Part shown: positions 1 through 40,683 of the stretch, in pieces | Layout of the letters: each line of letters starts with the position of its first letter | How positions within the stretch are numbered: position 1 is the first letter of the stretch | Assembly: GCA_012730045.1 (NCBI GenBank) | Contig: JAAYBR010000048.1 | Coordinates: 1 to 40,683, forward strand | DNA length: 40,683 nt | Origin: Candidatus Hydrogenedentota bacterium | GTDB lineage: Bacteria; Hydrogenedentota; Hydrogenedentia; Hydrogenedentales; CAITNO01 | Direction of reading: 5' to 3' | Made by a program: the position numbers and the translations under genes | The notes under the pieces: generated by a model | The model's database searches: none | Seen by the model: the letters and a program-made list of their open reading frames with translations, nothing else | Told to the model about the DNA's origin: nothing

Positions 1-80
1 CCCCGCACGCGACTAAGGGCGCAGGCATGCCTTGGCGGCTCCCCCCTATTGTGCGAGTGGTTCCGGAGGGGGGAACCACC

Positions 81-104
81 GATGAACACCGATGAACACC
101 GATA
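81..104. repeat. Tandem 10-bp repeat
   Basis: The unit GATGAACACC occurs twice in direct succession (81-90, 91-100), followed by a partial GATA at 101-104. It lies in the 457-bp stretch before the exporter gene, where no convincing gene is seen. The function is unknown. Confidence 0.6.
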
Positions 105-231
105 AAGCGTGCGGAGGCAGGGGGGGGCGGGGCCAGAGGAGTCCTTTCTTCAACGACATTCCCGCCTTCGGCGGTCTGGGGTTCGCCATGACGCCGACTG
201 TGTCCGCCCCCCACTTTTGTGGCAGACATGT

Positions 232-355
232 GGAGTGCGGTGGCAGAGCGCAGCGGCGACACCGCTTTGGCCGGGGGATGATCCCTGCCGCCCCCGCCCC
301 GACGGACGCTTCTCTTTCTCAGAAAGCCAAAGCGGCGTCGTTGCCGCCGCACTCC
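232..355. repeat. Imperfect inverted-repeat element, copy 1
   Basis: The left arm (232-271, starting GGAGTGCGG and ending CCGCTTTGGC) is an imperfect reverse complement of the right arm (326-355, starting GCCAAAGCGG and ending GCACTCC). About 55 bp separate the arms. A related element with the same GGAGTGCGGCAGC-type arm lies at 16502-16671, so this looks like a dispersed intergenic family. The rest of 1-457 holds no gene I can support; one frame is open from 92, but its first 122 codons do not resemble a MATE N-terminus. Confidence 0.55.
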
Positions 356-457
356 AAGGGACGGTGCCGCCGTTGTTCCGCCCGTTCATCGCCTCGGGGT
401 CTCCGCGTCTGCTACCATTGCCCCTCCACGGCCTCTTCGCCGTGGGGGAATGGACGC

Positions 458-1888
458 ATGAGCGAGACGGCAACAGCACACACGGCGGCAACCGGGCCTG
501 CGGCGCGGGGCGCGGCGGCGCGCGGCGCGCGGGGCACGGACCTGACCACGGGCAGCGTGCCCCGGCACCTGCTCGTCTTTTCGCTGCCCATCCTGATGGG
601 GAGCCTGCTGCACACGGCGTACATGGTGGTGAACGCGGTGTGGATCGGGCGCTTTCTGGGCGCGGAGGCCATGTCCGCCATCACGGTGACCTTTCCCATT
701 TTCTTCGTGCTGATGGCCGTGGCGGCGGGGCTCACACAGGCGACGAGCATTCTGGTGTCCCAGGCCTACGGCGCGCGGGACTATGACCGGGTGGCGCGGG
801 TCATCGGGAACTCGACGGTCCTCATCGGGGGGGTGGCGGCGCTCTGCCTGGCCGCGGGCGGGCTGGGGGCGGAGCCGGTGCTGCGGGCCATGCGCACGCC
901 GCCGGAGGTGCTGCCCATCGCGGTCTCGTACTTCCGCGTGTTTCTCTGGACAACGCCGTTCATGTTCGGCGTGTTTCTGCTCGCGTCGTCCCTGCGGGGG
1001 GTGGGCGACTCGAAGACGCCGCTGTGGTTCCAGGGGGGCTCCCTGCTGCTTACGGCGGCGCTGGACCCGCTGCTCATGTTCGGGGGACTGGGGCTGCCGC
1101 GCCTCGGGCTCAACGGCACCGCCTATGCCACCATCCTCTCGCAGGCCCTGGCGCTCGGCGCGCTGGCCTGGCATCTGCGCCGCCGGAACCACATCGCCTC
1201 GCCCCATTGGCGGCGCCTGCGCGTGGACGGGCCGACAACGCGGGTCACCCTGCGGATCGGCGTCCCCTCCATGCTCCAGCAGCTGCTGGTGTCCGTCGGG
1301 ATGATGGTGATCGTGGGGCTGGTAAACCCCTACGGCGCCCACAGCTCCGCCGCCTTCGGCATTGCCATGCGCATAGACCAGATCGCGTTCATGCCCGCCA
1401 TGGCCGTCGGCATGGCCGTGGCGACCCTCGCCGGACAGAACATCGGCGCGGGCCACTATGACCGCGTCGGCGAGGTGTTCCGGTCGGGCGTCGCGCTGAG
1501 CTGCGGCCTGACCGCCCTGGCGGCGGTGCTCGCCTTCTGCCTGCCCGCGTGGCTGATGGGCCTGTTCACGCCCGAGGCCGACGTCATCGCCGTGGGCGCG
1601 ACCTACCTCCGCATCGCGAGCCTGGGCTACCTCCTGTTCGCCGTCATGTTCGCGGGGAACGGCGTGGTCAACGGCGCCGGCCACACGGGGGCCACCACGG
1701 TCTTCACCTTCATCGCCTTCTGGGCGGTGCGCATCCCCATGGCGGCGTTCCTGTCCGGCCACTGGGGGCGGGTCGAGGGGGTGTGGTACGGGAATCTGGC
1801 GGGGCTGGCGGTGGGCATGGGCGTGAGCCTGGCCTACTACTTCTCCGGCCGGTGGAAAAAGCCGGTGGTCCGGCGCGGGACTCCGTAG
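458..1888 (+). CDS. MATE family multidrug/toxin efflux transporter
   Basis: This is an inner-membrane antiporter of the MATE (NorM/DinF-like) family, which exports cationic drugs or metabolites in exchange for Na+ or H+. The 476-aa protein starts with a polar, Ala-rich N-terminus, then LTTGSVPRHLLVFSLPILMG, a typical MATE opening. About twelve hydrophobic segments follow, with the internal half-repeat starting near residue 260 (TLRIGVPSMLQQ). Length fits the family (440-480 aa). I chose the ATG at 458 because the frame upstream (open from 92) does not resemble the family and overlaps a repeat; a weak purine tract (GGGGGAATGG) precedes it. The gene stands alone between repeats, so the substrate cannot be inferred. 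Confidence 0.9.
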   Translation: MSETATAHTAATGPAARGAAARGARGTDLTTGSVPRHLLVFSLPILMGSLLHTAYMVVNAVWIGRFLGAEAMSAITVTFPIFFVLMAVAAGLTQATSILVSQAYGARDYDRVARVIGNSTVLIGGVAALCLAAGGLGAEPVLRAMRTPPEVLPIAVSYFRVFLWTTPFMFGVFLLASSLRGVGDSKTPLWFQGGSLLLTAALDPLLMFGGLGLPRLGLNGTAYATILSQALALGALAWHLRRRNHIASPHWRRLRVDGPTTRVTLRIGVPSMLQQLLVSVGMMVIVGLVNPYGAHSSAAFGIAMRIDQIAFMPAMAVGMAVATLAGQNIGAGHYDRVGEVFRSGVALSCGLTALAAVLAFCLPAWLMGLFTPEADVIAVGATYLRIASLGYLLFAVMFAGNGVVNGAGHTGATTVFTFIAFWAVRIPMAAFLSGHWGRVEGVWYGNLAGLAVGMGVSLAYYFSGRWKKPVVRRGTP

Positions 1889-1917
1889 CGCGGGGGCACG
1901 AAAGGCGGGTGCCGCCG

Positions 1918-2010
1918 TAGCGCCGGCGTCTCGCCGGCCTTGCTCTGGTCTTGCTCTGGCCCGGCCGGGTTCCGTGCGCCCGAAGACAGGGCCGCCGGGA
2001 CGGCGGCGTT
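1918..2010. repeat. REP-like hairpin pair
   Basis: Two short perfect hairpins lie here: GCCGGCG/CGCCGGC around TCT (1922-1938) and CCGCCG/CGGCGG around GGA (1992-2006). Each has flanking bases like those of the large array at 35985-36410 (GTAGCG before one, GCGTTACG after the other). They occupy the gap between the exporter gene and the element boundary at 2084. Nothing else is seen in 1889-2083. Confidence 0.6.
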
Positions 2011-2083
2011 ACGCAACACGGGTCAATGACCCGGTCTCTTGCGGCGGGGGGGAGAGGGGCCTGAAAACAGGCGGGCTTAAAAG

Positions 2084-2131
2084 AAATGGCGTACCCGGAG
2101 GGACTCGAACCCCCAACCTTCTGGTCCGTAG
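2084..2131 (-). repeat. Attachment-site copy; displaced tRNA-Arg 3' end
   Basis: These 48 bp are identical to 8478-8525 and comprise the CCA end, acceptor 3' strand, T arm, variable loop and 3' side of the anticodon stem-loop of tRNA-Arg. The match ends at the anticodon loop (G at 2132 versus C at 8526). Without a 5' half it cannot make a tRNA, so it is read as the chromosomal 3' end displaced by integration. Confidence 0.92.
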
Positions 2132-2249
2132 GGACTAAAAGCGGGTTTTTCGAGTTTTCGCCCGCGCATCGGCGACGCTGTAAACCCTTTGTTTTCAAGT
2201 TTGTCTGACAAGGGAAGAATAACACACCTCGCATACAATTGCAAGTGAT

Positions 2250-2278
2250 TTTACCCAAAACCGGGTAAATTACCTAGC
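2250..2278. promoter_or_regulatory. Putative recombinase arm/operator site (left)
   Basis: An inverted repeat TTTACCC/GGGTAAA (2250-2256, 2263-2269) overlaps the 15-mer GGTAAATTACCTAGC (2264-2278). The same 15-mer recurs at 8392-8406 near the opposite end of the element. AT-rich paired sites about 130 bp inside each end fit arm-type integrase or excisionase binding sites; this role is inferred from position. Confidence 0.5.
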
Positions 2279-2414
2279 AAGTTGTTTTCGGTGAGTGCAT
2301 GAAGGGGTCAGGCATGACAAACACAATAGGACCGCGCCACAGCCCCGCAGAGCGCGTTTCTCCCTCCGGTGGTCTGTTCACCCGCCTCCGGTCGTGATCG
2401 TGCCCCCTGCGGCC

Positions 2415-2735
2415 TCTGTGGCGGTCTATTCTTGGAACCTTCACCGCCGCCACCTCACCACCTCACAGCGGGCAATGGTGGCGACCGCCGTGCTCCCGAT
2501 GCTGGAGGAACAGGCGAAAGAGCGCATGAAGGAAGCCGGGGCGAAGGGTGCGGCAATCGCAGGGAAGGGGAGGCCCGCACAGAATGATAGGGGGGTCGCA
2601 AATTTGCGACCCCCCGAAGAGGTGGACAACAAACACCTCGCATCCGCAGACGCGGCCACCATGTTGAACGTCTCCCCGCGCAGTGTACAGACCGCCAAGA
2701 AGGTGCAACAGGCCGCGCCGGAACTCGCTGAAAAG
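2415..2735 (+). pseudogene. ParB-like protein remnant
   Basis: The plus-strand translation reads NLHRRHLTTSQRAMVATAVL, then about 60 residues later LNVSPRSVQTAKKVQQAAPE. This pair is characteristic of the region just after the ParB/Spo0J-like nuclease domain and of the following HTH in phage- and plasmid-borne ParB-like proteins. The nuclease domain that should precede it is missing, and homology stops abruptly at about 2735, just before a hairpin terminator. There is no plausible start codon with a ribosome binding site. It points the opposite way from every intact gene of the element. I read it as a fragment truncated at both ends. The frame stays open to 3653 only because it runs antisense to real genes. 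Confidence 0.6.
2590..2615. repeat. 26-bp perfect palindrome
   Basis: Six G, then TCGCAAATTTGCGA, then six C form a perfect dyad within the ParB-like remnant. It is self-complementary over its full length. It could be a protein-binding site or a hairpin; no role is shown. Confidence 0.7.
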
Positions 2736-2768
2736 GGAAACCCCCGGCCAGCGGGTGCCAGCCGGGGG
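2731..2768 (-). terminator. Intrinsic-like terminator of element operon
   Basis: On the minus strand a stem CCCCCGGC/GCCGGGGG (2761-2768 pairing with 2741-2748) with a 12-nt loop is followed by TTTCCCTTTT. It lies 30 bp beyond the last minus-strand gene (ends 2798), where an operon terminator is expected. The T tract is interrupted, so termination efficiency is uncertain. Confidence 0.6.
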
Positions 2769-2797
2769 CGGGGAGCATGTGCCCCTATGCCGAGAAA

Positions 2798-2998
2798 CTA
2801 TTTTTCGCGCAGATGGCGAGCGCGGAGCATGTCGCCCAGCGGTAGGGCCTGTCCCGGCTCCGGGAAGGGGTACACCGTCTCCCGGCTCCGGGCAACGGCC
2901 CTGATAGCCTCGGAAAGTTTTCCGTTAGGCTCATGCGGTCGGACAGCCTCGGCCAGTGCGGCGCGGATCATGCGGGCGAGGGGGGTGTTACTCTCCAT
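2798..2998 (-). CDS. Hypothetical 66-aa element protein
   Basis: This is a small, mostly helical, Arg/Ala-rich protein (MESNTPLARMIRAALAEAVR at its start) with no domain I recognise. Its start overlaps the end of the upstream coiled-coil gene by 11 bp if the ATG at 2998 is used, or by 20 bp from the ATG at 3007. Such overlap is the rule in this operon and is the main evidence that it is a gene. It is the last gene before the terminator hairpin at 2741-2768. Its role is unknown; being near the element end proves nothing about function. Confidence 0.5.
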   Translation of the reverse strand: MESNTPLARMIRAALAEAVRPHEPNGKLSEAIRAVARSRETVYPFPEPGQALPLGDMLRARHLREK

Positions 2999-3533
2999 TG
3001 GAAGCATCCTCGAGCATGTCGGTTATCAGGCGGTGCCCAGTGGCCAGCCGCGCGACGGCGAGGGCGCGGAAGCTCCGGGGCGAACACGCGCCGCCGAGGT
3101 GCCCCCCACGCTTCGGGTATGCCGCCGAAAACTCGCGGACCCGCCCCTCGGCCTGATGATGCAGCACATGGAGCCGCTGGGCCGCCGCGTGCATCTCCGC
3201 CACGGCGCGCTCGATGATCACGGCCTCGGCGTCCTGGGCCGCGTGAAGCTCCGCCAGGGCGTCGCCGACTTCCGCGCGCGCCTCCGGCTCGGCATCTGCG
3301 CGGGCAATGCGGACGGCCTCGGCGTGGGCGCGCAGAACGGACTCCAAGTCTGCGACTTCCCCCCTGTGCTTCGTGATCGTCTTGCGCGCCGTCTGTCCTC
3401 CCTCGCCGTCGGCGAGTTCCTGCGCAAGGTCAGCCTCGGCGCGGCTCAGTCCGCCGCGCGCGGCCTCCAGTTCGTGGGCGATGACAGCGGCGGCGGCCTC
3501 CAGGCTGCGGACGTGGTGAAGTGCTTCAATCAT
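2988..3533 (-). CDS. Hypothetical coiled-coil element protein
   Basis: This 181-aa protein is rich in Ala, Glu and Arg with heptad-like spacing over residues 10-130 (for example SLEAAAAVIAHELEAARGGL), suggesting long alpha-helical coiled coil. The C-terminal 50 residues are different (Gly/Arg-rich, then LATGHRLITDMLED). No catalytic motif or membrane segment is visible. Its ATG overlaps the stop of the upstream terS-like gene by 8 bp (ATGATTGA), indicating translational coupling. A structural or accessory role alongside the upstream DNA-binding protein is possible but only inferred from position. Confidence 0.6.
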   Translation of the reverse strand: MIEALHHVRSLEAAAAVIAHELEAARGGLSRAEADLAQELADGEGGQTARKTITKHRGEVADLESVLRAHAEAVRIARADAEPEARAEVGDALAELHAAQDAEAVIIERAVAEMHAAAQRLHVLHHQAEGRVREFSAAYPKRGGHLGGACSPRSFRALAVARLATGHRLITDMLEDASNGE

Positions 3534-3996
3534 GGTCTGCCTCCAGAATCTGCGCGGCCAGCGCGCGGAGTTCGTCGTCTGTCATTTTGGTGTAGGGATT
3601 CTCCCCGCTGGGATCGGTCGGCGCGATTTTCTGCGGCGCGTCAAGGCCGTTGAGCTTCGCGCGCCGTTCCATGATGCGGAGGACGCGGTCGGCGGCGGGA
3701 AACACGCCCGCAAGTGCTTTTTCCCATAGCGCGGCCTGCATCTCGTCGAGTCTCTGGTTTTCCAGCTCGCGCAGATGCTCGGCCAGTTCGGCGCACTCGG
3801 CCAGCGTCTCGGCCAGCGCGTCGCGGACGTAACGGTAGGCGGTTGATGTGTCCACGCCGAGAGTGTCGCCGATCCCGGCGAATGTCAGGCCTTTGATTCG
3901 CAGTGCCAGGGCGTCGGCACGTCGCCCGGCGGCGGCTGCGCAGTCGGGCCTAGCCTTGGCGGTGTGTCTTTTTGTGGGCCGTACATTGTCAGTCAT
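3526..3996 (-). CDS. Terminase-small-subunit-like HTH DNA-binding protein
   Basis: This 156-aa protein has an N-terminal helix-turn-helix (about residues 24-62, ALALRIKGLTFAGIGDTLGV then STAYRYVRDAL). A helical segment follows, then RVLRIMERRAKLNGLDAPQK near residues 103-122. That combination is typical of small phage proteins annotated as terminase small subunits or HTH packaging proteins. In phages TerS recognises the packaging site and loads the large terminase; no large subunit gene is visible here. In some phage satellites a TerS redirects helper-phage packaging, which would fit this element, but that is inference. The start overlaps the upstream gene by 8 bp (ATGACTGA). A plain transcriptional regulator is the main alternative. 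Confidence 0.6.
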   Translation of the reverse strand: MTDNVRPTKRHTAKARPDCAAAAGRRADALALRIKGLTFAGIGDTLGVDTSTAYRYVRDALAETLAECAELAEHLRELENQRLDEMQAALWEKALAGVFPAADRVLRIMERRAKLNGLDAPQKIAPTDPSGENPYTKMTDDELRALAAQILEADHD

Positions 3997-4633
3997 TAGC
4001 GCGCTCCTTCTTCCGGTCGGGGACCGCCCGCAGTGTGTGCGCGTCCGTGGGCGGCTTCGGCGGTGAGAGGCGCGGCATGGGCTTCACGGGCTTCTGGCGC
4101 GTGTTCGTGAAGTGCTGGCCGTGCCCCGCGACGATGACGCGGGCGGGCCTTTTGGGGGTGTCGGTCATTTTCTGGTTTCCTTTCACGGTTTGCCCGTTAT
4201 GGCCTATTTCCGGCCCTTGGGGCGTTTTTAGGGTTTCAGCGGATACAGACAAGGCTGGGGAGGTGAACGCGTCTCCTGCGGCCTCCTGCGCGTTTCTTTT
4301 CGCGATGCAGTCGCGGAGTTCCACCACCAGTGGGCGGATTGTCTCCGCGTAGTCCATCCCGGCGGATTCAGCGTCACGGATGGATGCGTACAGCTCCCCT
4401 TCCCGGCGGCGCAGCCGCCCAGGCATGTCTTGGGGCGTCTGCGCCGATCCGCACCCTGTAGCGCAAGCGGAAGGGGGCGCGTCGGTGCTGCGCCCCTTCC
4501 TGCTAACGGGGGGGTTAAAGGGGGGGGATTCCGCCCTCTGCGTCAACCGCGTCAACCGCGTCAACCTCTTAAGGGAAACACGCGGTTGGCGCACCCGGTT
4601 GGCGCACCCTGCGGGGCGGTCAGAAGGGCACAT
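3989..4633 (-). CDS. Hypothetical element protein, start uncertain
   Basis: The frame is open from before 4633 and ends at 3989. The ATG at 4633 overlaps the end of the repA-like gene by 14 bp and gives 214 aa. The first 45 residues are low complexity, because the iteron-like DNA repeats at 4541-4609 translate as RLTRLTRLT and similar. A better conserved-looking part begins near MPGRLRRREGELYASIRDAE, with a helical stretch to about residue 128. A second strong start exists at 4168: GAAAGGA lies 9 nt before ATG and would yield a separate 59-aa Lys/Pro-rich basic protein (MTDTPKRPARVIVAGHGQHF at its start). Two nested products are possible. No domain is recognised. Confidence 0.5.
   Translation of the reverse strand: MCPSDRPAGCANRVRQPRVSLKRLTRLTRLTQRAESPPFNPPVSRKGRSTDAPPSACATGCGSAQTPQDMPGRLRRREGELYASIRDAESAGMDYAETIRPLVVELRDCIAKRNAQEAAGDAFTSPALSVSAETLKTPQGPEIGHNGQTVKGNQKMTDTPKRPARVIVAGHGQHFTNTRQKPVKPMPRLSPPKPPTDAHTLRAVPDRKKERAND
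4541..4609. repeat. Iteron-like direct repeats
   Basis: Three tandem 9-mers CGTCAACCG (4541-4549, 4550-4558, and 4559-4566 lacking its last G) are followed 17 bp later by two tandem 13-mers GGTTGGCGCACCC (4584-4596, 4597-4609). The second set contains GGTTG, the complement of CAACC in the first, so the two sets face each other. They begin 11 bp beyond the repA-like stop. Tandem repeats next to a replication-initiator gene often form its origin; that role is inferred. Confidence 0.6.
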
Positions 4634-6176
4634 CGTATTCCTCCTCCGTGTAAAGTTCATCGAACACCCCCCCGGCGGGCTGTAGTGTCTCGACTTCGTG
4701 ACGGTTCGGCTTGCGGACAGTCTCGACGCGGAGTTTCCCGGCAGCGACAAGGGACTGGACAGCCGCCTCGACATCGCGGTTGCGCGCCCAGCCGACGGCG
4801 GCCAGGACGGCGGAAACCAGCCGCCCGGCGTCGCCCTTGCCTTGACAGACGGCGCGCGGGTTGATGATCACCGCAGGGTTGTTATGCACCCATCGCAGGA
4901 CGGCCGCCTCGACTTCCCGGCGGTCATGCGTCACGGGGCCGCCAATGGACTCCAGACAGCCGCCGTCGCCCACGGACACAATGCGCAGATGCAGACGCGC
5001 CTCACCGCTGGAAAACTGCGGCTTAGTGTTACTCAATTCGAGGGTGCCGTCTGCGGTGCGTTTCAGCTCCCACGCGCCGCGCGCCTCATCGGTTACGGCG
5101 GAGCTTCCCCGGACATTCTCGGCGGATGCGTCGCCCTTCCCCGTGCCTTTGCGCGTGTGCGCCAATACCAGCACGGCGGCCTCGGAGTCCCGCGCAATGT
5201 CGCCCAGGACGGCCATAAGCTCGCCCATCGCGGCAGCGTCATTTCCGTCAATGGCACCCCCAGCACGGCGCAGCGTGTCCACCACGACTAGCGCGGGCCT
5301 CATGGCGCGGACCGCCGCGCGCAGCTCCCGGCAAAAGGCGGTCGGGCGGACATTCCCCGCGCGGTCAAGTTCTACCAGCGGACCGGGGGTGTCGAGGAGG
5401 TGGACATGCTGCGCCATGTCGGCGGCCATGCGGTCAGCGTCGAGGCGGTGGTGCATCTGGAGGGCGCGCCACCGTTTCGCGGCAATGTGGCGGGAGTCTT
5501 CATAGCTCAGGGTCACGACATCGCCATGGGCAAGAGGTGCCATGCCATTGATGAGCGCGCGGCCATGCGCGACGGACACCTCCAGACTGCGGGCAAGCAT
5601 GCTTTTTCCGACGCCTCCGGGAGCCGCCAGCACCGTCACGACGCCGCGCAGCAACCAGCCGTCCACCAGCCACGGCAGCGGCGCGGAGGCAAGGCCGTCA
5701 AGGTTTGACAAGTCGGCGAATTGCAGCCCCGCGCCCGTGTCTCCGCTCAATGCGGCCATGCGCTCTAGGATCGCGGTTTCATCGTCTCCGGCGGTCACAG
5801 CGCGGCGCAGCTCCCCGGCCAGTGCGTCACGCTCGACCGCCCGCAGGAAGTCGCGCACATCGCCCGCACAGAGCGCGGGGGACTGTGTTGGCGGGGCCAG
5901 CGGGTCAAATAGCACCCGGACAAGACCGCTCTCGTTGAGACGGATAACGGCCTCATGGACGGCCTCCTCCGTGATCGGCGCGCGGTCTGCATCCATGCGC
6001 TTGATGATGTCCACCAACACCTCGAACGGATGCCCAAGTCCGCGCAGATCGGCAGGCAGGGACACCAGCTCGCGGACGGCCTCGGCGTTGCCCTGGGCTG
6101 CGCGACGGATCAGACGGCCCAGCGAGTCAGCGGCCAGCGATGCGGCGCGGGTGATGGGGTCCGCGCGTGGGGTCAT
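4620..6176 (-). CDS. RepA-like AAA ATPase / replicative helicase-primase-associated protein
   Basis: This 518-aa protein carries a RecA-fold AAA domain of the RepA/AAA_25 type. The Walker A motif APGGVGKS is at residues 185-192, a Walker B ALVVVD ends at Asp300, and between them lies the family-typical segment VTLSYEDSRHIAAKRWRAL. The N-terminal 150 residues resemble a DnaB-helicase N-terminal-type helical region. A winged-helix-like C-terminus (from about 425) could bind DNA. In plasmids, satellites and islands such proteins act as hexameric helicases at the origin. I chose the ATG at 6176: it overlaps the upstream stop as ATGA and starts at MTPRADPITRA, whereas the longer frame to 6419 is antisense-like and Arg/Pro-rich. 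Iteron-like repeats lie just past its end. Confidence 0.8.
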   Translation of the reverse strand: MTPRADPITRAASLAADSLGRLIRRAAQGNAEAVRELVSLPADLRGLGHPFEVLVDIIKRMDADRAPITEEAVHEAVIRLNESGLVRVLFDPLAPPTQSPALCAGDVRDFLRAVERDALAGELRRAVTAGDDETAILERMAALSGDTGAGLQFADLSNLDGLASAPLPWLVDGWLLRGVVTVLAAPGGVGKSMLARSLEVSVAHGRALINGMAPLAHGDVVTLSYEDSRHIAAKRWRALQMHHRLDADRMAADMAQHVHLLDTPGPLVELDRAGNVRPTAFCRELRAAVRAMRPALVVVDTLRRAGGAIDGNDAAAMGELMAVLGDIARDSEAAVLVLAHTRKGTGKGDASAENVRGSSAVTDEARGAWELKRTADGTLELSNTKPQFSSGEARLHLRIVSVGDGGCLESIGGPVTHDRREVEAAVLRWVHNNPAVIINPRAVCQGKGDAGRLVSAVLAAVGWARNRDVEAAVQSLVAAGKLRVETVRKPNRHEVETLQPAGGVFDELYTEEEYDVPF

Positions 6177-6523
6177 TTCAAGCACCCTCGGCGACGGAGG
6201 TTTTCCCGCGCCTCGGCCACGGCCTTGTCGCGCTCGGCGTCGGTGCGGGTGCGCTCCGTCTGCGCCGGGGTGGGCGCGGCGGATGCAGTCAGCGGGCGGT
6301 CGGCCTGGGCCAGCCGCTGGCCGAAGTCTCGGAGAGCATCCTCCGTGACGCGAATCTCGCGCCCCATGCGGAGGTATTTCAGAGACACGCCACGGCACCC
6401 CTTGCGGCACCATCGCCACACTGTGACGGTGGACGGGCGTTTCCCGCCGCGCCCAAGGTATGCAGCGGCCTCAGGGAGTGTCAAAAGGGAGGGGGAGGGG
6501 GAGGGGGTCAAGGGAGCACTCAT
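6173..6523 (-). CDS. Excisionase-like / MerR-type HTH DNA-binding protein
   Basis: This 116-aa protein has an N-terminal winged-helix of the excisionase/HTH_17 kind: LLTLPEAAAYLGRGG (about residues 14-28), TVTVWRWCRKGCRGVSLKYL and MGREIRVTEDALRDFGQRL. A charged helical tail follows. Such proteins bend DNA at attachment sites to favour excision or act as regulators of element genes. I chose the ATG at 6523, preceded by GAAAGG at 8 nt spacing; an upstream ATG at 6601 would start inside the promoter. It is the first gene of the operon and is translationally coupled to the repA-like gene (ATGA at 6173-6176). Confidence 0.75.
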   Translation of the reverse strand: MSAPLTPSPSPSLLTLPEAAAYLGRGGKRPSTVTVWRWCRKGCRGVSLKYLRMGREIRVTEDALRDFGQRLAQADRPLTASAAPTPAQTERTRTDAERDKAVAEARENLRRRGCLK

Positions 6524-6599
6524 ATCCGGCAACCTTTCAGTTACTGGTGTGCTCCTTTTGAAACATCGGCAGATACACTCTACCTTCGTTTCGCTCCGC

Positions 6600-6628
6600 A
6601 TTATATCACACGTTTACCCCCATTGCAA
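6600..6628 (-). promoter_or_regulatory. Sigma-70-type promoter of the element operon
   Basis: On the minus strand TTGCAA (6623-6628) and a perfect TATAAT (6600-6605) are separated by exactly 17 nt. The start of the excisionase-like gene is 77 nt downstream of the -10 box. It lies in an AT-rich island, unusual in this GC-rich window. Confidence 0.75.
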
Positions 6629-6653
6629 GTGGTACAGCACACTACTTCACCAC

Positions 6654-6672
6654 GCGAAAAGTCAATTTTCGC
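6654..6672. promoter_or_regulatory. Operator-like inverted repeat
   Basis: GCGAAAA-GTCAA-TTTTCGC forms a perfect 7-bp dyad with a 5-nt spacer, 25 bp upstream of the -35 box of the operon promoter. The position suits a repressor or activator site. The binding protein is unknown; the excisionase-like product is a candidate. Confidence 0.5.
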
Positions 6673-6700
6673 ACTAATGGTATATAGCGCAATTCGCCTG

Positions 6701-7093
6701 TCATGGGACGGCGTTATTCTCGCAGTCGCGGCCATAGTTCACAAGGGAGCATGTCTCGCAGTCTCCGCCGTTCTGTGTGCAATAGTGCGGCGGCACGGTC
6801 CAGCCCAGGGCCTGGGCGGCCTCGCGGATCACCCGGCGGATGCGGGCATCCTGATGCACGTCGCGCGGCACCATGCGCCGCCGCGCCTCCTCCTCGGATT
6901 CGATCAGCTCGTAGTGGTGAAGGTCATGCGCAAACGCGGCGAGGTAATCATCATCGGAGGGCGCATCCGGCCATGCCCACGCGGACCCGGCGTTAGACTC
7001 GCAGGCCTCGACGAATTGCGCCAAAGTGAAAACGGCGTAGGCCTCGGCGGGCCTCTGGTGGGGAACCTCTACAAGAATGTGCGGGTACATCAT
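6701..7093 (-). CDS. Hypothetical element protein with C-terminal Cys cluster
   Basis: This 130-aa acidic protein has no domain I recognise. Its last 30 residues hold four cysteines (YCTQNGGDCETCSLVNYGRD, then CE), a spacing that could bind a metal. The middle is Glu/Arg-rich and likely helical. The ATG at 7093 is preceded by GAAAGGA at 7 nt. This ribosome binding site lies in a 15-mer (complement TCCTTTCACGGTTTG, 7101-7115) that recurs exactly at 4178-4192 before another element start. It sits 70 bp after the integrase stop on the same strand, so it may be co-transcribed with it. Its role is unknown. Confidence 0.65.
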   Translation of the reverse strand: MMYPHILVEVPHQRPAEAYAVFTLAQFVEACESNAGSAWAWPDAPSDDDYLAAFAHDLHHYELIESEEEARRRMVPRDVHQDARIRRVIREAAQALGWTVPPHYCTQNGGDCETCSLVNYGRDCENNAVP

Positions 7094-7163
7094 CGGTCTA
7101 TCCTTTCACGGTTTGAACATGGCACCCGACGGCGACAGACCACGGGCGCGCATGTGGTCTGCA

Positions 7164-8369
7164 TCATCCAATTTTCGCGGCGACGGTGGCGGCCAGTGCT
7201 TTGTCGGCCTCGGCGTAGACTTGAGTTATTGCGGCGTCGGCGTGCCCCAGCGCGGCGCGCGCGGCCTCCAGTCCAAAGTGTTGACGGGCACGGGTCGCGT
7301 ATGAGTGGCGCATCTGGTGAACGTGCCAATGGGGCACAGCCTCCCCATCCTCTAGCGGACGGCCCAGCTCCATTTCCCGCGCCTTGTTTGCCTTGCGCAC
7401 CCCCACGGTGACGGCATGGCAGACGCTGGCGTTGGTGTAGTGCTCGCCCAGGGTCCGGTCGGTCTCGCGCAGGTTCGGTAGCTGGTTTGGTCTGCGGTGA
7501 ACCCGGCATCCCTCAGACCATTCTTTCATCGCGTCGGCGGGAGGGAACAGATACCCGTCACGGTGGCGGAGCATGGCCTCTTTCAGTATCCGCTGGGCCT
7601 CCGGTCCGAAACAGATAACGCGGGTCTTGCCCAACCCGGCGGTCTTGTGATCTTTCGGGCTATAGGTCCAGACGGGGCCGGAGCGGTCAATGTCTACGGC
7701 TTTGACGGCCACCAGCTCGCCGACGCGGGCACCAGAATGCCAAAGCACCAGCACCAGCTCTCGGACGGGCCGGGGAAGGTGCGGCAGGGTGGCGGCGACG
7801 GTCGCCCACTCAACAGGACGGACAGGCTCCGGCTCCGTCGTGCCGGGTGCATGGCCGCGCCGCAGTCCCTTCACACACCGCAGGGCCTCGGGGATGGAAC
7901 CGGGAATCAGCTCCATGGATGCGCCCCATGCAAAAATCGCGGTGACGGACTGCGCCATGCGGTTGACAGTCCGGCGGCTCAGTGTTCCATCGCACAAGGC
8001 CGCGCGGTATTGTTGGAGTGCCAGCGGGCCGTACTCGGCGGCTGGCATCCCCCCGGCAAAATCGGCGAAACGACCACACCATGTAAGCAGGGTTGAGCGG
8101 TGTGTGTTGTCAGGCAGATACCCGACAAGGTGCGCCGTGTATTTGTCCACCAGCTCCATGACGGTGATCAGCCTCGGAGACGGCGGGGCGGGTTGGCGAC
8201 CATGGGACAGCCAGCGGGCTATCTCGGCCTGATAGCGGACCTGGGCGGCTTCGGGGTCACTTCCCAGCCATGTATCGCGCCCATTCAGGGTGACGCGGTA
8301 ATGGCCTGTTCCCTTGTGAAAACGGAGCGAGGGAACCTTCTGGATTGCACGTTTGGACTTAATAGACAT
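7164..8369 (-). CDS. int: Tyrosine recombinase (integrase)
   Basis: This 401-aa site-specific recombinase integrates and excises the element at tRNA-Arg. The N-terminal part (1-60) resembles an arm-binding domain, followed by a SAM-like core-binding domain (about 68-165) and the catalytic domain (about 185-400). The catalytic set is complete: Arg215 in HSGARVGELV, Lys242 in KDHKT, His351 and Arg354 in HQMRHSYAT, His376 in LGHADAAIT and the nucleophile Tyr385 in VYAEAD. Length matches the phage-integrase family. The start at 8369 is preceded by GGGAGG with a rather long spacer (about 11 nt). The gene lies just downstream of tRNA-Arg on the same strand, so read-through from the tRNA promoter could contribute to its expression. 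Confidence 0.95.
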   Translation of the reverse strand: MSIKSKRAIQKVPSLRFHKGTGHYRVTLNGRDTWLGSDPEAAQVRYQAEIARWLSHGRQPAPPSPRLITVMELVDKYTAHLVGYLPDNTHRSTLLTWCGRFADFAGGMPAAEYGPLALQQYRAALCDGTLSRRTVNRMAQSVTAIFAWGASMELIPGSIPEALRCVKGLRRGHAPGTTEPEPVRPVEWATVAATLPHLPRPVRELVLVLWHSGARVGELVAVKAVDIDRSGPVWTYSPKDHKTAGLGKTRVICFGPEAQRILKEAMLRHRDGYLFPPADAMKEWSEGCRVHRRPNQLPNLRETDRTLGEHYTNASVCHAVTVGVRKANKAREMELGRPLEDGEAVPHWHVHQMRHSYATRARQHFGLEAARAALGHADAAITQVYAEADKALAATVAAKIG

Positions 8370-8431
8370 CGGCGGCGCAGCCTCCCTGCTAGGTAAATTA
8401 CCTAGCGTTGTAGGGTTTAGCTGCGCCGCCG
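8370..8431. promoter_or_regulatory. Nested palindromic leader of the integrase gene
   Basis: Perfect 12-bp arms CGGCGGCGCAGC (8370-8381) and GCTGCGCCGCCG (8420-8431) enclose a second palindrome, GCTAGGTAA-A-TTACCTAGC (8388-8406). The inner site contains the 15-mer also found near the left end (2264-2278). The outer arm abuts the integrase ATG, so the transcript could fold over the ribosome binding site. A protein-binding role (integrase or Xis arm site, autoregulation) and an RNA-structure role are both possible. Confidence 0.55.
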
Positions 8432-8477
8432 TTGGCGGGTAACGCTCGGCGTAAAGCCTTGCGTTTCAGCATCTTAT

Positions 8478-8525
8478 AAATGGCGTACCCGGAGGGACTC
8501 GAACCCCCAACCTTCTGGTCCGTAG
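8478..8525 (-). repeat. Attachment-site copy inside intact tRNA-Arg
   Basis: This is identical over 48 bp to 2084-2131. It spans from 3 bp beyond the CCA end to the anticodon loop of the tRNA at 8481-8557, and restores a complete tRNA after integration. Confidence 0.92.
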
Positions 8526-8557
8526 CCAGACGCTCAATCCAATTGAGCTACGGGTAC
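8481..8557 (-). tRNA. tRNA-Arg(ACG)
   Basis: On the minus strand the 77-nt sequence folds as a cloverleaf. The acceptor is GTACCCG/CGGGTAC, the D stem GCTC/GAGC, and the anticodon stem TCTGG/CCAGA around the loop CTACGGA with anticodon ACG. The T stem is GGGGG/CCCTC (one G-T pair) with the loop TTCGAGT. The discriminator is G and the CCA end is encoded (complement at 8481-8483). ACG reads CGU and, with A34 converted to inosine, CGC and CGA. The 3' 45 nt come from the integrated element. Confidence 0.96.
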
Positions 8558-8640
8558 GCTGCGCAAGCGTGTAAAGGATACCACAGCCGCGCCGGAGACG
8601 CAAGTTTTTCGCGCACGGCGGGTGTTTCCGGGGCCGCAGC

Positions 8641-11292
8641 CTACTCCCCGAAACTCACTTTGTAGAGGCGCACTTCGGCGTCTTTCACGTTGCAGGGGTC
8701 GAGCCGGAGACTGGAGCTGGGGCCGCGCCAGCGGGGGTGTTTCTCCAGGTCAATCAGCACCTCGTGGGGCGCGCCGTCGGCGGGAACGGCGAAGGACAGG
8801 GCGGTGGCCTCGCCGGAGGCCATGCCCCAGGGCGACCAGAAGAGCTGGCCGTGGACCGTCTCCACGCCGGGGGCGGCGACGGAGAGGGTCAGGCGCATCC
8901 GCCGGTGCGCCGAGGCGCGCAGGCCCTTGGTCACCGCGCGCAGCGCGGGGTCGGCGGTGACGGTGCGGAACACCATGGCGCCGTCGCGGAACTCGGGGGC
9001 GGTCATGCCCATGAAGGGCGACCACGCGCCCGGGCCGTTGGCAAAATCCCAGTCGAGGGTGGACGGCTGCGGGGGGAATTCGTAGGGGCCGAGGCCGAGG
9101 TCGGCGGGGCCGAGGTTCACCGGCCAGGCGGCCGGATCCCCCTCCGCGAAGACGGACCGGAGGGTCTCGTACATGGAGAAGCCGTATTCCGTGTTCGGCT
9201 CGATGTAGCTGCCCTCGCCCCATTCGTTGGCCGGGCCGAGCACGACGAAGGGGAGCTTGCGCTCCGCGCAGAAGGCTTTCGCGCTCTCCAGCAGGCTGCG
9301 GAAGGCCTGCGTGCTCCGGCCGCCGAGGACGATGGATTTGTCGCCGTGCCAGGGGCGCGAGTCCCAGCCCGTGTCCACCACGGGGTAATAGGTCAGGGCG
9401 CCGCAGGTTTCCGCGCGGCGCTTCCATGCGTCCGGGGCCGTGGCGGCGACGTCGTCGAAGCGGGCGAGGGCGGGGGCCGGGGCCGTCTCCACGGCGCGGC
9501 CCCACTCATGGTAGTTTGTCGCCCCGGCGTAGCCCTCCGCAAGGAGGATGGCGGCGTCGGAGGCCGACTCGTGGTCGTGCATGGCGATGAACTCAATGCC
9601 CGCGTGTCCCGCGTCCTTTGCCATCTGCTGCGAGTCCGCCAGGGCCGCCTTCACCTCCTCCGGACCGCCGAGGTCGCGCCGCAGGCCCGAGGGGGCCCAC
9701 AGGAAGACAGCCGGCTTTCCGTTGATCCGGTAGTAGGCCGGCAGGGTGAAGTACTTCTCGATCCATTCGCGCGTGACGGCGCGCCAGTCCTCGCGGGAGT
9801 GGGTGTTGGGCGCATTGTGGTTGGCCCACATGATGGCGACCTCAAGCTGGTCGCGGTACCGGGCTTTCCGGTACGCCTCGAACCAGTGCGTGAGGTGCTG
9901 GTTCCCCGCGACCCAGTACCAGTCCACCAGGAAGCAGTTGATGCCGTTGTCCAGGGCCCATTTGATCTGCCAGTCCACAATTTCCGGGTTCGCCTCGTCG
10001 TAGTAGCCGAGCAGGGGCTTGCGCACCGGCGCGATGTTCCGGATGCAGTCCCACTTTGCGTCGTTCTCCCAGCCGGGGAAGTAGAACATGCAGACGTCCA
10101 GAGAAGTCTTCACCGGCGACGGCTGCGGGACATAGTCCGTCTTGGGCGCGCTCACCGGCGGCAGGAGCGAGAGGGTGGCCGCTGCCGCAGCGCGGCCCGC
10201 CGCATCGCGCAGGGTCACGGGCCGGTCGCCGGGCGTGTCCGCGCGGACGGTCCAGGACAGCGTGCCCGTCTCGCCCCAGCTCAGGGGGGTGCCCGTGTCG
10301 CCGTCGGGGCCGGACACCGTCTCCAGCCCCGCGGCGTCGAGGGTCCATCCGGCCAGCGAGAGGTTCTCCCCGCCCCGGTTGCGGACGGCGGCGACCACGC
10401 GGCAGTCCCGTCCCGCGCGGTTCACGCCGTTCTCCGCGCCGAAATAGGCGACCACGGGGCGCGCCTCCCCGGCGGGCAGGTCGGACAGGGCGAGGGACAC
10501 GGCCTCCGTGGCGGCCGCGCCGGGGAACCGGACCCCCACTGCCGCCAGCGTGCCCGTCCAGCCCGGATTGCCCGCCAGCAGCATGGGATAGACGCGGGTG
10601 CCCGCGTCCACCTCCAGCGCCTCCACCTGAAGCCCCGGCCTGTCCGGGGCGATCCACAACACCTCCGCGCGGCCCGGCGCGGCCGCGCGGATCTCCACAT
10701 TGGCCCAGCCGGCGTCCGCCGCCGCGATGTTCAGCGGGGGGGAGAACCTCCCCGCGTTCCCGGGCAGCGTGGTCCAGCCATCGGCCGTTTTCAGGAGTCC
10801 CGGATCGGTCAGCGGCGCCGTTTCGGCGGCATAGTCCTCCACGCGGAAATGGTCGAGGGCGAAGTCCATCTCCCCCTTGGGCAGGTCCAGCCGGAGCCTC
10901 ACAATGCGCCCTTCCCGGTGCCATCCGGGCATCAGGACGACCTCCTCCCACTCCCCGCCCCCCCGCAGGGAGAAGCGCGCGGAACGCTCCTCTGTCAGCC
11001 CGCCGTAGGGGCCGTCCGTGTTGCCGGTCCAGAAGAGCTGCCCCTGCCCCGCCTGCCCGCAGCGGACGCGCAGCAGCACGTACTGCCAGGGGGTCGCCGG
11101 GAAATCCAGCCCCTCGATGGCGAAGAACGGGTCGCCGCCGGCGGAGCGGCCGCGCAGTTCCCCGGCCTCCACGGCGGCCTGCGGGATCCCCGCGTTGGGC
11201 TGCCAGCCCGCAGGCAGGTCTGTGCCGTCGAAATCCCAGGCGGGGAGGGCGCAGCAGGCGGCGGTGAGGACAAAGGCGGCCAGGGTGTTCAT
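8641..11292 (-). CDS. Exported GH99-like (WbsX-family) glycoside hydrolase-like protein
   Basis: This 883-aa protein has a short signal peptide (MNTLAAFVLTAACCALPAWD), then beta-rich regions (about 20-390) that look like carbohydrate-binding or CARDB-type modules. A TIM-barrel domain of the WbsX/GH99 superfamily starts near residue 395: FYFPGWENDAKWDCIRNIAP, later GYYDEANPEIVDWQIKWALD, CFLVDWYW and PANEWGEGSYIEPN. A last beta domain follows. GH99 enzymes act on alpha-mannan-type glycans, but WbsX-like domains are usually uncharacterised, so the substrate is unknown. The ATG at 11292 has AAGGAA 8 nt upstream and begins the signal peptide; an in-frame ATG at 11373 would put a basic tail in front and is rejected. 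It follows the Crp/Fnr gene by 34 bp on the same strand. Confidence 0.8.
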   Translation of the reverse strand: MNTLAAFVLTAACCALPAWDFDGTDLPAGWQPNAGIPQAAVEAGELRGRSAGGDPFFAIEGLDFPATPWQYVLLRVRCGQAGQGQLFWTGNTDGPYGGLTEERSARFSLRGGGEWEEVVLMPGWHREGRIVRLRLDLPKGEMDFALDHFRVEDYAAETAPLTDPGLLKTADGWTTLPGNAGRFSPPLNIAAADAGWANVEIRAAAPGRAEVLWIAPDRPGLQVEALEVDAGTRVYPMLLAGNPGWTGTLAAVGVRFPGAAATEAVSLALSDLPAGEARPVVAYFGAENGVNRAGRDCRVVAAVRNRGGENLSLAGWTLDAAGLETVSGPDGDTGTPLSWGETGTLSWTVRADTPGDRPVTLRDAAGRAAAAATLSLLPPVSAPKTDYVPQPSPVKTSLDVCMFYFPGWENDAKWDCIRNIAPVRKPLLGYYDEANPEIVDWQIKWALDNGINCFLVDWYWVAGNQHLTHWFEAYRKARYRDQLEVAIMWANHNAPNTHSREDWRAVTREWIEKYFTLPAYYRINGKPAVFLWAPSGLRRDLGGPEEVKAALADSQQMAKDAGHAGIEFIAMHDHESASDAAILLAEGYAGATNYHEWGRAVETAPAPALARFDDVAATAPDAWKRRAETCGALTYYPVVDTGWDSRPWHGDKSIVLGGRSTQAFRSLLESAKAFCAERKLPFVVLGPANEWGEGSYIEPNTEYGFSMYETLRSVFAEGDPAAWPVNLGPADLGLGPYEFPPQPSTLDWDFANGPGAWSPFMGMTAPEFRDGAMVFRTVTADPALRAVTKGLRASAHRRMRLTLSVAAPGVETVHGQLFWSPWGMASGEATALSFAVPADGAPHEVLIDLEKHPRWRGPSSSLRLDPCNVKDAEVRLYKVSFGE

Positions 11293-11326
11293 GGGATTTG
11301 TTCCTTTATGGTCCCGTGGGGGACCC

Positions 11327-12022
11327 TTATTCTTCCGGGGTTTCGGCGGCCTCCCGGAGGCCCGCGCGGTCAAGCACCCGGATGCGGCGGTTGGCCAGGC
11401 AGATCAGGCTCCGGTCCCGGAGTTCGTGCAGGGTGTTGGTCACCGCCTCCCGGGTCGCGCCGATGAGGTGCGCGAGCTCCCGGTGGGTGACGGCCACGGC
11501 GTCGGACTCCCCGCCGACATCCGTCCCGGGGACCAGCCGCAGCAGCATGGCGGCCACCCGGCGGCGCAGGGGGTACGAGAGGGTCTCCAGAAGCACCTGT
11601 TCCGCCGCCGCCAGACGCCGGCTGAGCCGGAGCGCCAGCGCCCGCGACACCTCCCCCTCGTCCCGGACCAGCCGGAGGAAGTCGCTGGCGCGCATCAGCG
11701 CAAGCCGGGCGGGGGTCAGGGCCTCGGCATACCCCGCGTGGCGGTCGGGCGTGAGCAGCAGGTCGTCTCCGAGCATGTCGCCGGGTTCCAGATGGCGCAC
11801 GGTCCATTCCCGCCCGTCCGGCAGAACCCGGCTGAACTTCACCCGTCCCCGCAGCACCCAGTACACATGGTCGCAGGGGTCATCGGGGAAGAAGATGATC
11901 TGCCGGGGCTCATAGTCGCGGACGTAGGCGTACTCTTCCATGAGGGCCAGCGTTTGCGGGCTCATGTCCGCGAAGAACGGCTCCCGCGCCAGGGATTCGG
12001 CGGTTTTGAAATGTTTCAGCAT
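11327..12022 (-). CDS. Crp/Fnr family transcriptional regulator
   Basis: This 231-aa regulator has an N-terminal cyclic-nucleotide-binding-type beta-roll (about 15-125: PRQIIFFPDDPCDHVYWVLR, then RHLEPGDMLGDDLL). A dimerisation helix (about 130-160) and a C-terminal winged helix follow (VTHRELAHLIGATREAVTNT, about 178-197). The FNR-type N-terminal Cys set for an Fe-S cluster is absent, and the canonical cAMP-contacting RS pair of CRP is not evident, so the ligand is unknown. Length is normal for the family. It lies between the membrane-protein operon and the GH99-like gene on the same strand; control of these neighbours is plausible but not shown. No strong ribosome binding site precedes the ATG. 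Confidence 0.92.
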   Translation of the reverse strand: MLKHFKTAESLAREPFFADMSPQTLALMEEYAYVRDYEPRQIIFFPDDPCDHVYWVLRGRVKFSRVLPDGREWTVRHLEPGDMLGDDLLLTPDRHAGYAEALTPARLALMRASDFLRLVRDEGEVSRALALRLSRRLAAAEQVLLETLSYPLRRRVAAMLLRLVPGTDVGGESDAVAVTHRELAHLIGATREAVTNTLHELRDRSLICLANRRIRVLDRAGLREAAETPEE

Positions 12023-12080
12023 GTTTCAATCCGTTTCCAGAAAGAACTCCCAGCCCGGGCCAGAGGGCCGCCACCAGAAC

Positions 12081-12305
12081 CTAGAGCAGGCTGTCCAGCC
12101 AGCCCCGGGCCCCCTCCAGAAAGGGAAGCAGGGAGAACCTCAGAAGATAGAAACAGGTAACCAAAAACGCCCAGGCCAAAGCGGCTGAATACAGACCGTT
12201 TTCAACAATAACAGACAAAAGCGCATTCTTATTATCACGGGACCCGGGGGCCTTCCCGGTCTCCGGGCGGGGATCAGGAAGGGGAGAAGTAGAGAGGGGA
12301 GTCAT
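12081..12305 (-). CDS. Small membrane protein, function unknown
   Basis: This 74-aa protein has a polar Pro-rich N-terminus (about 1-27). A hydrophobic span SAALAWAFLVTCFYLLRFSL (about residues 39-58) is followed by a short C-terminal amphipathic segment. Its ATG overlaps the stop of the upstream 522-aa gene as ATGA (12302-12305), so the two are translationally coupled and probably form a complex or pathway. It matches no family I can name. Confidence 0.6.
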   Translation of the reverse strand: MTPLSTSPLPDPRPETGKAPGSRDNKNALLSVIVENGLYSAALAWAFLVTCFYLLRFSLLPFLEGARGWLDSLL

Positions 12306-13870
12306 GGCATGTGCACCTGGGCCACAGCGCTCAGTTCACCGGATTCCACCTTGGCGAGGACAGATATCTCCTCCACGCGGGCGGTCAACTGCCGCCAAGC
12401 CGCCAGAGCGTCATCGAAGGTTTTGATTATATTTGGCTGTATATATCCGAATTCCTTGTAGGATTCGTAAAGACCGGCCAGGGCGTCCACCGCCTCCTTG
12501 GGGTGAAGGGTCACCTGCAAGTTGCCCTGCTGGGCTTCGCCGCCCGGGGCGGCGGCGGTGAGGAGTGTCTGGATGTCATCCGCATTGCTCGAAAAGAGAA
12601 CCCCCCCCTCGTAGTCCGCGAAGCAGGGCTTGAGCGCCGGTCCGCCGACCAGGGGCACCTGCACCACCGGAGAGTCGGGGCTGACGCGCGGCGTCCAGTC
12701 CACCTCGGGGTTGTCTGTTGGGACCGCCGGGGGATTCTCGCGCAGGGCGGCAAGCGCCTCCGCGCCCCCATCCACCGCCAGGACGGCATAGGGAACCGGA
12801 AGCATCTCGTTCAGGTCCACGCCCCGCCAGGCCAGCCGGGCGGAAGGCCCGGCCTTCTCCAGGATGCCGACGGCAAGGTTCGCCAGGGCGGCGTGGGGTC
12901 CGGCCTCCGGCGGGAGGGGCTGCAGCAGGGACGCGGCAAGCTCCTGTTTTCCGGCGAAGGCGGCCAGTTGCCGGACGGCGGCGGGAAGGGGCTGTCCGGC
13001 GTTGAAGGTCAGCGAGACGATGCCCGGGAGGGAGTGGGGGAGGGGCTGCGGGGCGAGGCCGGGCAGCAGGGCGTCCATCTGTTCCCGCCGTTGGGTGCTC
13101 AGGCGGGCGGCGAGGGAGAGGACGGCCTCCTTCTCGCGGACATGGACGGAGAGGCTGACCTGGTCGGCCCATTCCTCCAGGCCCGGCCAGGCGCTTGGGC
13201 TGATGCGGGCGAAGAGGTCGGCGCGGGCCGCGCCGGCGTGCCAGTCCTGGAGGGCCTGGTCGCCGAGGGCGTCCCCGTCGGCGAGGGTGAGGGCGTGGAT
13301 GAGGGCCCGGCGCGAGGGGCTGAGCACGAGCATGCGGCCGCGGACGGCGAAATGGAGGCCCGACTCCGGCTCATGCTGGAGAAAAAGGCCCCCCGCGCGT
13401 TCCCGCTCCATGGCGGGCAGGAACCGGGCGAGTTTCATGGCCAGGCAGCCGACGCGGGTCATCTTGGAGACGACCAGCAGCTCGGAGAAGTCGTCCACGC
13501 GCGGACTGGACCAGAAACTGATGTCGGAGCTGAGGTTGTTGAGGAGCCATTCGGGCACGGGGGCGGGGGAGAGGGCGGCCTGGGCGGCCTCCCGCCCGGC
13601 GCTGCCCTCGGGGAGCAGCTCCCACATCTGGGACTGCGCAAGCAGGGCGCGCTTGCGCATCACGTTGTCCACGCTCGCCTGGAAGGCGGCGTCCTTCGGG
13701 AGCAGCCCGCCCATGGACCAGGTGTCCCGGGTGGTCCACCAGGCGGCGATCAGCAGGGCGAGGGCCGCGAAGAGCACCCACCCCCCGAAACGGCCGGCGC
13801 GGCGGCGCAGTTCGCGGCGGCGCCTCCGCACGCTGGTTCCCGTGGTGAAACTTCTAAGAACGTCGCTCAT
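12302..13870 (-). CDS. Membrane-anchored protein of unknown function (DUF3352-like organisation)
   Basis: This 522-aa protein has a basic N-terminus (RRRRRELRRRAGRFGGWVL), then one transmembrane helix (about 31-45), then a large extracytoplasmic region. The exported part has repeated alpha/beta segments recalling proteins annotated DUF3352, in which two similar halves follow a single membrane anchor. No catalytic motif is visible. The ATG is 4 bp after the stop of the ceramidase-like gene, with AAGGA 9 nt upstream lying in that gene's last codons. The downstream 74-aa gene overlaps it. The context suggests a periplasmic partner of the exported hydrolase, but this is inference only. Confidence 0.7.
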   Translation of the reverse strand: MSDVLRSFTTGTSVRRRRRELRRRAGRFGGWVLFAALALLIAAWWTTRDTWSMGGLLPKDAAFQASVDNVMRKRALLAQSQMWELLPEGSAGREAAQAALSPAPVPEWLLNNLSSDISFWSSPRVDDFSELLVVSKMTRVGCLAMKLARFLPAMERERAGGLFLQHEPESGLHFAVRGRMLVLSPSRRALIHALTLADGDALGDQALQDWHAGAARADLFARISPSAWPGLEEWADQVSLSVHVREKEAVLSLAARLSTQRREQMDALLPGLAPQPLPHSLPGIVSLTFNAGQPLPAAVRQLAAFAGKQELAASLLQPLPPEAGPHAALANLAVGILEKAGPSARLAWRGVDLNEMLPVPYAVLAVDGGAEALAALRENPPAVPTDNPEVDWTPRVSPDSPVVQVPLVGGPALKPCFADYEGGVLFSSNADDIQTLLTAAAPGGEAQQGNLQVTLHPKEAVDALAGLYESYKEFGYIQPNIIKTFDDALAAWRQLTARVEEISVLAKVESGELSAVAQVHMP

Positions 13871-13874
13871 GGGG

Positions 13875-16250
13875 CTAGTCCTTCAACGAGACGGTTGTGT
13901 AGGGGCCGGGGCGGCCGTTTTCATCGGGAAACGCCACCTGCACCCTGCCGGACTTGGGGAGAAACACGGCGCTGTGCCGGGTGGCGGCGCTCCAGATCCG
14001 CGCGGCCTCGGGCGCGCTCTCGTCGGAATCCCCGAGAATGCGCTGCATTTCGCTGTCGCCGATGATGCGCTGCCCTTCGGCCAGGGCGGCGAAGCGGGCG
14101 TAGCGCGCGGCGTCGTCCGGCGCGGCGGCGGCCGACAGCGGGTCCACGCCGGGCAGCAGCCCGTTGGTCTCCGCGCGGCGCACCGTGACGGTCGGGCCGA
14201 ACTCCACCACGGCGGCGGCGGCCTTCTTTCCGTTGAAGCCCGCCACCAGCACATGGACCCCGCGCACATGCGCGAGGGCCTGGAGGTTCGCCACGGCGGT
14301 GTCCGGCTTGTCCACGGATTGGAGCATGTCGCGCAGCAGCAGCTCCACCGGCGGGCCGTCCAGGGTCTCCGCGCCGGGGGTGACGTGCGGCAGGCGCTCC
14401 ATGCAGAGCACCAGGCCCGCCTCGTTCATGCCCGAGAAGACCCCGGCGTTCCACGGGAAGCCGATCTGCACATAGGCGAGGCCCGCGTCCGGCTTCACCA
14501 CCGAGACCACGGGCAGCTCGTCGCCCCAGGGCCAGTCGAGGTTCCGGGCCACCAGCAGGTCGTCCGCGCCCGCGGGAATGCCCGTGGCGGCGACCATGGT
14601 GCACAGGGGCGCGGTGAAGAGCGGCGACTTGTCCTCCAGGCGCGAGAAGAGGGGGGCGGCCTGGAGGAGCCACACGGCGTCAAAGGGCAGGCCCGCGCCC
14701 TGGGCCAGCCCGGCCATTTCGAGGAAGGTGGAGTCCGGGGTGCCCCTGAGGGGCCGGCGCGCGGCCATGCCCAGGATGGGCAGCATCAGCGTGGACGGGT
14801 CCATGAACGCGGGGAACTTCGCCCAGAGGCTCTTCGGCGGCGTCCATTCGCCCGCCTTCACGGGCCGCTCCACCCGCTCCAGCCAGCGCTGTTTCAGGTT
14901 GTCGGCGAACACGCGGCCCCGCGCCTCGCCCACGGTCTTCGGGTCCCCCGCCAGGCGCAGCAGCACGGCCCCGCCGGGCAGGTCCTCGCGCGCCTGCGGC
15001 TCGGCGGCCGGCGGGTCGGGCGCCGCCTCGGCCCTGCTCATGAGGCGGGTGAACTGCGTGTAGAACCAGTCCTCCATGAGGGGGCCGTAGAAGCTCATGG
15101 ACGCCTCGTAGTTGTACTCGGCGTAGAGGCTGCGCGGGGTGAAATACATGAGGTAGTCGTTGGCCAGGCCCACGGAGAACTGGGCGGCGTAGCCCTTCTC
15201 CAGGGCGCGGCGGCGCAGCTCCAGCCCGATCTCCACGCAGGCCTCGCCGGGCAGGAAGGTCACCAGCAGGTCGTTGATCTCCAGCGCCTGCAGGAGCACC
15301 TTTTTCGGCATCATGTCCCCCGCGAGGCTCAGGGGCAGGTCCGGCTCCGCCGACGCCACCCGCAGCGTCGCCTCGCCGCAGGTGATGGAGGGCAGCGCCT
15401 CCTTCACCCGCTCCGCCAGCGTGCGGCCCTCGGCCTCCGTGCGGCCCCAGTCCGTCTTGTTCTGCGGCGGCGAGCCGATGGTCTGGTTGCCCTCCGTGCT
15501 GTTCAGGAAGAGGGGCACGCACTCCGGGCGCGTCAGCGCCTCCAGGTGGGAGCAGTAGAAACCCGGGTAGTCCGCGGACACGCTGTACAGGTTCTCATCG
15601 CCCACCGAGGTCGGGTGGGCCGCCATGTTCGCCACCACGCTGATCGGGTTGCCGTCCGCGTCCTCCACGAGGATCACGCCGATCTGCGGATCCGACGGCC
15701 CGTCGCCGAAGCGGCGGTTGTGCGTCAGGTCCGTCTGCGCGAGCGTGCCGTGGCCCACCGCCGCCCGCGTGCGCGTGTCATAGGCCTGCTGCATCGCCTG
15801 GACGATGCCCGTGGCCGCCGCCTCCAGCACCTCCGGCATGAAGCGCCCCGACACCAGCCGCACCGGCATCTTCCGCGTCATGCCGCCCGTGCCCGAATGC
15901 GTGTGCGTCGCCGCCAGAATGATGTTCTCCCGCGGCGCCACGTCCGGCGCCAGCTCCAGCACCCGCGCGCGCAGCTCCGGCGGCACCGCCACCAGGTCCA
16001 GGCTCACCAGGAACAGCCGCGTCGTGCCGTCGTCCAGATACAGCGCCCGCGCCCACAGCGGGTCATGGACCGCCGTCGCGCCCCGGCCCATGCGGGCCCC
16101 GTAGCCGTTCAGCGGCGCGCCCAGCGGCGGTGTGATGTCCGCCTTGCCCGCGCCCGCCTCCAGCGCCCCCGCCCCGGCGGGAAACAGCCCGGCGGCCAGC
16201 AGCACCGCCGCCGCAAAACCGTGAATCGTCTGTGCGAGAGAAATGCGCAT
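13875..16250 (-). CDS. Exported ceramidase-like / C45 Ntn-hydrolase fusion
   Basis: This 791-aa protein has a signal peptide (about 1-29), then a neutral/alkaline ceramidase N-terminal-type domain (about 30-420). That domain shows AGKADITPPLGAPLNGYGAR, the metal-site HTHSG in ILAATHTHSG, AAHPTSVGDEN and YPGFY. The stretch that should read like GD(V/Q)xP is FLNSTEGNQTIGSPP, so its nucleophile region is divergent. A second domain (about 450-790) is C45-like, as in acid ceramidase, NAAA and acyl-CoA:6-APA acyltransferase. The candidate Ntn nucleophile is Cys550 in PLCTMVAATG, followed by LLVARNLDWPWGDELPVV and GMNEAGLVLCMERLP. Both halves belong to amide-bond hydrolase families, so an exported N-acyl amidase is likely. 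The ATG at 16250 starts the signal peptide; upstream frame is repeat DNA. It heads an operon with two membrane proteins. Confidence 0.8.
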   Translation of the reverse strand: MRISLAQTIHGFAAAVLLAAGLFPAGAGALEAGAGKADITPPLGAPLNGYGARMGRGATAVHDPLWARALYLDDGTTRLFLVSLDLVAVPPELRARVLELAPDVAPRENIILAATHTHSGTGGMTRKMPVRLVSGRFMPEVLEAAATGIVQAMQQAYDTRTRAAVGHGTLAQTDLTHNRRFGDGPSDPQIGVILVEDADGNPISVVANMAAHPTSVGDENLYSVSADYPGFYCSHLEALTRPECVPLFLNSTEGNQTIGSPPQNKTDWGRTEAEGRTLAERVKEALPSITCGEATLRVASAEPDLPLSLAGDMMPKKVLLQALEINDLLVTFLPGEACVEIGLELRRRALEKGYAAQFSVGLANDYLMYFTPRSLYAEYNYEASMSFYGPLMEDWFYTQFTRLMSRAEAAPDPPAAEPQAREDLPGGAVLLRLAGDPKTVGEARGRVFADNLKQRWLERVERPVKAGEWTPPKSLWAKFPAFMDPSTLMLPILGMAARRPLRGTPDSTFLEMAGLAQGAGLPFDAVWLLQAAPLFSRLEDKSPLFTAPLCTMVAATGIPAGADDLLVARNLDWPWGDELPVVSVVKPDAGLAYVQIGFPWNAGVFSGMNEAGLVLCMERLPHVTPGAETLDGPPVELLLRDMLQSVDKPDTAVANLQALAHVRGVHVLVAGFNGKKAAAAVVEFGPTVTVRRAETNGLLPGVDPLSAAAAPDDAARYARFAALAEGQRIIGDSEMQRILGDSDESAPEAARIWSAATRHSAVFLPKSGRVQVAFPDENGRPGPYTTVSLKD

Positions 16251-16381
16251 TGTCAAGCCTCGGAAGTGTGCCGGGCGCCCATTCCCGGCCGGCCGCCGCG
16301 GCGCGGACACACCGCACCCGCAGCATGGGTCAAGTGTAGCACGCCGCAGCCCGCAGGGGGAAACAGGGGCATCGCCGGCTC

Positions 16382-16426
16382 GGGGTGGACGGAGTGGACG
16401 AGGGGAACGGAGTGGACGGAGTGGAC
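16382..16426. repeat. Tandem 9-bp repeat (GGAGTGGAC)
   Basis: Five consecutive 9-mers are GGGGTGGAC, GGAGTGGAC, GAGGGGAAC, GGAGTGGAC and GGAGTGGAC. The array lies in the 461-bp gap before the ceramidase-like gene. Short degenerate GTCC-rich repeats follow at 16441-16490. No gene is supported in 16251-16711. Confidence 0.7.
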
Positions 16427-16501
16427 AAGGAAAAGGCGGGTTCTGTCCGTTTCGGTCCGTGCCCCGTCCGTGCAGGTCCATGCCCCCCCACGCCGGGCAC
16501 G

Positions 16502-16671
16502 CGCGCGCAGCGCGCCTTGGAGTGCGGCAGCTTGCTGCCGCCTTCCAGACCGGGCACCATGAGGACTGCCGTGCGAACATCCCGGGCCCGGCGTTTCTCG
16601 CGCGCCCCGCGCGGGCGAGCCCGCGCGAAGAAAGGCGGCAGCGAGCTGCCGCAGTCCAAGGCGCTTCGCGC
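16502..16671. repeat. Imperfect inverted-repeat element, copy 2
   Basis: The left arm (16502-16543) is an imperfect reverse complement of the right arm (16631-16671). Both contain CTTGGA, TGCGGCAGC and GCTGCCGCC, and each arm itself contains a small hairpin (GGCAGC/GCTGCC). About 87 bp lie between. It resembles 232-355 in arm sequence and size and has no open frame of its own, suggesting a non-autonomous dispersed repeat. Confidence 0.6.
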
Positions 16672-16711
16672 ACTGCAAACACTGGGGGGTATTGTGGACG
16701 CGGGGGGCCGC

Positions 16712-16927
16712 TTAGTCGTGCCGGTGCTCTCCGTGGCGGTCCTCACAGAGCGAGCCGTCGCCCCGGCAGCAGAGGTTCTGGCCGTTTTCGCCGGGGACGG
16801 GGCCCTTGCAGCCGAGCTGGCGCTCGCCGATGCGGCGGCGTGCGAGGAGGTGGACGCCGCCCCACACGAGGTAGATGAGGACGAGGGCGGCGGCGGCGAC
16901 GGCTATGTTGAGCAGCACGGTCTGCAT
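16712..16927 (-). CDS. Small membrane protein with Cys-rich tail
   Basis: This 71-aa protein has an N-terminal transmembrane helix (about 3-30, NIAVAAAALVLIYLVWGGVH). A basic RRR stop follows, then a Cys-containing tail: GCKGPVPGENGQNLCCRGDG, then SLCEDRHGEHRHD. The helix-plus-four-Cys layout recalls short Fe-S delivery or maturation proteins such as NqrM or FeoB-associated Cys-rich proteins, but the spacing is not a clear match, so no function is assigned. GAAGGA lies 9 nt before the ATG, within the end of the SDR gene 12 bp upstream, so the two are probably co-transcribed. Confidence 0.6.
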   Translation of the reverse strand: MQTVLLNIAVAAAALVLIYLVWGGVHLLARRRIGERQLGCKGPVPGENGQNLCCRGDGSLCEDRHGEHRHD

Positions 16928-16939
16928 GGGGACGGTCCT

Positions 16940-17755
16940 TCAGGAGCGCGCGGTGCGCATGATGGCCTTGTCGAGTTCGAGGGGCGTGCCGCCGGGCACG
17001 CAGAGGTACTGGTCGAAGTCCGTGTAGCCGACCTCGCGCAGGAACTCCTCGTCGAGGACGGCGCGGCCGTTGGACTGGTCCGGGTGCGCCAAGATTTCCC
17101 AGGTGGCGTCGGCCACGATGTCGGCCTTGCGCCAGATTTCCGGCGCGCCGAGGCCGAAGTTTTTGGTGGCGTAGGACTCGATGACGGTCTTGGGCCAGAG
17201 GGCGGTGGCGGCGATGTTGTAGGGCTTCAATTCTTCGGCGAGGCCGAGGGCGATCATGGTCATGCCGAATTTGCTGACGGAGTAGGCGATGTGCCCGGGG
17301 ACCACTTCGAGGTCCACGGGGGGTGACATCATGATGACATGGCCGCTTCCCTGCGCCTTGAGCGTCGGAAGGAAGGCCTCGGTGACGGCGTAGGCGCCGC
17401 GCACGTTCACCCCGACCACGAGATCGAAGCGGTTGAGGGGCGTCTCGTCCATGTTCCGCCACCACAGCGCTCCGGCGTTGTTGATGACGGCATCCACCCG
17501 GCCAAACTTGTCGAGCGTGGCCTGGGCGGCCGCGCGCACCTCGTCCGCGTCGCGGACATTGCAGCGCACCGGCAGGACCTCCACGCCCAGCCGGGCAATC
17601 TCCTCGGCGGCGGAGTAGATCGTGCCGGGGATGCGCGGGTCCTCCTCCGTGCTCTTGGCGGCGACCACGATGTTCCATCCCTCTGCGGCGAGGCGGAGCG
17701 CGCAGGCCTTGCCGATGCCCCGGGTGGCTCCGGTGATGAATGCGACTTTGCCCAT
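16940..17755 (-). CDS. Short-chain dehydrogenase/reductase (HSDL2-like)
   Basis: This 271-aa NAD(P)-dependent oxidoreductase has the Rossmann nucleotide-binding motif GATRGIG near residues 8-14 and NNAGAL near 96. The catalytic Ser is in IMMSPP, and Tyr-x-x-x-Lys is in AYSVSKFG. The segment AAKSTEEDPRIPGTIYSAAE is typical of the hydroxysteroid-dehydrogenase-like 2 (HSDL2) group, whose physiological substrate is poorly defined. The ATG at 17755 directly precedes the Rossmann strand and has AAGGAG 7 nt upstream; the longer frame to 17809 is rejected. It is transcribed divergently from the two-component genes. Confidence 0.9.
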   Translation of the reverse strand: MGKVAFITGATRGIGKACALRLAAEGWNIVVAAKSTEEDPRIPGTIYSAAEEIARLGVEVLPVRCNVRDADEVRAAAQATLDKFGRVDAVINNAGALWWRNMDETPLNRFDLVVGVNVRGAYAVTEAFLPTLKAQGSGHVIMMSPPVDLEVVPGHIAYSVSKFGMTMIALGLAEELKPYNIAATALWPKTVIESYATKNFGLGAPEIWRKADIVADATWEILAHPDQSNGRAVLDEEFLREVGYTDFDQYLCVPGGTPLELDKAIMRTARS

Positions 17756-17909
17756 GGGGTGTCTCCTTGTGTTGAACAACGCCAGCATAGCACAGGCGGA
17801 TTCCCCCATGATGCCGATTTGTGGGCTGGGCGGGCTTTCACCTTTGACACCTTTCGCGGTAATGAAAACTGCAACAACTGCGGTATTCCCGGAAAAATCC
17901 GGAAACGGG

Positions 17910-17939
17910 TTGACATCTTAGTGCGAAAATGGGTACAGT
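17910..17939 (+). promoter_or_regulatory. Promoter of the two-component operon
   Basis: A perfect TTGACA (17910-17915) is followed after 18 nt by TACAGT (17934-17939), about 127 nt before the regulator ATG. Downstream an inverted repeat ACTGC/GCAGT (17958-17974) could be an operator or leader structure. This lies in the 310-bp divergent region 17756-18065, which holds no gene. Confidence 0.6.
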
Positions 17940-18065
17940 ACGTATAGACGGTACGAGAACTGCGAATTTTGCAGTGGCGGCTCCGCGTGGGCGGGGCCGA
18001 AGGGGCAGTGCAATACAACGAGGCGAGTGCCTGTCGCATTTTCATCCAATGGAGGACTTTTTGCC

Positions 18066-18650
18066 ATGACAGACCGGGAACAGAAAGCCTTTACGACGTT
18101 TGAGGCGGCGAAAATCTGCCACGTCACGCACCACAGCATCAAGAACTGGATCAAGCAGGGGCTGATCAAGGCGTCGCGCACGCCCGGCGGCCACTACCGC
18201 ATCCTGGAGAAGGACCTGGACAAGTTCCGGGAGCGGTTTGACATGTTCCCCCGGGAGAAGGGCCCGTCCACCAAGCGGGTGATGGTGGTGGACGACGATC
18301 CGGACGCGCTGGCGCTGATGGACCGGATCCTGTCGGACGAGGGGTTTGAGCTGGTGAAGGTGGCCAACGCGACGGAGGTGGGGCTGAAGGCGGTGCAGAT
18401 GACGCCCGACCTGATCCTGCTGGACTTTCTGATGCCGGAGATCAACGGGTTTGAGGTGTGCTCGGCCCTTCGGGCGAACGAGCTGACGCGCAGCATTCCG
18501 ATCATGGCGGTGACCTGCCTTTCCAAGGAAAAGGACATCGAGCGCATCTTCGCGTCCGGGGCGGACGACTACCTGTCCAAACCGTTCAAGGTGGACACCC
18601 TTCTCGCGAAAGTGCGCGAGCTGGTGGGCAAGGGGCGCAACGCGGAGTAG
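18066..18650 (+). CDS. Response regulator with N-terminal HTH and C-terminal receiver
   Basis: This 194-aa protein starts with an excisionase/MerR-like winged helix (about 9-55: TTFEAAKICHVTHHSIKNWI, then TPGGHYRI). It ends with a CheY-like receiver (about 75-190): acidic VVDDDPDAL, phospho-acceptor Asp120 in ILLDFLMPEINGFEV, Thr in AVTCLSKE and Lys in YLSKPFK. Most response regulators have the opposite order. The DNA-binding fold suggests a transcription factor whose activity is set by phosphorylation from the adjacent hybrid kinase (33 bp downstream, same strand). GGAGGA precedes the ATG at 18066; the upstream in-frame ATG at 18027 lacks such a site. Confidence 0.9.
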   Translation: MTDREQKAFTTFEAAKICHVTHHSIKNWIKQGLIKASRTPGGHYRILEKDLDKFRERFDMFPREKGPSTKRVMVVDDDPDALALMDRILSDEGFELVKVANATEVGLKAVQMTPDLILLDFLMPEINGFEVCSALRANELTRSIPIMAVTCLSKEKDIERIFASGADDYLSKPFKVDTLLAKVRELVGKGRNAE

Positions 18651-18683
18651 GACCCCTCCAAGGGTCCGGCCCGGGAGCGATCC

Positions 18684-21600
18684 ATGCGCAAGATGCTGAC
18701 GCGCGGCAGCCTGGAACGCCGTTTTGTGGTCTCCATCCTCTGGGTGGGCGTGATCCCCATGATGCTGGCCATGGTGATCGGCTATCTCGCCGCCCGTGAG
18801 GCCCAGCAGATCGCCACCCTGCAGAACCTGTCCACGGCCGCGAAAAAGACCGCGGACGGGATCAACCTCGCCATGGGGGAGCGGGAGTACATGATCACCC
18901 GCCTGGGCGCGTCGGCGGCCCTGGTCCAGTTCCTCCAGGAGCACGCGACAGCCCCCTCCACCTCCGCGGAGAGGGCGCTGGCGGTGCTGCGGGCGGACCT
19001 TTCCGAGAGCAGGGGCCGGACGCTGGACGCGGGGCTGTACGATCTCCAGGGCCGTCTGGTGGCGGCGGCGGGCGGTCCCGACCAGATACTCCCCGGGGAC
19101 CTGAGCGAGCCCGAGCTGATCACGGGGGCGCGCTTCGTGGACATCCGCTACGTCGCGGACACGGAGCAGTATGTGGCGGTGCTCGCCGCGCCTGTCCGGG
19201 CCGCCGCCGGGGGCGGGGTGCTGGGGTACCTCGTGGAGGTGCAGAGCCTGGGCGAGCTGCTCGGGTTCATCCTCGGCGACCGGAGCCGCGAGACCGTCCG
19301 CTCCGGCGTCTACGACCGCTACGAGATTGTCATCTACTCCGAGCGCGCGCGCCTGGTGGTCTACCCCGACATGACCTCGGAGGGGGAGGCGGCCCCGCCG
19401 CGCTACGCCACGGTGGACCCCAAACTCGCCGAACGCTTCACGAAGTACCCCGAGCGCGACTCGGACGCCTTCTTCCTGTGGAACTACGAGTCCGGAGACA
19501 GGCGCGCGCCGGTGCTGCTGGCCTACCAGCGGCTGGTGCCGGGGACGGACGTGTTCGTGGCCGTTCACCGGCCCACGCCGCAGGTGTTCTCCCGGATCAA
19601 CCTGGCTGCCCTGGTGACCCTGGCCGTGACCAGCGTGCTCATCGGCATTTTCTGCGCCGTGGCCTACCGGATCGTGAACAACACCATCATCCGCCCGCTC
19701 TCGCTGCTGAGCGAGGGGGCGCAGATCGTGCGCCAGGGCGACCTGGACCTCAAACTCAAGGTGGAGACGGGCGACGAGATCGAGGAGCTGGCCACCTCGT
19801 TTAACGAGATGGCGGCGGCGCTCCGGCACAACCTGGGGCGGCTGCGCCAGTCCGAGGAGAAGTACCGGAACCTGGTGACGTCCATGCGCGACGGCCTGTT
19901 CCAGACCGGGGCCGATGGGGCACTGGCCTTTATCAACCCCGCCGGGGTGGAGATACTGGGGTTTCGCGACTACGGCGAGGCGCTGGGCGTCTGCCTGGAG
20001 GACCTGTGCGAGGATCCCGCGGAGTGGGGCCGCCTCGCCGACGGCGCCCCCGGGGAAATCGGGGCCCGCCCCATCCGCATCTGGATGCGGCGCCCTGACG
20101 GGGGCCGTGTCTGCGTGGAGCTTGCCGGGCGGCGCCTGGTGGGCGAGGACGGGGTCTTCGAGGGGGTCGGCGGCACCTTTCGCGATGTCACGCGGAACGT
20201 CCTGCTCGAGGGGGAGGCGGGGGAGCGCGCGGAGCGGATCGCCGTCATCAACCAGATCGCGAACGTGATTAATTCCAGCCTGGAGGCGGGGCTCCTTTAT
20301 GAGAGCCTCACGGCGGAGCTGCGCCGGGTGATCCATTTCGACTATGCCGCCCTCTCGCTTCGCCTGGAGGACGACCCGGACCATTTTGAGACCCGCCAGC
20401 TCTGGCCCGAGCCCCGCGAGGGGCGCGAGCAGTTCCCCCGCCTGGACGGGGGGGACAGCTGCGCGGCCTGGGTGGTGGCGGAGGGGCGCGCCCTGCGCGC
20501 GGAGGACATCCAGTTCCCCGGGAGCGTCTTCGCCTTCCAGTTTCCGGAGACCATCCACGGCGTGCTGTGCGTGCCCCTGTTCGCGCGCGGCGAGGTGATC
20601 GGCGCGCTGAACCTCGGCTCGTCGGTTTCGGGCGGCTTCGCCAACCACGAGGCGGCGGTGCTGGAGCAGCTCTCGCCCCACCTGGCGGCGGCGCTGCGCA
20701 ACGCGCACCTGCTGGAAAGCCTGAAGCAGTCCCTGGAGGAGGTGACGCGGGCGCGGGAGAAGCTGCGGCTGGCCAACGACGAGCTGAAGTCGCTGGACGA
20801 GATGAAGACCAACCTGCTCTCCAACGTCTCCCACGAGCTGCGCACGCCCCTGGTGGCGGTGATGGGCTACACCGACATCGTGCTGAACGAGAAGGCGGGG
20901 CCCGTGACCGACACGCAGCGCGAATACCTGCGCATCAGTATGCGCAACGTGGAGAAACTCGTCACCCTCATCGAGAACCTGCTCGACTTCTCCCGGCTCC
21001 ACCGGGGCGCCGAGGAGGTGACCTTCACGCGTTTTGACCTGCTGGACTGCGTGCGCGCGAGCATGGAGAGCGTGAAGCCCCGCGCGGACACGCGCGGCAT
21101 CACGCTGCGGTGCGAGGTGCGCGACCCCTCCGGCGCGCCGGCCGCCGGGCCCGTGATGGTCGAGGGGGACAAGGGGAAGCTCGGCCAGGTCTTCAACAAC
21201 CTGCTCTCGAACGCCGTGAAGTTCAACCAGGACGGCGGCGAGGTGGCCGTGCTGGCGGAGCTGCGGCACGGCACGGTGTCCATTTCGGTGAGCGACACGG
21301 GCATCGGCATTCCCCCGGAGGCGCTCGACAAGGTGTTTGACCGCTTCTACCAGGTGGACTCCTCGTCCACGCGCAAGTACGAGGGCACCGGCATCGGACT
21401 GGCCATTTCCCAGGACATCGTCCGCCTGCACGGCAGCCGCATCACCGCCACCAGCCGGCTTGGGGAGGGGGCCACCTTCCAGTTCACCCTGCCGGCGGTG
21501 CGCCCCGAGGAGCCCGGCGGCGGGGCGGGCGCCGCCTTCTCCGTGGAGACGCGCCTCCTGGTCGAGGTGGTTGCCCAGGACCGGGCCCTCTCGTTTCAGC

Positions 21601-22310
21601 TGCGCAATTTGCTGGTCCCGGACGGCATAGACGTGATTCACGCCCCGAACCCGTCCGCCGCGGTGGCGCTGGCCCGGCGGTACAGCCCCGACTGCCTGCT
21701 GGTGGACACGGAGGCGGGGCCGCTGGGCGCCTTCGTGCTCGAGGAGATGCTGCAGGAGCCGGCCGGCGCCGAGGCGCCGATTGTCCTGATCACCAACGAC
21801 GACGCCCTGGCCGAGAAATACCGGCGCAGGCACCTGGTCGCGGCGCGCATCCGCCGCACCTTCCGCAAGAGCACCCTCCTGAGCGCCATCCACTCCGCCG
21901 TCAGCGGCGCCACCGAGGCCGCGCACAACCTCGGCGCCCGCGTCCTGTGCGTGGACGACGACCCGGAGATCGGCCGCGTGGTCGCCCGGTTCCTTGACGA
22001 CGAGGGATTTGCCGTGGACATCGCCACCACCGGCGCCAAGGCGCTGGAGCGGGCGAAGACCTGCGACTACTGGCTCGTGCTGCTGGACATCGCCCTCTCG
22101 GACATGGACGGGTGGGAGGTGTGCCGCCGCGTCAAGGGCGATCCGGAGCTGGCGGGCATCAAGGTGTTCCTCGTGACCGGGCGGCCGGTGGACAGCGAAC
22201 CGGCCCTGCTCCGTGACTCCGGGGCCGACGGCTACCTGCTCAAGCCGTTCCACGGCGAGGACCTGATGACCGCCGTCCGCGCCTTCGACGCGCAGCGCCG
22301 CAAGGGCTAG
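18684..22310 (+). CDS. Membrane hybrid sensor histidine kinase
   Basis: This 1208-aa kinase has TM1 (about 14-34), an extracytoplasmic sensor (about 35-300, Cache-like in size), TM2 (about 305-328) and HAMP (to about 380). A PAS domain (about 392-510), a GAF domain (about 520-680) and a coiled linker follow. HisKA carries His717 in NVSHELRTPLVAV. HATPase_c shows NNLLSNAVKF (about 837), DTGIGIPPEAL and GTGIGLAIS. Two receivers end the protein. The first (about 950-1065) is degenerate: Asp1008 remains, but the acidic pair is QD and the Lys motif reads RTFRKS. The second (about 1090-1205) is intact with VDDDPE, Asp1135 and LLKPF. It likely phosphorylates the upstream HTH-receiver protein. The signal is unknown. 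Confidence 0.94.
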   Translation: MRKMLTRGSLERRFVVSILWVGVIPMMLAMVIGYLAAREAQQIATLQNLSTAAKKTADGINLAMGEREYMITRLGASAALVQFLQEHATAPSTSAERALAVLRADLSESRGRTLDAGLYDLQGRLVAAAGGPDQILPGDLSEPELITGARFVDIRYVADTEQYVAVLAAPVRAAAGGGVLGYLVEVQSLGELLGFILGDRSRETVRSGVYDRYEIVIYSERARLVVYPDMTSEGEAAPPRYATVDPKLAERFTKYPERDSDAFFLWNYESGDRRAPVLLAYQRLVPGTDVFVAVHRPTPQVFSRINLAALVTLAVTSVLIGIFCAVAYRIVNNTIIRPLSLLSEGAQIVRQGDLDLKLKVETGDEIEELATSFNEMAAALRHNLGRLRQSEEKYRNLVTSMRDGLFQTGADGALAFINPAGVEILGFRDYGEALGVCLEDLCEDPAEWGRLADGAPGEIGARPIRIWMRRPDGGRVCVELAGRRLVGEDGVFEGVGGTFRDVTRNVLLEGEAGERAERIAVINQIANVINSSLEAGLLYESLTAELRRVIHFDYAALSLRLEDDPDHFETRQLWPEPREGREQFPRLDGGDSCAAWVVAEGRALRAEDIQFPGSVFAFQFPETIHGVLCVPLFARGEVIGALNLGSSVSGGFANHEAAVLEQLSPHLAAALRNAHLLESLKQSLEEVTRAREKLRLANDELKSLDEMKTNLLSNVSHELRTPLVAVMGYTDIVLNEKAGPVTDTQREYLRISMRNVEKLVTLIENLLDFSRLHRGAEEVTFTRFDLLDCVRASMESVKPRADTRGITLRCEVRDPSGAPAAGPVMVEGDKGKLGQVFNNLLSNAVKFNQDGGEVAVLAELRHGTVSISVSDTGIGIPPEALDKVFDRFYQVDSSSTRKYEGTGIGLAISQDIVRLHGSRITATSRLGEGATFQFTLPAVRPEEPGGGAGAAFSVETRLLVEVVAQDRALSFQLRNLLVPDGIDVIHAPNPSAAVALARRYSPDCLLVDTEAGPLGAFVLEEMLQEPAGAEAPIVLITNDDALAEKYRRRHLVAARIRRTFRKSTLLSAIHSAVSGATEAAHNLGARVLCVDDDPEIGRVVARFLDDEGFAVDIATTGAKALERAKTCDYWLVLLDIALSDMDGWEVCRRVKGDPELAGIKVFLVTGRPVDSEPALLRDSGADGYLLKPFHGEDLMTAVRAFDAQRRKG

Positions 22311-22428
22311 TGCATCTTGGGGCTGAGATGCGGCATTCTCAAGGGGGTGTCGTGCACGGACATTGAGGCGGCCCGAGCTTCCAGCCCGTGACGTGGATGC
22401 GCCGCCTTCACCTGTTCCGCCCAGGTCT

Positions 22429-23982
22429 CTACTGCTGCGCGGCCGCTTCCGGCGCGGGGGCGGCTTCGGGGGGCGTTTCCACCGCCGGTGCGGGGGCGGG
22501 GGCTTCAGGGGCGGGCGGTGCGGCGGCGGGCGTCTGTTCCGCAGGCGCGGGGGCGGCCTCTGTGGCGGGGGCCCCGGGGGCCGGTGTCTCAGGCGCGGGC
22601 GCGGCTCCCGCCGGCGTCTCGGGGACGGGAGGGGCCGCTGGCGGCGCGGGCGCGGACGGCGCCTTCTCCGCGGGGGGCTCGGCCGGGGCCGCCTCGGGAA
22701 CAGCTTCCGCTGCGGGTGCGGCGGGGGGCTCGGCCGGGGCCGCCTCGGGAACGGCTTCCGCCGCGGGTGCGGCGGGGGGCTCGGCCGGGACCGCCTCCGC
22801 CGGCGCTGCTGGCGGTTCCGGCGCGGGCGGCGCTTCCGTGTCCTCGGTGGTCAGGGCGAGGCCGGGGTTGCGGCTCCATTCGGCCATGGACCCGTCGTAC
22901 AGCGCCACATTTTCGTAGCCCGCAAGCCGGTGGCCGAAATAGCCGAGGGCCGCCTCGTTGCCGGAGTTGCAGTAGACCACCACGCGGGCGGCGGGGTCGC
23001 CGTCGCCGACGGCAAGCGCCGCCTTGACCTCTTCCTTCGATTTGAAGAGGAGCGTGGTCTCGTCCAAAATCCGCGATGCCGGGCGGCTGAAGGCCTTGGG
23101 GATGTGGCCCGCGCGGGGCACGAAGTCCTTCTTCTCCCCGCCCAAATAGAAAGGCCGGGGCCGGACGTCCACGACCAGGCCCTTCCCGGAAACAAGCAGC
23201 TCCAGCACCTCGCCCTGCCGGGAAATAACCTCGGGGCGAATCTTAACCTTCACATTCTCCACCGGGACAGGCTTGGCCGATCCCTCGCCGCTCTCCACGG
23301 GCAGGGCGTCGGCCATCCACTTGCGCAGGCCGCCGTCCAGCAGATGCACCTCCGGAAAGGAGAGATACTCGAGCACCCAGAACACCCGCGCGGGGGGAAT
23401 GGCATTCTCATGCGAGTCGCCCTCGCCGTAGACGATGACCGTGCGGTCCGCGGTGATGCCGCGCTGCGCCAGCAGGTCGGCGAGCTGGTCCACCGGACGC
23501 AGCAGGTTAACCACCCCGTTGCGCTCCTCGGAGAGGGCCTTCGCGGGCAGGTTCACCGCGCCGGCAATGTGGTTCTTCGTGTAGGCCTCAGGTTCGCGGG
23601 CGTCCACGAAAAGGGCGTCGGGCACGCGGACGGCGTCGAGGGTCGGCGCGGCGAGGGCGAGGGGGTGGCCCAGGTATTCCGGCTGTTCCGCGGGCGCGGG
23701 CGCGGGCGCTTCGGCGGGGGTTTCGGGCGCCGCCGGCGCGGCCGGCGTCTCGGCGGGAGCAGGTTCGGGGGGCGCGGCCGGTGCCGGATCCGCCGGGGGC
23801 GGGGCCTGTTCGGGGGCGGGTTCTTCTGCCGGAGCCGGGTCGGCGGGGGCCGGGGTTTCCACCGGGGCGGGCGCGTCCGTGACTTCGGCGGCGGGCGGTG
23901 CCGCAGCCTCGGCGGGGGCCTCCTGGGCGGCGCACACCCCCGCGCAAAGCAGGAAACAGACAAAGAGGACGAAACGGGTCAT
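22429..23982 (-). CDS. Exported double-rhodanese protein with Ala/Pro/Glu-rich tails
   Basis: This 517-aa protein has a signal peptide (about 1-19) and a low-complexity Ala/Pro/Glu linker (20-100). Rhodanese domain 1 (about 103-235) follows, then rhodanese domain 2 (about 255-375), then a long Ala/Pro-rich tail (380-517) with 17-aa repeats. The layout matches thiosulfate/3-mercaptopyruvate sulfurtransferases, which move sulfane sulfur to an acceptor such as cyanide or a thiol. As is usual, only domain 2 has the catalytic Cys (Cys338 in VVYCNSGNEA); domain 1 has VYGEGDSHEN there. GGGAG lies 10 nt before the ATG. The tails may tether or space the enzyme outside the cytoplasm (inference). Confidence 0.85.
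   Translation of the reverse strand: MTRFVLFVCFLLCAGVCAAQEAPAEAAAPPAAEVTDAPAPVETPAPADPAPAEEPAPEQAPPPADPAPAAPPEPAPAETPAAPAAPETPAEAPAPAPAEQPEYLGHPLALAAPTLDAVRVPDALFVDAREPEAYTKNHIAGAVNLPAKALSEERNGVVNLLRPVDQLADLLAQRGITADRTVIVYGEGDSHENAIPPARVFWVLEYLSFPEVHLLDGGLRKWMADALPVESGEGSAKPVPVENVKVKIRPEVISRQGEVLELLVSGKGLVVDVRPRPFYLGGEKKDFVPRAGHIPKAFSRPASRILDETTLLFKSKEEVKAALAVGDGDPAARVVVYCNSGNEAALGYFGHRLAGYENVALYDGSMAEWSRNPGLALTTEDTEAPPAPEPPAAPAEAVPAEPPAAPAAEAVPEAAPAEPPAAPAAEAVPEAAPAEPPAEKAPSAPAPPAAPPVPETPAGAAPAPETPAPGAPATEAAPAPAEQTPAAAPPAPEAPAPAPAVETPPEAAPAPEAAAQQ
22681..22800. repeat. 51-bp in-frame coding repeats
   Basis: Units of 51 bp at 22681-22731 and 22732-22782, with a third partial unit, encode 17-aa Ala/Pro/Glu repeats (PAEPPAAPAAEAVPEAA) in the rhodanese protein tail. 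The copies differ at a few bases, indicating recent tandem duplication. Confidence 0.75.
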
Positions 23983-24043
23983 GAACGGAGTCTCCCAGAA
24001 CGTTGTCCAAATATCATGCCATAAATGAATGGCGCGGGGACAG

Positions 24044-24937
24044 TTAAGAGTTCCCGCCGCTCTTGGCGGGGGCCTGGGAGAGGCCGCCGTTCAGGCGTTT
24101 CCAGGCGGCCATGGACCGGGTCAGGTGGTCCCGCGCATCCCCGCCGATCCCGTAGCACTGGAGGCCCACCGGGCCCTTGTAGCCGAGTTCCGACAGGGTG
24201 CGCAGCACCTGGGACACGTCGTAGGAGCCCCTGTCGAGGGGTTGGAGCCAGTCGCCCGTGCCCGCGTGAATCGCCTCGGCGCGGTCCGCGCCGTTGATGC
24301 TGACGGCCCGCAGGCGGGGCAGGGCCGATTCCAGCACGGGGCGGAGGTCTTCCTCCCGGTCCACCTTGAGCCAGTGGCACAGGTTGAACATGACCCCCAC
24401 ATTGGGCCGGTCCGCCTTTTCAGCGATGCGCACGGCGTCCGACACCTTCTCCACCCAGTCGTTGGCGTGGGGGTACAGGAGAACCTCCGTGCCGGAGGCC
24501 TTCGCCAGGCCGGCGATCTCCCGCACAATGTCCACACCGCGCGCGTCGCCCGCCGGGTCGGACGGCGCCATGCCCTGCATGAGCAGGCAGAGCTGCACGC
24601 CGCGGCCTTTGAGGAGAGGCAGCACGGCCTCCAGTTTCTCCCGGTCGTAGGGCGGGGCGCCCTCCTTCATGGACACCTGCATGGTGATCTGGAAGAGCTT
24701 GAGTCCCGCCGTGTCCAGCGTTTCCAGGCGCTCCTGGACATTGTCCAGCCACAGATGCCCCGCCCCGTCGTAGCCCAGCTCTTTGAGCAGCGCCGCCTGC
24801 TCGGGCAGGGTGCGTTTCAGGCTGTCGTGGGTGTCCATGCAGTAGGCGAAAAAGGGGAGGGGGGAGGGGTCCGCCGCCGGTGCCGGGGCGGCGCACAGGG
24901 CCGCGAGCGCCGCGAGGAGCGCGAGGGAAAGATGCAT
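24044..24937 (-). CDS. Exported sugar-phosphate isomerase/epimerase-like TIM barrel
   Basis: This 297-aa protein has a signal peptide (about 1-22) followed by an AP-endonuclease-2/xylose-isomerase-like TIM barrel. The features are LLKELGYDGAGHLWLDN, GVQLCLLMQGMAPSD, EVLLYPHANDW, VGVMFNLCHWLKVD (His/Cys at the barrel mouth), RAVSINGADR and GPVGLQCYGIGG. The metal-binding Glu/Asp/His set is only partly evident, so activity is uncertain. In families of this kind the reaction is often isomerisation or epimerisation of a sugar. The ATG at 24937 has GGGAG 9 nt upstream. It lies 17 bp after the Tat-signal protein gene on the same strand, so the two are likely one operon. Confidence 0.8.
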   Translation of the reverse strand: MHLSLALLAALAALCAAPAPAADPSPLPFFAYCMDTHDSLKRTLPEQAALLKELGYDGAGHLWLDNVQERLETLDTAGLKLFQITMQVSMKEGAPPYDREKLEAVLPLLKGRGVQLCLLMQGMAPSDPAGDARGVDIVREIAGLAKASGTEVLLYPHANDWVEKVSDAVRIAEKADRPNVGVMFNLCHWLKVDREEDLRPVLESALPRLRAVSINGADRAEAIHAGTGDWLQPLDRGSYDVSQVLRTLSELGYKGPVGLQCYGIGGDARDHLTRSMAAWKRLNGGLSQAPAKSGGNS

Positions 24938-24954
24938 GGCCGGGACTCCCTGGG

Positions 24955-25953
24955 TTAGACGGCGGGCGCGCGCCAGGGCCGGGTGCGCTGGACCTTGGCG
25001 AGCACCTGCCGGGCGATGGTGGCGTCCTTCTCGATCTCAAAGTCGAACATGCCGAGGAGGGAGAAGTCCGCGCCGTTGTCGAACACGTACTGCAGGGCGT
25101 CCTCCGGGGGGATGGCACCGGCGGCCATGACCTTGAAGGCGATCCACGGCTTCTCGACGTCCTTCATGACCTCGATCACCTCGTTCGGGTCCTTGCACCA
25201 GTATCCGGGAATCTCGCTGTGCGGGCCCTTGATCTCCTCCGGCTTCGGGCCCGTGGGGTAGTTGTGGTGGTGGAAGGTCTTGATGTAGAAGTCGGCGGGA
25301 ATCTGGTGCTTCTCGCACAGGCGGATGACCTCGATGTCGTGCGCGCCGACTCCGGAGGGCATGCCGTGGTCGTGGCCGATGCCGACGGCGCGTTTGACCG
25401 CCTCGACGTTCCCCTCCGAGGCAAAACGGTCGCCCGCGACGCCCCAGAGGTACACCGCCTCCGTCCCCATCTCCTTGAGTTCCTTTACCTGCGCGGCATA
25501 GGCGTCGGGCTCCTTGTCCACCTGGGCCGTCGGGCAGATGATCCACTGGATTCTTCCGCCCCGCTCGTCGCGGTGGGCCTTCAGGGTGGCCATCGCCCGC
25601 GGGACGGTGTGGATGACCAGGGTGTTCACGCCGTTGGCCTCGGCCAGCGACATGGTCTCCATGATCTTCTCGTCCGTGTTGTAGTGCGCGCAGAGGTCAT
25701 AGACGTACTTGAGGTCGCGGCTGTGGGTGAAGTGCGTGAGCAGGTTGCCGCCGAGGAGGATGCGGCTGACCGCAAGGTCCCCGATCTTCCCCCTTTCCAT
25801 TCCCTCCCTGTTCGTGGTGAGGTCTATGGGCGCGGGCGGCGCCTCCGCGTCATTGGCCGCGGCCTGAAACCCGCAGCCGGCCGCCATCCCGGCCGCCGCC
25901 CCCCCCATCAGCGCCTGTTTCACGAATTCCCTGCGGTTGGACTGGTGCGCCAT
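24955..25953 (-). CDS. Tat-signal TIM-barrel-like protein, possible lipoprotein
   Basis: This 332-aa protein begins with a twin-arginine signal (NRREFVKQALMGGAAAG) whose end, MAAGC, could also be a lipobox with Cys27. The mature part shows alternating strands and helices: SRILLGGNLLTHF, GVNTLVIHTVPRA, AVYLWGVAGDRFA, DFYIKTFHHHNYP and WIAFKVMAAGAIPPEDALQY. Together these suggest a TIM barrel related to aldo-keto reductase-like proteins. The standard AKR catalytic tetrad is not convincingly present. A folded, cofactor- or metal-bearing exported enzyme is implied by the Tat signal. AGGGAG lies 8 nt upstream of the ATG. It precedes the isomerase-like gene by 17 bp. Confidence 0.75.
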   Translation of the reverse strand: MAHQSNRREFVKQALMGGAAAGMAAGCGFQAAANDAEAPPAPIDLTTNREGMERGKIGDLAVSRILLGGNLLTHFTHSRDLKYVYDLCAHYNTDEKIMETMSLAEANGVNTLVIHTVPRAMATLKAHRDERGGRIQWIICPTAQVDKEPDAYAAQVKELKEMGTEAVYLWGVAGDRFASEGNVEAVKRAVGIGHDHGMPSGVGAHDIEVIRLCEKHQIPADFYIKTFHHHNYPTGPKPEEIKGPHSEIPGYWCKDPNEVIEVMKDVEKPWIAFKVMAAGAIPPEDALQYVFDNGADFSLLGMFDFEIEKDATIARQVLAKVQRTRPWRAPAV

Positions 25954-26023
25954 TGGGGCGTCTCCCTTGGTTGCGCCGACGTCTCGCGGCGCCGCCAGTG
26001 TACAGCGGCGCCGGTCTTGGGAA

Positions 26024-26060
26024 CAAAAAAAGAACCGCGGCGGGGACGGCCCCGCCGCGG
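26024..26060 (-). terminator. Intrinsic terminator of the pnt operon
   Basis: A perfect 11-bp stem CCGCGGCGGGG/CCCCGCCGCGG (26035-26045, 26050-26060) with a 4-nt loop is followed on the minus strand by TTCTTTTTTTG. It lies 18 bp after the pntB stop at 26079. Confidence 0.93.
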
Positions 26061-26078
26061 ACGAAAAGCAGGAAAGAC

Positions 26079-27466
<1,388 letters not shown>

Positions 27467-27470
<4 letters not shown>

Positions 27471-27756
27471 TTCTTGGCGTCCTTGCTTTTGAACATGAGC
27501 AGCATGCGGTGGGTGACCACATAGCCGCCGAAGACGTTGATGGCGCCGCCGATCATGGCGACCAGCCCGATGAAGGCCAGGAAGGGCGACTCGTTTCCCG
27601 CGCCCGCGGCCATGATCGCGCCCACGATGCTGATGCCGGAGATCGCGTTGGACCCCGACATGAGCGGCGTGTGCAGCTGGGAGGGCACCTTGTTGATCAG
27701 CTCAACCCCCAGGAAGATGGCGATGGTAAAGGTGAACAGCAGCAGCATGGTGACGC

Positions 27757-27760
<4 letters not shown>
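27467..27760 (-). CDS. pntA2: NAD(P) transhydrogenase subunit alpha part 2
   Basis: This 97-aa membrane subunit corresponds to the C-terminal part of E. coli PntA, here encoded separately as in Rhodospirillum rubrum. It has three to four hydrophobic spans and the motifs VELINKVPSQLHTPLMSGSN and GGAINVFGGYVVTHRML, which contribute to the proton channel. I chose the ATG at 27760 because it overlaps the upstream stop (ATGA) and starts directly at the first helix. It is translationally coupled at both ends. Confidence 0.94.
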
Positions 27761-28896
<1,136 letters not shown>

Positions 28897-29207
28897 GGCG
28901 ATACTCCTATCCTAGTTGCCAAACAGGGGATTCTTGTCCGCGCAAGCGCCGATAGTGTACCCCCTGCCGCCGCCGCGATGCAATGCCGCCGCCGCGTAAA
29001 AGGGGCAGACCAGCCGGATGACCCCTTCCGGGTGGTTTCGCATGGGAACCGCGCCGCGCCTTTTCGGTTCAACGGTTCCACGGATGGACTCCCCCGGGAG
29101 ACCCCGGAGAAATCAGGAAAAATTTCCGGGTTGGACACCACCCGCGCGGCGTCCGGGCGGCAGTTTGCGCACGGCCCCCCCCCTCGTCAATACTGGAGGG
29201 GCAAGGA
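28897..29207. other. Divergent intergenic region
   Basis: These 311 bp separate the minus-strand pnt operon from the plus-strand beta-propeller gene and must hold both promoters. No box pair is strong enough to call, and no gene, repeat or RNA is seen. GGAGG lies 10-15 nt before the ATG at 29208. Confidence 0.5.
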
Positions 29208-30746
29208 ATGTCCGGCCGAAGACGAAAGGGTGATGGATTGAACCTGCGTTTCCTGCGGCGGCTGTGCGCCGCCGCGTGCCTGTTCCCGGTGTGCGCCGCC
29301 GTTCACGCCGGAGACCAGCCCCAGTGGGGCGCGGCGCATTCCCGCAACATGGTCTCGGCGGAGACCGGCCTGCCGGACGCCGTGGCGGCGGAGGGCGAGG
29401 CCGGTCCCCTGTGGTCCGTCGGTCTGGGCGACAACAGCTACGGCACCCCCGTGGTCGCCGGGGGCCGGGTTTACATCGGCGCGAACAACCTGAACCCCGT
29501 GGACGCCCGGCTCCAGGGCGACTACGGCCTGCTGTACTGCCTCTCGGAAAAGGACGGGGCGCTCCTGTGGAAACTCGGCACGCCGCGCATCGGCGGCGAC
29601 GACTATCTGGACTGGCCGGGCATCGCCGTGTGCTCCCCGCCCACGGTGGAGGGCGACCGCGTCTACGCCGTGACCAACCGCTACCAGATTGTCTGTCTCG
29701 ACGCGCGCGGACAGGAGAACGGCAACGACGGCCCGTATTTGGACGAGGGTGTCCTCATGGCGCGGGACGGCGAGCCGCCTCTGGAGGTCACCGCGTCCGA
29801 CGCCGATGTGCTCTGGATCTTCGACCTGAAGACGCAGGCGGGCATTTACCCCCACGACGGGGCGCACGCCTCTCCGCTGCTGGACGGCCCCTGGCTCTAT
29901 GCGAACTCCTGCAACGGCGTGGACAACACGCACAAAGTGATCCGGAATCCCGATGCGCCCAGCCTCGTGGTGCTCGACAAGCGCACCGGACGGCTGGTGG
30001 CGCGCGACGGCGAGCGGATCGGCCCGCGCGTTTTCCACTCCACCTGGTCGTCCCCCGCGCTCGGCGCGGTGGACGGCGTGCAGACAGTCTTCTTCTGCGG
30101 CGGCGACGGCGTGTGCTACGGGTTCAGGGCCCTCGGCCATGACGAGGCCCCGGAGCCGGAGCGGGTGCTGGAGCGGATCTGGCGCTTCGACCCCGACCCG
30201 GCGGCGCCGAAGGAAAATGTCGCGGAGTACTTGAAGGACAACCAAGCGGGGCCCAGCACCATCCACAGCATGCCGGTATGGCTGGACGGACGCCTCTACA
30301 TCACCGGCGGCGGCGACACGTGGTGGGGCAAGCGCGAGGCCTGGCTCAAGTGCGTGGACACCTCCAAGCCGGGCGATGCGACGGAGTCGGGCCTGCTCTG
30401 GACCGCGCCGCTCAAGAAGTTCAGCATGTCCACGCCCTGCGTGGCGGACGGCCTGGTCTTTGTCACCGACGGCGGCGGGGAGCTTTCCTGTGTGGACGCG
30501 GCGACGGGTGCCCTGCTGTGGGCCGAGGACCTGGGCGGGGAGATATGGGGCTCCGTGCTCGCGGCGGACGGGAAGGTCTATGTGGGTACGCGGCGCGGCG
30601 AGGTGGCGGTCTTCGCCGCCGCGCGGGAGAAGCAACTGCTCTCGCGGGCAACCCTGGGCGCGGCCATTTCATCCACCCCCGTGGCGGCAAACGGCGCGCT
30701 CTTCGTGGCGACGCAGGAGCGCATCTTCGCCTTCGGAAAACGCTGA
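29208..30746 (+). CDS. Exported PQQ-like beta-propeller protein
   Basis: This 512-aa protein has a signal peptide (about 11-34, LNLRFLRRLCAAACLFPVCA) and repeated beta-propeller blades of the PQQ/WD40-like kind. Examples are YGTPVVAGGRVYIGANN, LLYCLSEKDGALLWKLG, VYAVTNRYQIVCLDARG, GLVFVTDGGGELSCVDAATG, ALLWAEDLGGEIWGSVLAAD and GKVYVGTRRGEVAVFAA. Dehydrogenase-specific PQQ or Ca ligands are not evident, so it is more likely a binding or scaffold protein, as in the outer-membrane assembly protein BamB family, or an enzyme of unknown type. Two starts are possible: ATG 29208 (GGAGG upstream) or TTG 29238 (GAAAGGG 8 nt upstream), which starts exactly at the signal peptide. It leads a plus-strand group with a crotonase and a GH36 enzyme. 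Confidence 0.85.
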   Translation: MSGRRRKGDGLNLRFLRRLCAAACLFPVCAAVHAGDQPQWGAAHSRNMVSAETGLPDAVAAEGEAGPLWSVGLGDNSYGTPVVAGGRVYIGANNLNPVDARLQGDYGLLYCLSEKDGALLWKLGTPRIGGDDYLDWPGIAVCSPPTVEGDRVYAVTNRYQIVCLDARGQENGNDGPYLDEGVLMARDGEPPLEVTASDADVLWIFDLKTQAGIYPHDGAHASPLLDGPWLYANSCNGVDNTHKVIRNPDAPSLVVLDKRTGRLVARDGERIGPRVFHSTWSSPALGAVDGVQTVFFCGGDGVCYGFRALGHDEAPEPERVLERIWRFDPDPAAPKENVAEYLKDNQAGPSTIHSMPVWLDGRLYITGGGDTWWGKREAWLKCVDTSKPGDATESGLLWTAPLKKFSMSTPCVADGLVFVTDGGGELSCVDAATGALLWAEDLGGEIWGSVLAADGKVYVGTRRGEVAVFAAAREKQLLSRATLGAAISSTPVAANGALFVATQERIFAFGKR

Positions 30747-30779
30747 CAGGACCGCGAACCAACCCGGAGAGGAAACGGC

Positions 30780-31571
30780 ATGAATCTGGACGCATACGCG
30801 GCGCAAAGCGACGTGCTGGTGACGCTGGAGGACGGGGTGCTGGTCCTGCGCTTCAACCGGCCGGAGAAGAAGAACGCCCTGAACGCCGCCATGTACACGG
30901 TGCTGGCGGACGCCCTGAACGCCTCGGGGGACGACCCCGCCGTGCGCGCCGTGCTGTTTCTCGGCGGGGAGAAGTTCTTCTCCAGCGGCAACGATGTGCA
31001 GGAGTTCCTGTTCAATCCCCCGCGCGACACGTCCCACCCCGTGATCCGGTTTCTGGAGGCGCTGGCCACGGCGCGCAAGCCGCTCGTAGCGGGCGTGAAC
31101 GGCTTCGCCGTCGGCGTCGGCACCACGCTGCTGCTCCACTGCGACCTGGTCTACGCGGCGGAGGACGCGCGGTTTCACCTGCCCTTCGTGAGCCTCGGCC
31201 TGTGCCCCGAGGCCGGGTCCAGCCTGCTCCTGCCCGCGCTCGCCGGCCCCGCGCGCGCCGCCGAGGCCGTGCTGCTGGGAAAACCCTTCGATGCGCCCAC
31301 CGCGCTGTCCTGGGGGCTGATCAATGCCGTCTGCCCCTCCGGACAGGCCGAGGCCGCCGCCCGCGAGGCCGCCGCGGCCCTTACCCGCCAGCCCCCGGCC
31401 GCCGTGCGCGCGTCCCGGGCCCTCCTGCGCGGCGCGATGCCGGAGCAGGTCGTCGCCGCCATCCACCGCGAGGCGGCGGTCTTCGTCGAACGCCTGACCT
31501 CCCCCGAGGCCGCCGAGGCCTTCCAGGCCTTCCTGCAGCACCGCCCGCCGGATTTTTCCCAGTTCACTTGA
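30780..31571 (+). CDS. Enoyl-CoA hydratase/isomerase family protein
   Basis: This 263-aa crotonase-fold cytoplasmic enzyme acts on acyl-CoA thioesters. It shows LRFNRPEKKNALNAAMYTVL and the oxyanion-hole segments KFFSSGNDVQEF (about 62-73) and GVNGFAVGVGTTLLLHCDLV. LPFVSLGLCPEAGSSLLLP carries the Glu corresponding to the enoyl-CoA isomerase residue, while the second hydratase Glu is not evident. This favours a delta3-delta2-enoyl-CoA isomerase-like activity over hydration. GGAGAGGAAACGGC precedes the ATG. It lies 33 bp after the beta-propeller gene and 42 bp before the GH36 gene. The pairing with glycan enzymes is unexplained. Confidence 0.9.
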   Translation: MNLDAYAAQSDVLVTLEDGVLVLRFNRPEKKNALNAAMYTVLADALNASGDDPAVRAVLFLGGEKFFSSGNDVQEFLFNPPRDTSHPVIRFLEALATARKPLVAGVNGFAVGVGTTLLLHCDLVYAAEDARFHLPFVSLGLCPEAGSSLLLPALAGPARAAEAVLLGKPFDAPTALSWGLINAVCPSGQAEAAAREAAAALTRQPPAAVRASRALLRGAMPEQVVAAIHREAAVFVERLTSPEAAEAFQAFLQHRPPDFSQFT

Positions 31572-31613
31572 AGGAGCCCGCGCGTCCGGTGGGACCGGGC
31601 GGAGGAATGAATC

Positions 31614-33683
31614 ATGACAATGAAAGCCGGGGGTGTCCGTGACGGGCGCGTTTCTTCCCGGGGGTTCCCACTCAACGCCGCAGTCCGGGCCGCCCTGTGC
31701 GCGTGCCTGCTGGCCGTCTGCGCCGCCGCCGCGGAGGAGGGCGCCGCGTCCGCATGGGTTTCGGATCATTTTCGCGGCGACGGTTCGAGTCTCCCTTTCT
31801 CCTTCACCTATGACGGCAAGGCGTCCGACGGGCTGCTCCGGCAATGGCCGTCGTCCTCGGAGACCCGGCAACTGGACGCCCTGCGCACCGAGCGGACGCT
31901 CTCCTGGACGGATCCCCGGACAAAGCTCTCCGTCCGCTGCGTGGTGGTCGAGTATGCGGACTATCCCGCGGTCGAGTGGACGGTCTATCTGAAGAACAAC
32001 GGCCCGGAGGACACGCCGATTCTGGAGCGGATCCAGGCGCTGGATGTCCTGCTCAGCAAGGAGGCCGGCGGGCCGTTCATCCTCAACGGGATCAAGGGCG
32101 ACTGGACCGTCGCCGAAGGCTACGAGCCCTATGAACTTGCGCTGGGCGCCGGCGCGCGCAAGGAGTTCGCCCCGGGAAACCACCCCGGAAAATCCACCTC
32201 GGGTCCCGACGGCTGGCCGTACTTCAACCTGTCCCTGCCGACTGGCCGTGTTTTGATGGCGGTCGGCTGGCCGGGACAGTGGGCCGCGTCGTTCGCCTGC
32301 GAATCCGCGGGCGCGCTGCGTGTGCTGGCCGGACAGGAATTGACGCATCTCCGCCTGAAACCGGGCGAGGAGGTCCGCACCCCGCTGATCGCGCTGCTGT
32401 TCTCCCAAGAGAGGGACTTGGCGGAGTCGCAGAACCTCTGGCGCCGCTGGTACGTCGCGCACAACATGCCGCGCGTGGACGGAGAGACCCAGCGGGCCGT
32501 CACGCAGATCCAGGTCGGCGGGGGCGAGCAGGACATCGCCTCCGCCCGGCTGTTTCTGGAAAACGGCATCAGGCCCGACATCTGCTGGCGCGACGCCGGG
32601 GCGGGCGGCACCACGTGGTACCCCAGCGACATGGAACCCTGGAAGGACGCGCTGGCCTGGCTCAACACCGGCACCTGGGAGATTGACCCCGCCAAGTACC
32701 CGAACGGGTTCAGGCCCTTCAGCGACTGGGTCCACGCGAACGGCATGCAGTTCCTCCTGTGGTTCGAGCCGGAACGGGTCGGCAGCATGGAGTCCTGGAT
32801 CGGCCGGAACCACCCGGAATGGGTCATGCCGTGCAACGAGCAGGGCGCCCTGCTGAACGAGGGCGACCCGGCGGCCCTGGAGTGGCTCATCGGCCACCTC
32901 GACGGCATGATCAAGGAGCAGGGGATTGACTGGTACCGGGAGGACATGAACGGCGTCGGGCCCCTGCCCGGATGGCGCGGCCATGACGCGGAGGACCGGC
33001 AGGGCATCACCGAAAACCTCTATGTTCAGGGTCACCTGCGGCTGTGGGACGAGCTGCGGCGGCGAAACCCCCGGCTGCGGATTGACTCCTGCGCTTCCGG
33101 CGGACGCCGCAACGACTTGGAGACCATGCGCAGGGCCGTCCCCCTGACCCGGAGTGATTTCCAGTTCCCCGACATGAAGGGGGTCATTGAGGGCAACCAG
33201 GGGCACACCTACGGGCTGTCGTTCTGGCTGCCGTTTCAGGGGACGGGCTGCTACCAGTACGACCCTTACGCCTACCGGAGTTTCTACCTGCCCCTGTTCG
33301 GCATGGGCGGCCTCTCCCCGGACAACGTTGAGGCGCAGAAGAGGGCGTACAGCGAGGTCCGCAAGGTCGGTCCCTGCATGCTGCACGACTATTACCCCCT
33401 CACTGAATACAGCCTCGCGCCGGACCGCTGGATCGCGTGGCAGTTCAATGATCCCGGGGAGGGAGTCGGCGTGGTGCAGGCGTTCCGCAGGCCGGACTGC
33501 GGCGAAGCCTCCATGACCTTCAAACTCAGGGGTCTCCGGGAAGACGCGGAGTATGAACTGGAGAACCTGGACACCGGAAAGGAACTCCGCACGGGGCGCG
33601 CGCTGATGCGGGAAGGGCTGACGGTCGCAATGGCGGAGAAACCGGCGGCGGCGGTGATCCTGTACCGGGCCGTCTCCCCATGA
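31614..33683 (+). CDS. Exported alpha-galactosidase, GH36 family
   Basis: This 689-aa protein has a signal peptide (hydrophobic core about 23-40), an N-terminal beta-supersandwich (about 45-285), a catalytic TIM barrel (about 290-600) and a C-terminal beta domain. Catalytic features of GH36 are visible. The nucleophile Asp444 is in DWYREDMN, and the acid/base Asp501 is in IDSCASGGRRND. Substrate-site residues are in FLLWFEPERV and DICWRDAGAGGTTWYP. Retaining GH36 enzymes release alpha-galactose (some act on alpha-N-acetylgalactosamine). GGAGGA lies 8 nt before the ATG at 31614. It ends the plus-strand group begun by the beta-propeller gene. Confidence 0.92.
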   Translation: MTMKAGGVRDGRVSSRGFPLNAAVRAALCACLLAVCAAAAEEGAASAWVSDHFRGDGSSLPFSFTYDGKASDGLLRQWPSSSETRQLDALRTERTLSWTDPRTKLSVRCVVVEYADYPAVEWTVYLKNNGPEDTPILERIQALDVLLSKEAGGPFILNGIKGDWTVAEGYEPYELALGAGARKEFAPGNHPGKSTSGPDGWPYFNLSLPTGRVLMAVGWPGQWAASFACESAGALRVLAGQELTHLRLKPGEEVRTPLIALLFSQERDLAESQNLWRRWYVAHNMPRVDGETQRAVTQIQVGGGEQDIASARLFLENGIRPDICWRDAGAGGTTWYPSDMEPWKDALAWLNTGTWEIDPAKYPNGFRPFSDWVHANGMQFLLWFEPERVGSMESWIGRNHPEWVMPCNEQGALLNEGDPAALEWLIGHLDGMIKEQGIDWYREDMNGVGPLPGWRGHDAEDRQGITENLYVQGHLRLWDELRRRNPRLRIDSCASGGRRNDLETMRRAVPLTRSDFQFPDMKGVIEGNQGHTYGLSFWLPFQGTGCYQYDPYAYRSFYLPLFGMGGLSPDNVEAQKRAYSEVRKVGPCMLHDYYPLTEYSLAPDRWIAWQFNDPGEGVGVVQAFRRPDCGEASMTFKLRGLREDAEYELENLDTGKELRTGRALMREGLTVAMAEKPAAAVILYRAVSP

Positions 33684-33713
33684 CCCGGCCGCCGCGTTCC
33701 CGCGGGCCGGGTG

Positions 33714-33775
33714 GTATACTACCGTCTGTTTTGACGGCTGTGTGAACCGCGCCCGGCCGGGCGCGGCGAGGAGTC
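33714..33775 (+). promoter_or_regulatory. Leader with 20-bp perfect palindrome
   Basis: A -10-like TATACT (33714-33719) and a small dyad CCGTC/GACGG (33722-33737) precede the palindrome CCGCGCCCGGCCGGGCGCGG (33747-33766). The ribosome binding site GAGGAG follows directly. In RNA this GC-only hairpin would end 2 nt before the site and could hinder translation. It may instead be a protein site. Confidence 0.5.
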
Positions 33776-33778
33776 TCT

Positions 33779-35974
33779 ATGAAAGTGTTGCTGACCGGCG
33801 GCGCGGGGTATCTCGGCATGGTCACCGCCGCGACGCTGTCGCGCCGGGGCCACGAGGTCGTGGTGTTCGACCGCTTCTGCCATCTCCGCGAGGGGGACAC
33901 CCCGGCGGCGTTCATGGCGCGCCACGCCGCGCCGGGCGTCTCGTGGGTTGCGGGCGACGTGCGCCGGCTCCAGGAGCACCCCGCCCTGCTGGACGGCGTG
34001 GACGCCGTCATCCACCTGGCCAGCGTGTGCAACGACCCCTCGTGCGACCTGAACGCGGAGATGGCCTTCGACGTCAACACGGAGAGCACGAAGGAGCTGG
34101 CGCGCCAGGCCGTCGCGTGCGGGGTGCGGCGGTTCGTCTTCGCGTCGAGCTGCGCCGTCTACGGACGGGGTGTCTTCGAGCTGCTGGACGAGGCCAGCCC
34201 GGCGAACCCCGTGTCCGCGTTCGCCCAGAGCAAGCTCCAGGCGGAGGAGGCCCTGCTGCGGCTGGAGGGCGCGGCCTTCGAGCCCGTCTGCGCGCGCATG
34301 GCCACGCTGTTCGGCGTTTCGCCGCGCATGCGTTTCGACCTCGCGGTGAACCAGATGGTCGCCACCGCCGTGCGCCAGGGCAAGATCGTCGTGCGCGGCG
34401 GCGGCGCGCAGTGGCGGCCCTTCGTCCACATTGCCGACGCCGCCGAGGCCCTCGCCCGCATGGCCGAGGCCCCCGCGGCGGCCGTGTCCGGGCAGGTCTT
34501 CAACGTCGGCGACGACGCGGGGAACGTGCAGATCCGCGCACTGGCGGACCGCGTGGCCGCGCGGATTCCCGGCACGGCGGTGGAGGTGCCCAAGGACGAC
34601 GACGACAAGCGGGACTACCGGGTGCTCTTCGCCAAGCTCCGCGACCGCCTGGGCTTTGCCTGCGCGCGGACCATGGAGGAGGGCATGGACGAGCTGCGCG
34701 CCCATCTGGATGCGAACCCGGACGTCCAGCCCTTCGACGAGGCCCACAACAACGTGGCGCGCATGAAACGCCTGCTGGACACGCCGGTGGACGACGGCGG
34801 CGAGCCCGTCGCGGCGCGGTTCATTCCCCTCGCGCGGCCGTCCCTCGGGCCGGAGGAGGAGGAGGCCGTGCTGGGGGCCCTCCGCAGCGGCTGGCTCACC
34901 TCGGGGCCGCAGATTCAGACCTTCGAGCGCATGTTCGCCGGGACGACCGGCGCGGCCCACACCGTGGCCGTGTGTTCCTGCACCGCCGCGCTCCACCTGT
35001 GCCTCGCGCGCCTCGGGCTGAAGCCCGGCGACGAGGTCGTCACCCCGCCCATCACCTGGGCCTCCACGGGCAACACGCTGCTAAACATGGGGCTCGTGCC
35101 GAAGTTTGTGGACGTGGCCCCGGACACGCTCAACCTGAACCCCGGCCTGCTGGAGGCCGCCCTCACGGAGCGCACCCGCGCCGTCATCCCCGTCCACCTC
35201 GCGGGGAACCCCTGCGACATGGACCGGATCAACGAGATTGCGGCGCGCCGCGGCGTGGCCGTCATCGAGGACGCCGCCCACGCCCTCGGCGCGGCCTACG
35301 GCGACGGCACGTCCGTCGGCGCGGGGAAGAACCCCGCCTGCTTCAGCTTCTACGCCATCAAGAACATCACCACCATGGAGGGCGGCATGATCACCGCGCC
35401 CGACGCGGAGTCCGCCGCCGGGCTGCGCCTCCTCGCGTCCAACGGCATGAGCGCCACCGCGTGGGACCGCTACGGCCGCAGCGCCGTGCCCGCGCCCGCC
35501 CAGGTGCTGCAGCCCGGCTTCAAGTACGCCCTCGGCAACGTCGGCGCCGCCATGGGCATTGAGCAGCTCAAGAAGTTCGCCGCGTTCAAGGCCGCGCGGA
35601 CGCGGCTCGCCGCCATGTACCGCGCCGTCCTCGGCGACGTGGAGGAGATCGTCCTGCCCCCGGACTGCGCCCGCGGCGCCCACGCCTGGCACCTGTTCAT
35701 GGTCCGCCTGCGGCTGGACAAGCTGAGCCGCTCCCGCGACGAGATCGCCGCCGACCTCCGCCGCGAGAACATCGGCACGGGCGTCCACTTCTACGGGCTG
35801 CACCTGCACCCCTACTACCGCGAGACCCTCGGCCTGCGCCCCGAAGACCTGCCCGAAGCCACCAAGGCCTCCGGGGAAATCCTCTCCCTGCCCCTCCACC
35901 CCCAGCTCACCGACAAGAACCTCCACGAGGTCGTCTCCGCCCTGAAAAAAGTCCTCGCCCACCGGCAGCGGTAA
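33779..35974 (+). CDS. Fusion: NAD-dependent sugar epimerase/dehydratase + DegT aminotransferase
   Basis: This 731-aa protein joins two sugar-nucleotide enzymes. Residues 1-315 form an extended SDR: GGAGYLG (7-13), DRFCHLREGD, HLASVCNDPS, FASSCAVYG and FNVGDDAGN. The catalytic Tyr-x-x-x-Lys reads FAQSK: Phe148 replaces Tyr while Lys152 remains, so redox chemistry may be lost or altered. Residues 350-731 are a DegT/DnrJ/EryC1 PLP enzyme: ARPSLGPEEEEAVLGALRSG, HLAGNPCDMDRI, EDAAHALGAAYGDG and PLP-lysine Lys528 in FYAIKNITTMEGGM. DegT enzymes aminate keto-sugars made by a 4,6-dehydratase or epimerase, so the fusion would channel an intermediate for a surface amino sugar. The start at 33779 has GAGGAG upstream and sits at the Rossmann strand. 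Confidence 0.9.
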   Translation: MKVLLTGGAGYLGMVTAATLSRRGHEVVVFDRFCHLREGDTPAAFMARHAAPGVSWVAGDVRRLQEHPALLDGVDAVIHLASVCNDPSCDLNAEMAFDVNTESTKELARQAVACGVRRFVFASSCAVYGRGVFELLDEASPANPVSAFAQSKLQAEEALLRLEGAAFEPVCARMATLFGVSPRMRFDLAVNQMVATAVRQGKIVVRGGGAQWRPFVHIADAAEALARMAEAPAAAVSGQVFNVGDDAGNVQIRALADRVAARIPGTAVEVPKDDDDKRDYRVLFAKLRDRLGFACARTMEEGMDELRAHLDANPDVQPFDEAHNNVARMKRLLDTPVDDGGEPVAARFIPLARPSLGPEEEEAVLGALRSGWLTSGPQIQTFERMFAGTTGAAHTVAVCSCTAALHLCLARLGLKPGDEVVTPPITWASTGNTLLNMGLVPKFVDVAPDTLNLNPGLLEAALTERTRAVIPVHLAGNPCDMDRINEIAARRGVAVIEDAAHALGAAYGDGTSVGAGKNPACFSFYAIKNITTMEGGMITAPDAESAAGLRLLASNGMSATAWDRYGRSAVPAPAQVLQPGFKYALGNVGAAMGIEQLKKFAAFKAARTRLAAMYRAVLGDVEEIVLPPDCARGAHAWHLFMVRLRLDKLSRSRDEIAADLRRENIGTGVHFYGLHLHPYYRETLGLRPEDLPEATKASGEILSLPLHPQLTDKNLHEVVSALKKVLAHRQR

Positions 35975-35984
35975 CCCTACTTCC

Positions 35985-36410
35985 GTAGCGCAGGCGTTCC
36001 GCCTGCAAGGTCTTTATGTCTTATGTACCGCCAGCGTCCCGCTGGCCCCGTCTTTTTCTCTGGCCGCCGGCATGGCTCGCGTGCCAAAGACAAGGCCGCC
36101 GGGACGGCGGCGCTACGGAACAGCCCCGCCAGCCCGCCCCCGTAGCGCAGGCGTCCCGCCTGCAAGGTCTTTCTGCCTTCCGTACCGCCAGCGTCCCGCT
36201 GGCCCCGTCTTTTTCTCTGGCCGCCGGCATGGCTCGCGTGCCAAAGACAAGGCCGCCGGGACGGCGGCGCTACGGAACAGCCCCGCCAGCCCGCCCCCGT
36301 AGCGCCAGCGTCCCGCCTGCAAGGTCTTTCTGTCTTCCGTACCGCCAGCGTCCCGCCTGCAAGGTCTTCCTGCCTTCCGTACCGCCAGCGTCTCGCTGGC
36401 CTTGTCTTCG
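35985..36410. repeat. Array of REP-like hairpin modules with 124-bp duplication
   Basis: Nine short modules share a TCC(C)- or GGGA-type loop, but their stems change in a paired way: GCAGGC/GCCTGC at 35990, CCAGCG/CGCTGG at 36031, CCGCCG/CGGCGG at 36096, and repeats of these to 36399. Two modules (near 36305 and 36345) have hybrid, mismatched stems. Positions 36025-36148 and 36182-36305 are identical over 124 bp (period 157). No gene is supported in 35975-36451. Similar hairpins lie at 1922-2006. Confidence 0.85.
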
Positions 36411-36451
36411 GTTCCGGGAATCGCCCCGCCGCCGCGGCATGTTTCCCCAAC

Positions 36452-36841
36452 ATGGAACCTTATACCCTGCTCTACGACGGCGCGTGCCCCCTCTGCCGCG
36501 CGGGCGCGGCGAGCGTGACCCGCCTGTCCCGCGCGGGACGGATACGCGGCGTGTCCTTTGACTCCGCCCGCGAAGACCCCGCCCTCGCCAGTCTCCTCGG
36601 CGACACGATGCCCGACGGCTTCATTCTCCGCACTACGGCCGGCACCGTCCTGCGCGGCGCGGAAGCCGTCCCCGAACTCCTCCGCGCCACGGGAACTCTC
36701 GGGTTCTTGGCCCCGGTACTGCGCCTTCCGCCGTGCTCCTGGATTTTCCCCCGGGCCTACCGCTGGCTGGCCGCCAACCGCCACTGGGTCTCCCGGTGTC
36801 TTTTCAGTTGCGATAGGGGAGGGTGCGGGCGCGGGGCATGA
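36452..36841 (+). CDS. DCC family thiol-disulfide oxidoreductase-like protein (DUF393)
   Basis: This 129-aa protein begins with the family signature LLYDGACPLCRAG, with Cys13 and Cys16 in a CxxC, and continues with IRGVSFDS and PDGFILRTTAGTVLRGAEAV, all typical of DUF393/DCC proteins. It ends with a hydrophobic stretch and an extra Cys-rich tail (CLFSCDRGGCGRGA). The family is proposed to act in thiol redox reactions, but biochemical proof is scarce. It lies after the hairpin array with no clear ribosome binding site. Its end is 95 bp before the HAD phosphatase start. Confidence 0.85.
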   Translation: MEPYTLLYDGACPLCRAGAASVTRLSRAGRIRGVSFDSAREDPALASLLGDTMPDGFILRTTAGTVLRGAEAVPELLRATGTLGFLAPVLRLPPCSWIFPRAYRWLAANRHWVSRCLFSCDRGGCGRGA

Positions 36842-36936
36842 CGCCGCAGTCGCGGCGGAACGGGGGCGGGCGGTATACTCTCCCCTGCGGCCCGCAAGGC
36901 CGACATCACAACCCTACGGCCCACGGAGACTCCCCC

Positions 36937-37749
36937 ATGCCCCCCCTCCACGCGCTTTCCGCCTTTCTGTTGGACATGGACGGCACGCTGTATCTGGGGA
37001 AGTCGCGTCTGCCGGGGGCGGAGGAGCTGATCCAGACCCTCCGCGACACGGGGCGCCGGCATCTCTACCTGACGAACAACCCGTCATCCGACGGCGCGGC
37101 CTACGCGGAGAAGCTGCGGGGCATGGGCATTCCGGCGGAGGCGGAGGAAGTGTTCACGGCGGGTGCCGCCACGGCGGACTATGTCGCGCGGGACTTGGGA
37201 TTCCGGCGGGTCTTCGCCCTGGGCACGCCCTCGTTCGAGGAGGAGCTGCGCCGCGCGGGGGTGGACCCCGCGGCGAAGGACCCGGAGGCGGTGGTGCTGG
37301 CCTTTGACAAGACGCTGACCTACGCGAAACTGGAGCGGGCCTGCCTGCTCCTGCGGGAGGGGCTGCCCTACATCGCCAGCAACCCGGACAAGGTCTGCCC
37401 CACGGACTACGGCTACATCCCGGACTGCGGGGCCATGGCCGCCCTGCTCTTCGAGGCCACCGGGCGCACCCCGCACTTTGTCGGCAAGCCCAGCCCGGAG
37501 TTCGCCCGGCTGGCCCTGGAGCGCCTCGGCGCACGGCCGGAGGAGGCCGCCATGGTCGGCGACCGCCTCTACACCGACATGGAGATGGCCCGCCTCGCGG
37601 GCATGACGGGCATCCTCCTCCTCAGCGGCGAGACCCACCCCGAGGATCTGGATGCCGCGCCCCACCAGCCCGCCTTCGTGTTGGAGAACGCCGGAGCCCT
37701 CGCTCAGGCGCTGCGGGGAGCCGGACCCCTGCGGAGGGAAGCGAACTGA
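36937..37749 (+). CDS. HAD-IIA phosphatase, NagD-like
   Basis: This 270-aa cytoplasmic phosphatase has the HAD motifs in order. Motif I is FLLDMDGTLYLG (nucleophile Asp13, Asp15), motif II is YLTNNPS, the motif III Lys is in HFVGKPSPE and motif IV is AMVGDRLYTDM. The cap of about 120 residues between motifs II and III is of type IIA, as in NagD, AraL and p-nitrophenyl phosphatases, which hydrolyse sugar or nucleotide phosphates. The ATG at 36937 has GGAG 8 nt upstream; the open frame back to 36823 is rejected. A TATACT box sits about 65 bp upstream. The substrate is unknown. Confidence 0.92.
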   Translation: MPPLHALSAFLLDMDGTLYLGKSRLPGAEELIQTLRDTGRRHLYLTNNPSSDGAAYAEKLRGMGIPAEAEEVFTAGAATADYVARDLGFRRVFALGTPSFEEELRRAGVDPAAKDPEAVVLAFDKTLTYAKLERACLLLREGLPYIASNPDKVCPTDYGYIPDCGAMAALLFEATGRTPHFVGKPSPEFARLALERLGARPEEAAMVGDRLYTDMEMARLAGMTGILLLSGETHPEDLDAAPHQPAFVLENAGALAQALRGAGPLRREAN

Positions 37750-37798
37750 GGCGGAGCAGGCGGGCGCACCGTCCGCAACGGCCTATGCGTTCGCTCCA

Positions 37799-37963
37799 GG
37801 GCGCGGCAAGCGGCGCCCCTACGAGAGGATTCCCCGGCGTTTTCGCGTGAACTTAGGGCATGGGCAGGTAGGGCGCGTTAAGCGGCGCCCCTACGAGAGG
37901 ATTCCCCGGCGTTTTCGCGTATGCCCGAGGCATGGGCAGGTAGGGGCGCCGCTTGCCGCGCCC
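37799..37963. repeat. 165-bp palindromic repeat element
   Basis: Exact 24-bp terminal inverted repeats (37799-37822 and 37940-37963; GGGCGCGGCAAGCGG at the left tip) enclose a direct repeat of 41 bp (37808-37848 and 37880-37920). A shorter repeat GGCATGGGCAGGTAGGG also occurs twice inside. There is no open frame. It could be a miniature mobile element or a dispersed structural repeat. The following bases to 38139 show nothing I recognise. Confidence 0.8.
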
Positions 37964-38139
37964 TCTTCTTTCCCGGCAGGACTGTCTCACCCGGTGGGTG
38001 AGGGGCATCCCTTTCACGACAGCATGCGTTCCCCTGCGCGTTCACCTAACACGCCTGATTCCGTCCCTTGCCTTATCCAACAATCCGGCCTCCCGTACCC
38101 GGAACAGCGCCGGCATAATCTGTGAATAGTGACATTTCA

Positions 38140-38169
38140 TTGAAGCATTCCCCCGTCTTGAGGTATCAT
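38140..38169 (+). promoter_or_regulatory. Putative promoter of the aldolase gene
   Basis: TTGAAG (38140-38145) and TATCAT (38164-38169) are separated by 18 nt, in a locally AT-richer stretch about 50 nt before the aldolase ATG at 38220. Confidence 0.5.
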
Positions 38170-38219
38170 GGCGTCTTCCCGGCGCAATGACTGCCCCGGA
38201 AAACCCCTGGAGAAGCCCC

Positions 38220-39161
38220 ATGTTTCGGCCCGAAATTAAAGTCCTCGACTGCACCATCCGCGACGGCGGGCTGATGAATGAGTGGAAGTTTGAGAAGTCC
38301 CTCGTGAAGGACGTGTTTCACGGCCTGGCCCAGGCGGGCGTGGACTATGTTGAGCTGGGCTACCGCGCGGACAAGCGGCAGTTCAACCCGGCGGACTTCG
38401 GTCCCTGGCGTTTCTGCGACGAGGCGGATCTGCGCGAGGTGGCCTACGAGTGCGGCACCAAGGTCTCCATCATGTGCGATGTGGGCCGCACAGACTACGA
38501 CAGCTTCCTGCCCGCCTCCGAGTCCATCGTGAAGCTGGTGCGCGTCGCCACCTACGTCAAGGACGTGGACAAGGCCATCCACCTGGGCAACCATGTGAAG
38601 AGCCTGGGCTACGAGGTGTCGGTGAACATCATGGCCGCGTCGCACGCCCTGGAGCCCGACCTCGACGAGGCCCTCGACCAGCTCGCCGCCACAAACTTCG
38701 ACATGGTCTACATCGTGGACAGCTTCGGGTACTTCTACAGCGAGCAGATCCACTATCTCGCCGACAAGTACCTTTCACACCTTCCAGGGAAACAGATCGG
38801 CATCCACTGCCATGACAACCAGTGTCTCGGTTTCGCCAACACCATCGAGGGGATCATCAAGGGCGTCAACCGCCTCGACGCGACCATCTACGGCATCGGC
38901 CGCGCCGCGGGCAACTGCCCCCTGGAGCTGCTGCTCGGTTTCCTGAAGAATCCAAAGTTCAACGTGCGCCCCATTTTTGACCTCATCGAGAAGTACTTCG
39001 TGGACATGAAGAAGGAGCTGCGCTGGGGCTACGAGATTCCCTACGCCATCACCGGCATCCTGAACAAGCACCCGCGCGCGGCCATGGCCTTCATGAAGGG
39101 CGTCCACGGAAACACCTTCTCCGAGTTCTACGACGAGCTGCTCAACGCCGACGAACTGTAA
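38220..39161 (+). CDS. HMGL-like (DRE-TIM) aldolase domain protein
   Basis: This 313-aa TIM-barrel protein belongs to the HMG-CoA-lyase-like/DRE-TIM metallolyase superfamily. VLDCTIRDGGLMNEWKF is the DRE-like motif (here D-x-x-x-RDGG), GVDYVELGYR follows, and GIHCHDNQCLGFANTIEG carries the metal-binding His-x-His. RAAGNCPLELLLGFL matches the typical late segment. Members cleave or form C-C bonds with 2-oxo acids, for example 4-hydroxy-2-oxovalerate aldolase; similar stand-alone proteins occur in surface-polysaccharide loci. The ATG at 38220 has TGGAGAAG 4 nt upstream; an in-frame ATG at 38187 is possible. The C-terminal 50 residues are not recognised. Confidence 0.88.
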   Translation: MFRPEIKVLDCTIRDGGLMNEWKFEKSLVKDVFHGLAQAGVDYVELGYRADKRQFNPADFGPWRFCDEADLREVAYECGTKVSIMCDVGRTDYDSFLPASESIVKLVRVATYVKDVDKAIHLGNHVKSLGYEVSVNIMAASHALEPDLDEALDQLAATNFDMVYIVDSFGYFYSEQIHYLADKYLSHLPGKQIGIHCHDNQCLGFANTIEGIIKGVNRLDATIYGIGRAAGNCPLELLLGFLKNPKFNVRPIFDLIEKYFVDMKKELRWGYEIPYAITGILNKHPRAAMAFMKGVHGNTFSEFYDELLNADEL

Positions 39162-39265
39162 GGATTCTCGGCGCCTTCGGGCAGGATGTACACAAGTTTT
39201 TCGCGGTGCCGGGGGTGTAAACAACGCATAGTGCTAAATACGCGGTTCTTCGGCGCGTTTTTGGA

Positions 39266-39294
39266 TTGCCTTTTGCGGGGGTTGCGGGTATAAT
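39266..39294 (+). promoter_or_regulatory. Strong sigma-70-type promoter
   Basis: TTGCCT (39266-39271), a 17-nt spacer and a perfect TATAAT (39289-39294) lie 95 bp before the ATG of the Gly-rich protein gene. The leader between is AT-rich for this genome and contains no start codon with a good site before 39389. Confidence 0.75.
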
Positions 39295-39388
39295 TTTCAC
39301 AAAGTAGAATTGGGTGTGTTTTCCTTTGAGGTCATTTCCGGCGGGGTGAGGCATCTTGGCCGGAACAACAAACGTTGGGAGCAGGGCA

Positions 39389-40683
<1,295 letters not shown>

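Follow-up and report, generated by a model that had tools for sequence, protein, structure and literature searches.

A 6.4-kb integrated unit at positions 2084–8525 of a Hydrogenedentota contig is, judged from its gene content, probably a minimal phage satellite carrying its own terminase small subunit (TerS). It lies within the window, that is, the whole stretch of 40,683 nucleotides analysed here. Since the unit encodes an integrase, a helicase and a packaging selector and has no virus-particle genes, the hijacking of other viruses is its probable means of spread. The original prediction had placed the element at 2798–8369; the genes are indeed found there, but this span proved too narrow, as two identical 48-bp repeats are located at 2084–2131 and 8478–8525 (forward strand). 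The second repeat comprises the 3′ half of a tRNA-Arg (ACG) gene plus 3 bp, and this tRNA gene (8481–8557, reverse strand; ARAGORN, Rfam RF00005), the integration site, is intact. The element is an att-bounded integrated unit with an integrase, as phage satellites in general are.

The genes described in the following all lie on the reverse strand. Adjoining the tRNA is a tyrosine integrase gene (7164–8369; PF00589 Phage_integrase, E 1.6e-9; phrog_1, E 4e-35), relatives of which with 42–44% identity are present beside tRNA genes in genomes G002 and G001. ORF130 (6701–7093) had no Pfam, PHROG or NCBIfam match and gave a weak PADLOC match to Cas4c (E 0.008); PADLOC revealed no convincing defence cargo in the element. 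The HTH protein encoded at 6173–6601 could be an Xis or a regulator (DUF1580, E 1e-6; HTH_17, E 1e-5; phrog_66 excisionase, E 6e-6), its score against HTH_17 (PF12728) being 26.1 bits at a cut-off of 27. The gene at 4620–6176 encodes a predicted RepA-type hexameric replication helicase (AAA_25, PF13481, E 2e-34), whose sole match in the PDB was RepA 1g8y (E 5.8e-11), which we take to be of RSF1010 origin. It is weakly similar to RepA of two plasmids, both listed as mobilizable in PLSDB. Close relatives were found neither in IMG/VR, using single-protein searches with short peptide patterns, nor in the genome-contig collection, and the RepA profile retrieved only generic helicases with 25–33% identity from IMG/VR. 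Between RepA and TerS (3526–3996) lies a conserved ORF of 214 amino acids (3989–4633) without a PADLOC match; the longer frame 3989–4774 matched no Pfam or PHROG family. ORF181 (2988–3533) and ORF69 (2798–3007), the last gene of the operon, complete the set, followed by an intrinsic terminator with a 13-bp stem (2740–2769, reverse strand). Family matches thus bear out all four genes of the original prediction, integrase, Xis-like protein, RepA ATPase and TerS-like protein, at the positions it gave.

The element contains two copies of GGTAAATTACC, one near the distal end (2264–2274) and a second GGTAAATTACC near the proximal end (8392–8402), both on the forward strand (0 in 100 shuffles); they are candidate integrase arm or operator sites. 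A hairpin block at 2337–2426, to which no strand was assigned, showed 97.8% identity to a second element of the same genome, C14 (blastn and alignment), with fold z-scores of −3.4 and −3.0, and is a candidate packaging or replication site. A 22-bp exact pattern derived from it gave 0 matches in IMG/VR, and the hairpin is absent from a third element, C94; the block is therefore only a candidate cos/pac site. A gene fragment suspected near 2425–2745 (forward strand) was dropped, as no Pfam match was obtained in the frames tested.

The identification of TerS (phrog_645, E 1e-30) was evaluated by the gene context of its viral relatives. TerL, detected by HMM, was located directly downstream of the TerS relative in 62 of 80 viral contigs and in the same ORF in two; in one contig (V_L104) it was found far upstream on the other strand. 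The remaining 15 yielded no TerL HMM match; three of them have at most 262 bp of downstream sequence, and six show, on inspection by eye, a Walker motif resembling that of terminases in an ORF that adjoins TerS or follows it at a short distance. Judged by this context, the family is a phage packaging family encoded upstream of TerL, which rules out the outcome, foreseen in the original prediction, that the protein matches ordinary regulators only. The label ‘RNase E’ attached to phrog_645 was not backed by gene context. The closest named phage protein, gp1 of Arthrobacter phage Bolt007, is annotated as TerS and followed by TerL and then portal, and several Foldseek matches in BFVD are named terminase small subunit. 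The AlphaFold model (pLDDT 82) shows an HTH followed by helices at residues 50–95 and 99–115, which fits an HTH plus a helical region with predicted oligomerisation; the PDB contained no close fold match, and nothing meaningful was found there by search. TerS proteins bind DNA, and an isolated TerS could have turned into a regulator. By its family, the gene is assigned the packaging or hijacking function typical of phage satellites in general. The TerS tree omits the 15 viral contigs lacking a TerL HMM match, L155, L156 and L159 (same loci as E4–E6) and the unclassified L167, L178 and L187, and retains V_L104 in the phage group; its deep joins are weak, and the placement of several long branches may be wrong.

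ORF181 is predicted to form a helical rod. It is paired with TerS in all four members of a supported TerS clade (the window element, C14, C94 and G002:C112), had no phage match, including in pattern-limited IMG/VR searches, and gave no Foldseek match at E 0.001. We propose, as a guess from the model, that it is a packaging or capsid helper.

As the original prediction had stated, structural genes are missing: none of the eight scanned proteins of the element matched a structural, lytic or TerL family (Pfam and PHROG for all, NCBIfam for seven). In the whole 97%-complete genome, TerL gave 0 matches with PF03237 (controls 6/14) and 0 with phrog_2 (controls 11/14). By these family searches the element is devoid of virion structural genes and TerL, as is general for phage satellites. 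Candidate helper prophages at G002:C5 and G007:C42 were not accepted; in the stretches read their TerL genes have no TerS of this family nearby, and they look Mu-like by eye, from a motif. Single-protein, pattern-limited searches detected no close TerS copy in IMG/VR, nor was the element itself, for which the original prediction had suggested searching virion metagenomes, found there; absence from IMG/VR and from the genome contigs carries little weight, because the scans work through short peptide patterns.

The expectation that the gene set recurs at other tRNA sites was confirmed. Two further elements are present in the same genome, C14 (E2, 5.8 kb) at a tRNA-Ala and C94 (E3, 5.55 kb) at a tRNA-Pro, so that three tRNAs are occupied by elements of 5.55–6.4 kb whose att repeats are perfect or nearly so; the distances between repeats are 6394 bp in the window and 5763 and 5550 bp in the other two. 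The int-xis and rep-TerS modules have been exchanged between these elements, and the order TerS-ORF181-ORF69 is kept in all three. RepA is 71% identical to that of C14, the 214-residue ORF corresponds to two C14 ORFs (63% and 71% amino acid identity), ORF69 is conserved in C14 (95%) and C94 (55% over 44 amino acids) with a dN/dS of 0.22, and the terminator also appears in the C14 alignment. Seven comparisons of shared genes yielded dN/dS values of 0.21–0.43, indicating that these genes are maintained by purifying selection. Related Hydrogenedentota yielded four more TerS-bearing elements, all inserted at tRNAs and accompanied by repeats, and a Lysobacteraceae genome has one at a tmRNA. In the elements G007:C141 and G038, TerS is accompanied by a different replication protein, DUF3987; TerS is thus kept while the replication gene changes. 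DUF3987 was seen only in the relatives E5, E6 and L185, and the window element (E1) and E2 use AAA_25/RepA. The 48-mer att occurs once each in G001 and G002, the G001 contig starting exactly with the att, which limits its reading as an empty site, and the tRNA-Pro repeat of C94 has one copy in each of the stretches G001:C594 and G002:C168, the left flank in G001 not being collinear. No clean empty locus was obtained from these stretches.

The same genes might be the remnant of a larger temperate phage, int, xis, rep and terS having persisted after its structural genes were lost, as the integrase, Xis-like protein, RepA and TerS all match phage families. The original prediction had named larger related elements as a sign of such decay, and one contig, G021:C447, weakly raises it: a related integrase (36%), an Xis-like protein and a primase are encoded there together with TerS, a head-morphogenesis protein and a protein resembling a tape measure, and these head- and tail-like genes beside TerS make descent from prophages possible. 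However, the presence in one genome of three small elements that hardly differ in size and have perfect or near-perfect repeats at three tRNAs, a dN/dS of 0.21–0.43 across genes, the gene order TerS-ORF181-ORF69 common to all three and the failure to find TerL or capsid matches (in the element proteins and, for TerL, the genome) make a decayed prophage unlikely.

An integrative mobilizable or plasmid-like element with an RSF1010-type RepA, moved by conjugation and using the TerS-like protein as a DNA-binding regulator, would account for the relationship of RepA to 1g8y and, weakly, to the two mobilizable plasmids. Yet no relaxase or mobilisation family was detected in any scanned ORF, the TerS family belongs to phage packaging by context, and TerS is retained alongside DUF3987 in G007:C141 and G038, which renders this reading quite improbable. 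We give very little credence to a tRNA-integrating island that rarely moves and serves as an anti-phage weapon, its lone TerS poisoning the packaging of infecting phages. Such a TerS would still meet infecting phages in a genome without detected TerL, and known satellites interfere with their helpers according to the available text of PMC6092414; the maintained integrase, Xis-like and replication genes and the exchange of modules, however, imply mobility.

For a TerS-bearing satellite, the following course is proposed. The element would stay dormant as long as no helper phage is active. The integrase and the Xis-like protein would then excise it, closing a circle at the 48-bp site, and the RepA helicase would drive its replication. 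TerS would bind a site on the satellite DNA, possibly the hairpin block, and recruit TerL and portal of the helper, so that helper heads are filled. At 6.4 kb the satellite would suit a capsid of very small size; packaging as a headful concatemer would be the simpler alternative, and ORF181, encoded together with TerS, would be the likeliest adaptor or capsid-size factor. The particles would inject the satellite into a new cell, where it would integrate at the tRNA.

Phage satellites have so far been described from few, mostly cultured bacterial groups. With three small TerS elements whose modules have been swapped, the known range of TerS-based hijacking would come to include Hydrogenedentota, an uncultured phylum, and unseen helper phages would be indicated there; att, TerS, ORF181 and the hairpin block are defined sequences to seek in virion DNA, and the element bears on the minimum gene number of a TerS-type satellite. 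The chances appear evenly balanced that these elements form a distinct class of minimal TerS-redirecting satellites of 5.5–7.4 kb, inserted at tRNA or tmRNA genes, with exchangeable int-xis and rep-TerS modules, recurrent in Hydrogenedentota with counterparts in Pseudomonadota, and with ORF181 as a satellite-specific TerS partner in the lineage of the window. If so, few known satellites that encode a TerS of their own would be as small, and packaging would take place as concatemers or in heads of very small size.

Tycheposons and VEIMEs are tyrosine recombinase elements that occupy tRNA genes or are packaged in virions. Both are named in the available text of PMC11389934, and the window element is likened to them by description alone rather than by sequence. 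The TerS-encoding PICI (SaPI and others) resemble it in being att-bounded and in combining an integrase, a small regulator (putative in the window element), a replication module and TerS without TerL or structural genes (PMC6092414, available text). PICI are defined there by an integrase, a replication module, a master regulator, an att site that prophages do not use, orthologues of known PICI genes and a size of about 12–15 kb; the window integrase and replication gene correspond to two of these parts, whereas the window-type elements span only 5.5–6.4 kb. Unlike PICI, the window element uses a RepA helicase and has no recognized stl or alpA-family regulator and no recognized toxin or other cargo. 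In the portion of PMC10803314 available, PICMI are similar in size (about 6 kb) and in having an integrase, an HTH regulator and one replication protein and no structural genes, and their DUF3987 replication family is common to E5 and E6. They are, however, inserted at fis and not at tRNA genes, and that portion contains no mention of a terminase gene, whereas window-type elements carry TerS; the window RepA belongs to PF13481 instead of DUF3987. The HTH protein of the window element, a possible counterpart of the AlpA/HTH_17 regulator of PICMI, scores 26.1 bits against PF12728 at a cut-off of 27. The Streptomyces satellites Mulch and Flayer are likewise small and dependent on a helper phage, but have genes for portal and capsid as well as for the two terminase subunits (PMC10690885, available text), whereas the window element encodes only TerS. 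The ‘new satellite type’ originally proposed is a fair description if taken to mean a new variety of phage satellite.

The protein encoded at 3526-3996 had been called TerS-like (resembling the terminase small subunit) in the original prediction. Pfam returned HTH_23 alone, slightly under the cut-off, and PHROGs assigned the protein to phrog_645, a family labelled "RNase E". Its identity as TerS is settled by gene context. A search profile built from ten relatives matched 170 viral contigs, and among the best 80 of these a homologue of the large subunit, TerL, was found by HMM directly downstream of the TerS relative in 62, bearing out the call. In two contigs of the 80 both subunits are joined in one ORF and in one the TerL match lies far away. 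TerL was not detected by HMM in 15 of the 80; in three of these no more than 262 bp of sequence follows TerS, and six show, by eye, a Walker motif of terminase type in an ORF adjoining or soon after TerS. Among named phage genes, gp1 of Arthrobacter phage Bolt007 comes nearest; it is annotated as terminase small subunit, is followed by TerL and portal genes and shows 62% identity across just 42 aligned residues. In the AlphaFold model an HTH leads into a pair of long helices, and the model's structural neighbours in BFVD include proteins named terminase small subunit; a PDB fold search with the model yielded nothing significant.

Among 35 TerS loci from named bacterial genomes, TerL is present by HMM in 24, and locus L158 adds one by Pfam. 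The other ten comprise three Hydrogenedentota elements (counted also among the related elements below), one Lysobacteraceae element and six further loci. The Lysobacteraceae element (L189, 2852-10000) lies at a tmRNA gene, is ~7.1 kb long and carries repeats, an integrase and TerS; no TerL was found in it. A nearly identical TerS occurs together with a DUF3987 gene in another locus from Pseudomonadota (L185).

The element of the window, E1, extends from 2084 to 8525 and carries a perfect 48-bp direct repeat at both ends (6394 bp start-to-start). The copy at 8478-8525 represents the 3′ half of tRNA-Arg(ACG) (8481-8557, minus strand), the usual kind of site for a tyrosine integrase, and the E1 integrase gene adjoins this tRNA. 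On the minus strand the order is int, ORF130, the Xis-like HTH gene, RepA, a conserved ORF, TerS, ORF181 and ORF69, followed by an intrinsic terminator. The satellite-like set of integrase, Xis-like protein, RepA ATPase and TerS predicted at 2798-8369 covered the genes but missed both ends of the element. Between the terminator and a hairpin block, ~300 bp of E1 (2430-2740) are absent from E2, a second element of the same genome, and the reading frames tested there had no Pfam match. A dispersed repeat of ~30-110 bp, present in tens of copies genome-wide, occurs at 1911-2018 and 36025-36279. In a genome of the same genus, the first base of one contig (L201, 1-80) is the first base of the 48-bp tRNA-Arg(ACG) att, a possible sign that the assembly broke where the site is occupied.

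The same kind of element was found at other tRNA sites, twice more in the window's genome and in four TerS-bearing cases in relatives. E2 (contig C14) lies at tRNA-Ala(GGC) with 52-bp repeats spaced 5763 bp apart, and E3 (contig C94) at tRNA-Pro(GGG) with 112-bp repeats, 98% identical, spaced 5550 bp apart. Identities to E1 for E2 and E3, respectively, are 89% and 55% for TerS, 89.5% and 42% for ORF181, and 71% and 29% for RepA. E4 and E5 reside in G007, a genome of the same family, at tRNA-Val (C16, 19-bp repeat, 5851 bp) and tRNA-Met (C141, 37-bp repeat, 7345 bp); E6 (G038:C53) lies at tRNA-His (31+27 bp repeat, 6696 bp) and E7 (G018:C9) at tRNA-Val (27-bp repeat at the contig start, 6887 bp). 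Structural, lytic and TerL families had no match among the scanned genes between the repeats of E1-E7, which covered the main ORFs.

TerS was matched at E 1e-6 in 9 of the 68 genomes searched of the order, and E1-E7 account for seven of the ten strongest matches. Of the other three, G002:C112 carries RepA, TerS and an ORF181 homologue and ends before any integrase, and in G017:C268 a terminase-like ORF was recognized by eye after TerS. The third, G021:C447 (4364-10316), begins with a window-type integrase and has a head-morphogenesis-like protein (8028-8780) upstream of TerS and a tape-measure-like protein (PhageMin_Tail, E 5e-16) downstream, where the contig ends; it is perhaps a satellite carrying some structural genes, or part of a prophage. 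Elements were also seen in which no TerS of the E1 family was found. In the window's genome, a whole tRNA-Leu in two identical 90-bp copies, 7408 bp apart, flanks a distant RepA homologue (L035, 4440-11932); this is another integrated element. Two with RepA-like genes lie at tRNA-Arg(CCG) with 53-54 bp repeats, in G001:C473 (5749-16898, 11.1 kb) and G007:C99 (7421-16969, 9.5 kb).

In the window's genome, PF03237 had 0 matches (6 of 30 genomes searched and 6 of 14 controls were positive), as had phrog_2, which we take to be a TerL family (11 of 14 controls positive). As this genome is 97.5% complete and in 155 contigs, a prophage may have been missed. Pairwise dN/dS values (NG86) between E1 and E2 were 0.27 for TerS, 0.32 for ORF181, 0.22 for ORF69 and 0.29 for RepA, and between E2 and E3 0.21 for Int, 0.28 for Xis and 0.43 for TerS, some at high dS and with the ends of TerS, ORF181 and ORF69 overlapping one another. 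These values argue that the genes are being maintained and not decaying.

E1 and E2 have the rep-TerS-ORF181-ORF69 block in common (75-91% DNA identity) and do not share the integrase; between E2 and E3 the integrases are 61% and the Xis proteins 83% identical, the RepA proteins just 28%. DUF3987 takes the place of RepA in E5 and E6. In the TerS tree, E1, E2, E3 and G002:C112 form a supported clade (100/84), and E4 and E5 another. Satellite-labelled rows required 6 changes on this tree; shuffles averaged 12.4, and none of the 500 came down to 6. The deeper joins are weak.

The window contains the sequence GGTAAATTACC at two positions only, 2264 and 8392, close to either end of E1 (none in 100 shuffles), and E2-E7 lack it. 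A non-coding block of 90 bp (2337-2426) is 97.8% identical to E2, a higher identity than in the coding portion of the block that E1 and E2 share, and folds into a hairpin (z -3.4 and -3.0); E3 has it in part only, with the hairpin absent. ORF181 is predicted to form a long helical rod (pLDDT 84), for which Foldseek gave no match at E 0.001 and tblastn no phage relatives.

One open library yielded no literature on Hydrogenedentes with satellite and prophage, nor any joining satellites with terminase and replication or metagenome topics. Short exact peptide patterns underlie the IMG/VR scans. As the collection is biased towards contigs bearing hallmark virus genes, satellites may not be represented in it. 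In PICIs with their own TerS, according to PMC6092414, the island TerS steers helper packaging to the island; the parts of E1 match this. PICMI concatemers are packaged in full-sized heads, as stated in PMC10803314, and E1 matches these satellites in size and gene count. E1 fits neither the full PICI nor the full PICMI definition, so we report it as a putative TerS-bearing minimal satellite, a variant of known satellites.

Follow-up and report, generated by a model that had tools for sequence, protein, structure and literature searches.

Neutral-ceramidase and Ntn folds are unrelated and evolved separately to cut lipid N-acyl bonds. Why would a bacterium carry both in a single exported polypeptide? 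The question is raised by a gene of a Candidatus Hydrogenedentota bacterium (assembly GCA_012730045.1, contig JAAYBR010000048.1), found in a window, that is, the whole stretch of DNA that was analysed, of 40,683 nucleotides. The original prediction, made by reading the sequence, was that its product joins a neutral-ceramidase-like domain with a divergent nucleophile loop to a C45 Ntn-hydrolase domain of the acid-ceramidase/NAAA type. Cys550 was proposed as the nucleophile of the second domain, and self-cleavage was expected to split the protein between the two.

On balance we favour the view that the gene product is a bifunctional hydrolase that is exported. Two unrelated amidase folds, of which the C45 module would cleave itself, would act on a lipid acyl-amide with the assistance of a membrane partner.

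One open reading frame encodes two hydrolase-like domains

The features of the locus are collected in Table 1. The fused reading frame, with Cys550 present, has a GC3 of 0.91, which supports its coding status, and in codon composition it resembles the real genes of the window. The signal peptide was called by reading the sequence together with the helix in the structural model, not by a dedicated signal-peptide predictor.

Table 1. Features of the fused gene and its surroundings in the window.
Feature	Coordinates	Strand	Description and basis
Fused gene	13875..16250	-	791 aa, exported neutral-ceramidase-like domain + C45 Ntn proenzyme; ATG start at 16250, stop codon 13875-13877
Predicted signal peptide, residues 1-29	16164..16250	-	Hydrophobic helix 5-21; sequence reading, helix in model
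PF04734 neutral-ceramidase-like catalytic core, residues about 30-405	15036..16163	-	Pfam, PDB alignment, model
Thr257 codon, neutral-ceramidase catalytic-Ser position	15480..15482	-	PDB and orthologue alignment
C45 propeptide / alpha segment, residues about 427-549	14604..14972	-	Model and profile alignment
C45 beta segment, residues 550-791, from Cys550	13878..14603	-	NCBIfam, alignments
Cys550 codon, predicted autocleavage and catalytic nucleophile	14601..14603	-	Aligns with IPNAT Cys103
Partner gene	12302..13870	-	522 aa, N-terminal transmembrane anchor; directly 3' of fused gene
SDR gene upstream of fused gene	16940..17809	-	Not a conserved upstream neighbour elsewhere
Receiver domain + MerR-type HTH	18027..18650	+	Next to hybrid kinase gene
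Hybrid histidine kinase	18684..22310	+	HAMP, PAS and GAF domains
Epimerase-DegT fusion	33779..35974	+	NAD-dependent epimerase and DegT-type aminotransferase in one ORF
Stretch of unclear coding	about 2000..8400		Perhaps a mobile element
Phage-type integrase gene	7164..8369	-	Within the preceding stretch

In Pfam, residues 32-238 matched Ceramidase_alk (PF04734; E = 2.2e-27, 96.4 bits against a cut-off of 32.1), which also had a second matching stretch, and residues 563-776 matched AAT (PF03417; E = 1.9e-7, 31.5 bits against a cut-off of 23.2). The latter E value was 4e-8 when the C-terminal half was the sole query. The NCBIfam model C45_proenzyme (NF040521) matched residues 509-770 (E = 1.7e-28, 99.9 bits against a cut-off of 85). 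When the two halves were searched separately, each yielded only its own family above cut-off. The neutral-ceramidase equivalog of NCBIfam (NF041649) scored 69 bits, far below its cut-off of 1200, and no Pfam match to the ceramidase C-terminal domain was obtained; the C45 half occupies that place.

An AlphaFold2 model of the fused protein, built from 45 aligned fused homologues (mean pLDDT 91.1, pTM 0.88), contains both folds. In Foldseek searches, the top PDB fold was neutral ceramidase (2zws, E = 9.9e-31), followed by precursor isopenicillin N acyltransferase (IPNAT; 2x1c, E = 2.5e-15), mature IPNAT and then NAAA and acid ceramidase. The C45 match spans about 380 columns; therefore the propeptide and the mature domain are both present. 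Pfam, NCBIfam, Foldseek and the orthologues described below all bear out the fusion of the two domains in one exported chain, and the C-terminal half does match an Ntn fold.

The ceramidase-like domain retains the zinc site and varies at the catalytic serine

The N-terminal domain shares with the Pseudomonas aeruginosa neutral ceramidase (2zws, PF04734) its fold, the ATHTHSG motif and every zinc-ligand equivalent. Residues H116, H118, H212, E336 and Y369 align with H97, H99, H204, E411 and Y448 of 2zws, which we take to be its zinc site, and all five equivalents are intact. In contrast, the catalytic Ser of the GDVSPN-type loop is replaced by Thr257, and T, R, A, S, V or K is found there in orthologues. 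The fused protein thus differs from neutral ceramidase in the variable Thr/Arg at this position, and also in bearing a C45 module where the ceramidase C-terminal domain would be. The divergent nucleophile loop had been foreseen correctly; to judge from the alignments it is a family trait, with the Ser position varying among orthologues. Because the catalytic Ser is both replaced and variable, the zinc domain may have a different activity or none.

Ceramidase-like proteins without the catalytic Ser recurred among the relatives examined, and to our knowledge no function has been ascribed to such proteins. The PF04734 family is expanded across the order, and the genome studied here has further ceramidase-like paralogues on C136, C27, C28, C63 and C100. 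Two tandem ceramidase-like genes were seen on Nitrospirota contigs (L117:1929-5088, L122:1594-5020).

Cleavage is predicted within the C45 module

Cys550 was found at the position expected of an Ntn nucleophile. In an alignment based on the family profile, which covers the propeptide, Cys550 and D572 align with Cys103 and D121 of IPNAT. R569 and D572 are conserved together with Cys550 in the beta segment, and R569 sits at the expected Arg position of the Cys-Arg-Asp set of Ntn amidases. A phmmer search of the PDB with the C45 half alone gave no match; the family profile did match.

The IPNAT precursor (MEROPS C45; 2x1c) resembles the module in its whole fold, propeptide included, and in the nucleophile Cys and the Asp that follows it. 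On the other hand, the module described here is exported and fused behind a ceramidase-like domain, identity is about 16%, and the Gly that precedes the Cys in IPNAT is Leu, Phe, Ile or Tyr in the fused family. Acid ceramidase and NAAA (Ntn, C89) also share the Ntn proenzyme fold and the Cys-Arg-Asp set (C550, R569, D572), but they are not the closest relatives: IPNAT is nearer by sequence and fold, and the family profile matched NAAA with E = 7.5e-5 and acid ceramidase with E = 0.55, both more distant than IPNAT.

Self-cleavage between the two domains, as first proposed, is not what the alignments predict. The predicted scissile bond, 549/550, lies about 120 residues beyond the ceramidase domain and falls inside the C45 module. 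Cleavage at this bond, placed by sequence comparison, would give an alpha chain comprising the ceramidase domain and the C45 propeptide, and a beta chain of residues 550-791. Residues 540-548, just before Cys550, are the sole segment of the structural model with pLDDT <50, and the first beta strand after Cys550 is formed by residues 551-556. An uncut Ntn proenzyme would be expected to have its loop at this low-confidence segment, although low confidence by itself is no proof. The two chains should remain bound after cleavage, because alpha and beta chains remain associated in characterised C45 and acid-ceramidase enzymes. In isopenicillin N acyltransferase, both chains remain one enzyme after cleavage. 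The mature form of acid ceramidase is a heterodimer (PMC5915598).

A membrane-anchored partner and the probable substrate

A second gene starts 4 bases after the stop codon of the fused gene. It encodes a protein with a basic N-terminus and one transmembrane helix. A gene for this partner (~525 aa, same strand) directly follows the fused gene in an operon-like pairing at 39 of 39 Hydrogenedentota-type loci, these being the named loci whose contig continues downstream. Of the 68 genomes of the order (our own included), 64 have the partner family, nearly always in single copy, as against 0 of 32 genomes outside it. Genomes that lack the fused gene (G001, G027 and G063) lack the partner as well. 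Membership of a known Pfam family was considered and rejected, as no Pfam family matched in any meaningful number of members.

A model of the partner (pLDDT 88) gave six chains of TP0453 from Treponema pallidum as its only significant PDB matches (E = 1.1e-5 to 1.1e-4). The match extends over about 250 residues (prob 1.00) and is weak, with a target TM of about 0.44, an rmsd of 8-9 A and 7-9% identity. The partner is about twice as long as TP0453, and it has an N-terminal transmembrane helix where TP0453 has a lipoprotein anchor. TP0453 is placed in the T. pallidum outer membrane (PMC7521688). Saposin-D aids the activity of acid ceramidase (PMC5915598). From the weak match and by analogy with saposin-D and acid ceramidase, we infer that the partner could have a lipid-presenting role. 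These data suggest that the fused gene and its partner form a dedicated lipid-processing unit.

The following sequence of events can be proposed. After export, the C45 module would cut itself between residues 549 and 550. The alpha chain (ceramidase domain and propeptide) and the beta chain (550-791) would stay bound and the Cys550 site would open. The zinc and Cys sites would then work jointly, and their most likely target would be an acyl-amide lipid, either from the envelope or from scavenged biomass. Binding or presentation of this lipid would fall to the membrane-anchored partner, in much the way that saposin-D helps acid ceramidase. An enoyl-CoA hydratase gene lies directly upstream on the same strand at 13 Hydrogenedentota loci, which is consistent with use of the released fatty acids.

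One possibility is that the substrate is some other acyl amide, such as an N-acyl amino sugar, a peptide, an acyl-homoserine lactone or a beta-lactam-like compound. This is conceivable because the C45/AAT superfamily is broad; moreover, IPNAT is the nearest C45 relative with a structure, and a gene for an epimerase-DegT aminotransferase fusion lies directly upstream of the ceramidase-C45 gene in five relatives. However, the ceramidase fold, the upstream enoyl-CoA hydratase and the TP0453-like partner indicate acyl lipids, and a non-lipid substrate is in our judgment the less probable case, if the strongest of the competing ones.

Two further readings were rejected. Ornithine-lipid synthesis (PF13444, OlsB type) was considered as an endogenous source of acyl amides, and the genome had no match to it. 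Cluster 30, which lies upstream in some relatives, was considered as an SDR and is an AsmA/DUF748-like protein.

Loss of the two active sites is linked

Both the zinc site and the Cys are intact in 52 of the 66 distinct fused proteins; 10 (one partial) have lost both, 4 have lost only the Cys and 0 have lost only the zinc site. A Fisher test on the full rows, zinc site against Cys, gave a p of about 2e-8, a value that ignores shared descent. The losses are spread over several separate families or genera, while most members, across most families sampled, keep both sites. As the Cys is never kept without the zinc site, this pattern in the aligned sequences suggests that the C45 activity would be of no use unless the zinc site is intact.

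This coupling bears on two alternatives to a bifunctional hydrolase. It could be speculated that only the C45 half is enzymatic and that the ceramidase-like half binds a lipid or other ligand, its hydrolytic activity having disappeared with the Ser. The presence of Thr, Arg, Ala, Val or Lys at the Ser position of orthologues is what would be expected of such a module. Against this, all five zinc-ligand equivalents are retained in 52 of the 52 members that keep Cys550 (two of them with Asp for Glu). In the 4 cases above the zinc site persists without the Cys, never the reverse. We consider this alternative rather unlikely.

Another possibility is that the protein and its membrane partner are chiefly a structural or sensing scaffold for which catalysis is dispensable. 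The ten proteins that have lost both sites persist as long reading frames beside the partner gene, and in the one close pair lacking only the Cys, with the zinc site kept (L104/L096), dN/dS was about 0.08 for one domain and 0.11 for the other. These observations indicate that selection may act on a non-catalytic role too. Several lineages that have the whole protein and the partner but have lost both sites likewise suggest such a role. Retention of both sites by most members in most families sampled nevertheless argues against a mainly non-catalytic function, which we regard as improbable, and a bifunctional hydrolase remains the interpretation that we prefer.

The two domains are fused in one phylum and mostly adjacent in another

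Of 67 other genomes of the order (Candidatus Hydrogenedentota), 60 have a reading frame that spans both domains, with identity of up to 71%; the fusion is phylum-wide. Outside the phylum, fused reading frames occur in 3 Planctomycetota MAGs and 5 Omnitrophota MAGs. That an assembly error or read-through joined two genes, as might be suspected of a single MAG contig and from the separate genes at most Omnitrophota loci, is refuted to near certainty by these independent genomes with the identical architecture.

Among 24 Omnitrophota loci, 16 have adjacent ceramidase-like and C45 genes on the same strand and 5 have the fused form. The split genes overlap or are a few bases apart, and some of the separate C45 proteins (at least that of L112) appear to carry their own signal peptide. 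In an unrooted tree of C45 domains, the fused Hydrogenedentota domains form one group, whereas in Omnitrophota the fused forms are scattered among the split ones. Standalone C45 proteins fall between the groups, so that this unrooted tree is compatible with one or several origins of the pairing. Proteins that are fused in some lineages and encoded by neighbouring genes in others classically work together. As the two domains are adjacent at most Omnitrophota loci and fused at a few, the pairing looks functional.

Contigs labelled Nitrospiraceae and Robiginitomaculum (L086 and L105) bear a fused gene of the Hydrogenedentota type, in L105 together with the partner gene; these are probably binning errors. 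At two Hydrogenedentota loci the fused gene has a standalone C45 gene as its close upstream neighbour (L071:6841-8115, L084:6853-8124), and this C45 gene adjoins an AsmA/DUF748-like gene.

In the literature searched on ceramidase together with C45, Hydrogenedentes/Hydrogenedentota or Omnitrophota, we found no description of this architecture. It is real and conserved and, as far as the searched literature goes, undescribed.

Biological implications

The joining of the two unrelated folds in one chain, kept across one phylum, and their pairing as neighbours in another implies a common substrate or successive ones. At its most specific, and here we are doubtful, Hydrogenedentota would possess a lipid unit in which convergent zinc and Ntn-Cys ceramidase-type chemistries sit in one self-nicking chain and share a lipid substrate. 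An undescribed partner, anchored in the membrane and able to bind lipid, would deliver it, and the same enzyme pair occurs as neighbours in Omnitrophota. Pfam has no model for the partner family that is conserved alongside the fused gene. The pairing offers a direct route to the role of ceramidase-like proteins without the catalytic Ser, and the lineages that have lost both sites are natural tests of catalytic versus structural roles.
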